Assembly (NCBI GenBank): GCA_951394405.1
Contig: OX596335.1
Coordinates: forward strand, 4,340,001-4,404,000
DNA: 64,000 nt
Source: Coprinellus micaceus
Taxonomy: Eukaryota > Basidiomycota > Agaricomycetes > Agaricales > Psathyrellaceae
Direction of reading: 5' to 3'
Position numbers and translations under genes: made by a program. Positions 1-64,000 of the stretch are shown piece by piece. The notes beneath the pieces are model-generated. The model ran no database searches. It saw nothing but the letters and a program-made list of their open reading frames with translations, and was not told the DNA's origin. Each line of letters starts with the position of its first letter. Within the stretch, counting starts at the first letter, position 1.

Positions 1-2
1 AT

Positions 3-1385
3 TTGGGCTGGGCCTACTGGAGCGCTGCCCAAACCAGCAGATCCAGAGAGCCGTGCGAGAGGGCTGTGGCAGCGCATGAAAGTGCGTTGCTCATCGCGGA
101 TGAGGCCGAAAGCTTTGATCGAGCGCACCTGCTATACAGCTTGGCCACTGCCCTAAATACTCGGTATGAACGCCTTGGGAATGTGCAAGACTTGAATCGG
201 GCAATCGAACTACATCAGAGCGCACTGGTGCTCCGCCCCCAGGGGCATCCGGACCGAATGATATGTCTTAACAATTTCGCAAGAGCTATCCTATGTCGCT
301 CTGGGTCGACCCGCGATGAAGATGAAGCAATTCGCTTGCTCCGATGCGCGGTGGATCTGTCGCAACCGGGGGACTCAAATATCAGTATGTATTTGACCAA
401 CCTCGCGTCCCTTCTTGACAGTCGATTCGCCGACACCGGAGTCGTGGATTACCACAACGAGGCGATTGCCCTCTTTGAGGAGGCGCTGGACCTTCGCCCA
501 CCCGGACATGCAGACCGCGTGGCGTCTCTGGACAACCTTGCAACGTCCTTTTACCACCACTTTTGGACAACAAAGTCGACAGACAGCATCGACAAAGCGA
601 TCCGCTTGCGCAGAGAGGTACTGGAGCTCCACCCCTTCGGCCACTCAGGTCGCATACAATCTCTCGATATTCTCGCCTCGTACCTCCGTTCTCGCTCCTG
701 GTCAATTGGGTCTATCAATGAACTCAACGAAGCTACCCGCCTCCGCCGGGAGGTGCTCCAACTCATCACCCCCGATCACGCAAACTGGGCAACCTCGCTC
801 CATCGGCTGGCGGCATGCTTCTCTTCTCTCTTCGCGAACACAGGGTCTATCACCGACCTCGACGAATCCATTCGCTTGAGGCGGGAGGTGCTCGACCTCT
901 CTCCACCGACGGACCGCACAAACCGAGCAGTCTTACTCAACGGACTCGCATGGTCCTTGGTCCTTCGACACGAAGCTCAAGGATCTACCGACAAGCTCAG
1001 CGAATCCATCCAACTTAGTCTGGAATCTCTTGATCTCCTTGCGGTTGGCCATCCAACACGCTTTTACGTCTTAGATACGTTGGCAAGAGCCCTTCTCCAT
1101 AACTCTGAAACCCTTGAGGAAGCTCTGCAGCTGAGTCGAGAATCGATCTCGCTCGCTCCGCCACGCAACCATTCGCACTGGGAGCCCTTGATGACCTTGG
1201 TCATTATCCTCCACCGTCTCTACGAACGATCCGGCGAAATCGGTCAGCTCCAGGAAGCAATCTCAACCTGTGAGGAAGCGCTATCCCTATGCCCAACTAC
1301 CGACCCATGCCGCTCTGAGCTCGTCGCGTTGAAGGCCAAGTTGGCGGAGGCGGAACTTATGCAGCCCTCTACGATCCATACCTGA
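3..1385 (+). CDS. TPR-repeat protein, 3' part
   Basis: The frame is open from the window edge, so the 5' end lies outside. About 460 residues are visible, with no intron needed. They form roughly nine degenerate tetratricopeptide-like units of 42-48 residues. Each unit has a pattern such as 'LxxLAxxLxxRF...G...LxEAIxLxREVLxLxPP(G/T)H', seen for example near residues 80-120, 170-215 and 265-315. This is the long-repeat TPR type common in agaricomycetes, where such arrays often precede a CHAT protease domain. Here the reading frame stops after the last repeat and no CHAT domain follows, so this is either a CHAT-less member or a shortened one. Such repeats are expected to bind other proteins; the specific role is unknown. 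The next recognisable gene is 2.8 kb downstream. Confidence 0.75.
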   Translation: MGWAYWSAAQTSRSREPCERAVAAHESALLIADEAESFDRAHLLYSLATALNTRYERLGNVQDLNRAIELHQSALVLRPQGHPDRMICLNNFARAILCRSGSTRDEDEAIRLLRCAVDLSQPGDSNISMYLTNLASLLDSRFADTGVVDYHNEAIALFEEALDLRPPGHADRVASLDNLATSFYHHFWTTKSTDSIDKAIRLRREVLELHPFGHSGRIQSLDILASYLRSRSWSIGSINELNEATRLRREVLQLITPDHANWATSLHRLAACFSSLFANTGSITDLDESIRLRREVLDLSPPTDRTNRAVLLNGLAWSLVLRHEAQGSTDKLSESIQLSLESLDLLAVGHPTRFYVLDTLARALLHNSETLEEALQLSRESISLAPPRNHSHWEPLMTLVIILHRLYERSGEIGQLQEAISTCEEALSLCPTTDPCRSELVALKAKLAEAELMQPSTIHT

Positions 1386-4172
1386 TTTCTCTACAGATTG
1401 TCCAACTATGCTTTATTCCTAAGATCTATCGCCTGGCTCTCGATCTAAGCCCTCACCCCCACCGGCGGCTTCCGAGGGCCCCAAGCACGCATGCCCTACA
1501 TGGCCCCCCTATATCGAACTTAGCTCCAATGCTATGCCTTTATCGCCACTGATCATCAAATTAGGCGCCCAGGCACACCCATGAGCTGTGTCGCGTCCCC
1601 TCATGACGGAGTCACGTGTCGATGCACATCGAGCGATCGGAGGAAGAGGTGACTGCGAGATTTGTGTTAGAGGGACAGGGAGGGAATGAGAGTAGAGACT
1701 GGTGGGAAGCAACGAGGGCGGAAAGTTTTAAGAGTATGCCGGCGCACACGAAAGCAAGCTGGGCTAACATACCAACTTTTGGTACCCCGCTCTCCCTCCA
1801 CCGTGGGCACACCGCCCCGGAGCCTTCAAGTTGAGCCGTCACAATCGAGGAGCCCGAGCCCGGCTCAGATAGTCCTGAGGAGGAAGAGAAGACAAGGGTG
1901 TTGAGGAATTTCGCGTTGGTGGTGATCGGGCCACTTGAGGTTGGTTTTGTAGATTTGGGGGTGTGGAGGTTTTGGAGAGGTGTGAGTGGGTGGGAGGAGG
2001 AGGAGGTTGTGGCGTAGTGCCAGTGGGAGGTGGGTGGCTGGACGGGAGGCGAGGCGGTTCTACGGAGGAAGAGTGGGAGCACACGAGAGGGCGAGCCGCG
2101 GTTCGCCCAGCTCCGGTGTGTGTGTAGGGGTTTCGTTTGAGTTCCAATTGAAATGACGTGGGCCTGGTCATTCATAGATCCTTCAACGCGTGAATCCGGT
2201 GCTCCTGGCTACACAGGAGCAGCATCACTTTACAGGCAACAACAGTCGGCCGGGTACCCCGTGAAGGTGTCAAATGGTGAGGTATTTGACAGAAGTACGC
2301 GGTATTTTGAGCTAGCCGTGCATCAATCGCCCACCAGAGTGGGTCAATTGTGTGCCTTCCGGCTGTTTGCAGGGTTTAGAGGCCCAGCACAGTGAGTCAG
2401 ATGTAGCAGTCTGACGGGAGAGGAGCTCAACTTCGACGTTGAATTGCACAACCCTCAGCAAAGAGCACAATTACGGGATATATACAGATGCTCACTCGGT
2501 GTAATTGACCGAGTCCTTGTGAAATATCAGTCACAGCACGTCTATGCACACAACCCCCCGCAACCGGGAGAGTGTAGGCACAGTAAGTAGGTGGTGGAGT
2601 GCGTTAGTATCCAGAGGTGATATCCCTAAAGGGGTACTTCGCATCCCCGATTAGATGACTGTGGGCGCCTGGGGTGGGCTCAGGTCTAGGGCCCAGTATG
2701 TGCATTGCCCTTCCGACCTGCCAAGTATGAGTATACGTGCATCGCGGGTGGCGTCGTCAAGTCAAGCATTCTCGAAAACTAAGTTATGGGATTCATCCAA
2801 GGAGTAGTGGTATGATGATGAAGTATGTCGGATGCGTTACCACTCGAATACACAAAGCGTAGCATCCGTTTGCTGTGCACATATGAACGTGTAGGAATGC
2901 CTCCCCCCCAGTGTCACTTTCGTATAGACTTTCGTCTTCTGCGTGTATGAGCTCTCGAGAGCGCAGATACGAGGCTTGGAAATAAATTCTTGAGACCCCG
3001 CCTTCCCCCCCCCCCCCATTACATCGGCGAAATGAGTGAAAGAAAGAAATTGGCAGAACGAGGCTCTGGGTTCGGTGACGTCATGCATGATCGCGAGTCC
3101 TAATGGAGGGTCATCGCAAGCTCAAAACGATGGTTGAGGTATTATGCGTTGTAAGAGATGCGAAGGCTCAAAGTCAATAAAGGAGCCTCGATCGCCCAGC
3201 GATATCCCAAACCAAGCTTCGGTGTGTGGTGTGTGTGCCCCACTGCCCAGTGAGATCGTAGGCGTCATCGTGGCTGCGGATATCGACATCGCGAGTTCGA
3301 CGGCGCTATCAAATCCCACCAGCAGTGGATAGTGCTAGGAGTGTGTATGTCTTGGTGTGGGGGGTGTAAGCCCTAGAGCAGAGGTGGATTCGACCCTTGG
3401 GGTAACACTTGAGTTTTGTGTGTGCTTTGAGTCAGAGTGACCGGGTTTGTTGTTATGCGGAACTTCGCATGCACTCGTCCAAAAAGCACTGCCGCTTTGT
3501 TGGGCGATTGAGATGGGATACGCTCTTCATGCATTGGGGGGTTGAAACGAGATTTATGAGAGAGGGGACTTGAGAGTGTACATCTGGATACATGCACCTT
3601 TTCGCACCGATTACTCGGTAACAGAGCTCAGGCAGTTGAAATATCATACCGATTGACTAGGGAGTTCCGCTGCGAAGCCCTCGCTAGGTAAAAAGCGCTG
3701 CCGCGCATCATGCACGACGGTTGGTCGCATGGGGCACTCTCTCGAACCAACGCCAGAGCACCACTCCAGAGCCAAAAAGTAAATGTGCAATGCCAAGATG
3801 CGAGGCTCTGCATGTATACACATGCATCCCTGTAGAGCATGTGTGCACTAGCATTCCGCACGCTTGTGGGTAAGCGACCAGCATTCGGAGAATGTCCATG
3901 GAACGATTCATGTCGTTGCGAAGGAGGCGTTGACCTTGAAGAAGCGGTCCAAGCGTTGAGCGATGTTGGTTCGAGCATGGAGGTAATATGGTAAGGAGTA
4001 ATATAAAAACCTGTCTTGGAGCCCTTTTATCCTCACCATTCATATTCTGTATCTTCCACACTTCTGAGCCCACCCTAAGCGCTCGCTACTCAAGGAATCG
4101 CTACCACTTACTACAGCTTCAAAGAAACCCGCGTCGCCAGGATCATCAATTTGCTTAATTTCGCTGGAAGCC
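1386..4172. other. Gene-poor intergenic stretch
   Basis: I find no exon chain with consistent frames here. The region holds one copy of a dispersed repeat (1549-1626) and a 13-base C homopolymer (3005-3017). Short open frames on both strands look compositional. Part of it (about 1900-2150) is G-rich on the plus strand, and the minus-strand frame there is low-complexity. Confidence 0.5.
1549..1626 (+). repeat. Dispersed repeat, copy 1
   Basis: About 40 bp, starting at CTGATC and containing TTAGGCGCCCAGGCACA and TGAGCTGTG, recur at 5432-5512 with few mismatches. Both copies are followed by a TCATGACG...TCACG(T/C)GTC segment. The nature of the repeat is unknown; it could be a relic of a transposon or a shared regulatory block. 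Confidence 0.5.
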
Positions 4173-5048
4173 ATGGCATCTACCACTACCACGTACAGTG
4201 AAGGAGAATTCGTAGTTTTTGAGCACATGGTCGCAAGCCCACTGAGCACAGGCGGAACAATACGAGCCCGTGGGGAAGGTGTAATCAAGACAACTTACAC
4301 GGACCCCAGTAGTGTGAGTTGTTCTCGTGACTAGTATTTTTCCAGTCGAGCGCCGTGTGGCATCCGCATGCCCCTATGCACCATGAGGCGCATCCGTACT
4401 GAACCTACCCACCCGGCTCGCGTCACGGCCTAAAATCTACGGACAACCTACTTACAGTGCTTTTCAAAATTATGCGGAATCCCAATTTTTGATCGACCCA
4501 CGTTTGGGTGGGCAGTTCGAGTCCCGCATGCGTCGAAGTCAGTGTTATTCTAAGTCCTACCACCATCCCACAATCTTTAAAGAGCTTTCGCGACACCTTT
4601 GTAGACCTATGTACTGTATTTTGACTCCATGCTTACAATAGGGCACCCAACTGTGAGGGTCCGCCGAGTAGGCTCTCTGTTGATCGGTAGTGCAAGCTCG
4701 GATGATTCCAGGCCGAAGATTGACGACATATTCGACGGCCCTGAGCTGAAGCGGTATTATAAATGTTCACTACCCCTGATAAATGCATTAGATAGTGTAC
4801 TTGACCTCACAGAAGGCCGTTTGAGCCTGAGGGGACCCCAATCCATGACGGGGGAGGTCAAACCAGCCACCCAAACACGCGCCGATCGAAATTTTGGGAT
4901 TCCGCATAATTTTGAAAAGCACTGTAAACCTCTACAGGGTCAAGAATGGTACAGGATTACGATTCGCACCCCGGCTGGGGGTGCGGGGGACACCCTCAAC
5001 GTGAAACTGGAAGACATTGTGCAGCTAGCCGATTCAAGGCGACTTTGA
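4173..5048 (+). CDS. Small protein gene (solo relative of the paired small-protein family), intron split by a MITE
   Basis: Two exons are proposed. Exon 4173-4313 starts with ATG and ends before a canonical gtgagt donor. Exon 4938-5048 follows a ctctacag acceptor and ends with TGA. Both are phase 0 and give 83 residues. The first exon has EGEFVVFE and a GEGVIK turn. The second begins GQEWYRITIR and ends near LEDIVQLAD. The last junction falls just before a 'G-x-x-W-Y' or 'G-W-x-Y' motif followed by an acidic EDD/LED motif, exactly as in the small genes at 44489, 47427 and 49695. The homology is inferred from this weak shared pattern and the shared junction, not from strong identity. The intron (4314-4937) contains the 470-bp element at 4455-4924, ending only 13 nt before the acceptor. 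No kinase-like partner is recognisable next to it. Function is unknown. Confidence 0.5.
4455..4924. mobile_element. Tc1/mariner-type MITE (non-autonomous), 470 bp
   Basis: The terminal inverted repeats start CAGTGCTTTTCAAAATTATG at 4455 and end with the reverse complement at 4924. About 40 bp are nearly perfect, with weaker pairing for a further 35 bp inward (CGTTTGGGTGG against CCACCCAAACA). TA lies immediately outside both ends (4453-4454 and 4925-4926), the target duplication expected for Tc1/mariner. CAGTGC ends and a 'CAAAATTATG' core are typical of Tc1-like TIRs. At 470 bp it is too short for a transposase, so any movement would need one supplied in trans. It sits within the intron of the small gene at 4173-5048. 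Confidence 0.85.
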
Positions 5049-5839
5049 TAAGGTTGTATGCTGAACTTGGATACTTGAACGGGGCATGCTCACCAAGCGT
5101 CCGAACCGTACCTGATCAACGGGAGCCGGCACCGACAATGGCACCCGACACTCTCTAGTAGTCTCGCGTCCCCCATTTTTCTCGATTTGTCTGACTTGTC
5201 TAACGTACTCCGCTTATACGACTGCACGTCTGTTTCTGTATTGTACTCTCACCTTTACCCTAATTTCTGTCGCAAATTGTAATGTCATTTGATCGCTGAA
5301 CGAGGCGCACGCCGAGTACGTCACACATGACAGCTGGAGCAGGGAGCCCCAGGCATGCACGTCGCTCTCTCGTGTTTAACTTCGCCCTTATACTACACCT
5401 TTATACTACACACTGCGCTGATGGGATTTGGCTGATCCTTGAATTAGGCGCCCAGGCACATCCTTGAGCTGTGTGCATATCACATCATGACGTCACGCGT
5501 CAAGGCGCGTAGAATTCCGCGTGATATCAAGGATCCTTCAGCGAACTAAATTCAAAGAGAGCGGAGCACCTAAGGTCGTTCGATGATTTGTCGATAATGA
5601 TACAATAAGAGGTATGTCGGTGCATTGCGGGTAGCGGGGTTGGCAAGCGGACCCTTGTGTGGATAAGCGGCTTGTAATGTGTGATGAGCGTCTAGAGGGC
5701 TTGTAGGGAAACAGAACCATTCCAACAGGGAAATGAAACGCCACAGAGCGACTTTCAGAAGTATAGAAGAGGAAAAGAAGCTCACGAAATTGTTCATCTG
5801 CAAGTCAAAGCCCCCAAGATGACCGACGCTGCTGAGCCA
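5049..5839. other. Intergenic stretch with dispersed repeat copy 2
   Basis: No gene model is supported. It contains the second copy of the dispersed repeat (5432-5512) and AT-richer sequence leading to the 3' end of the minus-strand gene that stops at 5840. A short direct repeat, TATACTACAC, occurs twice around 5389-5412. Confidence 0.45.
5432..5512 (+). repeat. Dispersed repeat, copy 2
   Basis: It matches 1549-1626 over about 40 bp centred on TTAGGCGCCCAGGCACA, then diverges with short matching blocks (TCATGACG, TCACG). The decamer TAGGCGCCCA also appears in two kinase/small-gene promoters, at 33145 and 36055. Confidence 0.5.
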
Positions 5840-7473
5840 TCAGGGGATCCAAGCATCCCATAAGTTTGGTCGACAACCGCGCTGCTCGAGCTCCGATTCC
5901 AGTTTCGCCCTCGAACCAAGAACAACGGGTGAACCTGCCAATGGAAGCGGCAACGGAAGCTCAGGCTGTGTTGGGCTAGAAGCGAAGGTGGCGGAGCCGC
6001 AGGATGGCGTACTACCAGTGCCTGGTGGAGACGTGAACGGAGAGGAGTCGGACGGAACAGGTGTAGGGGTGAGCCGAATGCGCTTTTCTTGAACAGCTTG
6101 AGCTGGCGATAAGGTTTGGTCGCCCAGACGCGCGGCCTCCTGACGATCGTGCAACTTCTTTCGCTTTCGCTTCAAACGGGGAGCAAGGATGCAGGTTTCC
6201 AGTTCCTCGTCTGGAAACGGTGGAGTTTCTCGTCGACTGCGGAGATTATCGGCAGGGGCAGGAGAGCTGGTGCCGGCCTTGCAGCCATTGTCCCCGTCAC
6301 TGTGAGAGGCTTCCACGCCAGCGGAGGGAGACATCCATGGCGTTATAATCATAGGCTCCGGGTCATCGATTGGCGCTTTCTTTGGATTTCTCGTTCTCAG
6401 AGCTCTGGCGATTGCTTTGAAGCCGGAAATATGACTTGGATTAACCTGCGCATCCAAGTCCCTTTCCGAAGCAGGAAGCAGGTGCTCTTTGGGGGCTATG
6501 GATCTCGTGGTCACCAGGACAAAAGGGACCTGATTATGGCTGGTGTTGGCCACATTCTTACGGGGTTCCATGTGAGACGAAGGCCTAGTCACAGCGCTGA
6601 ACCTTGGGGGAGAGGTCAATCGAGCCTGATGAAAGGGAGGGTCATCTTCATCCGTCTCGGCAAAGTCGTCGTCACTATCCTCCTCCTCCACGTCCGACGA
6701 GGAGGAGGAAGGGGAAAAATATTCCGAGTCTGGATCTACGAAGCGTCTCTGGGGTGCTTTCTCCAGCCGAGTGCTCCTTCGAACCCGTAGAGGTGGGGAT
6801 GCTTGAGGTGGCCTGCTTCGACGAGAGCTCCTTCGCCCAAGAGTGCCAGTGGGTGATGCTACTGGAGAATGAGTGTTGACACGTGAGCTCCTGTCTGGGC
6901 TGGAAATGCAGAGAAGATCATTTAAATCGATTAGAACGGCAGCCGATACAAATCAAAGTTTATGCACTAACCTTTGTCCCCTTCCTGATGTCTGCCGAGC
7001 TGCTGCGTCTTTTGATTTTAGCGTCTTCATACCCTCTTTGGGCCGTCCCCCAGCACTAGATAACAAAGAGAACGGAGAGTAAACGTGAATATCGGTCGAT
7101 CAGCAGTATTCTAAAGCGCATACATCTGCCCTCGCGTCGAAGTCATCTCGCCATCTGAATGAAGTTGGGTTCCCTCCCTCTCCTGAGCTGCATCAGCCAC
7201 GCGACGCTCGATCTTGTCTCGCACTATGATCTTTCGAGCCAGCGTTTTCCTGGAAAATCGCAGGCCTTTCCGTTCGAAGTGGTCGACAACTTGTCTTTGG
7301 GTGCATGGTTTGTTCGCATCGAGGTACTGGAACACTTTGATCCACTCAGCGTCTTTCAAACGCTCCTTGTTCTGGGGGAGACTTTCTGGCTCTTCGACCT
7401 CCCCCCTCCTTCTCTGATCGTCGTCGTCTAGCGCCTCGCATCGTGCGATGCGGGAGATGACGGTCCTTCCCAT
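5840..7473 (-). CDS. HTH-module protein 1 (one module), paralogue of the next two genes
   Basis: Three exons are proposed: 7473-7124, 7055-6972 and 6899-5840, with introns gtatgc...ctag and gttagt...ccag and continuous frames, giving about 497 residues. Residues about 45-95 form a module of the type 'W(I)xVFxYxDxxx......VxxHFxxxGLxFSxxTLxRK...IERR'. It resembles the helix-turn-helix of CENP-B/Tigger-type DNA-binding domains. This family assignment is inference. The remainder is disordered, with acidic stretches (EEEDSDDD), SPPP-type segments, a basic LKRKRKK cluster that may be a nuclear signal, and the terminal sequence NLWDAWIP. The gene at 9776-11755 ends in an almost identical motif and has the same basic cluster, so the two are paralogues. 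A nuclear DNA- or chromatin-binding role is plausible but unproven. Confidence 0.65.
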
Positions 7474-8015
7474 TCGTACGAGTGGCCTGTGCGCATATAG
7501 TGAACTAGCTGATCAGAAACGATGGGTGAGAAGGCAAGAAGGAAGATGGCGAATGTACGGCAAATGTCGGGGATGAAGGTCAGAGCCAAGGGAAAGGGTC
7601 AAGTTGTGTTGGCAGAATCCGCGCTGTTGGAAGTCGGAGCAGCGGAACTTTAACTTGAGCCCGAGCAGTGACGTCACGCGTAATAGCGACAGGCGTGGAC
7701 CCACCACGGGCGCCTATTGCGCGAGCACCTCGGTTGAGCAGCTCAAAGATAAGTATCGGAATACAGCGAGGCAATACGCTCGGAATATTATATCACATTA
7801 TGAAGTTCCACAAGGAATGTCAGCGCCGGCGCCAATTGGGTCTTCAGCCTCTGGCGGGACGGATTAACAGAGTTGCCGTGACTTCACATCTTCTAGCATA
7901 CTTCCTTTCACTTCCCAAGAGCTTCCATATAGCAAACAAGATAACGAGGGAGATACATGTTCCGGTAACATTCGTGCGCTTCAATTTAGCTTCGAGTTTG
8001 ATCGAAAAATGCCAA

Positions 8016-8021
8016 TATAAA
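8016..8021 (+). promoter_or_regulatory. TATA box of the two-module HTH gene
   Basis: TATAAA lies 96 bp upstream of the ATG at 8112, inside a 638-bp intergenic space shared with the divergent gene starting at 7473. Spacing is typical for a fungal core promoter. Confidence 0.4.
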
Positions 8022-8111
8022 GCTAGAAGGGCACGACCCTCAACGACGCCTACAACAATCCCACTCCAGGAACGCAGGAACCCCACAGATCTCTCGAGCC
8101 CTGACGGAGAA

Positions 8112-9445
8112 ATGCGACAATACCCAGGAGTCCACATCACCGATCCCGAATGGATAACCATCATAAAATGGCGAGAATCCAACCCAACCAAATCTGTGCA
8201 ACAACTCCGAGCTCACTTTGCTCGACCGGAAAACGGCTCGCTGTGCTTCTCCAGGTCGGCGTTCAACTCTCACCTGGAGATATGGAATGAGCTGAAGAAG
8301 GGCTGTTGTGATGGAGAGGAACCCACAACAAGCTTCAGGCGCAATGTGAATAGGCCGCTGAAGGACGAGGAATGGGCTGAGGTGTTTGCCTTTGTGGACC
8401 AGCACCCCAACCATAGCAGGGAAAAGGTCGCCGATCACTTTCATGAAGAGGGCAGGCTCCAATTCTCCAGTAGTGCTTTAAACAGACGGCTTGTGAAGAG
8501 AGAGGATATCGAACGTCGCGTGAGCGAGGCGAAGGAGAAAGTGAATTCGCAATCTCGACCCTACAGCCTGAGAACAGGGAGTAGGTGAGTGTGATGACAA
8601 CGAAGCCCACCCTTGCAGAGTCGTGCTGACGTTTCTATTCTCTTAGCTCTGGGACCACAACAGTACCTCGGCAGGTTAATGTGACAGCCCAAGCCCGACA
8701 GGTGCTATCGCCAGCCACCTCATCCAAGCGCCAAAAGGCTGACAGACACCAAACCGCCAATCCCTACCCATCCCGCACGCGAGGCAAGGGCAAGGCCGAA
8801 CCGGTCACTCCATCGCTTAGCAGACCTGGTTCCTGGGCCTCCAGCCGCTCTACCTTATCGCCCGCTTCGAATTCGAGCTCGAGACTGAGCATCGACTTGT
8901 CTCTGTATGACCCTACCCCCACGTCCCTGCCAGTGGAGCCATTACCGGACAGCGCAGGAAACTTGGACCTCGGGGAGGGACATTTCTGGGTATACGGGTA
9001 CCTCGTCTCGTCACTCAGCGGGCTCGCGACGTTGAACCGCGACGTCTTCAAGCGCAAGGAGTCTGAATGGGCCAACGACGAAGAGGAAACCAAACTGGAT
9101 CTGTGGTCGGGCACATGCAACTTGATCGCCAACTTGAAGGTGTACACGGGGTACCCGGATATTCACCTAGCGCTCGTCTTTGGTGACGACCAGATGGCGA
9201 TCGAGGGCCGTACCTCGTCGATTGGTGCGGAGACCGAGAAGGGTCGAGATGGTGGGGAAGAGGGGTCTGAGAGCGGTAAAGGGAGGCTTGTAGGGTGGGC
9301 AATCACCCTCGTTTGCGCAGAAAGGCGGGGGAAGTACATTGGCAGGCCGGCTGTTGGGCACCTGAGGAAGCTTGAGCCGATGTTTGGAAGGCCGCGTTGG
9401 TTTGAGGCGTTGAAGGATCGGAAGACGTTCTGTTTTGAGGTTTGA
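8112..9445 (+). CDS. HTH-module protein 2 (two modules) with distinct C-terminal domain
   Basis: Two exons, 8112-8584 and 8647-9445 (gtgagt...cttag), give 423 residues. The start was chosen because it sits just before the first module, as in the paralogue at 11755. Module 1 (about residues 10-65) contains WITIIKW, HFARPENG and FSRSAF. Module 2 (about 80-140) contains EEWAEVFAFVDQHP, VADHF and LNRRLVKREDIERR. After a Ser/Pro/Arg-rich linker comes a globular-looking domain (about 250-423) that the flanking paralogues lack. It contains FWVYGYLVSSLSGLATLNR, LDLWSGTCNLIANLK and PMFGRPRWFEALK. I do not recognise this domain. The gene is divergent from the one at 7473 and convergent with the one ending at 9776. 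Confidence 0.65.
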
Positions 9446-9775
9446 ATCTTGTCCCGTTCTGTAAGATTCTTGTTAGTGCACATCCCTCATTCCAGTATGA
9501 CAATATGCTCTTCTTGGGGATCGGATGTTCGGATTCAATCTGTATGGTACAATGAGCAAGACTATGGTGCAGGGATGAATCGTAGGCGAAGGATGGTAAT
9601 GGGTGTGGAATAGCGTAGAGTGGGAGAGGCGTGCGGGTCATGATGAAACAATCCAAGAAATATTCAGCTAACTTGGAGATAAATGGATGGTATACAAAAC
9701 GAAAAAAGGGGAGGGGTGTATCCAAGACAGAGGGTGCGGCCTGTGCGTGGGTGTCTAAATCGTGAGTAGGTGCAC

Positions 9776-11755
9776 TCAAGGAAGCCAAGCATCCCACAGC
9801 CTCGACCGAAGACTCAAAGACTCTTTCGGCTGAGAGTCTCGCGAAGAAACTGAACACGAGATTGAAGGTAAATCAAGAAATTCTTCGCCCTTAACATCCG
9901 TCACGGATGCTGCGTCAATGTGCGATGAATCAGGAAGATCAGTATGGGACTCAGACGGGCTCATGGGTGTACTCCGCGTAGATGTGGAGGATTCAGACAC
10001 GGCGGGTAAAGATGAGATGGACAGAGACGGGGTAGAGACGGAGTCACACTCCGTGGAAGCCCGGAGGCGGGCACGTTTCTCGTCTGGCTCCCTTTCTACT
10101 GAGGAGCCTGGGTGGGACGTATTGGCGTGGTAAGTCCGCTTTCGCTTGAATCGAGGAGGGGCGCTGAGAACAGTCGCTTCCTCCTCCAGTGGCTCTGACC
10201 AGGTGTCCATGTCGTCGGTAACGTCCGACGCACGGTCGGTCGCGGCGCTGTCTGTTGGAGCGGCGTTGTCGTCCTCGAGTGAGGGCGAGAGCGCTCTGAG
10301 AGGGCCTGGGCTTATTAAGAGATGAGAAATGGGGGTCGCTGTGGTGGCAGTCATGACGGTATCCCCCAGCGGTGAGGACCTCGGCCGGGGAGGCGATTCG
10401 GGGGGAGGGGTGAGGACATCGTTGTCGGAGATGACCATGTCCTCGTCCTGGCCGACTTTCACCGATTCATCATCGTCGTCTGCTTCGCTCTCTTCTCCGT
10501 CTTCGTCTTCGTCGTCTTCTTCTTCTTCCCCCTCCTCCCCCTTCACGCGCACTTCCTCTTCACTCCCGCCTTCGTCATCTTCGTCCTCACCGCCGTCTTC
10601 GTTGCCTTCATCCTCACTTCCCCCTCCGTCGTCTTCACCCCTGCTTCTGACTGCGTCGCCTTTGTCAGAGAAGGAGGATGAAGCTGAACCCAACTGCGTC
10701 ACATTGCTTGTTGGGCTCGGACTTGGGGGTGCTTTAGCAAGCCGGTTACTCCATCGTTGTGACGAGAAAGATAGTGTCTTGGGTGGTTTGACTTCAGCTT
10801 TCTCAGAACTAAATTAGAGTAAAATAGAGGTGTAAATACCAGTGGGAGCAACGAATTTAGACTCTTGACACATACCTTGGTCCTTGCTTAACTTTGTTCA
10901 CCTTCTTTGCACCCTCGGGGGCAAGACGCTCAGCAGCAGCACGTTCTCTCAATTTGCGGCGCAAGGTCCCACTCTGGAAGTTGATGCCTCGCGCGGCAAA
11001 GTGCCTCGATACCTCGGCCTTGTTCATCGAGGGGTTCTTGTCAGCAAATTGGAATATTTTGAGCCATTGGCTGGCCGGTAATCGGGGAGGGTTAGATTCG
11101 TCCTCTGGCTCTTTGAGACTGATGTTCTTCTTAGCCTTTCGAGGCAGCCTGCTGGAGTAAGTTTTGAGGACAGGCATGCGACTTGGGCCTGCGGATAGTG
11201 CTGCGGGGGGACTGGGGGTGCTCCCTTCACGGGAACTAGAGGGAGGAATGTAAGAATGGTTTAACCATCTGGTCAAGTAGAATCGAAATCTTACTTTTCC
11301 CTCCGTCCCTCAGGTTTCTTAGCGGGTGGAAGCTGTGCCTTCCCCTTCCCCTTGACAGCATTCGCGAGCTGCGCGCGACGCTCAATGGCATCCCTGTTTT
11401 TCAGCTTTACACCGAGACTCGACCGATGAAACTTGAGCCCCTCCTCCCTCTCAAAGTGCTCCGCAGTCCTCGTCAGCGTGTACTTCGGGTGGTCGTCCAT
11501 GTACTCGAACACCCTCGCCCAGTCGCCGTCCGTCAAGGTCGGGGGCTTGATCTTGAACACAGGATCTTGCCCGGTCCCCTTGGCCTCCTCCCACTCCTTC
11601 CATCGCTTTAGAAGTGTTCCCTTTTTGAGATCGTACCCGCCGTTCTCCGGCTGAGCGAAGTGCTGTACGGCCACTTCAAGCCGTTCATGCCCTAAATTGG
11701 CGTCGCACCATTCGAGGACAGTCGTCCATTGACTCGCTGTGAGTGGCCGTTGCAT
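9776..11755 (-). CDS. HTH-module protein 3 (three modules)
   Basis: Three exons, 11755-11295, 11235-10876 and 10808-9776, with clean junctions (gtaaga...ctctag, gtatgt...tttag) and kept frames, give 617 residues. Module 1 (about 1-60) has ASQWTTVLEWCDAN and HFAQPENGGY. Module 2 (about 70-125) has DWARVFEYMDDHP, EHFEREEGLKF and LKNRDAIERR. Module 3 (about 190-245) has SQWLKIFQFADKNP, VSRHFAARGINF and LRRKL. The C-terminal half is disordered, with a long Glu/Asp tract, a KRKRTYH cluster, and the end LRSRLWDAWLP shared with the gene at 5840. The helix-turn-helix reading is inference from the hydrophobic spacing; the paralogy is seen directly. The gene shares a 293-bp divergent promoter with SMC4. 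Confidence 0.7.
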
Positions 11756-12048
11756 ACGCTATAGACCCTGGAAGCGAAGAGGAATCAGTATGAACGAAAG
11801 TGGGTTCAAACGTACTGGGCGTTGCTGGCAGAGATTATTATGTACAATGTTGAAGAAACTAACTCAAACTCTCCGGAGTCACCGCAGAGTGACGGCGGTT
11901 GTCACGGCGGTCCACCTGACACAACACGCGCACACACCATCACCCACGTTGATTGAACACCGACGCGTCTTTGAAAATCAACCTCAACCTCATACCACAC
12001 CCCAGCCTCGTGGTTCTCTGACCGGCCGACTGGTCAATCACGCGTAGT

Positions 12049-15000
12049 ATGCCTCCTCGGCGCTCCTCACGCGCACCCAGCGCGACACCCGCCGCAGCGG
12101 AAAGCAGTGCCCCGGCCAAACGAAAGAGGAGCCAGGTTGTTCAGGACGACGACGACACGACAGCAAGCGCGAGCAAGCCAGCGTCTAGGACCCGCCGGAC
12201 GCCATCATCGAAGCCCGCTTCGAAAACAACAGAGAAAGGACGCGTATCGTCGCGCAGCAAAGCCTCGTTACCCGATGTTCAAGAGTCCGAGGACGAAGAT
12301 CAGGAGTCAGACGCACCCCCTGTGAGGAAGAAGTCGAGGCCGTCTGTAGAGAGAGATGGGGACTCGGATGAAGAGGAGGAGCAGCCAGTGGCCTCAAGGA
12401 GGAAGGGAAAGAAGGCGGCGAAGGTGGTTGAAGAGGAGGATGAGGAAGAGGAAGTGACGGCGACTCTGCCGAAGCGGCGAGCCTCAAGTCGACAGCCGAG
12501 CGCAGGGCCTTCAAGGCGGGCAAGCGCCGCACCCGCGAGGGCGACACGGAAGGGGAGATCTGTGTCTGCTGCGCAGGCTGTCGTTGAAGAAGATGAAGAG
12601 GAGGAGGAGCAGCCCGCACCAAAGCGACGTGGGGGACGTGCAGCCAAGGCCCCCGCCCCGCCTTCCGATGACGAAGCCGAGCCTTCAGAGGAGGAGGAAG
12701 AAGAAGCTCCCAAACCCAAGGGCCGCAAAGGCAAGGCTGCTGCATCGCGTACCAGTAAGCGGGCGGGAAAGAAGGCTCCCCCCAAGGTCGTCGTTGTCGA
12801 ATCCGATTCTGAGAATGGCGAGGATAGCGACAGCCCTCCACCACCCCCCGCACCGAAGACCCCCAAGAAGGAACCCGCCAGCCCTGTCAAGCCTTCCCAG
12901 CCTCAGCCGGTCGAGGACGAAGAGGAGAGGTCCCTGTTCGACCCCGTTCCTGTTCAAGATCCCATCTCTGTTCGCAAGGCGCCTGAGCCTGAGGAACCTC
13001 AGGGACCCAAATCTCGTCTTGTCATTCACAAAATGGCTCTTGTCAACTTTAAGAGTTACGCTGGGCGGCAGGAAATTGGGCCGTTCCACAAGGTGCTCCA
13101 TTCTTGCTTCGACGTTTATTGCTCTCGCTGACAGACACCTCGACAGTCGTTCTCGTCTATAGTTGGCCCTAATGGTTCCGGAAAGTCGAATACTATCGAC
13201 GCCCTCCTGTTCGTTTTCGGTTACCGCGCCTCCAAGATGCGTCAGGCCAAGGTCTCTGAGCTCATCCACGTCTCTGCCCGGTACCCCGACCTCGAGGAAT
13301 GTACCGTTGAGATTCACTTCCGCGATATCCTTGACCTGGTACGCCGCTGCCCACACTGCTTACTTACTACGTACTCATGCGATTACCTCCCTTAAACAGC
13401 CCGGATCGGACGCGTTCGAGGTCATCCCCAACTCCAAACTCGTCGTCGCCCGAACCGCATACAAAGACAGCAAGAGTAAATACACCATCAACGGCAAGAA
13501 TTCGAGCTACAAAGAAGTCCAAGTCCTCTTAAAGGGTCGCGGTATCGACCTCGACCACAACCGTTTCCTCATCCTCCAAGGCGAAGTTGAGTCCATCGCC
13601 CAGATGAAACCCAAGGCTCCGTCGGAGCACGAAGACGGGTTGCTTGAGTATCTCGAAGATATCATCGGCACCTCGATTCTCAAGAAGCCCATTGAGGAGG
13701 CGTTCGCGGAGGTGGAGGCGCTCCAGGAGGATAGGCAGACGAAGATGAATCGACTGAGGTTGGTGGAGAAGGAGAAGCAGGCTTTGGAGGAGCAGAGGAG
13801 GGAGGCGATTAATTATTTCAAGATGAAGAACGATCATGTTCGTGCGCAGTCGGTGTACTTCCAGTGGGTCGTTTGGCAGTGGCTTAAGCGCCTGGACGAG
13901 TCGGAGGCTGCTGAGGTGAGTATACGAACGCTTCGTTCGTTCCCTCCTGACGTGTAACGGTCGCTTACTGACCGACTTGTGCAACTGATAGGCCAAGCTC
14001 AAGAAGGACCTGGAGAAGGAAACCGCCAAGTTCCAAGGGGACCTCGAGATGCTCGAGACTCAGCAAGCGCACCTCAAGGAGAAAGAGGAGGACTACGAGT
14101 TGGTTAGGGTCGAGGTGGAGAAGGGTGCGAAGGAACTCAAGGAGACGGAGAAGAAGGTGGTCAAGTTCCAGGAGAAGCAGAAGGATGCGGCCGGGCGTGT
14201 TAAGAAGTTGACCAAGTCTGTTACAGAGGTTAGTACATTTCGCTCTCCTTCTCGATTTTTCGCCCTGTCAGCCTGAATCTAACTCGAACGCGTGTTGTTC
14301 TTAATTTCCAGGAAACGGTGGCACTCCAGAAGGCCGAGCGTGACATTATAGACACGTCTGCATCGTATGAGAAGCATAAGAAGGAGCTCGACCAGCATGA
14401 AGCCAACCTCGAGACGGAAGAGCAAAAGTTGATGGAGATTCAAGAGAGTCTTACCGGTATGTCGACATCCTTCCCTCTGTGGATCTCCTACTCACTCGTT
14501 TGAGTAAAGACAAAACTCGAGTATACAACGACCAGATCCAGGTCAAGCAAAAGGAACTTCAACCTTGGACAGCCAAGATCGACGCTAAGCAGGCCGAGAT
14601 TGACGTTCGCGAGAGTGAGCGGGAGACCCTCGTCCAGCGCGCGGCGGATCGCAAGGCCTCGTTGGATGAGGCGGAGAAGAGCTTGGAGGACCTTGAGGAG
14701 GTGCATCAGCGTCAGATTAGCGAGCAGGGTGGGTTCAAGGCGAAGAAGGATCAGTTGAAGCGCGATATTGCGGGTGCCACGCAGAGGTTTGAGGTAGGGC
14801 TTCCAGTTTCGGTTTTATCAGCGACGGTACTGAGGTTGGTTTGTGATTTTAGGACGCTCAAAAGCGTCTTAACGAGGGAAGGACTAAGGCTTCCTCGCTC
14901 CGCAATCGGTTTGAAGAAGCACGGGCGAGCCAAGCTGCCAACAGGTCGCAGGGAACCGTGGTCAACAAACTTCAATCTCTGAAGGATCAGGGTCGTATCA

Positions 15001-17498
15001 AGGGTTTCCATGTAAGTTCAACTCCATTTTCGCCGCCCCCTCGAGTTGGCACTGAACAGTTTCTAGGGTAAACTCGGTGCTCTGGGCGCCATCGACCCGA
15101 AGTACGACGTTGCCATCTCCACAGCTTGTGGTGCATCTCTGGGCAACATGGTCGTCGACACCGTCGGAGAGGGTAAGACCTGCATCGATTACCTCCGCTC
15201 CAACAACCTCGGTCGCGCTACCTTCTCGATCCTCGAGAAACTGTCCGACTCGGACAGGATGCGGCCTATCAACACACCCGAGGGTGTCCCGCGTCTCTTC
15301 GATCTCGTCAAGCCCAAGGACCCTGCATACCGTAAGGCCTTCTACAAGGCTATTGGAGATACGCTCGTTGCGAACGACCTCGACCAGGCTAACCGGATCG
15401 CGTTCTCTGGGAAGCGGTACCGCGTCGTCACCCTCGCTGGACAGGTCATCGAGATCTCCGGAGCGATGTCGGGTGGTGGTGGACAGCCCTCGAGGGGCGC
15501 GATGAGTGCCAATGTGGCTCAGGACAGCGTCTCACCAGATACCCTGAAGAAGTACGAACTTGACGCGGAGAAAGCTGCGGATGAGGTGAGGAAGGCGACG
15601 CAGGAGATGCAGGAGGCGGAGGCGCAGGTCGATTCGTTGAAGCGCTCGGGTCCTGAGCTTGAGATGTCGTATCAGAAACTTGGGATGGAGATTGAGACCC
15701 GTAAGGCGAGGATTACGGAGCTAGGGAAGCGCGTGAAGGACTTGAAGGCGCAGAATAAGCCGGACGCTGCGGATATCGAGCGCGTTAAGGTTCTCACTAG
15801 GGAGATTGACGCTGCGACGGCTAAGCTCGAGGACATCCAGGAGAAGTCGGAGGCGATCAAGGAGGCGATTGCGGCGCTTGAAGAAAAGATCATGCAAATC
15901 GGTGGTGCGAGGCTTATGACCCAGAAGTCCAAGGTCGAGGGTCTCCGAACCTACATTACCCTTTCGAACGAAGCGATGACGAGAGCCGAAGTCGGGCACG
16001 CGAAGGCGGAGAAGGACGTTAAGCGTCTTAAGCACAGTATCGAGACCAACCAGGCGAGCTTGGAGATGGTGAAGGAGGAGTTGGAGGACCTGGATGAGGA
16101 GGTGGGCGATTTGGTGGTGTATAGGGACGCGTTGAAGAAGAAGGTGGAGGATGCGCAGAATGAGTTGGAGAATCAGAAGGAGACGTTGGATGAGATTAAG
16201 GAGGATGTTGAGAAGGCGGAGAGTGCGATTGCTGGGTTTAGGAAGAAGGAGGTGAGTCTGGTCTCTGGTTTGGGCATTGCCCGAGCGTCGACCACTGACT
16301 GACCGCCACTACGTAGCTGGAGTTGAAGAACAAGCTGGCCGATGTGCAGAAAGAGATTGTGGAAGTCAAGGTTGCTGTCAACAAACATCAAGACTCCCAC
16401 GACAAGCTCAGGCTGTACGACATCGAGTGGGTGTTCATTAACCTTTCTATACCGTTCATCCTCCTTGACCAGGCCTTCCAGAGATGACGACGAGGATGAT
16501 AGCGACGACGAAGAGGAAGGTGAGAAGCCTGAAGGCAGCACCGCTGAAGGAGACGAAGATGCCGAGATGAAGCCTGAGGATGATGAAGCTCCTCCCAAAC
16601 CTGTCAAGAAGGGACAGGAGCTCAAACTCTACACTGAGCAAGAGCTCAGAGGATTTAAGCAGAAGGAGTTGATCGCTGATACTGAGTTGCTTGACGGTAT
16701 GTCCTTTTCTCAATGTCCAGAAATCCTCGAGCTCGTACTGATATGTGGATTGACGTCTCATAGAACGTATCAAGAACGCCAAGGTCGACTTGACCGTTCT
16801 CAAGGAGTACAAGAAACGTGAAGCCGAGTTCGATAACCGCGCCAAGGATCTTGAGGTTGTCACCGAGCGGCGCGATGCGGCAAAGGCCAAGCACGACGAG
16901 CTCTGCAAGAAGCGATTGGACGAGTTTATGTCAGGCTTCAACACGATCTCCTTGAAGCTCAAGGAGATGTACCAGATGATCACTCTAGGTGGTAACGCTG
17001 AACTCGAGCTCGTCGACTCCCTCGACCCCTTCTCTGAGGGCATCATCTTCAGCGTCATGCCCCCCAAGAAGAGCTGGAAGCAAATCTCCAATCTGTCTGG
17101 TGGAGAGAAGACCCTTAGTTCCCTCGCCTTGGTCTTCGCTCTCCACGTCTACAAGCCTACCCCCCTCTACTTCATGGACGAAATCGATGCCGCGCTGGAT
17201 TTCAGGAACGTGTCTATCGTTGCCAACTATATCAAGGATAGGACAAAGAACGCTCAGTTCATTATCATTTCGCTGAGGAATGACATGTTCGAGCTTAGTC
17301 ACCGCCTCATCGGGATCTACAAGACGGCTAATGCCACGAGGAGTAAGTCGCCTGCCTGTTTGGGAGTCTTTGCACATTGTCTCTGACTGGCTGTGCTCAG
17401 GTATTTCGATTAACAACCACAAGCTCCTCACTACTGTTCCCGTCAACGGTGTGCCTCTTCATAATGGGACCGCGCAGCCTACGAACGCTGCTGCGTAA
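12049..17498 (+). CDS. SMC4: Condensin subunit SMC4
   Basis: The ATPase subunit of condensin, needed for mitotic chromosome compaction. Twelve exons are proposed: 12049-13092, 13147-13338, 13400-13915, 13992-14228, 14312-14456, 14510-14793, 14853-15011, 15067-16251, 16317-16426, 16482-16696, 16764-17342 and 17401-17498. This gives about 1587 residues. The exon-10 acceptor could instead be at 16473, which adds three residues. In order: an unusually long disordered acidic/basic N-terminus (about 320 residues), LVNFKSYAG, the Walker A P-loop GPNGSGKSN, LLFVFGYRASKMRQ (an SMC4 hallmark), a coiled coil, a hinge (GKLGALGAIDPKYDVAIS...), a second coiled coil, then the signature LSGGEKTLSSLALVFAL and Walker B YFMDEIDAALD. 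An acidic insert (DDDEDDSDDEEEGE) interrupts the second coil. The gene is convergent with the oxidoreductase at 17639. Confidence 0.96.
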
Positions 17499-17638
17499 AT
17501 GATGTTTGTAACTTATTCTTGATATTTCCTCTCTTTCCTGTTTCCAGGCCCCCAGCGTACACCCGACTGTAACATAACTCATAATTCAAATTTCTGTGTT
17601 GTACAAGGCTGAGCTTCCACGCTTTTTCAGCTCGACGA

Positions 17639-18878
17639 CTAGAGATCAATCCACCTCCCACCCTCCTCGATGCTCTTCGTAATCGCCGCCAAGAATTCCC
17701 TCAGCTTCGCCGCCTCCTCGATATCCATATAACTTGCACCATTCTCCTTTCCCTTATAAAACGCCAACCAGTTGTCCCTCAAAAACGGAACAGGGCTTTC
17801 GTACTTCGCGTGCCCCTCCTTCTCTTCATCCCACACTACCTCCTCGCCGTTGAGGTAGAGGTCGTCGGGGTCGTGGGCGCCCATGTTCATCCCGAGCGAC
17901 CTATTATCCTCAATTTTTACCACCCCGTCCTCGCCGTCGATCTCCCAGTTCAGCTGTGTCCTTCCGGGAGTGGATTTGTGCCCTTGCCTGATAATGACGG
18001 TGACCCACGCCCCGGAGGACTTGAGGATGCCGTTGACCGTGATGTGGTCCGGGAAGAAAGCAGGGTGGGTTGAGCCGTTGGGTTGGGAGGTAGTGTCGTC
18101 GAGGAGGGTGACGGTGGGGTAGACAGTGGTGCCGCTGGCGCTGACACGGGAGAGGGGTCCGAGGACTTGGGTAAAGACATCGAAGAAGTGGCCTCCAGGA
18201 GAGTTAACGAGGGTGATTTCTGTTCACGTTCATCAGGACAAGACAAGCTGAAGTAAAGGGCGAATACCCACGGTTCTCCGGCTTCAATGCGTACACGAGT
18301 CTCGACAAAACTTGGGGAGCCATCGAGTTGATTTCGCGCGGCATCAAGAAGTTCACCGTGACGCTGAGCACTTTGCCTATCTTCCCTTCTTCGATAATCT
18401 TCCTCGCATTCTGAATGACACCCCCATGCCTGGCTTGCAGGCCAATCAAACTCCTCACACCCCTCTCCCTCGCCTTGTCCGCCAATTCTCTCGTCTCCTT
18501 CTCATCTCTCCCAGCCTGCCACTCCAAAAAGAAATCCTTCCCCGCCTCGATCGCTTTCAACGCAATCTCCTTGTGATGCGGCGGCTTCACGCTGATTGCG
18601 ACCAAATCCACGTCGGGGTCGTTTGCGATCTTCGAAGCGTCGCCCCAGTAGGCTTTGACTGGGGTCCCGAAGGTTTCGGTGTATGCGGCCGCGGAGGCGA
18701 GGGCGGAGGCTTCGTTGGTGGTGGAGATGGCGACGAGTTTGAAGTGGGCTTGGACGAGGGGGTCGAGGAGGGAGTGTTTGAGGGCCATGGCGGCCCAGCC
18801 GGTGCTGGAGAGGCCGACGAAGCCTATGCGGATTACGTCTGGTTTGGGGCGGGAGGTGTGAGTGGTAGTATCGGACAT
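17639..18878 (-). CDS. Gal80-like Gfo/Idh/MocA-family oxidoreductase
   Basis: Two exons, 18878-18272 and 18219-17639 (intron gtgggt...aacag), give 395 residues. The N-terminal Rossmann fold starts IRIGFVGLSSTGWAA, with the dinucleotide loop G-x-x-x-x-G-W. Next come VDLVAISVKPPHHKEIALKA and GKDFFLEWQAG, where most family members have E-K-P (here E-W-Q, as in Gal80-type proteins). The C-terminal half contains the substrate-side domain (NSPGGHFFDVFTQVLG, PSxPDHITVNG-like). Fungal relatives are often annotated as Gal80-like regulators or NAD-dependent oxidoreductases of unknown substrate. The EKP lysine is replaced by Gln, so a binding rather than catalytic role is possible. It converges on SMC4 with 140 bp between the stops. 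Confidence 0.85.
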
Positions 18879-19508
18879 CGTTTAAGTTGTTCTTCGAGTT
18901 CAAAGGGTTGTGAGATGGGGTAGCGGGCAGTGACTAGCGACAAACAGGAAAGCCTCTCCTTATATTTCATTCGGGCGCTTAAAACAATTGAATACAATAA
19001 CAAGGCATAGGATTGGCATGAGAGATATACGTGTTGAGTGGTCGTCAGCGGACCGAGAAATCATCGCGTATTGGGCGAATCTTAGGTCGAAAAGCCTAGC
19101 CTGTCGACGTTTGGGCACGGAAGGGAGCCCAAAATACGCGTGTTCGCAGGTTAGGCTAGCCCTTTCCCACCTAAACTACGTAAATTTCCGCAGCATTAGG
19201 AGGGTTGCTGAGTAACACTGGTCTGCACGGCAACTCGGAGGCTTGGCGCCATCCAGACAATGATGTCGCAAAGGGTCCTGATTTGGGGCGGTAAGCGCCT
19301 AAAGGAGGTGGGATGGTGCCGAGGCGGGGTGGACAGATGGGGTAGATAGTGTATGGGAAGGGGGAGGTCTTCACCTGAGGGGTAAAGATTGGATGTGGCA
19401 TTGGGATCTTGGGGCACTCATAGTCGGTTCCAGGAGAGCTCCTGCGGCTCGGGACGGCTGCGGCCCCAGGCTCCCTATCTGTTGTGGCGCTTACCCTTAC
19501 ACTATACG

Positions 19509-19579
19509 TCCGATATGGTGTAACGGCTAACATTACCGCCTTTCACGCGGTAGCTCGGGGTTCGATTCCCCGTATCGGA
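19509..19579 (+). tRNA. tRNA-Glu (anticodon TTC)
   Basis: A 71-nt cloverleaf. The acceptor stem TCCGATA pairs with TATCGGA. The anticodon loop is CTTTCAC, giving anticodon TTC for GAA codons. The T arm is CGGGGTTCGATTCCCCG with the invariant GGTTCGATTCC core. There is no intron. A T-run for RNA polymerase III termination lies a little downstream (ccctttt). Confidence 0.95.
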
Positions 19580-20546
19580 ACTCCCTTTTGCTCCACGTCC
19601 TTAGGATGGCAATTATTTTGCTTGGATATCCAAGTTGAAGGTGATAGGCACCTTTCAGTCCATCTCCAGCTCTTCAGAATCCGAGGATCCTCGTTTCCCC
19701 CAGAGAGGAGCAGATCGAGTTCGGAGTTTCGCGTGCAATGGAGGTGGCGGTAGAAGCTGTATGTATTGTCGGGTCCAGGACGCCAATTTTCGTTCCATGC
19801 GTCAAGTCATTATTCTATACGGGACAACAACGCGTAGTTGAAGTTTCAACAAACAACAAGATTTCGGGCTGAGTGGTGATCAAGCCCTTGAATGTGATGG
19901 ATAGCCCTTGTGGGCTTCCGTTTGACTTTCGAGGTCCAGTGTCTCGTAATCGTCTCGACTTCTCTACCTCCCCCTTTCCAGGTCCAGCGCCAAATCGCGA
20001 AGGGTGATGTGTAGGGGAGGGATGATGGCCATGTCGTTGAAGGTGGGACGGTTTGATCACCTGTCCAATTTACATGGGCTTCGCAGGGAGCTGGGTCAAG
20101 AGGACACCGTGACGCTTTTTGATAGTAACGCGATGTCTTGAGAACTTGTCATCGGGAGAGAACCGGGCTACGGGGGCTATGAGTTGCGTTTTTAAACGGC
20201 ATCCCAGTACGACGCACCAGGGTGAGCGGACTTGGTGACCTTGCCTCCGTTGGTCACTTTCTATGGGTCAAGTTCAATACACCATTTCGATTCAAAGCGA
20301 ATAGGGAACGCACTTTGAGAGTATACACCCGCTTCCCCTCACTGTCCAACGTGTACATCAAATGCATGATGGTATGTACCGGCCCAGACCTCTGCTATAG
20401 GGATGGTGGTGGTTTGAACGAGGCCACTATTGATCCAGAGCGGAGGCGGAAAATGTGTAGTGTTTAGCTTTGTTTACCGGCGGCTTCCCAGTAAGCGCCG
20501 TCACTCTGAGTCGCGTGGTGCGTCACGAACCCACCCACCCACCATC
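19580..20546. other. Intergenic stretch
   Basis: I see no supportable gene between the tRNA and the RS-rich gene starting at 20547. Open frames on both strands are short and lack splice-compatible continuations. Confidence 0.45.
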
Positions 20547-21896
20547 ATGCCGTCGCACCGACATCGTTCTCGGTCGCGTTCGAGAGAAAGAACACGCAAG
20601 AGGTCTCGAGATAGGCCAGAGGAACGGACGCAGGACCGGTCAGAGGCTCGAAGACGGTCAGAATCACCACAACGGAGGGAGCGGTCAAGGTCGCGGTCGA
20701 GAGAGAGGACGAAACGAAGGCGGGATAGGTCGAGAGACGACCCAGAGGAGAGGCGCAGGTCACAGTCTCCAGAGCGTCCTGTCACCTTACCAGACGGTGC
20801 TTCGCCCATCTCAGAGAAGGACTATTTCCAGAAGAGTGATGAGTTTAGGTTGTGGTTGAAGGAGGAGAAGGGTAAGGTGCGCAGTATCGAAGCCTTGTGG
20901 AACGTGTACTGTCAACTTACAACTTCAAACCGCTCAGTACTTCGATGAGCTGTCCGGAGACCGAGCCAGAAGGCAAGCAAGTCCCCTTTGCTCCCCTCGG
21001 GTGTCCTAACCTTCCTGCAGTTATTTCCGCAAATTCGTCAAGGTCGGCCTTTCGAAGTTTCTAACATAATGCTCGTTCTCATTCCATTTAGGCATGGAAC
21101 AGGGGAAAGCTCTCCAGTATGTGACCCACCCATGACATATCTGAGCACCCTCTCAATATCTGGCAGGCAAATTCTATCGAGGAATCGAGGCAGGGTCACT
21201 CCCCGCTACGGTGAACACGTCCTACAAGTGGGGCTTCACTGGTAAGGATCAGGTGGACAACAACGCCATCCAAGCCATGCGAGAAGAGGTGGGCGCTGCG
21301 ACTTACGGTCGCTCAGTTCGTGGCGACCAGCCATCCTCCTCATCCCGATCGAGTCGGGTTGTGGGTCCCACATTACCTTCAGCATCCGATCTCACGCTGG
21401 CCAAAGAGATGTCAGCTGAACAGGAGGCGGAAATGCGCAAGTACAAACGTAAGCGGGAGAAGCTCGAGGCGAAGGAGAGGGTTGAAGATATGGTTGGACC
21501 CAAGCCCGTTGGGAAGGAGGGTATGCTGGAGAAAAAGCAGGCGCGGAGGGAGGCAGATAGATCTTTCAGAGAGCGGGGCGATGATGGGTTGGAGGTAGAT
21601 GAGACCACCCTACTCGGTGGGGGGGATAGTTTCCAGGCTCAGTGAGTATCCTGCTTTCTTGGACCGCAGTTGTAGGTCCTGAGTTGTTCTAGAATCGCAC
21701 GCAGGGACGCCGCTAAAAATCGTTACGCGAGTAAGCGATCGGAGGAGTCAAGCGTGTTCCAGGAACGTGCTACAGCTCGTCGGGAGAAGGAGAAGGTATG
21801 TGAATGTGACTATCCTTTTTTGTGTCGCGTGCTCAACGTTCCCGGTAGGCCACAATGGACATGTTCCAGCAACTTGCCAAACAGAGATTCGGATGA
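20547..21896 (+). CDS. SCI1-like RS-rich nuclear protein
   Basis: Seven exons are proposed: 20547-20876, 20938-20972, 21021-21042, 21092-21116, 21167-21641, 21705-21795 and 21849-21896, giving 341 residues. The N-terminal about 80 residues are an Arg/Ser/Glu-rich RS domain (RHRSRSRSRERTRKRSRDRP). Next comes the conserved core ISEKDYFQKSDEFRLWLKEE, YFDELSGDRAR, YFRKFVKAWNRGKLSSKFY. This core is characteristic of the eukaryotic family that includes the plant style cell-cycle inhibitor SCI1, a nucleolar/nuclear protein linked to RNA processing. The C-terminus is charged and helical and ends QLAKQRFG. Two exons are tiny (22 and 25 nt). The second intron starts AG|gcaagc, a GC-AG intron; no GT donor there keeps the frame. 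Confidence 0.8.
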
Positions 21897-22314
21897 TGTA
21901 CATACATAACCTTTTGGGTGATTCGTGTCCTCGAGACCAACGGCCCATCTCCCTCCCGTGTCACACCCGCCACAGGTGTACGTCAGATCGTTCTTGCGAT
22001 GGCGGTGGCACCGGTCCACAGCTCGATAAGACGAAGATAGTACACGGTTATAATCCTCTTATTAAACGCCACTGTCGTTAGAAATTAGCTTACAAGTGAG
22101 ATTGCGACTTGCTTGCGACACTGGGCCTTCCCCGAACCACATGGCCGCCGCAAGCGCCCAACATGGCGAGGTTTGCTTTGCAATCAGGCCCCGACGCCAC
22201 ACGTGATTGGGCTCACCAAGCAGCTCCGACATATCGAGCTGATCAGCTATAAAACTAACCTTCCTGAGCTCTTCCTCCCCCCACAATACCGTCCTCCCCC
22301 TCCTATATCCCAAC

Positions 22315-22842
22315 ATGCCCGTCAACGTCATTAACTCGCACGAAGAGTTCAAGTCCATCGTATGTGGCGTCATTGGCTTGGTTTTGAACGCAATTTGCTG
22401 ACCACGGATTTGGTACTCTCTGTTTGTGTAGATCAGCAGCGGCAAGCCCGTCGTGATCGATTTCTGGGCAACCTGGTGTGGCCCTTGCCGGGCTATCTCC
22501 CCCATCTTCGAGAGGATGTCCAACGCAACTGAGGGTGTCGAGTTCTACAAGGTGGACGTCGATGTGCAGACCGAGATCGCGGCGGAGGTTGGGATCCGAG
22601 CAGTGAGTGCCAGACCATCCAAGGCATGACGCGGTATACTGAACTGTCCCTTACCTGTAGATGCCCACCTTTATCTATTTCAAGGATGGAGAGAAGGTTA
22701 GCGACCTCCTCGGTGCCAACCCCGCTGGTCTCGAGGTGCGATTACATTCCCTTTTCATCGGCTCTCCTGAGTATAACTGACTCATGGGCTCCTGCCTATC
22801 GATTTGTAGAGCCTCGTCGGGAAGGCCAAGGGATCTGTCTAA
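22315..22842 (+). CDS. TRX: Thioredoxin
   Basis: Four exons (22315-22359, 22432-22602, 22661-22735, 22810-22842) give 107 residues, the normal length for a cytosolic thioredoxin. The redox site is WATWCGPCR, with VVIDFW before it and the cis-proline motif [13 protein letters not shown] after it. The enzyme reduces protein disulfides using electrons from thioredoxin reductase. There is no targeting peptide. All introns are phase 0 with canonical ends. Confidence 0.96.
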
Positions 22843-23854
22843 ATAGTTCACCCCAGCCATTCAGCATGACCTACAACGAGCTCAATGTAAATTATCCAGC
22901 AATCCATGCAACTTGTCACCAAGTCATGACGTCACATTGCTGTTAACTTGAATGGAACGGGACCCGAGTAAGGTGCCGTCCAAACACTGAATGGGCAAGA
23001 GCAGGGTGTGGGCACCGGACGGAAACCCCTATACTACCAGGATACCCCTAGAACGATGACTGTGAGCGCGAAGGGAGAGAAAACGGCACATGGACCGTTA
23101 TCATAACGTCGGACCGGGGGACGTGCTTCTACATCCAACCGTATCTGTGGCATATGATTCCAGGTCGGCCTCCCGTCTTTCGACCACCCCTTTGAAAAAT
23201 CTGTCCTCTTCTCCCGATATGGGTTGGGGGAAACACCGATCCTTCTCCGGGAATCGCCCAGTACGCGCTGTCGGCCAAGTGGACGCTGCTTGTGCCCAAG
23301 CGATCGAACTAGGGTTCCAGGATGGTAGAGATGGAAGGCATTCCGCGTATCCTCCGTGAACGGTGAACTTCTGAATGGACACGCGACCACTCTCTTGGGG
23401 GCAGGATTGGGCATGTGAGAGGTGAAGCACGCGGTCCAAGAATCACCATCCGAGAAAGAATTCGAGGATTATGAGGAGATTTGTTGATATATGTGGGCTG
23501 CACAAGATGCACTCTGCCCTACTTGCCCCAATCACGAATTCTGAGGCTTGTGTGCGCTTTCAATTTTGGGCGCTTAAATGTGAAGCCACGTGATCTCCAG
23601 CGCCGTGACTTTGACTCCGGGTCCGACCCCGATGCGGTCAAAACGGACTCTTGTTCTCCACCACTCTATGAAGCCGGGAGTGACGAGTCGCCGACGACAT
23701 CCACGTCCTTCCCTCCCTCGATCTCCTGGTGTCCCAAAGGTCGGAGGTCCAGCGCTAGTCGAGCTCCCTTCCCTCTCAGGACTCCTATGCGACGACAAGA
23801 ACACGACACCATCGTCAGATAGACATCTTGCTTCGCGAGCGCTAATCGCTGCCT
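22843..23854. other. Intergenic stretch upstream of the solitary kinase-like gene
   Basis: No exon chain is supported. Unlike the six kinase-like genes further on, I see no small-protein gene facing away from the gene at 23855. Confidence 0.45.
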
Positions 23855-25343
23855 ATGAGCTTGATTGGATTCCGGACGACCATATGGAATTGGGTGTACA
23901 AGGCTTGGACGGGGCGTCATACCCCACCAGACATGGCTTTATGGACTACGCCAGACCCAAGTGACCGAGCCCGTTTCGACGCCGTCGTGTGCGAAAGGGC
24001 CGGCGTCTGGATGTCTATGTCCTCATTCTTCGCCGGCCATGGGTATTCTCTGTACGACCTTCAGCGAGAGTGCCAAGACCATACGCTCCGGCCACCAATC
24101 TTACCTCGGCCTTGTTACGGAAGCTCAGAGGAAGCGCATCCATGGCCTCGCCGTCTCTGGAAAGATGAACATGACCTGGAGTTCGCGGACTTGCGCGTGG
24201 GTCCCATGTCCACAGACATTGAGCGCTTATCTGACGGCAGGTTTACAGGGGTGTAGAATGTGGCCGGCCAGAAGTTGTTGTGGAAGGGAGGTTATGATTC
24301 GGTATGTGACCCAACAACGAGGAGCGTTTGTAACTGATGCACTAGCTGTAGGGCTGTATCTGGTCCAGCGGTATGCGAAGAGCTAAGGATATACCGAAAG
24401 CTCAATACCAAGTCTACAAGAGCGGACCCTCGAAACCACACATTACCCGTTCTCGACTATCTGACTCTCGACGGAGTCGTCTTTGTCGTTCTACCAAGGC
24501 AGGCAACGCTCGCTTTCATGTGTGATCATGCTTGACGAACTCACCTTGTTCCTGTAGATGGCACTGTGCCCTCGAATGTGACTCAGACGCAATGCCGTTT
24601 AAATCAGCCTCCGAAATCCTCTATATGGCAGAGATGTCCTACGAGGTCCGCACAACTCGTCTACGCGTTGTAGCTGAGATCTAACGCTACCAGGACAGGG
24701 ACTCCAGTTCCTCCACGAGAATCGCATCTCGCACGGAGACATAGCTGAGGGAAATATGGTGATGAACGTCCTGCTGGGGAGAGGCAGTTATGGCGTTTCC
24801 GATATGCGGGCCCCTGACACTGTAGGATATGCTTACATTGACTGGGACGCTGCTCGCATGTTTGCGAATGGTACCGACATTGCGAGTGTTAGAGTTCATC
24901 GAGACATGCGTAATCCAGCGCTCCTGCTGGGACTTCCTGAAGGCCTCTGCAACCCTTTCAAAGACGATGTTAGATGCCTTACCAATGTGCTCCAGAAATG
25001 GGTTAGGGTACGTCGTTTTTGAGCAGGCACATCTGTCGTGGTCTAATGAAATGGACGAAGGTTCTGGAGGACGACATCCCTGAACTTGGAGAGTTTTTCG
25101 ACAGAATCCTGGCCTGTGACGACAATCACCTTCCCTCGGCCCAAGACTGCTTGGATGTATTGCGCCAGATTCGATCTGGCGTAACGCCGTCTGAGCTCGC
25201 TCAACCTCCGAAATTTGTGTTCTGGTGCAATGGTGCGTCTGATATCAGGCGGGTGTACGGTGATTAATCAAGGTTATTTTGCTGCAGGTTACCTCAAGCC
25301 AATGTGTCACCCATACATAGAAGACATCTTGTTAGAAGGCTAA
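23855..25343 (+). CDS. Atypical kinase-like protein, copy A (solitary)
   Basis: The seven-exon layout matches the later copies. Exon 1 is an N-terminal domain with SMSSFFAGHGYSLYDL, then exons holding RMWPARSCCGREVMIR, EELRIYRKLN...DPRNHTLPVLDYL...VVFVVLPR, WHC...SASEILYMAEMSYE, GLQFLHENRISHGDIAEGN, PELGEFFDRILACDD, and a short last exon. Kinase landmarks: VMIR at the VAIK position, so Lys is replaced by Arg; HGD in place of HRD, with catalytic Asp and Asn kept; YAYIDWDAA at the DFG position; and NPFKDDVRCLTNVL like an alphaF helix. It resembles fungal FunK1-type and related agaricomycete kinase-like proteins. The junction after VVLPR uses AG|gcaggc, a second GC-AG intron. Activity is doubtful. 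Without a facing small gene it is the odd one out. Confidence 0.75.
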
Positions 25344-25800
25344 CCTTATCGCGGCCAGATTAGCTAGAACGCGAAGGGAGGGGTGGAATTTATGATATCA
25401 GCCCGTAGAAGAGATATCAAGCCGTCTATAGGATATGTGGCACTAGACTAAGCGGTACATATTAGTTATCCAGCATAACTGTTAGCATATAAGATACTAT
25501 CTATGAAGAAACAAGCAGGAGAGACCCAATGATCAGAACGAACGCCGAACGATAGAAGAGTCGGCGTTCGGGGAAAGAGTGGTGACGAGAGAAATGACAG
25601 TCCGAAGCACTCAGATCCCGTTATCCAGAAGTACAGGAATCTTCAGGAACACGAAGTGAATGTCGGCGACTCGACTTGGCCTGGGAGAATTATGATGGGA
25701 CGGGATAGAATCCAACCAATGCAGGAAACCGTGAACCGAGGGGGCGCGCCGCGCCTCGAAAGATTTTCGAGATACTCCGAGGTCCGAAGTGGGTGCTGCT
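25344..25800. other. Intergenic stretch with a short hairpin
   Basis: It contains CGAACGCCGA (25539-25548) and its reverse complement TCGGCGTTCG (25561-25570), a perfect 10-bp stem with a 12-nt loop between two convergent genes. Nothing else is supported. Confidence 0.45.
25539..25570. repeat. Perfect 10-bp inverted repeat (hairpin)
   Basis: Stem CGAACGCCGA / TCGGCGTTCG with a 12-nt loop. It lies between the 3' ends of two convergent genes. Purpose is unknown; it could be a chance palindrome. Confidence 0.5.
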
Positions 25801-26173
25801 CTATGATGACGACGACTTGTGCAGGCCGAAGGTAGGTAGATGAAACAGTTGGTGGTGTCGGTGAGCAGGGGCGGAACCCCATGCTTGGTCTTCAGGGTCC
25901 ATCATCTCAGCCTGCGAAAGCACGACCCTGCCTTTAGCCTCCGAATTCCTCGGAAAGTGAAGCGCACAAAGCTTACCTTGGTACCTGAGTTCGTCGATTG
26001 GGGGGAGAGGGTGTGTGAGGAGAGGTTGTGGAGAGGTTGGAGACCGTGGTCAGCCTGGAAGGCGGAGGTGAGAGTGGGTCCATGACTAGAGGGGAATGTA
26101 AACGTACCAACAGAGCACTCTTGTTCGAGTCGACGCTGCGGGTGGAGCTTCGCGAGAGGTTCATGAAAGGCAT
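25801..26173 (-). CDS. Small hypothetical protein, 84 residues
   Basis: Three exons (26173-26108, 26054-25977, 25911-25801) join with phase-0 introns of 53 and 65 nt, both with good fungal ends (gtacgt...ttccag, gtaagc...cgcag). A TATATA box lies 120 bp upstream. The protein starts MPFMNLSRSS, is Ser/His/Pro-rich, and ends HLPTFGLHKSSSS. There is no CaaX end, so it is not a mating pheromone, and no signal peptide. I recognise no family. The support is the coherent promoter plus splicing, not homology. Confidence 0.45.
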
Positions 26174-26292
26174 GGTAATGAGTTGCAAGTGGTGTAGCGT
26201 GGATGGTAGAAGTGCGATGTCGAAAACTCGTCGATGCTGTAGTTGTGAGGGTGGAATGAATTGTTGGATAGCAACCCACATTCGCCGCCGCT

Positions 26293-26298
26293 TATATA
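26293..26298 (-). promoter_or_regulatory. TATA box of the small hypothetical gene
   Basis: TATATA, read on the minus strand as GGTATATAAG, lies 120 bp before the ATG at 26173. Confidence 0.4.
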
Positions 26299-27758
26299 CC
26301 TTTAAACGAGGGTGGGGCCACCCACCGGATCTGACACTGGGCTATCTCTGTCAGGTGCCTTCCACAACTTCTTCGACAGACCAGAAAGCGATGCTGACAC
26401 ACCCACCCTAGATCTCCCTTCTCCTTCTTTCCGCCCTTTCTCAAACCCTGAAATGGAACCTGCGATAAACGAGGGAAACAATGCGTGCAATAAGCCAGCG
26501 GCGGCCCCGATCTACAGCGATCTACCCGCTCAAAGCCGCTGCTTCAAGCGGTCCTGGTGTGGTTAAGAAGCTGAGAAGTCAACGAAAAGATGACATGATG
26601 TCGATGAAACGTACTGGGCAAGTCAAATACAATACTGTGGCTCTCTGAGAGTGGATCAATCACTGCTTCGGAATACGCTGGGCACCCACAACCCTTTGTT
26701 CCTGCTGAGGCGGGCTCCAGAAAAGACAGCGCTCATGAAGCCCCACAAGTACACCACAGAGGCCTCACTGACGTTCACGCGACCACGAACCATCTGCTCA
26801 TTGGGGATGGAGCTATGGCTACAATATCGGGGTGTGGGATGGAGGAGCATAGGAGCACTATGTCACTGGGCCGGGTGACGGGTCAAGTGCTCAAGCGCAG
26901 CCCGCTTCTGCTCCGACTCCAAGCAAGGTCGGCTTACCACCGCAAAAGGGAGGGGATTGAGAGGGATCGAGCTCCTCCGATCACGATGCCAAGTCAGAAG
27001 CTCGACGGACAAGAGGCGACATAACAGATTGGTTCCTGCGGCAAATACCACAGAGCTTCTGACAACAAAAATAGAAGTGCAGTTGCGGAAAGACGTACCA
27101 TCTCAGGTTGATTGGCGCCTTACGCGCAGCCGTGCATTGAAAATGGATCGGTCTGAAAACTGGTCGAAACGAGTAAGAAAGGTGCTAAGCAGGTGTTTGC
27201 GTCAAGGCGGCGAAATCGACCCGGAAAAAACGGCGAGGGTACGCTGGAGCAGCTGGCGGACAACGGAAGGCTTGGATCGACGGCCATAGCCTCAATTCTG
27301 GAACCGTCCAGGGTCGAAGTCGTCCCTGAATCTCTCGGACGCGGAACGGCCCCGTTACGCCATGCTAACCCTTGAAAATTGAAAGATGAGCAGGCCCGAG
27401 AACTAGGTTGTCCCGGTAAATCACCGATATCCAGATAGACTGTCCTCGAACACGCTGGAATGTGCGTCTCGGTGCGAATACCGACGTCGCAACTGCACGT
27501 TCGCCGTCGAGGTCGCGTCGGAAACAGAGTGTATCGTACCGTATCAAGCCCGGTGAAAGAAGGAATGATTGGTGTTGTACAAAAGCGTATATTGCAGGAA
27601 GTGTCGAGTGTACATCTAAGTCCTGTGGATCGATGTCAATCACCCTGGAAAACAGAGATAGAACAGCAAAGTGGGATACGCACACAAGATAAGAGCAAGA
27701 AGGACAAAGGAGAAGGAACAAGCGAAAGAGAATGAAGATAGCAGTGCCAAATTTGGGT
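26299..27758. other. Unresolved stretch with coding-like fragments
   Basis: On the minus strand, a segment at about 26460-26302 (GSISGFEKGRKEGEGRS... ending GGPTLV, then a stop) can be joined by a gtagat...cgcag intron to an upstream piece (PGPLEAAALSG). I cannot build a complete gene with a start codon. It may be a real short gene, a relic, or chance. Confidence 0.3.
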
Positions 27759-29458
<1,700 letters not shown>

Positions 29459-29679
29459 CGCCTCAAGTATACTTCAGTAACGTTTATACAACTTCGAGGA
29501 TACCAAAACTTACCATAATACCTGGTCCAAGCCCACGTTGTGGTTCGTGGGGAAAGCCAGATCAAGCGCCCTGAACGCGTCGGTTCCAATGTTTGGCTGC
29601 AACGCGGTGGACCAAACAAAAAAGGAACTGTTCGCGGAACGCTGGCGGCGCCAAAGTCCTCTTCCTCACCGCCAACACC

Positions 29680-30938
29680 ATGCTGTCCTCAATGCGAGGC
29701 AGCGTCCTCAGGTCATGCCTGTCGACGTTGAAGAAACCCTGCTCGTCGTCGTTGACGACGCTCTCCACCCTCCCCGGCACCTCCCGAGCCTCTCTCCTCC
29801 CTACCCCGGCGCGCACCTACGCGACAGCAATCTGGAAGAACACCAAAAACAGCGAAGTCAAAGAAGCCTACTCGCGCACAGAAAACATCTTCAAGACCTA
29901 CAAACCCGTCACCCCCGGTCTGCGTCATCTCCGACGGCCACTCAGCCCGCACCTGTACAAGGGCCGCCCAGTCCGCCTGCTCACCCTTCCCAAACGCAAG
30001 AAGGGAGGTCGGAATGCCGACGGGCACATCACCGTACGGCATAGAGGTGGAGGCCACAAGCAGCGTATCAGGACGCTGGACTTTAGGAGGATGGCAGCGG
30101 GTGTGCACGACGTTATTCGTATCGAGTATGACCCCGGAAGGTCCGCACACATTGCGCTATTGCGCAACCGCGACACCAGCGCGGAGGGGTTGGAGAAGTG
30201 GAGCTATGTTATCGCGACGGAGGGTATGCGTGCTGGAGACCAGGTCCAGAGTTTCCGACAGGGTATCCCCGAGGGGTTCATTCCTGGGTTTGAGCTCCCG
30301 AAGGAGGAGGAAGGTACCAGCGGCGAGGCCGTCTCGTCTTCGCACTCCCTTGCACTCGGTATCCTACGTTCAATGACCCTCAAGCCGGGGAACGTACTCC
30401 CTCTCAAACTCATCCCCCCGGGAACCGTCATCAACTCGGTCACCCTCAAGCCTGAAGGCCCCGCCCTCCTCGTTCGTTCTGCGGGGACGTTCGCTCAGGT
30501 CGTGTCGCACGAAGACAACGGCAAGTACGCGCATGTTCGCTTGCAGAGCGGTGAAGTGCGCAAGGTGTTGAAGGACTGTGCGGCTACGATTGGGAAGGTT
30601 AGCAACCCGCTTTGGAAGAATAGGTCTTTGGGCAAGGCGGGTCGTCGCCGATGGCTCGGCTGGCGCCCGTCTGTGCGTGGTGTGGCCATGAACGCGTACG
30701 TCACTTCATTTCCATGTATTATAGTTTCTTCTGACGCATTTTCTTTTTCGTATGTAGATGCGACCATCCTCACGGAGGTGGACGTGGTAAGTCCAAGTCC
30801 AACAAACACCCCGTGTCGATCTGGGGCTGGGGAACGAAGGGTACGAGGACGAGGAAGCCGGGACCCAAGGGACCGAAGAACAGCAACAAGATGGTTGTTC
30901 GTGAGAGGCCTAGGGGCAAGGAGAAGAGGTCCAGCTAG
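29680..30938 (+). CDS. RML2: Mitochondrial ribosomal protein L2 (uL2m)
   Basis: Two exons, 29680-30695 and 30758-30938, give 398 residues. An Arg/Ser/Leu-rich mitochondrial presequence of about 45 residues ends near ARTYATA. The uL2 body follows: [35 protein letters not shown], the SH3-like domain ([18 protein letters not shown]), and the peptidyl-transferase-centre signature [18 protein letters not shown] with its conserved histidines. It is a core large-subunit protein of the mitoribosome. There is an insert after [13 protein letters not shown], as in other fungal homologues. The start is the first ATG after the short divergent promoter. Confidence 0.96.
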
Positions 30939-31380
30939 ACGTTGTGCTATCCTTACACCGCTTAATTTGATATCACACCCCATTTACAACGTATCGCCCT
31001 GTCCACGCCTGCCCTTCGAAACCCTTGCTTGATCCCCGAAACCCTTTGGGTAGTGTCCGTGGTTGATGGGTAATACTTCACGCCCCTTCCTCCTCCTCGT
31101 CCACCTTCGCCCTCGGCTCCTTCGTCAACTCCGCTTTGCCCACCCGATCCCTGCATACCGCCAATTCCCCAACGAGGTCCTATGTACGATCGAGTCTCTC
31201 AGACTCGCGTGATATGCCTTCTGCCCCTCAGACACCAGGTGTGTACACGAGGAACGCATTTAATTGGGGGAGGGAGGGTGCGGGTGGCATTGGGGGACAC
31301 AGAAAGCAAATGCTAATATTTACAACAGAGAACTAGAGTGCGTCGAGTCCAATCGAGGAGAAGGGCCACGGTGGGTCCCT

Positions 31381-32837
31381 TCAAGTTTCAGAAGAGGCTG
31401 CTCCAGCCGCCCCGTGTCTGAAGCGCGCGAGGGCGTCCCACGTCTCTGGATAGTCCTTGAGAAGCTTCACGCGGTCTTCAAGGTATTTTAATTACACTCC
31501 CCAGCGCAAAGAATAGAAGAGGCCCACTTACCTGGGTACCAGAACAGCCCTGTCGGCGCGTGGTCAAGCTGGCTGCGACTCAGCTGCGAACGGATGGTTC
31601 GCAGAGCCTTCAGCGCGTCTGAGGCGGAGGGGATATCGGTTTCTTCCCCCCTCACCAAGCTTTCGAAAAACGGACTGATCTCCGGGACTGCGTCCTCGAT
31701 ATGCTAGAGAATGAATCACTTAGGTGACGTTTGCCTAGTCGTAGGTTGAGAAAAAGACTTACGCGGATGCTTCGCTCGAGGGTGTACGCTAGGGCTCGGA
31801 CGTCGTCCTTGAAAGGGTTGCATGCCCCTTCCTGCACCCGCATATAACAGTTCTGGGCACTCATCAAACGCGGTACAGATACCTCCCTGATATCGGTGTC
31901 TTCTGGGAAAATCAGAGCAGCGTCGTAGTCGATGTACGCATAGCGTACTTCCCCTGGCTCTCGTAGAGTGAAGTAGTGCTCGTCGGGATCTACCAAGGCG
32001 TTCATCACGACGTTCGTCTCGAAGATGTCTCTGTGAGCAATGCGCTTTTCGTGCAGGAATTCTAGACCCTGGGAAATGGGGGTTAGGCCGACCACGTCGA
32101 GCAGTGCATATGGTAGTTACGGACCTCAAAGAAGGTTTCGGCGACGTCAAGAAGCTCAGATACGTTCCTGAAGAAGATTTCTGACCGAGCTAAAGCGATG
32201 ATGTCCCACCTAAGAGCCACCATTGAGCAGTGTTCCCAGCGAATTGTAGAGAGTTCTCTTACCGCGGCATGACAACGAATACGAAGTCCTTGTGGGTGAG
32301 CCATTCAAGAACGGGCACGGTATAATTCCTGGGGTCCCGTCTGGCGTCAGGCGTATTGAGACGCTGGTAAACCTTCAATTCGTCAGACTCTTCTGAGCCG
32401 GCCACCAGTCTACGGGGGTGTGAGCGAACGAGCGTCACTAGGCGAAGTACCACAACCCACCGCAAGATCACTTCGCGTCCTTTGGTATCTCTGGCGGGCC
32501 ACACCCTCATACTCTATGAAAATCAAGAACGCTGAGTACCACCGGATTAAGGAGCTGCTCGGGTATTGCGTACCTGGATGAAAGGGAACGCCAGTTCACT
32601 ATCCTTGGTGGTGAGGCGGCGAGCGTATGGATAGGGGTCCGGGACCGACCCGACCACTGTCGCAGCTGGGGGTGGGTATTTCGGAGGCATGGCGCCCTGT
32701 CTGATGGAGGGGAAGTCGTACAGATAGTACCCTCGAGATTCAAAGAACGATGATAGGGAGTGCCAGTTGGCGCTGGCGTCGTGGCATTCTTGGACGTATC
32801 CAGGTCCGTCTTTCGCCTTCGGAGTCCAAGCGTCCAT
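31381..32837 (-). CDS. Atypical kinase-like protein, copy B (module 1)
   Basis: Seven exons, about 360 residues. Exon 1 holds the N-terminal domain (MDAWTPKAKD, SANWHSLSSFFESRGYYLYD, DPYPYARRL). Exon 2 is VWPARDTKGREVILR, with Arg at the VAIK position. Exon 3 has ESDELKVYQRLNTPDARRDP, VPVLEWLTH and VFVVMPR. Exon 4 has VSELLDVAETFFE. Exon 5 has GLEFLHEKRIAHRDIFETN, VRYAYIDYDAALIFPED and CNPFKDDVRALAYTLERSIR. Exon 6 has IEDAVPEISPFFESLV, and exon 7 ends TWDALARF...SSET. Junction phases (0,2,2,0,0,1) are the same in all copies. The catalytic HRD and the Mg-binding Asn and Asp are kept. The activation segment looks very short and lacks an APE. It faces the small gene at 33306 across 468 bp. Confidence 0.8.
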
Positions 32838-33144
32838 GTCGCGTCGCGCTGCGAGAAAATGTATGAAAGGATTGGTCCCTCGGCAGGGTCAAGGCCCCGT
32901 AATTATAGGGGAGCCACGTTCATTCAACAGTCCTGCCTTTGTCTGCGATAAGCCGTGATGGCAACCGCTACCAATTGGCACTGACCTGGTCGTTGGACCA
33001 TGAAACAAACATGAGCGCGCCAGCTAGGATAAAGTACCATGAAGTTCGAGTTGAGGGACAATGAAATTGGAAGAGAAGCACTGTGGTCCGCGTGGCTCTA
33101 GACCGCCCAAAGGGATCACTCCCACGCGCGCACCCGGATTTGGA

Positions 33145-33154
33145 TAGGCGCCCA
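33145..33154 (+). promoter_or_regulatory. TAGGCGCCCA motif in module-1 promoter
   Basis: The decamer sits in a longer block (GGATTTGGATAGGCGCCCA; GATTTGGATAGGCGCCCA in module 2) repeated in the module-2 promoter at 36055-36064. It lies 161 bp before the small-gene ATG and 308 bp before the kinase-like ATG. A TTTAAGG element (33213-33219) lies nearer the small gene and is likewise repeated in module 2. These may be shared control sites or simply duplicated flank. Confidence 0.35.
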
Positions 33155-33305
33155 CTGTTACTGGCATCAATTCAACAATGGTCTTCTGTACTTGGCCTCG
33201 AGGTGCCGGGGATTTAAGGGAATGGGTAGCCAGCTGTGATTTCCTTCACTTTCCCTCCCATTCCTCCACTGTATCCAAGCACCACAGTTTTCCAGAGCCA
33301 CCACA

Positions 33306-33667
33306 ATGCCTCGTCAACCCGATGTGAGTACCTTAGTTCAACCGGCCAGTGGCCCCTGATTGCTTTCTAATATCTCGCTCCCATCGCAGGCTGAGGGCTT
33401 CAAGTTTGCCGTCGGGGAGATGATAACCGTTAAAGAGTTCTACGCGCGCGATGGCGTATTTCTTAACGCTGATACAGCGGGAAAGATTTTATCTAGGAAC
33501 AAGTCCAAGGCCCACGTATGTGTCCTTCACCTTACTTCCCTCGGATGAGCACTTCATTGACTCTTTTCGTAACTTCGGTTAAGAATGGAGGCCCCGTCTA
33601 CCAAGTTCGGGTCAGCGGTGAAGGCCACTTCTATCCTGTGTTGGAGGAAGCCTTCAAGGATGATTGA
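33306..33667 (+). CDS. Small paired protein S1, 75 residues
   Basis: Three exons (33306-33323, 33390-33515, 33584-33667), all phase 0. The start is MPRQPD. The body has FKFAVGEMITVKEFY, GVFLNADTAGKILSR, PVYQVRVSGEGHFYPVLEEA. The alternation (VGExxTV...G...AxIL...VYxVxV...FxPVLEEAF) suggests an SH3-like or KOW-like beta barrel; this is inference. There is no signal peptide, membrane segment or cysteine. It faces kinase-like copy B. It has the same exon lengths (18, 126, 84 nt) as the gene at 36191, with about 60% identity. Confidence 0.75.
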
Positions 33668-34168
33668 GGACATTCGCACCAGATGTGAGAACAGTATTCT
33701 GCCCCGGGAACACGTCGCTAATCTCGATACAGGGCGCAAATTATCTGGATCACCACCACTTCTCTCTCTGTCTCGAGGAAGCCTTCAAAAGCATTGAACC
33801 GCGGCCGGCGCACACACATGGGCACTCTGGGTCTTGTCTTGTATTGATACCTATTCTCGCTACAACAGTAGGGGCCCGCGGATACCTTCTCCTGTATCGC
33901 TACTTCGTCTTTATACTTGCACCATCTAATTATCACACATCTTCCCTTATATTGTGCAAGCTCGTGTCCTCACGAGAGCGCAGACGTGACAGCTTTGAGC
34001 TTCGCACCTCCCGATCCAATATATCCGTTCCTCATTCACTCCTCGCTTACCTTCCATCAGTCTTGGTACCTTTCTCTTGAGGTTGCTTTCATTGAGTAGG
34101 GAGCGACGGACAAGCCCCTCGCACGCCGAGCAGGAGACCGATTCTGAGTGTTCAAGATCCCCCGTGTA

Positions 34169-34240
34169 ATGTCGCAGGTAACAAAGATCAATATCTACGG
34201 CGGAGAGGTACAGTATGTCGAAGGCAATCCAGGGGACAAG
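34169..34240 (+). pseudogene. Orphan 5' exon (possible truncated gene)
   Basis: ATG opens a 24-codon frame (MSQVTKINIYGGEVQYVEGN...) that ends exactly at a gtaagg donor, but the sequence then runs straight into the 3' end of kinase-like copy C. The 'INIYGG.VQYVEGN' pattern recalls N-terminal linkers of some fungal NLR-like proteins; that link is tentative. No further exon is visible, so this may be a gene cut off when module 2 was inserted. Confidence 0.3.
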
Positions 34241-34255
34241 GTAAGGTAGGGCCCT

Positions 34256-35740
34256 TCAGGCATCGGAAGAGACTGCTCCAACCTCATTTCTAAAGCGTGT
34301 GAGGGCATCCCACGTCTCTGGATGGTCGCTGAGGAACTTAACACGGCCTTGAGGAAACTCAGTATATACCCTCTTTCGCAACGCTGGACGAGGTTGGCCA
34401 CACACCTGGGTACCAGAACAATCCTGTCGGCGCGTGTTCAAGATGGTTGCGACTCAGCTGCGAGCGGATGGTTCGCAGGGCCTTCAGCGCGTCTGAGGCA
34501 GTGGGGATGGTGCTTTCTTCCCCTCTCACCAATCTTTCGAAGAAGGGACCAATCTCGGGGACTGCGTCCTCGATGTGCTAGCGGATAAGTGCTTCAGGCG
34601 ACTTTCTTGTGGATGTAGATCGAAACATGACTTACGCGGATGCTTCGCTCGAGAGTGTATGCTAGAGCTCGGACGTCGTCCTGGAATGGATTACATGGTC
34701 CCTCCTTTACCCTCATGTAACAGTTCTGGGCCCCCATAAGACGAGGTACCGATACCGTGGTGATATTGGTACCCTCTGGAAGAACAAGCGACTTATCATA
34801 GTCGATGTACGCATAGCAAACTTTCGCTGGGTCCCTGAGGTCGTAGTAGTAAGCATCAACGTCGACGATGGCGTTCATCACGACGTTCGTTTCGAATATG
34901 TCCCTGTGGGCGACGCGTTTCTCGTGCAGAAACTCCAACCCCTAGGCAAGTGGTGCATTATCGGTCAGCCCTGCTGGGAACGAGGGGGGAGACAAGGAAC
35001 AGTGGACACGAACCTCGAACAGGGTCTCAGCGACAGCAAAGAACTCGGAGACGTTTCTGAAGAACACCTGAGGCCTGGCCAAAGCGATGATGTCCCACCT
35101 AAGCACGTCCGGTAGCATGAGTGTCGCCCATGAAAGAGACAAGAAGAACTAAGCGAGCCTTACCTCGGCAATACGACAAAGACAAGCCCGCCGTGTTCGA
35201 GCCACTCAAGTACTGGCACAGTGTGATTCCTGGGGTCCTGTCTGGCATAGGGAGTGTTGAGGCGCCTGTATACCTCGAGCTCGTCAGACTCCGTCGGGGG
35301 TGCTACCAGCCTGGAGGGTAATTCATGTGAACGATTGTGGGCCAAAACGGGGTAGGCGACTGCAACGCACCGGAGGATTACTTCGCGGCCATGCATGTCT
35401 CGAGCAGGCCACACCCTCATGGACTGGCCCCGGAACGACACTTGAGTACAAGTCAGGATGCGGAGCTAAGGCGACAGACCTGGATGAATGGGAACGCAAG
35501 ATGCTCCTCCTCGCTAGTGATGAGGCGAGCGTACGGATAGGGATCAGGGCTGGCAGCGATGTGTACGGAAGGCCGGGGGGACTTGGGAGGTGTGGCGCCT
35601 CTATGAAGGGAGGGGTAGTCGTACAAAAAGTAGCCGCGAGACTCGAAGAACGACGACAACGAGTGCCAATTGGCATTCGCATCGTGGCACTCCTGGATGT
35701 ACCCTGCCACATCCTTCGCTTTGGGTGTCCAGGCGTCCAT
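34256..35740 (-). CDS. Atypical kinase-like protein, copy C (module 2)
   Basis: Closest paralogue of copy B, with the same seven exons and phases. Landmarks: MDAWTPKAKDVAGYIQECHD, ANWHSLSSFFESRGYFLYD, VWPARDMHGREVILR (VAIK Lys replaced by Arg), DELEVYRRLNTPYARQDP, VFVVLPR, GLEFLHEKRVAHRDIFETN, VCYAYIDYDKSLVLPEG, CNPFQDDVRALAYTLERSIR, and the end VKFLSDHPETWDALTRFRN. It is intact, with no stop or frame break in my model. The start is the ATG of MDAW, matching copy B; an in-frame upstream extension has no ATG. It faces the small gene at 36191 across 450 bp. Kinase activity is not assured, given the missing lysine and short activation segment. Confidence 0.8.
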
Positions 35741-36054
35741 TGGTTCAGTCAAAGGTCAGCGGCAAAGGGCTTCAGAGGGAGGTGTTTTGGTCCTTTTCCT
35801 CGAATTCCGTCCTTTAAATACGGGGTAAGGTAGCCACTGGCCACGCTCACCCTCTGCCCTGAAGTTCGAGAATGATGGCAATCACTGCCGCCTGGGCGAC
35901 AGAACCAGAAAGAGGCTGCGCCCCGACGAGAAAGGCGAAGGAAAGTACCATGAACTCGCCTCCGGAAGCAGAAGTGAACAAAGAAAGTGAAGAAGGTCCG
36001 CGTGGCTCTGGACTTCTGCTTAGCATCACTCCCACGAGCGCACCCCGATTTGGA

Positions 36055-36064
36055 TAGGCGCCCA
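36055..36064 (+). promoter_or_regulatory. TAGGCGCCCA motif in module-2 promoter
   Basis: Same motif and neighbouring ATTTGGA as at 33145. A TTTAAGG element follows at 36111-36117, 74 bp before the small-gene ATG. Confidence 0.35.
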
Positions 36065-36190
36065 GAGAGAACCATCAAACGGACAATGGCCTGCCTCGAG
36101 GCTGGCGGAATTTAAGGGAGAGGGTCTCTAGCGCAGGCTACCCCAGTTCCCTCTATCAAACCCAGCACCACAGCTACCCATACCACCACC

Positions 36191-36552
36191 ATGCCGCGCA
36201 CACGAGATGTGAGTTGATTCCATTTTTCCATCAGTGCGAGCAACCGAATCTGGGGTCCTAAAACCGACGCACCGCCGTATTTCAGGCCGAGGGTTATAAG
36301 TTCATCGTAGGAGATTGGGTCGTCGTTGAGGACGACTATGCGCAAGACGGTGTCTTTCTCAAGGCCAGGACCCAGGCCCAGATTTTGTCTAGGAGCAAGT
36401 CCGCGAAATATGTACATCCACTCCGATGCACTTCAGCTGAACGACCTAGCTAATAGTGTTTGACCCAGGACGGAGACCCCGTTTATCAAGTCAAAGTCAG
36501 CGGCTCTGGGCACTTCCATCCCGTGCTCGAGGAGGCCTTCGTGGACGAGTGA
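36191..36552 (+). CDS. Small paired protein S2, 75 residues
   Basis: Exons 36191-36208, 36286-36411 and 36469-36552, phase 0, with lengths identical to S1. The start is MPRTRDAEGYKFIVGDWVVV; then GVFLKARTQAQILSRSKS, and the end PVYQVKVSGSGHFHPVLEEA. It is a clear paralogue of S1, with differences spread through the protein and all in frame, which suggests it is maintained as a coding gene. It faces kinase-like copy C. Fold (SH3-like) and function are inferred or unknown. Confidence 0.75.
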
Positions 36553-37249
36553 GCAGCCCTATGTCCGGACATGCATGATGTGCGTACGTCTCCCTCTTCC
36601 GAGCCGGAATTTAGTCCCCTGACCCGAATACAGGACGTGAATCGGGCCTCACTCTTCAGAACTAGCGAGCTAGATCACCGCCACTGTTCTCCCACTCTGG
36701 ATGGAGTCTTCCAAGGGCATTGAATCGGGGCCGGCGCACACACCGCGGCTCTCCGGCCTTCCGTAGACTCCCTCCCGCAGCTGTTCTCGCGAGAGTAGTA
36801 GGAGTTTGCGATCGCCGTATCCTGTATCACCCCCTAGTCATTGTACTCGTACCAATGAACGCGCACTTCACTCCCCCTTATTTTTATTGTGCAAACCCGT
36901 TGCTCTCTGTTCAGATGCCTGGGCAGTGCCACCAGCCGAGCCCCTCGCGCGAGACGAAATTGAAAGCGGTGAGAGGTAGGATAGCCCATCTCGGTCATCG
37001 ACTCGGGGATCGACTTTCCATCCTTGACCTCGACATAGCGACAAGTTGGATGGCCCGTATCCGGTCAGGAAGAAACCAATGATTAATGAGTGAGTGAGTA
37101 TGTAACAAAACACAGCGTCCATACACATCCCAAGATTCCAAGCAAGTAAACCCTACATCGATCGACTACTGCCGTTCGCGGTGGCACCAAGTCCGCCCTT
37201 TAAATAAAACGGCCCGTCGCCCTGCCTCTCCACGCGAACCCCCACCTCC
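36553..37249. other. Intergenic stretch
   Basis: The first part (about 36690-36760) resembles sequence downstream of S1 (about 33775-33815), including GGCCGGCGCACACAC and a nearby GCATTGAA. It is duplicated 3' flank of the small genes. No gene is seen. Confidence 0.45.
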
Positions 37250-38533
37250 TCAAAACCACATAATCTTGGAAAACATATACCCCGCTTCATCCGCCCTCCC
37301 AATCCCACCCCGCTTCTCCACATGCTCCTGGCACGTAAACACCAGCCTCTTCTCCCCCTCCTCTCCCTGTTTGCCTCCCTCCTCACTCTCGGGCCGCCTA
37401 AAGATCTCGTCAACCCTCTTATCCAGCCCCTCATGCCTCCCCGAACTCCGAATCGCCATGAACATCCAAAACACGCCTCCAGGCGACAGGAGCTTCGAGA
37501 CGCAGTCGCGTATCCACTCCGCGTGCATGGGGTGGTACACGACATCAGCAGCAAGGATGATGTTGAAGGGTTGATCGAACGGCGCCTCGGTCGTTGGGGA
37601 CTCCCAATCAAGGGTGTGAACTGCAATCGGCGAACGCGAAGGGAAGTTGGTGTCGATGTTCCTCCTCAAGTTCGCAAGGACGTCTGGATGATAGTCCGTC
37701 GCTACGATCTCCGGTGGAGGGTCCATCGCACCGAGTACCTTTGCAGCGACGATGCTCAGCATCCCCGTCCCTGCCCCAAGCTCCAATATCCTCAGGGGCC
37801 TGCCACGTTCCTCCACACGACGCGGATCCGCCAGGTATTTTTGGGCGTCAAGGCACAGCCTCTCCGCGAACAAGATACAGCTCCCCCAACTCTGCAGTCC
37901 AACCGACGTATGGTCCTCCGTGCTCACCGGGGCGTCGTTCAGTTCTATGAGCACTGTGCCATTGTTAGTTGATGTGGGGAAGGCGAACGAACGTGTGAGC
38001 TCGACGAGCTCGGCTTCGTCGTCGTCCCCGTTGAACGCGGAGAGGATGCGGATCGCGTCCTCGAGGAGCTCGGACCGGAGCGTCCCTTCGGTGGACCCTT
38101 CGTCGACGGAGGCGACCCAGGGCTCGGCGCGGGACATGAACCCTGTGAGCCATTTGATGGCGAACGAACGTTCGAAGGGGTCCCCACGGAGGACTTCGAG
38201 GGGGTCGTCTTCATCGTCGTCTGCTGGGGCGGTTGGTTGAAGGGACTTTTGTGCTTGAGAGACTCGACCGTTGGTGGTAGAGGTATCGTCGTCGTCGTCT
38301 TCCTCGGCAGAAGCGTACCCAGAATCGATGACTCGAGGAGTCTCGTCACCCTTCGCATGGGAGGCTTTGAGAACAGCCAGCGGCCCCTTGGTGCCGGGTA
38401 TGAAGACGGTGGAGCGTTGGTGGGGAAAGTACACCGAGCGCAGGCTCTGCAAAGCCTGGTGGACCTTCTGCCCTGGTGTCGACAGCAACCGGCCCAGGGG
38501 AGGTAGGATAGAGGTTGGTGCCGAGGAGTCCAT
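37250..38533 (-). CDS. Lysine-methyltransferase-like protein (Methyltransf_16 type)
   Basis: A single exon of 427 residues. The SAM-binding motif I is RILELGAGTGMLSIVAAKVL; VATDYHPDVLANLRRNI follows as motif II; the post-II motif is FNIILAADVVYHPMHAEWI, with the D-V-V-Y signature of the METTL21/EFM group; then LLSPGGVFWMF. The 'GLQSWGSCILFAERL' segment before motif I is also typical of this seven-beta-strand protein-lysine methyltransferase family. The N-terminal about 100 residues are acidic and low complexity. The substrate is unknown; elongation factors are common for this family. It is a housekeeping gene interrupting the kinase-like array. Confidence 0.88.
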   Translation of the reverse strand: MDSSAPTSILPPLGRLLSTPGQKVHQALQSLRSVYFPHQRSTVFIPGTKGPLAVLKASHAKGDETPRVIDSGYASAEEDDDDDTSTTNGRVSQAQKSLQPTAPADDDEDDPLEVLRGDPFERSFAIKWLTGFMSRAEPWVASVDEGSTEGTLRSELLEDAIRILSAFNGDDDEAELVELTRSFAFPTSTNNGTVLIELNDAPVSTEDHTSVGLQSWGSCILFAERLCLDAQKYLADPRRVEERGRPLRILELGAGTGMLSIVAAKVLGAMDPPPEIVATDYHPDVLANLRRNIDTNFPSRSPIAVHTLDWESPTTEAPFDQPFNIILAADVVYHPMHAEWIRDCVSKLLSPGGVFWMFMAIRSSGRHEGLDKRVDEIFRRPESEEGGKQGEEGEKRLVFTCQEHVEKRGGIGRADEAGYMFSKIMWF

Positions 38534-38918
38534 ATCTACTATCCAAAATCGTCGGAGAAAAAAAGATCGTTGTCGTTAGTACGGGTGGTATGTCGCCAGC
38601 AGGTGAGTATATCTTCTAGAGTTGTTATCTGTCTTCTATGACTCTATGGTATCTTCTATAGTCGAAATGGCCGTCTATGTTGAATGCTTTCTTCAATTAA
38701 CACAACGGCAAGGGCTCTTTCAAACCCTTGCCGTCAGAGTGAAGGGAACGCGCAGGGCATGAGGAGATGGTGGTGGTACAGACAGAAGGAATGAATTAAA
38801 ATTCAAGCCAAATTTTGATTTCCTACCCCGTCGGACCGAAACTCCGGATCAGAGTCAAAGCGCCCAACGGTGATTGGCTGCAGTGAACACAACACAGCCA
38901 AACAACCCACCTTGTACA

Positions 38919-39233
38919 ATGCCCACACCCATGTCGACGACGTCCGCGATAACGATCAGCTATGAAGTCAAACCCCCGAGCAGCGTCGACACCGACGGGC
39001 TTGATACGAGCAAAATGTACGCCATTGCCGTGAACACACCGGTATCCGAGGGGCAGAAGGCATATTATACGAGTCTGAGAGAATCGATCGCACATGCGAA
39101 GGACCTTATTGGGGAGGACTTGACGGTATGGAGAGATCTGGTGGGGAAAGCGGAGTTGACGAAGGAACCGATGGCGAAGGCGGATGACGAGGAAGAGGAG
39201 GAGGAGGAGGAGGAGGAGGAGGAAACGGCGTGA
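38919..39233 (+). CDS. GON7-like small protein (EKC/KEOPS subunit candidate)
   Basis: A single exon of 104 residues. The middle has KAYYTSLRESIAHAKDLIGE followed by DLTVWRDLVG, a helical pattern like fungal GON7, the small accessory subunit of the KEOPS complex that makes t6A in tRNA. The C-terminus is a pure acidic run encoded by a GAG repeat (about 39188-39226). The family call is tentative because the protein is short and poorly conserved. The start is the ATG of MPTPMS; a second ATG follows four codons later. Confidence 0.55.
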   Translation: MPTPMSTTSAITISYEVKPPSSVDTDGLDTSKMYAIAVNTPVSEGQKAYYTSLRESIAHAKDLIGEDLTVWRDLVGKAELTKEPMAKADDEEEEEEEEEEEETA

Positions 39234-39761
39234 AGGCCTACCAATCAACCGCTCCTGATACTACCCGACAGTCGGCGAATGCAGCAGTTCGGACTACAGG
39301 ACGGGCCACCAACCCTCAGAATTGGGCGAACCTCCGGGATTGATTCTCATAGAAGAGTGGGATCGCATTTCTATCGCTTCGACCTTCGCTTGGACTCGGC
39401 CACAGAATGTCCCGCACATATGTTCTGGCAACGACTGCATGCGGCCCATCGACCGAGGATGTGGAAGGAGTCCATCTTCCCTGTACTCATGCAGTGATCC
39501 ATTACGCGGAATCATACAGTATGACTACGGGAGACAGCATTTTCCCTGAAGAATCTTCGGCGCACTGCCTGCTTTCCGTGTCCCCCGATGTACCCCTCCC
39601 CCGCTTAAATGTCTTGCCACCAGTGTACCCAGTATCTCGCATTGGCGAACATATTCCCTGAGCCCCCCGATCAAACTCGAGAATGCTGAACTGGGAATTG
39701 GTTTCTTGGTATCTACACGAATTCGAGACGATAAATCCGCGAAGGTAGATACTTGCTCCAG
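39234..39761. other. Intergenic stretch
   Basis: No supportable gene or repeat between the GON7-like gene and the 3' end of kinase-like copy D. Confidence 0.4.
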
Positions 39762-41253
39762 TTAGTGATCTCTGCACCCGAATTCCACTCTAGTCAATGC
39801 TTTTCCTGGCAAGAAGGGTGCTGGTGTGAGCTGATGAAATGTCCTTGGGCAGTATGCTGCTTACCATCTCTCCAGGCTACGTACAGGGGCTCTGACTCCA
39901 TAATTGACTGGGGAACCGTTGACCGAATGCGGCGCAGCTCGGCCAGCCAGTCCGACGCAGGCGGGAGCCATTCGTCGGTCATGAATAGCATGTCGTCAAA
40001 CCACTCGCCGAAATCGGGGACAACGTGTTGGAGATGCTGTACAGGAATGTCAGTACCGCAGAAACGTCGCCAGAACGAATTTGATGGAGAAACAGAGACG
40101 TACTCGAATCCATCGCTCCAAAAAGGTCGCAAGGAATCTCACGTCGTCTTTGAACGGGTTGCACATTCCTTGAGTCATACCAAGGTTCCATGCAGGACGC
40201 CTCATGAGCCGTTCAACCAATACGGTGGAGGTGTCCGTCTCCTCTGGAAGGACGAGCGCCGAGTCCCAGTCGATGAAGGCGTATTTAACCTTCCCCGGTT
40301 CTCCGAGACCAAACCGATGTTCGTGCCCCATGATCAAATTGAGGACAGTGTTCGATTCGAAGATGTCCCGATGAGCAATACGATGCTCGTGCAGGAACTC
40401 CAATCCCTGCATCCGAATGAGCGTTGTGGCGTACACAATCGTATTCAAACCATCTCACCTCGAAGAGCATCTCTGCAACGTCGAAGTATTCCGATATCTT
40501 GCTAAACCGTATGTGGGTGCCAAACACACGGTCATCCCACCTTCCCTTAACCGGTCAGTAGCTAGTCAGGTGAAGGTGAGAAAGGCTTACCTTGGCATGA
40601 CGACAAAGATGAGTCCATCGAAGTTTAAGAACTCGATGACAGGCAGAGTATGATTTCTCGCGTCGGCCCTGGCTTGAGGTGAGTTGAGACGTCTAAGGGC
40701 CTTCAGTTCCTCAGATTCGCTTGGCCCGGAGACCATTCTAATTTTTTTAGACCTTAGCATTCAGACTTTTCCCACTAAGATGCAGAGTCGTACCGAATGA
40801 TGACTTCACGCCCATGCACATCACGGGCAGGTCGAAGTCGGGGCCTCTAAAAACGAGATGTGAGTCTGGGGCCAGAGAAAATCAGAGCGCACATACATGC
40901 TCTGTGAAGAATTTGACGCTATCTTCATCTTGATACGCCCTGCGAGCATAAGGGTAAGGATCTGAGCTGTCCGTCTCCTTCGAAGAAGAGGTGCCAGATG
41001 GTGGGAGATGGGTGTAACCGCGCGTCCCAGGAGCCAAGGAGTACAAATGATAACCACGAGATTCGAAAAAAGGGGCAAGGAATCGCCATGTCCCGTCCCA
41101 TGTACGAAGTTCCTCGTCATATACGGCATCGAAGACATCAGCCTTCATTGTCCACGAGCCAACATTTTCAATCGCGACAGGAAATCCGTGTTGCCAGGAC
41201 CGGAATGTCCATTCAGCGGATTCTTGAAGTGAGCCGAGCTTCATGAACTTCAT
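39762..41253 (-). CDS. Atypical kinase-like protein, copy D (module 3)
   Basis: Seven exons in the family layout. Exon 1 starts MKFMKLGSLQESAEWTFRSW and includes WRFLAPFFESRGYHLYSL and SSDPYPYARRAYQDED. Then RLRPARDVHGREVIIR (Arg at the VAIK position), SEELKALRRLNSPQARAD, IFVVMPR, ISEYFDVAEMLFE, GLEFLHEHRIAHRDIFESN, VKYAFIDWDSALVLPEE, CNPFKDDVRFLATFLERWIR and PDFGEWFDDMLF. The last exon is the least certain: an intron after AWRDG gives a short tail ending at 39762; reading through would stop at 39794. It faces the 123-residue small gene at 41510 across 256 bp. It is more diverged from copies B and C than they are from each other. Confidence 0.75.
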
Positions 41254-41509
41254 CAGTTGGGGTGAATGGACTGTGGTGGGAGGACTCGTCGAAGGGTATC
41301 GATGGTGGCCGTGAGGGTGCAAGAGTGGCAGGTTCGTACGTCGTGATGTTAATGGCAGAGCCCGTCACGTGCAAACGACGTTTTAGGCAGGTAAGCGCAA
41401 ATACAGCCAACTTGTACGCATTTGGAATGTAGGGGGAGTACATATTTGACGAGCTCTGGCCTTCGCGTCCCTTTCTTCCCTAACATTCCAATCATTCTCA
41501 AAGACCAGA

Positions 41510-41992
41510 ATGTCCACTCACCCACACGCGGCCACGGCATCTGCGATGTCAAACGTCCAGGTGGCGCGCCTCGCGGCGACACGAGCGAATGGGAGAATGA
41601 TGACCCTTACCCCACCCGGCCCACACCCTACGACAAACCCACAACAACCTACGACCGTTCAGAGGGTAAGTATGGTTCTACATCCTGGACGATGGCGCCC
41701 TTTCTAACTGTCGATCCGTAGTTCCTCCCTAACGATCGCATTCAACTACGATGCACGGTTCGAGAGAACCCCAGTGACGAAAACAGCGCTATTCTGGCAT
41801 GCGTAGATGAAATCGGGACCATTACGAGCAATGGAGCTTCCAACCGTTATCCTGTGAGTTCACCCCACGTTCGAAACACCATTTCGTATGTTAACACTGG
41901 ACTCCTAGGGAATGCATACCTATGGCATCGTGTTGGAGAACAGGGGAGGGGGAGTGTTCCCCATACCCGAGGTTGCGCTTAAGCAGGCTTGA
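41510..41992 (+). CDS. Small paired protein S3, 123 residues
   Basis: Exons 41510-41665, 41722-41853 and 41909-41992, all phase 0 with canonical ends (gtaagt...ccgtag, gtgagt...cctag). The N-terminal about 50 residues are Ala/Thr/Pro-rich and extra relative to the other small proteins. The core has NDRIQLRCTV, ILACVDEIGTI and HTYGIVLENRGGGVFPIPEV. This matches S1/S2 in pattern (..GxI...YxVxV..G...FxPVLEEA) although identity is low. Its last exon is 84 nt, as in S1 and S2. It faces kinase-like copy D. It is likely the same fold with an added tail. Confidence 0.65.
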
Positions 41993-42723
41993 AGGGAGCT
42001 GATTGGATAGACTCCTCAAGGAGGCGAGTGCCCTTGGGCAACGATTTCAAGTACCTGCCGTACAACCAGGCTTGCCACGACAATTTATGCAGTAATCGAC
42101 CTTCCCGTATCTACGCCGCTGTTCCTTCTATAATAGTAAAGGAGGGTCCCTTGTATTGATGTACTATGTCTGCTCAACGGCGCGAAGACGGGAAGAACCC
42201 TCTGTGGGGTACCCGAAGCCTTGAAAAAAGTCACGGGCTTCGACGTAACCCATCCTGCCGCTCGGTCATTGCCCTAGGGCCACTCGGGGTGCCCTAGTAG
42301 CCTCAGTTCAAGGCACATGCTTCACACTCGGTGTAAGTAATGGTGACTGGTCACCCATACAAGTCGAGTACCAAGATCTGACATTCCGTTTCCCCGAGTC
42401 CGTAAGTCCTCTGGCTGGAGGGTCCACTGCCTTAAATACACTTCTCTCGCGAACCGCTACGAGATTCCACACGCAGCAGACGTCGTTGACCGATGTGTCT
42501 TGTCCTAGCTGCCCGCCTGAAGGGTGATACGTTTGACCTCGGCCTCTGACCAATACGCCTCGCGCAAGACCTTGCGTCGACAGCGAATCGACGTCTGCGT
42601 GCCTCTACGAGCTGCCTGGCTACTGCTCGGCCAGAGGTACTAGCGACTACTAGCAAATGCTCGAGCTCATGGCCACGCCTGTCAGAATTACTGGTTCCAA
42701 CTCTATGTTTGGGGAAGTCTGCG
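41993..42723. other. Intergenic stretch, partly duplicated sequence
   Basis: From about 42411 onward the sequence is about 90% identical to 45327-45632. No independent gene is supported; open frames in it are preserved only because the copies are recent. Confidence 0.5.
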
Positions 42724-43330
42724 TCACTTTCTGATCCTACCTGCGGAGAGAACTACCGTTAGAACAGGCACAAAGCGTTTGAACCTGCGGGGACCTGCTA
42801 ACCGTTCTTCCAGAAGCTACCCCCTGGCGGCTGCCTCAGCTGAGCATCCGTCAGCCTGGAACGGAGTTCTTGGAAGGATTCGAGTGCCTGGGCGGCCGAG
42901 GGTACGTCTTCGTAGTCGCAGTGAAGGATCGAATCGAAGAAATCCCCGATTTCAGGAACGACGTTTTCGACAACCTTCGTGCGGACAACGGAAATTAGCG
43001 CCCGAAGTAGGCGACCGAGATGAATAGAGCTAGACTTACCCGAACCATCGTTTGGGTCATGCTTGTCAGGCACAAAACGTCATCTTTGAATGGGCTGCAG
43101 AGTCCTGGTGGGTATCCCATGTAGCGGATGGGGTTTCGCATGAGGCGATCGGTGCGAAGATTGGCTATGTCGGAATCCTCGGGAAATGTGATGGAGGCAT
43201 CGAAGTCGATGTATGCATAACGGACTGATCCGGAAGACCTGAGGTTGGCGACGGTCTTCCCCATAGGCAGGAGGACGTTCATGACCGTATTTGAAGTGTA
43301 TATATCACGGTGGGCAATCCTTTGCTCGTG
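42411..43330. repeat. Segmental duplication, copy 1
   Basis: It matches 45327-46260: first the non-coding 3' flank of the kinase-like gene (GTCC..TGGCTGGAGGGTCC at both starts), then the last three exons. Identity is highest in the flank and exon 6. The left edge is abrupt: upstream sequences are unrelated. Confidence 0.75.
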
Positions 43331-44208
43331 AAGAAACTCCAGGCCCTGGTGGTGCGCATGGCAAAATCAGCCTGAGGTCCGAGGGATACACGGGTACTTC
43401 TAACCTCATAAAATACCTCCGCAAGGTCAAGAAGCTCAAGCACTGTAGCTGCGGACGCAAAAGGGCTGTGAGCCACGATATCCCACCTATGCGGTAAAAA
43501 GTTAGAGCACTCGACGTGCAGGCGCTAGGGCAACGCTACCTTGGCATGACCACAAACACTAGGCCGTCGAACGTTAAATACTTGAGGGCTGGTAACGTAT
43601 GGTTTCGAGGGTCTTTTCTGGCCTCAGGTGTATTGAGACGCCAGAAGACCTTCAGCTCCTCAGAGGGACAGGGCCCACTTGACGCCAAGCTAATTGGGTG
43701 CTGTTAGGAAGGTAATCAGGCGATAAGGAAACTGGCGCTACATACCGAATGATAACTTCGTGGCCATTTGCATCCCTGGCTGGCCAAACCCTCGTCGTCT
43801 ATTCGCCGCCAGAGTCAGCATCTGATAGTTGTGGGAGGCGGGGAGTATACCGAAAGGAAGTAAAAGTCAAGGTCTTCTTCTTGGTTATAAGCAGTGCTGG
43901 CCCATGGCCACTGCATCGTGCCAATATGAAACGACTTGGGATGTGCGGGCGAGCGAGCGCCTTTTCGACTCCCTGGGATATACTCGTACAGGTACAGCCC
44001 ATGGGATACAAAGAAAGGAGCCAGGAACTGCCATCTCGTCCAGGTATCAAGCCGTTGTCGATCCCGGTCCTCCTCGGTGCGGGTTTCCGGGAGACTAGAC
44101 GCCCATTGTGATGTGTCAGAGGGTATTGGATCACGATGGATCCAAGAGCGAATAGTCCAACGAGCAGTATCAATAACAGAGCACCCCTTGACCTTGACTA
44201 GTCGCATA
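42724..44208 (-). CDS. Atypical kinase-like protein, copy E (module 4)
   Basis: Seven exons, about 375 residues. The start is MRLVKVKGCSVIDTARW, aligned with copy F. Then WQFLAPFFVSHGLYLYEY, TRVWPARDANGHEVIIR (VAIK Lys to Arg), CPSEELKVFWRLNTPEARKD, VFVVMPRWDIVAHSPF, LLDLAEVFYE, GLEFLHEQRIAHRDIYTSN, VRYAYIDFDASITFPED, CSPFKDDVLCLTSMTQTMVR, and NVVPEIGDFFDSILHCDYED. After FWKNG a gttagc...ccgcag intron leads to a five-residue last exon, GRIRK then stop. Copies F, G and the fragment at 45045 show the same 'G-x-x-R-K-stop' tail, which supports it. It faces the small gene at 44489 across 280 bp. Confidence 0.8.
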
Positions 44209-44382
44209 ATGGAGAAGGACACAGGAAGGCCCGAGGCAAGGAAGTTTGGCACCGTTCAAGGGGTACCAGGAAGAGATGATGACTCGCCACTGAAATGGTG
44301 ATTCGGATGCTGTTGAATCAACGCCACGATTTGTGTGTAGCTGTAAGCGCCTGTGTGCGACGATCACACCGATAGGGGCCTC

Positions 44383-44388
44383 TATAAA
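44383..44388 (+). promoter_or_regulatory. TATA box of small gene S4
   Basis: TATAAA, 101 bp upstream of the ATG at 44489, inside the 280-bp divergent promoter. Confidence 0.4.
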
Positions 44389-44488
44389 CTGCATGGTTCC
44401 TCACATAACCCGCCTCAAACCCATATCCTGGAGTATTGCCACTCCTGGCGGACCCCACTCATCCTATACCTAACTTGCCCATACCAGA

Positions 44489-44831
44489 ATGTCCAACAGT
44501 ACAAGCCATCCTTCCTTGGTGAGTCCGTCCAGAGTTTGGAATCCGATCAGCCATGCTCACGCGTCGTTCAGTACGATGTTACAGAGACTGTAACGATTGA
44601 AAGAGGCAACTATGTTGAAGGAGCAGTTGGGGCTACCGGGACAGTCTCTTACAAGGTAGAGTCTTCGGGCCGCGTGAGATCAATTCATTTTGGAACCGTG
44701 CCTACTCTTGTGCTGATAAGTTCACTCAGGGCTGGTGTTATACGGTCACAACAGAGGATGGGACGGTTGTAGAAAACGTGGCTGAAGACGATCTGTCTCC
44801 ACCTGCAGACAACGCTGCCAAAACCCCTTGA
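44489..44831 (+). CDS. Small paired protein S4, 77 residues
   Basis: Exons 44489-44518, 44572-44673 and 44730-44831, all phase 0. The N-terminus MSNSTSHPSL is followed by TETVTIERGNYVEGAVGATG, VSYKVESSGR, then GWCYTVTTEDGTVVENVAED and DLSPPADN. The pattern (VTIERG...GATGTV...WxYxV...VxEDDLxP) is a convincing SH3-like barrel layout, though no family match is claimed. It is a close paralogue of S5 and S6, with the same second-exon length (102 nt) as S5. It faces kinase-like copy E. There is no secretion signal. Confidence 0.75.
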
Positions 44832-45044
44832 CGCCGGATAAAATCTACAAATGCAGTGCCGATGATAAGTCGCCCCCGTTGGCTTGCAATCAGGACCGAA
44901 GAGCATCGCCCCTAGGCGGAAGGAATATGCTGGGGGATACCTGGGTGCAACGTACAATAAGTGTATAGGGTAGGGTAGTGATTGGGATATGAAAGTCGTG
45001 TCTACGATCCAAGGACATGGGCGGCGGACGTCCAAAACGCGTCG

Positions 45045-45285
45045 TCATTTTCGGGTTTGTCCTACACAGGGAGTCATTAATGGCGTAGTCTACCGGGTCG
45101 AGAACGGCGGATTCGTTACCTTTCCAGAAGCTACCTCCAGGCGGTTCTCCTTGTCGATCGTGCGCGACATCAGCTCGCAGCTGGCGAAAGCTTTGCAGAA
45201 CTTGCAAGGCCGAAGGCACGTCATCATAATTGCAATGCAATATTTTGTCGAAAAACAGGCCGACCTCCGGAACAACATTGGGTTA
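45045..45285 (-). pseudogene. Truncated kinase-like gene (last two exons only)
   Basis: It reads NVVPEVGLFFDKILHCNYDD, VPSALQVLQSFRQLRADV and PPGGSFWKG, then a gtaacg...gtgtag intron and the tail GQTRK-stop. These are exons 6-7 of a copy closest to G. Exons 1-5 are absent; upstream sequence switches within about 40 bp to the duplicated block starting at 45327. It is a fragment left by the rearrangement that placed copy F here. Confidence 0.7.
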
Positions 45286-45326
45286 TGGCGGTTAGACGTA
45301 GCACATCGTCGTGTCATAACATGTGA

Positions 45327-46260
45327 GTCCTGGCTGGAGGGTCCACTGCCATAAATACACTTCTCTCTCGAACCGCTACGAAATTCCACACGCCGCAGAC
45401 GTCGTTGACCGATGTGTCTCTTCCTAGCTGCCCCCATGAAAGGTGATACGTTTGACCTCGGCCGCTGACCAACCCGCCTCGCGCAAGGCTTGCGTCGACA
45501 GCAAATCGACGTCTGCGTGCCCCTACGAGCTGGCTGGCTACTGCTCGGCCAGAGGTACTAGCTACTGCTAGCAAATGCACATGGCCACGCCCGTCAGAAT
45601 TATCGGTTCTAGCTCTATGTTTGGGGTCTGCGTCACTTCCTGATCCTTCCTGCGGAGAGAGGTACCGTTAGAACAAGCACAAAGCGTTTGAACCTGCGGG
45701 AACATGCTAACCGTTCTTCCAGAAGCTGCCCCCTGGTGGCTGCCTCAGCTGAGCATCCGTCAGTCTGGAGCGGAGTTCTTGGAAGGATTTGAGCGCCTGG
45801 GCGGCCGAAGGTACGTCTTCGTAGTCGCACCGAAGGATCGAGTCGAAGAAATCCCCGATTTCAGGAACGACGTTTTCGACAACCTTCGTGCGGAAACGGA
45901 AATCAGGGTTCGAAGTAGGCAGCAGAGGTGAATGGATCTCGACTTACGCGAACCATCGTCTGGGTCATGCCCGTAAGGCACAGAACGTCGTCTTTGAAAG
46001 GACTGCACAGTCCTGGCGGGTACCCCATGTAGCGGATGGGATTACGCATGAGACGATCGGTGCGAAGAGTTTCGATATTGGAACCCTCGGGGAATGCAAT
46101 TGACGCATCGTAATCGATATAAGCGTAGCGGACTGAATCGGCCGACCTTAGGTCGAAAACGTCCTCCCCTCTATGATGGACGAGAGCGTTCATAACTGTA
46201 TTTGACAAATGTATATCACGGTGGGCCACCCTTTGCTCGTGAAGAAATTCAAGGCCCTGG
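45327..46260. repeat. Segmental duplication, copy 2
   Basis: Counterpart of 42411-43330, covering the 3' flank and exons 5-7 of copy F. Small indels distinguish the copies, for example loss of six bases around 45576 relative to 42661. Confidence 0.75.
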
Positions 46261-47132
46261 GGGAGTTAAAGGGGCTATAATCAGTCTAAATCTGGATGGG
46301 AATAGCAATAGATAGCAGTTACCTCGTAGAATACCTCGGTAAGTTCAAGTAACTCCAGCACCGTGTTTGCGGGGGCCCATGGATTATAAGCCATGGTATC
46401 CCATCTATCCCAGAGGGAGTCAAGAGAGCATCTTCGGACATCCGAGGCAGTCTCACCTTGGCATGACAACAAAATCCAAACCATCGAACGTCAGATATTT
46501 GAGGATCGGCAGAGTATGATTCCGAGGATCTTTTCTGGCTTCTGGCGTGTTGAGACGCCGGAAGACTTTCAGTTCCTCAGAGGGACAAGGCCCACTCGAT
46601 GCCAGTCTGAAGAAATAGTGGCGTCAGCCTACAACCGGAACCAGAGCCCGTACTACTGACCGAATAATAACCTCGTGGCCGTTTGCATCCCTCGCTGGCC
46701 AGACTCGTGTCGTCTGTCAGTGAAACCAGTGAAGGCCCGGGGTCAAGCGCGTATCGTGTGGGAATTGCGGAAGCGTACCGAAAGGAAAGAGAAGTCGACA
46801 TCTTCTTCCTCGTCGTAAGCCTTACGGGCCCATGGCACAGGCATCGTGCCGGAATGGGTCGACTTAGGCCATGCGGGAGGACAGGCCGCTCCTTTCCCCA
46901 TCTCTGGGAAGTACTCGTACAAATGAAGTCCTTGAGAAGAAAAGAAGGGAGATAAAAATTGCCACTTCGTCCAAGTTTCGAGTCGTTGTCTCTCGCGGTC
47001 CTCTTCAGTACGCTCCCATTGGAGAGTGCAAGCCCATTGTGCTACGTCACGGGGCACTGGATGACCCTGCATCCAAGAGCGAAGAGTCCAGCGAGCAGTA
47101 TCTAGGCGAGATTCCCCTCTGATTAGTCGCAT
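45633..47132 (-). CDS. Atypical kinase-like protein, copy F (module 5)
   Basis: Seven exons, intact. The start is MRLIRGESRLDTARWTLRSW; then WQFLSPFFSSQGLHLYEY, TRVWPARDANGHEVIIR (Arg at VAIK), CPSEELKVFRRLNTPEARKD, FVVMPRWDTMAYNPWAPA, LLELTEVFYE, GLEFLHEQRVAHRDIHLSN, VRYAYIDYDASIAFPEG, CSPFKDDVLCLTGMTQTMVR, NVVPEIGDFFDSIL and the tail FWKN|GRIRK. It is the closest paralogue of copy E, but identity is higher in the 3' third and flank than in exon 1. That fits partial gene conversion or a duplication boundary inside the gene. It faces the small gene at 47427 across 294 bp. Confidence 0.8.
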
Positions 47133-47426
47133 TGTCGAGATGAATAGAAGAGAAATAGAAGCAAGTGTTTGCGGAATGAAGCGAAAAGGAAGTTGCCAAT
47201 GAGACTTGGAGAAATTCGGCCTTGTTTGCCCCCGATTTGTGATTGTGAGCGGTTGTGTGTGACAGTGTGCATGCTGATCGTGATGATCATAGCGATGAGT
47301 GCCACTCGAAACTTATTGAACTGCATCATCGGCTACGTTGACTGCTGGAACCTAGTTCCGAGTCGTGTTGACACCATCAACGATCCCTCTTCGACCAAAG
47401 CGATATTTCCCGTCCCAGCCGCAGAT

Positions 47427-47768
47427 ATGGCTTCCACTGGCAACAACACTGATAAGAATGGTCCTTTGGTAAGCGCGTCCTCGGCTACCCGACCTACTTC
47501 GAACAGTCTTACTGAGCGACGACAGTATGAGATGAAAGAGACGGTGACCGTTGAAAGGGGCACCTACACAGGGGCCACAGCTGGGGTCACCGGGAAGATA
47601 AAGGAAAGGATTGAGTCTGTGGGTAGGGTAAGATTTAGTGGATATCCTGAGGGTCCTACTCGATACTCATTAATTGCTCAGGGCTGGCGTTACGTGGTCC
47701 AAACACCAGAAGGAGCGATGATTAACGATGTGGCCGAAGACGATCTTGCTCCAGCCGCTGACCCTTGA
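47427..47768 (+). CDS. Small paired protein S5, 76 residues
   Basis: Exons 47427-47468, 47526-47627 and 47682-47768, phase 0. Start MASTGNNTDKNGPL, then EMKETVTVERGTYTGATAGV, TGKIKERIESVGR, GWRYVVQTPEGAMINDVAED, DLAPAAD. Junctions and core match S4 (about half the core residues identical). It faces kinase-like copy F. No TATA box is seen. Confidence 0.75.
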   Translation: MASTGNNTDKNGPLVSASSATRPTSNSLTERRQYEMKETVTVERGTYTGATAGVTGKIKERIESVGRVRFSGYPEGPTRYSLIAQGWRYVVQTPEGAMINDVAEDDLAPAADP

Positions 47769-47987
47769 ACCTGGAACGGGAGAGGCTGTGGATGCATGAT
47801 ATGTACTAAGTTGCCACTGAAGACGGCTGATAGTTATTCCAAGAACTCCTACGGAGTCGTTAGACACACTCCTCAACCGGGTCTCAGCGTTTATGTCTTG
47901 CAATTATCAGATGGCAAGTCTTGCAGATATCAAGAGCTGACGAACGACCGACTCGCAAAGTAGCCAGAAAGCCCAGGCGAATGCTGT

Positions 47988-49449
47988 CTATTTTCTAGGG
48001 TGACCTGTGCCAATGAGTGAGTAGGGTGCCTACCAGTCCGCCAAAGATGCGCACCTTTCCAAAATCTACCTCCTGGCGGTTCATTTTGTTGGCGGTACGT
48101 TACATCAGCCCGGAGTCGGCGCAAGCTCTGCAACACCTGGGTAGCCGAAGGCACGTTGTCATAATCACAATGCAGTATACCGTCTAGGAAAGGGCCGATC
48201 GTTGGTACCACGTTTTCAATGACCTACGGCATTATCAGAATCGCCATGGAGGGTGCGTAGCGAGTCACAAGAACCCTTACCCGGACCATAGTCTGAGTTA
48301 TGGCAGTCAGACACAACACATCGTCTTTGCATGGGTCACACAAGCCAGGCTTGAGCCCCATATAAAGGACAGGGTTGCGCATTACCCGCTGAACGCGCAA
48401 TGTTAAGAGGTCAGCATCCTCAGGGAATGCGATGGAAGAATCAAAGTCGATGAAAGCGTAGCGCACAGATCCAGGGGTTCTCAGGTCGTCCAATTCCTCC
48501 CCTGGTGTCGCAAGGACGTTCATAACAGTGTTAGAAGGATGAATATCCCTATGCGCTATTTTCTTCTCGTGGAGAAACTCGAGACCCTGCAAATGCGGTG
48601 AGACGGGGCACAAGCTTGTAATAGCGTTGTACCCGACAGACCTCATAGAAGACTTCCGCGAGATCAAGGAGCTCCGATACATTGTTAGAGGTGACCCACG
48701 GACTGTGAGCGACGGTGTCCCACCTGTTCAGAACGAGTCATAAATAGCGCTTGTGGAGACGGAGGATGAGCGTACAAACCTTGGGAGAACCACAAATATC
48801 AATTTACTAAATGTTAGATATTTGAGGACAGGAAGTGTATGGTTTCTCGGGTCTTTCCTAGCCTCTGGGGTGTTGAGGCGGAGGAAAATCTTCAATTCCT
48901 CTGAAGGGTCAGGGCCAGAAACTAGACTGAAGCCAAGGCCCTGTGTGAGCTGCACAGCCAGCCCCAGCTTGTGCCAGTATCCACTTACCGAATAACGACC
49001 TCATGCCCTTCAACGTCTCTGGCGGGCCATATTCGAACGGTCTAATGAGCGAATTGAATGAGAAATTGGGCCACTCATTACACTAGAATAAGACGACCTA
49101 CCTCCAAACAGTCGAAGTCAAGGTCTTCCTCCTGAGTGTACGCCTTGCGAGCCCAGGGAGGCCGCTCTGAAGTCGAGTGCCTGGCCTTAGGAACCACGGG
49201 AGGACTAGCCCCTCTATCGACATCCGATGTATAGTCATATAGGTACAGCCCATGTGATACGAAGAACGGTGCCAGGGACTTCCATCTGGACCAGGTGTTC
49301 AGCCATACCTGCCCTCGCTTTTCCGGGTTCGAAACGTCGGAGGCATCACAAATCCACTGGGACATTTCGTTTGGGACCGGAGAGCGGTTGAAAGAGCGCA
49401 ATGTTGACATAGCCGTATCTATAACTGACTCTGACTTGAGTGGTTCCAT
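47988..49449 (-). CDS. Atypical kinase-like protein, copy G (module 6)
   Basis: Seven exons, intact. Start MEPLKSESVIDTAMSTLRSF; then WKSLAPFFVSHGLYLYDY, PPWARKAYTQEEDLDFDC, VRIWPARDVEGHEVVIR (Arg at VAIK), PSEELKIFLRLNTPEARKD, IFVVLPRWDTVAHSPW, LLDLAEVFYE, GLEFLHEKKIAHRDIHPSN, VRYAFIDFDSSIAFPED, CDPCKDDVLCLTAITQTMVR, NVVPTIGPFLDGILHCDYDN, and the microexon tail FWKG|HPRK. The catalytic HRD/N and DFG-position Asp are kept. It faces the small gene at 49695 across 245 bp, and its terminal exons are the nearest match to the fragment at 45045. Confidence 0.8.
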
Positions 49450-49568
49450 TTCTGAGGTGGAGCGCTGGGAAAAGGGTGAGTGGTATGAGGGGGAATGGCA
49501 GAAGTGCGAACACTCGGAATCTGTTGTACCCCGATTTGATTGTCACTGTCACATCTGCCCGCTGCTCC

Positions 49569-49574
49569 TATAAA
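49569..49574 (+). promoter_or_regulatory. TATA box of small gene S6
   Basis: TATAAA, 121 bp upstream of the ATG at 49695, in the 245-bp divergent promoter. Confidence 0.4.
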
Positions 49575-49694
49575 TCCCTTCCGTAGTTCCATGTTCAGGA
49601 TAGTTCTCCCCTTGCTCTCGACGCGAGGCAAGTGTGAGCCTCTCGGTGACTTTGAGCTGCTCTCCGAAAGACGGAAGTGGTAAGGGTCGGAGCT

Positions 49695-50060
49695 ATGGTG
49701 GCTCATCCAGCTCTTGTGCGTCTCCCGCTGTCCCGTTTCCTCCTCAGTCCTGAGTGGCCTGCCTCTGACAATCCCCTCCTCGTAGTACGATATCAGAGAG
49801 CCAGTCACCATCGAGAGTGTAGACTACATCGGAGCGACGATTGGAAGCACAGGTACGATAGTGAAGCCTATCAAATCAGCAGGGGTAGGAATTCTTTTTA
49901 ACTGGATCCATTCGTGCGTTGACGCCTCACTCCCGGTTCCTCGCCTGACTAGAGCTGGCTTTACGATGTGAAGTTGGATTCGAATGGCAAGATAATCAAA
50001 CGCGTGAAGGAAGATGACCTGGCCCCTCAAGCTGCGTCAGACAACGAGTCGCCATATTGA
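49695..50060 (+). CDS. Small paired protein S6, 75 residues
   Basis: Exons 49695-49715, 49786-49884 and 49953-50060, phase 0. The first exon MVAHPAL mirrors the SHPSL ending of S4's first exon. The core is REPVTIESVDYIGATIGSTG, IVKPIKSAG, then SWLYDVKLDSNGKIIKRVKE, DDLAPQAASDNESPY. The final EDDLAP motif and the W-x-Y after the last junction match S4 and S5. It faces kinase-like copy G. Confidence 0.7.
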
Positions 50061-50219
50061 AGTCCCTTCATGTCCCAGATGTCTAGGCACCGTTTCTCCT
50101 GGAGGCTCGCGCCTTCTTCCATAACTGTTCGATTCCTCCAGCGTGTGTCTAGAAGTAGAGGGCAATACAGTTTTTCAAGCCGAGGGGTAAATTCAAGAAC
50201 TTGGTCGAAAAGATGGTAC

Positions 50220-53200
50220 CTATTGCACCATCTTCTCCAGAGGCGTGATGACGACACCAGGTTTCTTGACCACCCGAGGAAGGGTGGCACGCTGGAACGC
50301 CGTCCTCGTGTTCCACTGCACACCAAGCGGTCGCTCCATCGCCTTCTCGTACTGAGCGTGGCTGCTGTAAGGGTAGGGGAGGTCGGAGACCATATACTTA
50401 GCCGCCTTCTTGTCCTTCTTCTCCGAGATGATGATGTGCTTTTTGTTGTAGTCGGCACGGGTCGTCGGGTCGATACCGGCGATCTTCTTCACATATTGAG
50501 GCTTGGGTGGCTTTTTACGCATGCCTGTGCCTCCCCAAGAACCCTGGTATATGATGTCAGTGTCCGGTGCGGATGGTATAGCACGGATCATACGCACCCA
50601 ACCAGGTATTGTCGTATCCACCTCCTTAGGTGCATCTTCAGCGATCTCGCGCTTCTTCGTCTCCTCGAATTCCTGTAAAGACGCCGTCACTATGACTCTC
50701 AACATGACCTATCGGTGCACTGACCTTCACGACATTATCACCAGCAAAGGCAAGGGCAACAAGGTCTCGCTGCTGAAATGCACCGGGACCAGCTTTACCC
50801 TTTCCTTTACCCTTGGCCAGGAGTTCCCGCTCCTGGGCATCGACCTCGCTGTTGGCATCTGAATCATCATCGCTGCCATCTGCGGCGTTCATGTTGGCAT
50901 TAGGGCCAGCCGGTCGTTTCCCGAGGGCCTTGGCCGTTTTCTTCGATGACGAAGCCTGGAGAGTGAGGACATTTTCCGTCGATATTTCAAGCTCTGCGTC
51001 ATCCTTCACTCTAGAGCGCTCCTCGTCTCGCTTGAGCTCCTGCTTCTTGAGCTTGTTCTTGGACTTCTCAGCAGACTTGCTCTCCTTGCTCAAGACGACC
51101 TCGTTCTTCTTCGACACCTTGAGAGAGGGGCCCGACTCACTCTGCACCAACCAAGGATTGGCAGATGCTGAGGAACCAAAACTTTTGGCGTGTACTGGAG
51201 AATCTGGCGGAGGAGGGGAAGGGAAGTCGGTGGACTTGAGCGTCACGCTGGATGTATCAGAGGGTGGGGGAATGGTTGAGGGAATAGATATCGAAGGCTT
51301 CGAAGACTGGCGTGATGATCAGTCCATGACATGGAATGCGAAAGATCATAGACCACTTACAGGAGCTCCGGGCCTGTAGACGACACGTCCGTTTGCACGG
51401 CGCACCACAACACCACTGGTGGGATCATGCTCGGCATCGTCGTCGCTCTCGTCGTCGCTTCCAGTTTGTTGTGCGCCGAGCTCCTTGATGAAGTCGTCCA
51501 CCTCACGATTGCTTTCTGCTTGATGCCGGGCCATAGCATCCTTCATGAACTTCATCTCGAAGACACTCTTCCCGTCCTTCACAGACGACTCAGGAATATC
51601 TTCTTCTTCCCTCAACTGACGCAACTCGTCAAACGCGCTCTGCTTGATCTTTTCAACCGCCTCCTCCGGGTCCATGTCATCGTCCTCACTACTCTCGTCC
51701 TCGTCACTCTCGTCAGACCCCACGCCCTGGATCTTCTGCCTCAACTTCTCTCCCTTCGATAACATCTCCGTAATTTCCTTCCTCTGATCTTCGTCTAGAT
51801 GCCCCTTCTTCATCTGCCGTGCCCACTTCCCAGTATGCTTGTGCCGCAAAGTCGCCCTCTCCTTCGCCCGTTCCAAAGCCCGCTTCATCTGCACCTCCTC
51901 GTCCTGACTATCCTCTTCCTCGTCGATTTGGTCCGCCAGCCTCTCCTTCTCTTTCCGACGAAGCTTACGGTAGGTTTTGCTCTTGATCTTGTTCGCTCGC
52001 CTCGCTTTTAGTTCAGCCCGGAACATCAGGTCTCGCATCTTGCGAAGTTCCGCACGGCGGGCAGCAACTTCTTCCACAGTCAGGTTATTAGCCTTTAGCA
52101 TGCCCTCTTCGGTATCTTGAATGTCCTCGTCCCGCATTTTGGCATTTTTGAGCAAGGCGTCGACCGCGCTCTCCAAGTCTGTTGTTGGCTATCATGTGTT
52201 GAGCCCTTCCTCGACGCCAAATAAGGAACAATGGGGAGTATTCACCTTGAATTTCGCTGCCAACTCCATATTTGATACCCGTCCAGGCTTCTCCGCTTGC
52301 AAGGGAAAGCTGAGATGCTCTGCCTTAACATGATGTTAAATTGAAATCGCGACGCGAAACTGGGCGGGGGACTTACTTCCCGGATCTTCTTCATGGTGCC
52401 AGACCATTTATCGACCTCTTCCTTGGTCTGCTCGTATGCAGCCTCGCGATCAAGTCGTTCCTGCGCACGCTGAGGAAGGGGCGCGGACAGAGCCTTGGTT
52501 TTTGACGACCCCAGAATCTTGGTCGACTTCTTGAGAGTTTGAAGGGAGGATGATTGGGTGGCGAGAGGGGCGAGGAGATCGTCCAGGTTGAGTTTGGATC
52601 CTGGTGGGGATGAAGAATGTGAGCCGACGTCCCTACCCAGATGACCCAGACGTACCACTAGAGTCGATACGGAACTCATCCTCAGCACCAGCCTCTGTCT
52701 TCTCGCGGATTACCCGCCGTTTCCGTTCCCGGGGTGTCTCGTCGACATCGTCAGTTGCTTTCCTCTTTTGAGGCGCGGTCGTGTCCAGATTGGAGACGAA
52801 GTTCTGGAGGTCGTCCAGAGCATCTTCGCCTTGGTCTTCCTCGTCCGAAGCCGCAATATGCATCTCCTTCTCCTCATCATCGTCCTCCTCCTCCTCTCCC
52901 GAAGATTCGCCTTCCTCGTTCATTTCCCCTTCGCTTTCCTCCGAATCGTGATCATGGCCACTGAAGCTCTCATCGTTTCCGAATGAAGACGGCTCGGAGG
53001 GCCCTGCCAACGGTTTCTTGACCTTCTCATCGTCGCTCGGCATGTCAATCTCACCCTTGCCGTCAAGGACATCTAGCAAGTCGATGAACTCATCATCCTC
53101 CCCCTCTTCCTCCGAGTCAAGCTCCTCCTCGCTCTCGTCCTGGGGTTTTGAGGCCGGTGCGTCGTCATCTTCCTCATTGAGATCGACATCAGCAAAGCGG

Positions 53201-53690
53201 ACACCGCGCTCCTTGCCGTTGGACGATTTTTTCTTCTGTTCAGGGCGTAAGTAAACTGGAGCCGCCACTGGGGACCAGAGGTACATACCTTTTTGGGGAA
53301 GAATTCAGCAAACCGCTCCTCGTCGCTCTCCTCAAACGCAGCATCACTATCCAACTCCTCATCATCCTCACTATCGATTTTCTCATCGTCGTCGTTCTCC
53401 CCAATAAGCCTTGCTCTCAGCGCCTCACGCTGAGAATCATCAATCTCGTCCAGGTTCCCAAACTCCATAGCCTCGTCCCTGTCAAGATCCATCTTGACCT
53501 TCCCTCTCCGCGTTTTCTCCTGAACATATTCGTATACATCCTGGATATCCTCCCGTTCCTTCTTGTCCTTCTTGCTCTGTCGCTTGGCGAAACCAGCTTC
53601 TGCATTAGCTTTGCTCTTCAGGAGCGACTTTTTGAAGCCCTGGTTTGACGGCTTCTTGCCCTGGCCGCCTCTTGATGAGAACTTCGCCAT
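50220..53690 (-). CDS. UTP14: UTP14, U3 snoRNP / SSU processome protein
   Basis: A multi-exon gene (about eight exons) for a large, charged nucleolar protein of the small-subunit processome; in yeast Utp14 activates the helicase Dhr1. It starts MAKFSSRGGQGKKPSNQGFK and has an acidic N-terminal half (EDDEFIDLLDVLDG, the conserved family segment). Then KLNLDDLLAPLATQSSSLQT, RAQERLDREAAYEQTKEEVD, KSKTYRKLRRKEKERL (the KIKSKTYR motif is diagnostic), RATLRHKHTGKWARQ, SAFDELRQL, NPWLV, and the C-terminal GSWGGTG, IISEKKDKKAAKYMVSDLPY, PYSSHAQYEKAMERPLGVQW. The order and motifs match the family over its full length. Confidence 0.94.
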
Positions 53691-55351
53691 TGGGAGTCGT
53701 GAGGTAGGAGAAGGCGGTGGGGTAGATAGGCGCCTGCTGGTGCAGATCGAAGCAATGTGTTCGCAGCCTGCCAGTGGTTGAGAAACTTTTCCCCCTGGGG
53801 TTAGGGTCAGCGTCATGCGCCACCCGGGCCGCTCACTCGCGGGGCGCTTGTGGAGGCGCCGGGAATCCGACAGGCGCCAAAGGCCACAGCGCGCGGGATA
53901 CTGTACCCTTTCGGGAAAAAGATACGGTATATGTAGTCGAATATAGGTACGACACCGAAATTTGGCTTCCCAAGCACTGCCAAATAGTGTACACTGAGTT
54001 TATTGGGAAGGGGCGGACAAATGCCTAACCCAGCGCAACGGACTGGATCATTCGTTGGCCTTAGCCAGCGAATTGGAAGAGAACGGACAGCATGAAATCT
54101 CCCGGGGGGGTCAGTATACAAACGTTCGTGCCCACCAGCTTCTCCTTTCACATATCAAAGATCCCCTTCCGTTCAGAGACACGAACCAAGCTTCAAGGGA
54201 AGGGACACTAAGCGAACCGCGGTGGATATCAGTGCGACTGAATTGTGCCGATGAGTTGGACAAATTTAGTGGAGTTAACATCAAGCATACCAACGGTCCT
54301 TTGCCACTTTACAGCAACTTGAGGTCCAGGCAGGAGCTAGATGCTCAGGGATTCGGTCCGAGATTCACACTGCTGGGAAATGAAGTATGTATAGGGCGCG
54401 CTGGTCTCCTTCGAGCTCGTTTTCAAGTTGGATTAGGGATAAAGGAAGGACACGAAGGAAACTGCCGACCTTACGAGCGCCCCGACCCCCGCAATTCTTA
54501 CATATTGCCACTGCTCCACAGGCGCCCCACTGGCTTGTCGCTGGTTGTTCCATCGCTGTCAAGAGGATGCTTCTAATCCGACCGAAATTAAAGCACAAAG
54601 CAACGGTACCGCGCTGACGCCCGACGTAGAAGTCAGGACCCAAACCTTCTTTCCCCACAATTTTCACTGCACAAAGGAACTTTGTCGACATCGTGTGGCT
54701 GCCCAATAATATTGGGTCCACGAGTCAAGAGAGTGGTTCATCCTCTACTAGTAGTGACCCAACGGAGGATTTACTCCGGGAGGAAACCCAGAGAGCTGAA
54801 CCAGAACGTCAAGTTGCAGAGGGAAAATGCATCTCCTTCGAACCAAGAGATCTGGGATGGGCGCGGATAGAAAACATACCAACAAAGTATCGTAACAAGC
54901 CTGCAAGCGACTTCGCTGCGTTATCGAGACCGTCTCTGGTCTGTCCCTATCATCTTGGCCATAGCATCCCATGCCTTCTGATCACCAGACCCTGGCGTAT
55001 ACTTCCACGGGAACTGTGCGTCAAAGATATCCAAGCAGGCAGGTTTTCCAGCTTGAAGGACGCCGGTAGAATCGAACGGCCGACCGTATGGCGGGAAATA
55101 TATTGTCGCTGAAGGTGACGAGGTGTTCCTTTTAATAAAGGGAGACCTGAGTAGATATATGAGCGCGCATTCATACGATGAGGCGGATATCTATAGCACA
55201 CCGAGAGATCACTTCTGGCGGTGAGTGGCGTCCCAATCAATCGAGAAAAAATAGCGTTTTAAATAGGCGCACCATATCTTACATACATACAAGATCCCAA
55301 TCTCTCCGTCGGTACCGGTCGCACCCGTCCATCCAGATCCTGAAACACAAC
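53691..55351. other. Intergenic stretch with coding-like segments on both strands
   Basis: At about 54880-55180 the minus strand has an uninterrupted frame that looks protein-like (IYFPPYGRPFDSTGVLQAG, LDIFDAQFPWKYTPGSGDQ, KAWDAMAKMIG) but lacks a clear start. The plus strand has GKYIVAEGDEVFLLIKGDLS at about 55085-55200. I cannot build a complete gene on either strand. It may be a degenerate gene or transposon relic. Confidence 0.35.
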
Positions 55352-56891
55352 CTACTTCCCAGCCTGATAGATCAACTGCAAAACCTCACGATAGTTCCCA
55401 CTCGTATCACCCGCAATCCTCTTGTCCAGCTCCTTTCCATAGCGTTCTTGATACGCCTGCTTTACCGCGGAGAACCTCCTCGTGTTCCAATGCGCCCGGA
55501 TAACTCGGTACCGCAGCTTGTCGTCACGAGTCCCCAACCCTTTCATCGTTTCCTCTAATAACTTTGCGTCACGCCACGCCCCTTCGCCGTCCCTCTTCGG
55601 TTTGGCCCCGTCGATGATGTACAGCAAGCCTTTTGCGTTCCTAGACAGATTGGGGAAGTTATAATTAGTCAAGGCAGTCGATGTGATATCTGGAGAGACG
55701 AACCATCTTTGTTTGATATGCTTCCTCAGGCTCCCGTGAGCAGCTCCGTACTTGGTGATGATGGCCGCGACGTGAGGCTTCGAGCGCTTCGTTAGGATTT
55801 CAGTGAGGATCTTGTCGTCCTGCTCCTCGATTGCGTTCCTCAACGCAATCACATCGTTATCGACCTTAATTTCGTCGACAGGGAGGTCGTTGTGTTGGCG
55901 TTGTAGAATAAGGAGGGAGAGGAGCACTGGCGATGAAGTATAGATGAGCTTGTGCAAAGAAGAACGGAGATGACACTCACAGTTCTCGAGTTTCCTCCCC
56001 GAATACTTCTTGCGAATGGCGTTGACCAACGAAATGTCATGCTGCTTTTGGTATTCAGACATGAGCAGTTGTAGGTCCTCCTCTTCCCTATCGCAAATAA
56101 GTTCCACCAGCGTCACCTCGTCCGCTTTGCTAGGATCACAGCGACCATTCAGCACATAGCCGACCAAGAGAAGTCACAAGAGGGCTTACATCTTTCCCTC
56201 AAGTGTTGCATGAAGGACGTAAACATCGTAAGCAAGGGGGCCCTCCGCTAACCCACGGATGGTTTCGACGCTATTCGAAAAGGTGGCGCTGAGTTCGGCG
56301 ACCATGCAAAGTTTGGTCAAATGCACTTACGCTTCCCACGAACCTCCCGCACCTCCATAGATAGAACAATACTTCTGAATCCAATGGTACAGCGAATCCA
56401 CACCAGATGACTTGGCGTAATCGTTCAACGCATCGCGCTGGAAAACCGTCAAGCCCAACAAAAGATGGCAAACTAACCGCATAATTAGCACGCGCACAAG
56501 CTGACTGGCCCGAAGGAAGGTGAGAAGACATACCTTTAACGGGATCCGCGGCCTCATACTCCTCATCTACATCATCCTTCGTAACAGTAAAAGTTTCGAC
56601 CAAGTTCTCCAGCGCTTCCCAGACCTCCTTCGGGTGGAACCCAGGGACCTTCTCCAAACCCAGTCCCGCCTTCGGTAGGTTAGGATCCGGGATTTGTACT
56701 CCAAGATACCAGTATTCGAAGGACGTTTGACCGCCAGGGGTATGTCCAAAAGGGCTTGCGAGAGCTACGTCGGCGTAGGGGCTGCCAGGGGGGGCCTGCT
56801 CCCCTGGCCAGGTAGGATATGCGTGTCGAAGGGCGGAGCCGGGGATGGGTATTGAAGGGAAGTGTTGCGAGCGGCTTGAGTCCATGGCCAT
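55352..56891 (-). CDS. Annexin
   Basis: A fungal annexin, a calcium/phospholipid-binding protein of membranes. About six exons. After a first exon with a short Pro-rich leader (MAMDSSRSQHFPSIPIPG) and a conserved-looking segment with PGFHPKEVWEAL come the repeats: ADEVTLVELICDREEEDLQL with LVNAIRKKYSG; ALRNAIEEQDDKILTEILTK with IITKYGAAHGSLRKHIKQRW; and the best-preserved repeat, LLEETMKGLGTRDDKLRYRV, IRAHWNTRRFSAVKQAYQER, YGKELDKRIAGDTSGNYREV. The GxGTxDxxL and DTSGxYxxxLL motifs are textbook. Repeat 1 is poorly preserved. The calcium-site residues vary between repeats. Confidence 0.88.
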
Positions 56892-57319
56892 GGTTGCAGT
56901 GATAGTTTGAGGTTAAGTTGGCTTCGTCCGGTTATATTTGGGTTATATAGATGTTGATGATATGGGAGATCGTTGTAATGCATAGCCTGATGATCCGGGG
57001 AAGAAATGGGCGGTGGACATCATTTAACACTCTCCTGCACAACGGAAGTGCAATCCAAATTCCAATCTCCTGGTGTGGTTGATGGAACACTGTTCGAGTC
57101 TCGAATATAGAGGAGGCTGAGCCGGGTTGGGTGAGGGCCTCTAGGCAAAGTTCCTAAGGAAAGCTGGACGCGCTCGTAGGTGGTACAAAGTACCTCCCCT
57201 AATCCAGCTAGGCGCTAGCCGCTGAAATCCCTTCGGAACCTCCAATAGTCCTGTGGGCGGTGATGGAGATGGTTCCGTAACCAACACCGCCTATTCAGCC
57301 TCCCCAACAGGAACGAGCA
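56892..57319. other. Intergenic stretch
   Basis: A promoter region for the annexin, including a TATATTTGGG-like AT-rich segment at about 56933-56950. No gene is seen. Confidence 0.4.
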
Positions 57320-58557
57320 TCAGCGACTGTCTCCAGGCAATCCAGCCATCTCCTCAAACCACCGCACAACAGAGGCCACCTTCCTCACACACGGATCGCT
57401 CTCTCCCAGCCTCAAATCAGGTCTGAAGACACCATCCTCGTGGGCATGCGGCATCGTCCTGTAACATATAGTCATTTTAGACTTCAGCATCGGAGAAGCG
57501 GTGAAGTTTGGGGAGGTTGAGGGGTCGTTGGAATCCACCGTTACGTCTGCACCGCGGTCAAAAGGCGCAAGAGTAAACGTAGTCGGGATGTCACTCACTG
57601 TCCAGATGGACTACATCTCCCCGCTTACACCCCATTCCCTGGCCAATCCCGCCCCACTCCTCCGCAACTTCCCTCCACGCCGTGAGCTTGCCCACACACC
57701 CTTCCTGGTCTGCAAGCACCAGCCTCAAGACCCCCACCCGCTTCCCCGCGTCCTTGCCATTCTTGATCGTGATCATCTCAGGACCGTCGACCTCCGCGAT
57801 CGCAAGTAGGAGGTTCACCTTCCTTCCCTTGCTTGGTGTCTTGGAGACCTGGGCGAGCGAAGCAAGGGCGTGGATGTTGAAATGGAACGTTGGGAATCGG
57901 GCGATGGACGAGGCGTCCGAATAATTGAAGCTCTGTGTTTCTTGTGATTCAAAGACGCCCGAGTCGGATATCGCGCTGGCGTTGGCGGTAGTACGGTTGG
58001 GTATGGGGGGAGGAGCCATGCTGCCTAGAGAATCATCCTGGCTGCCTCCCCGCAGGAAGCTGATGCTTCCGTGGCTCTTCACTGCCCTGGATGAGTCGCC
58101 TCCTTCTCCAGGATTCGTTGGAGGCCATGTAATTATTGTAGTCATGTCTATACACGACAACGCTAAGCTTCAACAAATGTCACGGCTCGAAGGACTCACC
58201 ACCCCGCACCCCGTCTGGCTTCTCACCGCCTCCCTCCTCATCGTCCAGAACCTCCCCGTATCCAACGTCCGTCCTATCAAAGATCGCGTTCTTGTAGATC
58301 AACGATATCCTCCTACTCGCCGCTTCAAGCGTCGCCGGGGGATACATGAACGAGTCCGCGCGCTGGAGCAATCGAGCAGACGAGGCAGACCTCATCGGCC
58401 ACAAGTAACTCTCCTGTTCATTCGAACCCGAGGCGCTTAACGGCGTCGGTTGCGGATGGGGACGCTGGTGGTCAGACGTCGACACTGTTTGCCAGTGATA
58501 CCCTTCGGTCGAGTTCACTGCAGATGGGGGAGGTGCACCCAGAAATACGCGATACAT
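57320..58557 (-). CDS. OB-fold-like conserved protein, possible shieldin-2-like
   Basis: Three exons (58557 to about 58200, about 58146 to 57600, about 57549 to 57320), about 375 residues, joined by gtgagt donors. The start is MYRVFLGAPPPSAVN. A conserved segment reads SSARLLQRADSFMYPPATL and ISLIYKNAIFDRTDVGYGE. The second exon has FPTFHFNIHALASLAQV, VNLLLAIAEVDGPEMITIK, NGKDAGKRVGVLRLVLADQE, GCVGKLTAWREVAEEWGG and RGDVVHL. The latter looks like a nucleic-acid-binding OB fold ('V.GPE.ITIK.G..AGK...L.L.D..G...L..W'). The last exon has LKSKMTICYRTMPHA and DPCVRKVASVVRWFEEMAG. The arrangement recalls the OB domains of shieldin subunit 2, but I hold that link at low confidence. Confidence 0.65.
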
Positions 58558-58891
58558 AATGAAACATGGAGGTTGGAAAGCAAACTCATCGGAAGCTTGG
58601 TCCTGCTCGATGTGTGGGAACCTGGAACAACGCGTCCACGACGCCGCACTCGCGCGACGTGGTGTGTTTCAATCTTTCATATCAACTCTCGCTACACGAT
58701 ACGGACCAAGCATTTATATTAACTTGGGACATACACATAGCATAGAATATACAAAGCAACAAGACAGAAATACCACCCAGTGGGCGACGGAGAAAAAGAG
58801 ACTATGAGCAGTGGGTAAGTATTTTCAACACGTGTATCTCACCCTCGAAGTTGCACAATGATGAGGCAGGACACTTGCCAGTAGGGCGTAC

Positions 58892-59934
58892 TCAGTACCG
58901 CCTATCATCGTAGCGGCGGTCTTCCCTGTAGCGGTCGCCCCTATCCCTGTCCCTGTGGTCGTCCCTGCGGTCATAGTCACGACGATAGTAGTCGTCGCGC
59001 CCACCTCCACCTCCACCCCCACCGCGCCTCTCCCGTCGGTCGTCGTAGTCCCTGCTGTACCGGCTGTCGTACGGACGCGGGTCATATGGTCTCTCGTCTG
59101 ATGCTGGAAGCCTCAGCTAAAGATGCAGCAGAAGTGAAACAAAGACTAACATTCAAATCGCTTGGGAGGCCCGTAGTACCTTCCCGGGGTGGGTGTGCGT
59201 GCGCGGGCACGGCGGGCCTAGACGTCATGATAAGTATGAATGTTGATGGTTTCCTCTTTCAACACACCTTCTCAACAGTCATGATCTTGCCCATGAATTC
59301 TGTGGTGTTCAGGGCAACAATGGCCGCGTCGGCTTCCTCGACAGACTCCATCGTCACGAAACCGAATCCACGAGACTCCCTGGAATGAGGGTCGTACATG
59401 ACCGATGCTTTTTTAACCTGTGCCACACTGGGTCAGTGTCTGGAGAAATGCCAATAAAAATCCACTCACCCTGCCAACTTTGGCAAAGGCAGCCTCCAAG
59501 TCGCGGGTGTCGACTTTATGGGCGAGACCAGAGACATGAAGGTTATTTCCAGGGTTGTTTCCACCGGGATCACGACTGTCAAAAATGAGTAAATTTGACA
59601 GGTCCTATGAACGAGACACGTACCCTCCACGATCGCCACGGTCACCACCACCACCGCGCTCGCGGTCGTCTCGGTCGTCCCTGCGAACCGGACTCCTACT
59701 TCTGCTCGACCTCCTAGGAGGCTCGGGGTTCCTATCCTCCCTCATCGGAGAGCGTCCTCCACCGTTCCAGTTACGGTCATCCTGAGGCGCTCCCCCATTG
59801 CTGATGCCGTTGTCGTGGGTGGGTATGCTAATCCCTCCGTTGCTGGGGGCCATGTCTTGCGATTGCCAGGCTGGATAAGAAGAGAGGGTGGAGGCGTCAG
59901 GTCGTCTATCATCATATTTGGTGGCTGGGCGCAT
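58892..59934 (-). CDS. Transformer-2-like SR protein with one RRM
   Basis: Five exons, about 280 residues. The N-terminus is disordered (MRPATKYDDRRPD..., an RSSRSRSPVRRDDRD RS patch). The single RRM has RNP2 NLHVSGLA and RNP1 RGFGFVTM, with LEAAFAKVGRVKKASVMYDP between them and AIVALNTTEFMGKIMTVEKA after. Then ARARTPTPGRYYGPPKR, the linker typical of Tra2-type factors, and an RGG/DDYRR-rich tail ending DDRRY. It is a probable nuclear splicing regulator. The RRM is spread over three exons. Confidence 0.88.
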
Positions 59935-61147
59935 AGCGAAGGGGGGAAAGGAATTGGAGTTTGAAGGGGATGGCCACGTATGAGGTAGTTGGAACGTAAA
60001 AATGCAAGGCGACGGCAAGGCTTCGAGCGCGCGCAAAAGAGAAAAGGGACGTGGGGGAGCCCCAGGTCCTAGACTCTTTCCCAGCGCCTCAGTATGTATA
60101 ATGTTCGAAAGGCGAAACCATGGGCTGGAAGAGGTGTCGAACGCATGGAGTGGCCATGACAATGCATGCTGGGTGCTGGTCGACGTGGCCCGAAAAAGGT
60201 GGAAAGGTTCGTTGTCGTCGTCGCTGATGCTGGGAACGTACCGTCATCCATGTTGGAAGTCGTGGGGGTTGTTGAATTCGAATACGGTTTCGAACTTCAA
60301 CGTTGAAGAGAAAGAGTTGAAAGGCAAAGCTGTGACACCTCGATGGTTCAACACCGCCACCTTCCAGAAGGTCCTGCACAACACGAACAAGCATTATTGC
60401 CCCCTATCTCGGTCCTGGAGGGAAGTTCAACGGGCAAGAGGGGAGGGTAGACGCAGGGAAGAGGCCTGAAATTGTACGTGTTGGTAACTACCTAGGAAAT
60501 GATGTACACGGGTTTGGGTGTAAGGAGGGAGGAAGGGACGTATGCAAAAGAAAAGGTGTGGAACTTTGCGCGTTGAGAATGAAGGGGTAACGAGAGACAG
60601 TGACAACTGGGACAGGAGATACCAACGAACATGGGATGGCGCAGCGTGCACAGCCCGAGGACGGTAAGCGCCGGCGCTTGGGCGCTTATCTTTGTCGGAA
60701 ATCAAGCACGAAGCAACGACCCCATGGGGTAAGGAGTGCGAAGGAGTAGAAGGCACTGCGAAGGGGGAAGACTTGTGAATCGGCTGAGGAAGAGTGGAGG
60801 GTCGTCTGAAGCCTTAGTTGAGGGAGCTTGGGGCTGGCAGCCCGCCACCAACTCCAAGAACCCTCACGAGGTGACAACCCACGCGGTGAGGCCTATGGTG
60901 TCGCCGGTCTGTTCATGGCACCCTTAGATCCCTGTGGGCGAGAACTCTGAGGCTGAGGGGGGCGCTGGTGTCGGGGGACCGTCCCGGGGTGAGTCGAAGT
61001 CGGAGGGCCGGCGCCATTGAAGAAAGCATAGAACGGACAGAAGTCCCCCATAGACAGTAACGCCGAAGCACTTCAGCTTCAGGCCCTAGGGGCTACCAAT
61101 CCACCCGGGTATATAAAACTAATATGTACAGCACCCAAGGGACACAT
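59935..61147. other. Intergenic stretch
   Basis: Upstream region of the Tra2-like gene and downstream region of the Atg27-like gene. I see no exon chain. Open frames near 60002-60469 lack splice or family support. Confidence 0.45.
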
Positions 61148-62654
61148 TTAGATCAATGGCTTGCTCGAGGAACCCCCTGAGCCTGCTGGGGGTTGGGTCT
61201 GCGCAGGCTTCCCATGGGAGCCATGCGGAGGACTCTCATCTCTCGGCGTCTCCTCGTCCGATTCCTCTTCGTCATCGTCGTCGTCGTCTTCTTCTTCCTC
61301 GTCGTCTTCACCCAACATATACTCCCGTTCAGCTTGTGACGCCTGCCGCACCTCTAGTTTCATTGGTACACGCGCGCCTGTCATGAGTTTCGGAGGCGGT
61401 GGTGGTGAGGTTGGCAATGGTTGCGAATAGGGTTGCGACAGAGATTGCGACAACGACTGAGGCTCAGCCTGTGCGCGTTGGGTCTCTGCGATAACCTGAG
61501 TTTGGTGCGATACGGGGTTCGTCTCTGGTTGCCGATGAGGCCGGGAGAACCCGATGTTCGCTTCGTCGTCATGCAGTGGGAACCCTCCAGCCTGAGCTTG
61601 GTGACTAACAGGATTGGGCCCTGGGGTTCTGGGATTGCGGGCCCCGTAGGACCCTGAACCGTTGCTCCCGGGTATATCGAGCTGTGCAGCGATGTCTTTT
61701 AGCCAGTCGATCGCTTCGGTTGTGTGGTATTTCATTGATTCCAGAGAGAATTGGGGTATTTGGTCGTAGCCTCTGAGCTGTAGGACGTAGCGGTTGTAGA
61801 GGGTGCCGAGGATGGTGTAGGCCATTAGCAGGGTGAGGAAGCTAGAAGGGTATCGTTAAGATTGAAGTGACGAAGAAAGGTAGTAGTACGTACATTACTG
61901 AAAGGAAGACGAAGAGTGACCAGATGAAGCCGCCCTCCCCTATTGGACAGGCATACTGCGGAATCGTCAGCTAGAGGTACATCACAACCAATCCGCAAGG
62001 ACGTACATGAGTCTTCCATTCGACTACGAAGGCACACGCAGCGTCCGCATTCCCTGGAGGTAGCTGGGCCACGAGACGAGGTTGGCCTGGACCGAAAACG
62101 CCAGGATCGCAGACGAAATCAACGATCGTTGATGCGCGAATGTCGAGTGCGTCTCCGTTGGACGCCCTGCACTTCGAGCCTTCCGATAATACTAGACGTG
62201 GTCTACCATCGTATATGCTGAGAGTCGTGTTTATCTTGCTGTAAACCGGTCAAGATGGTGGTACAACATAACAGGGGCCAGGAACGTACCCAATCACAAA
62301 GTCCCCGTGGTCCCTCCTAATGAAAGCTGCAACCTCCTCATCCTTGATTGTGTTATCCTTGATTCCATACGTCTCTGTCCTGACTCCCTGGCACATATTA
62401 ATTGGGAAGAGGTCGTCATCGGTGCCCGTTACATGGTAATCTTTACTAGACGCCGTCCCGCAGTCAGTGACCGCGATTACAGTAGATCGAACTCGTACGC
62501 ACCTGGACTTGAGAGCAGTCAAGTCAAAGAATTTGTTCTTGCCATGGACGGTGCATGGTTTATCGTCCCCAACGACCGAGGCGACGACGGCGCAGAGAAC
62601 GTAGACGGCGAACCAGAGGAGCTTTCTCGTCGCGGAGGACATGGTCAACTTCAT
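61148..62654 (-). CDS. Atg27 / mannose-6-phosphate-receptor-homology type I membrane protein
   Basis: About five exons, about 430 residues. The start gives MKLTMSSATRKLLWFAVYVL followed by CAVVASVVG, a signal peptide. A lumenal MRH-like domain follows (KPCTVHGKNKFFDLTALKS, YHVTGTDDDLFPINMCQGVR, DFVIG, SIYDGRPRLVLSEGSKC, FVCDP, AACAFVVEWKTHYACP) with paired cysteines. Next is one transmembrane segment (GFIWSLFVFLSVIFLTLLMA), the cytosolic YNRYVLQLRGYDQIPQFS motif typical of Atg27/MRL1-type proteins, and an unusually long tail ending in an acidic stretch (EDDEEEEDDDDDDEEESD). It is likely a Golgi/endosome sorting or autophagy membrane protein. It is divergent from the complex I gene, 139 bp apart. 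Confidence 0.8.
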
Positions 62655-62793
62655 TGATCTCGCGGGGCCGTTACGCCCAAACCTATTCCACGTGCGCAGA
62701 GTCACACATTCGTCACGTCACGCTGACATTGCGTGACACCTCCCGCTCAGGTCCGGTCTGTGCTCGACGTTGCCCTCGACGACCTCAACCATT

Positions 62794-64000
62794 ATGGCCA
62801 CAACAGCCTTTCTGCGCTCGGTAGCGCGCACGTCGCGCGTTGCCGGGGGTCCCTCTAAGTTGGCGCGCAGGGGATTCGCCTCGACGCTGGCGAAGGGAGC
62901 TCAAACTAGTGAACGTGCCGAAACTCCTCGGACAGCTCACGACTACCATACTGTCGAGGATTTGCAGGGTCTTCACGCCTCGGATATTCTACCTGAGCCT
63001 GGTACGGAGAAGGATGCGAAGATGAGGCACTTCACTGGTGTGTTTTCTTTTGGCTAGGCGGACTCCTCGGTCTGACAAGTTTGGGACAGTTAACTTTGGG
63101 TATGACCTTCAAAAATTTGGACATACGTCTGTGTTTTAATGGCGTTACAGACCTCAGCATCCTGCTGCCCACGGTGTGCTGCGTATGATTTTGGAGTTGA
63201 ACGGTGAAGAGATTCTGCGGGCAGATCCTGTGCGTACTTCAGAAATTCCAGTCATTTCATAGGCTAACGGAACTATTAGCACATTGGTCTGCTTCACCGA
63301 GGAACCGAAAAGCTCATCGAGTACAAGAACTACACACAAGCCCTCCCCTACTTCGATCGTCTGGACTACGTCTCCATGAGTTCGTATTCCACCCCGGTTC
63401 AATCATTATTCCTGCTCACCTGGATTTAGTGACCAACGAACTCTGCTACTCCCTCGCCGTGGAGAAGCTCCTCAACATCCAAGTCCCTGAGCGAGCCCAG
63501 TGGATCCGAACCCTTTTTGGTGAAATCACCCGTATCCTCAACCGTCAGTGGGATATCCTTAGCCAAGCCTTCACACAATTTCCTGACGAGACATATAGAC
63601 CTGATGGCTGTCCTCACTCACGTCATGGACGTTGGTGGATTGACCCCCTTCTTGTGGGGTTTCGAAGAGCGAGAGAAGCTCATGGAATTCTACGAGCGTG
63701 TCTCTGGCGCCCGTATGCACGCTGCCTATGTTCGCCCCGGTGGTGTTGCGTTCGATCTCCCCCACGGATTGCTCGAGGATATCTTCAAGTGGTCGACGCA
63801 GTTCGCCAGCCGTATCGACGAGATTGAGGAGGTCGTTACTGGTAACCGTATCTGGAAGGAGCGAACGATTGGTATTGGCCGCGTGACAGCGAAGGAGGCG
63901 TTGGACTGGAGTTTCAGTGGTGTCATGCTGCGTGGATCTGGCGTCCCTTGGGATATCCGTAAGGTTGCTCCTTATGACAAATATGCTGAGGTACGTGTCT
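62794..64000 (+). CDS. NDUFS2: NADH:ubiquinone oxidoreductase 49-kDa subunit (partial, 3' cut by window)
   Basis: The nuclear-encoded subunit of mitochondrial complex I that lines the quinone site. The start gives [20 protein letters not shown], an Arg-rich presequence. Then [18 protein letters not shown] and, across introns, [100 protein letters not shown]. The key quinone-site residues are in place: the H-P-A-A-H-G loop and the Tyr in [10 protein letters not shown]. The visible part ends at YAEV with a gtacgt donor at 63991. All junctions are canonical. Confidence 0.97.

What the first reader, a model, noticed from the sequence alone, without database searches (positions are those of the whole stretch)
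31381..50060. Six head-to-head modules pairing a kinase-like gene with a tiny SH3-like protein gene
Seen directly: six times, a minus-strand seven-exon kinase-like gene (starts 32837, 35740, 41253, 44208, 47132, 49449) faces a plus-strand three-exon small gene (starts 33306, 36191, 41510, 44489, 47427, 49695), with 245-470 bp between ATGs and never the reverse. All twelve frames are open. Paired retention through duplication suggests the two proteins work together, for example the small protein regulating or being recognised by the kinase-like one. Tandem, fast-changing pairs are typical of conflict, incompatibility or recognition loci, but that is speculation.
Basis: partly seen in the sequence, partly recalled or inferred. 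Interest (0 to 1): 0.88.

Follow-up and report, generated by a model that had tools for sequence, protein, structure and literature searches.

The report
Paired dead-kinase and tiny-barrel genes
In the genome of what is likely an inky-cap mushroom, six neighbouring copies of one two-gene unit each set a kinase-like gene, predicted to be catalytically dead, head to head with a tiny gene predicted to make an SH3-like barrel, and the two products likely work together, although no interaction has been tested.

Summary
Six minus-strand, seven-exon kinase-like genes each face a plus-strand, three-exon small gene across 245-468 bp. Added: a seventh kinase gene (23855-25343, +) without a detected partner, and a leftover kinase exon at 45109-45282. 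In the 50-Mb assembly, close relatives of either gene were found only here; more distant kinase-like genes lie on C4 and C9. The kinases group with proteins named AgaK1 in other agarics (8 of 19 homologues). All seven have Arg for the beta3 Lys and D[YFW]D for DFG. The Coprinellus micaceus orthologue of S6 (73 of 74 aligned residues identical) is modelled as an SH3-like barrel and comes from a contig of the same length (801,800 bp) as two C. micaceus kinase homologues. Both partners are under purifying selection, which argues against a fast-changing conflict locus. I infer a co-regulated pseudokinase-plus-partner unit. Against: sequence does not show the three small-gene lineages to be homologous; K7 lacks a partner; only 3 small-protein homologues were found against 19 kinases; interaction is untested.

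The parts
31381..32837 (-). K1, AgaK1-type kinase-like gene, 7 exons, 373 aa
   Evidence: splice model; homologues
33306..33667 (+). S1, small gene, 3 exons, 75 aa
   Evidence: purifying selection against S2 (Fisher p 1.2e-8)
33085..33154 (.). 70-nt block of the shared K1/S1 promoter region, 83% identical to 35995-36064 between K2 and S2
34256..35740 (-). K2, kinase-like gene, 7 exons, 371 aa
36191..36552 (+). S2, small gene, 3 exons, 75 aa
39762..41253 (-). K3, kinase-like gene, 7 exons, 373 aa (last exon uncertain: end it differently)
41510..41992 (+). S3, small gene, 3 exons, 123 aa; least supported
   Evidence: no relative found
42724..44207 (-). K4, kinase-like gene, 7 exons, 378 aa
44489..44831 (+). 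S4, small gene, 3 exons, 77 aa
45109..45282 (-). leftover kinase exon between S4 and K5
   Evidence: E 9.1e-4, 75% over 126 nt to the K6 exon
45633..47132 (-). K5, kinase-like gene, 7 exons, 378 aa; 3' end nearly identical to K4's
47427..47768 (+). S5, small gene, 3 exons, 76 aa
   Evidence: metagenome relative P0022
47988..49449 (-). K6, kinase-like gene, 7 exons, 373 aa
49695..50060 (+). S6, small gene, 3 exons, 75 aa; 73 of 74 aligned residues identical to C. micaceus P0020
23855..25343 (+). K7, solitary seventh kinase-like gene, 7 exons, 388 aa, HGD for HRD

Best explanation
The locus holds six tandem copies of a two-gene unit, each a seven-exon AgaK1-type kinase-like gene facing a three-exon small gene, and each pair likely works as one signalling unit in which the small predicted SH3-like barrel would bind its predicted catalytically dead kinase partner. 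Shown: gene structures, orientation, the changed catalytic residues, purifying selection on both genes, and relatives of both genes in C. micaceus on a contig of the same length. Predicted: the kinase fold and the barrel fold. Inferred: the Lys-to-Arg change removes phosphotransfer, so the kinase-like protein acts as an allosteric scaffold or sensor; the shared 245-468 bp between the genes drives both together, so the partners are made at matched times and amounts; the barrel binds and regulates its own kinase-like partner; tandem copying gave parallel versions tuned to different inputs. The input may be microbes met by the mycelium, because one Coprinopsis cinerea AgaK1 gene is induced by bacteria.
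For: Six intact modules with one geometry. Purifying selection on both partners. C. micaceus: P0002 (82% to K5), P0013 (60% to K1) and P0020 (73 of 74 residues to S6) each from a contig of 801,800 bp. Beta3 Arg in 7 of 7 window kinases and 22 of the 25 sequences with a residue there, aligned on the Arg of 'EVAIRQ' in the PAK1 chain of 1f3m. DFG glycine absent in 7 of 7. Eukaryotic kinase fold modelled at pLDDT 92.5, structural matches including the pseudokinases CASK and TRIB1. Barrel modelled at pLDDT 82. A 70-nt block in the intergenic region of modules 1 and 2 is 83% identical while the kinase genes are 70%; CSGATTTG lies in 4 of 6 intergenic regions and at 2 other places in 64 kb. CC1G_09799, named AgaK1, is up 5.9-fold with E. 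coli and 7.1-fold with B. subtilis (PMC4704728 Table 2).
Against: No interaction, co-expression or transcription was tested. Tandem duplication alone copies neighbours together. K7 has no detected partner. Only 3 small-protein homologues were found against 19 kinase homologues, and the S1/S2 search found none. Homology between the three small-gene lineages is not shown by sequence (hhalign probabilities 0.3-1.7%), and the small-gene tree has no starred branch. The aC Glu, HRD Asp, catalytic-loop Asn and DFG Asp are kept in 7 of 7 window kinases, which a fully dead protein would not need. No 7- or 8-mer is shared by all six intergenic regions, and CSGATTTG over the whole window is no commoner than chance. 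Whether CC1G_09799 is the homologue P0012 is not established.
Confidence: 0.4

Rival explanations
1. Passenger model: the kinase-like and small genes only share a promoter region and were copied together; each has its own job and they do not interact.
For: Tandem duplication of the whole unit explains the geometry. K7 and most of the 19 kinase homologues have no detected partner. S6 is far more conserved between species (98.6%) than K5 (82%) or K1 (60-72%), as if under a separate constraint.
Against: Both genes are kept intact in 6 of 6 modules despite saturated synonymous change between lineages, and kinase and small-gene relatives share a contig length in C. micaceus.
Confidence: 0.3
2. Active-kinase model: the Arg is tolerated, the proteins still phosphorylate, and the small protein is substrate or activator.
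For: Catalytic-loop Asp and Asn and the DFG Asp are kept in 7 of 7 window kinases. Three relatives (P0012, P0014, P0019) have the Lys.
Against: Arg at the Lys position in 7 of 7; the DFG Gly is replaced by Asp in 7 of 7. That Lys-to-Arg there usually kills catalysis is recalled knowledge.
Confidence: 0.14
3. Conflict or recognition locus: the pairs are alleles or copies of a self/non-self or anti-parasite recognition system under diversifying selection.
For: Tandem expansion, exchange between K4 and K5 3' ends, small genes changing faster than their partners, bacterial induction of one C. cinerea AgaK1 gene; two-gene clusters are known in fungal immunity (PMC10197012, passages).
Against: dN/dS below 0.5 in the 4 unsaturated within-lineage pairs; S6 nearly unchanged between species; no cell-death or NLR domain reached even a weak match in the 9 proteins scanned. 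Whole-gene dN/dS can hide a few diversifying sites.
Confidence: 0.12

Closest known systems
AgaK1 protein kinases (Coprinopsis cinerea, Ephemerocybe angulata)
   Same: 39-76% identical to window kinases in the comparisons made; 8 of 19 homologues bear this name; six of the E. angulata homologues come from a contig of 584,214 bp, so clustering is shared
   Different: C. cinerea P0012 keeps the beta3 Lys and DFG; window copies have Arg and D[YFW]D. No small partner gene is described in the passages seen
FunK1 / Pkinase_fungal (PF17667)
   Same: fungal kinase-like expansion; weak partial match (K1 14.2 bits)
   Different: below the curated cut-off of 24.1 bits
Pseudokinases CASK and Tribbles
   Different: only 10-12% sequence identity, tied with active kinases; no shared partner
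KOW / Tudor / PetP SH3-like barrels
   Different: no Foldseek match at E <= 0.001, no Pfam family, no sequence relative in PDB
Fungal two-gene cell-death clusters (het-S/nwd2, gasdermin/protease)
   Same: small two-gene units kept together (PMC10197012, passages)
   Different: no HeLo, NACHT, gasdermin or protease domain matched in the proteins scanned

Membership tests
AgaK1 family | sequence homology to proteins named AgaK1 | tested here: met
   8 of 19 hits so named, E 6e-107 to 1e-147
Active protein kinase | beta3 (VAIK) lysine | tested here: not met
   Arg in 7 of 7; position checked against PAK1
Active protein kinase | HRD aspartate and catalytic-loop asparagine | tested here: met
   7 of 7 for both (K7 reads HGD)
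Active protein kinase | DFG motif | tested here: not met
   D[YFW]D in 7 of 7; the first Asp is kept
Active protein kinase | phosphotransfer | not testable with these tools
   needs an enzyme assay
Protein kinase fold | bilobal kinase fold | tested here: met
   on the C. micaceus homologue P0002
Pfam Pkinase PF00069 | score above the curated cut-off | tested here: not met
   20.9, 12.3 and 21.9 bits for K1, K7, K6 against 31.7; the other four not scanned
FunK1 PF17667 | score above the curated cut-off | tested here: not met
   14.2 (K1) and 11 (K6) against 24.1; K7 no match
SH3-like barrel (S6 lineage) | small five-strand barrel | tested here: met
   model of P0020
SH3-like barrel (S1/S2, S3) | same fold | not tested
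Peptide-binding SH3 domain | SH3 family profile match | tested here: not met
   no SH3 family listed for the six small proteins at E <= 10
Fungal two-gene cell-death cluster | known cell-death or NLR domain in either partner | tested here: not met
   nine proteins scanned (K1, K6, K7 and the six small ones)

The most novel reading that the evidence does not exclude
A new kind of fungal two-component signalling unit: a dedicated single-barrel ligand and a dead kinase, co-transcribed from one bidirectional promoter and copied as insulated parallel channels, serving mushroom innate responses to microbes.
Probability: 0.15. Interest if true: 0.8.

Novelty: new variant of a known kind. Interest (0 to 1): 0.5.

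Why it matters
Agaric-specific kinase families have no known function. A fixed small partner beside a predicted dead kinase gives a direct handle: pull down one, look for the other. The Lys-bearing C. cinerea relative and the Arg-bearing tandem copies also make a natural series for asking how an active kinase becomes a scaffold, in mushrooms that can be grown and some transformed.

Tried and rejected
The S1/S2 protein search found no candidate. hhalign between small-gene lineages A (S1, S2), B (S3) and C (S4-S6) was not significant, so a full kinase/small-gene tree match is not claimed; the small-gene tree has 0 of 6 starred branches. A motif shared by all six intergenic regions was sought and not found for exact 7- or 8-mers. 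A weak S4 hit on C9 (E 0.415 genome-wide) reads through a stop and was dropped after looking at the frames. Distant kinase-like genes on C4 and C9 were fetched; no convincing small-gene match lay near them (best S hits E 0.002 in L052 and 0.031 in L047), but divergent ones could be missed. Mating-type homeodomain pairs were considered because of the divergent layout and dropped: the proteins are not homeodomain proteins. Literature: 'AgaK1' gave 3 papers, of which passages of PMC4704728 and PMC13214342 were seen and PMC4215621 only as a listing; 'head-to-head' + 'gene pairs' + Coprinopsis gave 1 paper, listing only; 'pseudokinase' + mushroom gave 68 with 15 listed, + basidiomycete 19 with 10 listed; FunK1 + Agaricomycetes + kinase gave 0. 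No listed title describes this pairing; subscription papers are not held, so absence from print is not claimed. Passages of PMC10197012 and PMC12881547 were seen. The absence of listing for a fold in VIA results is not used as evidence.

Full report
What is there. The window is C2:4340001-4404000 of an unnamed 50.3-Mb, 17-contig assembly. Its closest protein relatives are Coprinellus, so it is likely an inky-cap mushroom. Splice models give six kinase-like genes on the minus strand (K1-K6, 371-378 aa, seven exons each) and six small genes on the plus strand (S1-S6, three exons each), head to head with 245-468 bp between ATGs. A seventh kinase gene, K7, lies on the plus strand at 23855-25343, and no small gene was found in front of it. 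A leftover kinase exon lies at 45109-45282, and the 3' ends of K4 and K5 are 88-94% identical while the rest of the coding sequence is 67-84%, a sign of recent exchange between copies.

How far the families reach. With K1 as query all 24 matches at E <= 1e-5 lie in this window; with C. cinerea P0012, 28 of 29 matches at E <= 1 do, the other being C3, E 0.2. With the more distant Gymnopilus P0014, weaker matches appear on C4 and C9 (E 1.7e-6 to 0.3) and one on C2 (E 0.3). The small-gene queries match only their own lineage here, plus chance-level hits. These counts are lower bounds by the tool's own note. In the protein database the kinase alignment found 19 homologues, 8 of them named AgaK1; the small-protein alignment found 3, and S1/S2 alone none. 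P0002, P0013 (kinases) and P0020 (S6 orthologue) of C. micaceus are each listed with a longest contig of 801,800 bp; a shared contig is inferred from that length.

Age. In the kinase tree (26 rows, 12 of 23 inner branches starred) K5 groups with C. micaceus P0002 apart from K4 (97/95), K1/K2 with P0001 and P0013 (99/99), and K7 with E. angulata P0009/P0011 (97/91); K3's place is open. So several copies predate the split of these species. The small-gene tree has no starred branch.

Selection. Where dS is not saturated, dN/dS is 0.12 (K1/K2), 0.14 (K4/K5), 0.15 (S1/S2) and 0.46 (S4/S5); replacement differences are rarer than synonymous ones in all 8 pairs tested. The small genes change faster than their partners but are constrained. 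S6 is 73 of 74 residues identical to P0020, more conserved than the kinases (K5/P0002 82%, K1/P0013 60%), which I cannot explain.

Regulation. A 70-nt intergenic block is 83% identical between modules 1 and 2. CSGATTTG lies in 4 of 6 intergenic regions, always on the + strand, and at two other places in the window; over the whole window it is no commoner than chance, and it was picked after looking. These are leads for a shared promoter element.

Reading. I propose a pseudokinase plus dedicated small partner, co-expressed and copied as a unit (confidence 0.4). The link to microbes rests on one C. cinerea gene, CC1G_09799, named AgaK1 and induced 5.9-fold by E. coli and 7.1-fold by B. subtilis in Table 2 of PMC4704728 (passages seen); its relation to P0012 is unknown. 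A second paper reports a down-regulated AgaK1 homologue in a fungal co-culture (PMC13214342, one passage). The passenger model is the main rival (0.3).

Neighbours. The modules lie among ordinary genes: SMC hinge, Gal80-like oxidoreductase, TIP49/RuvB-like, mitochondrial-type ribosomal L2, a lysine methyltransferase between modules 2 and 3, Utp14 and annexin.

Noticed in passing
42411-42985 and 45330-45894: 3' ends of K4 and K5 and the flank beyond are 92-94% identical, far above the rest of the genes: recent gene conversion or unequal crossing-over, with an older exon left at 45109-45282.
   Followed up: partly
31083-31236 and 39041-39201: Inverted repeat, 84-87% complementary: a degenerate copy of the end of a gene near 39.2 kb lies beyond the 3' end of K1.
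   Followed up: no
3-1382: Open frame of 460 aa with tetratricopeptide repeats, cut by the window edge.
   Followed up: no
33745-33830 and 36670-36756: Conserved stretch (76%) after the S1 and S2 stops; it partly repeats the end of the coding sequence and may be a non-coding last exon.
   Followed up: no
G000 C4:723001-728803 and C9:2672913-2682084 (L047-L050): Distant kinase-like genes, also clustered.
   Followed up: partly
N-terminal linker of K1, K2, K4-K7: A PxxP motif lies between the N-terminal segment and the kinase domain in 6 of 7 window kinases, a possible but unproven docking site for a barrel.
   Followed up: no
49695-50060: S6 is 73 of 74 residues identical to its C. micaceus orthologue while kinases are 60-82% identical; cause unknown.
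   Followed up: no
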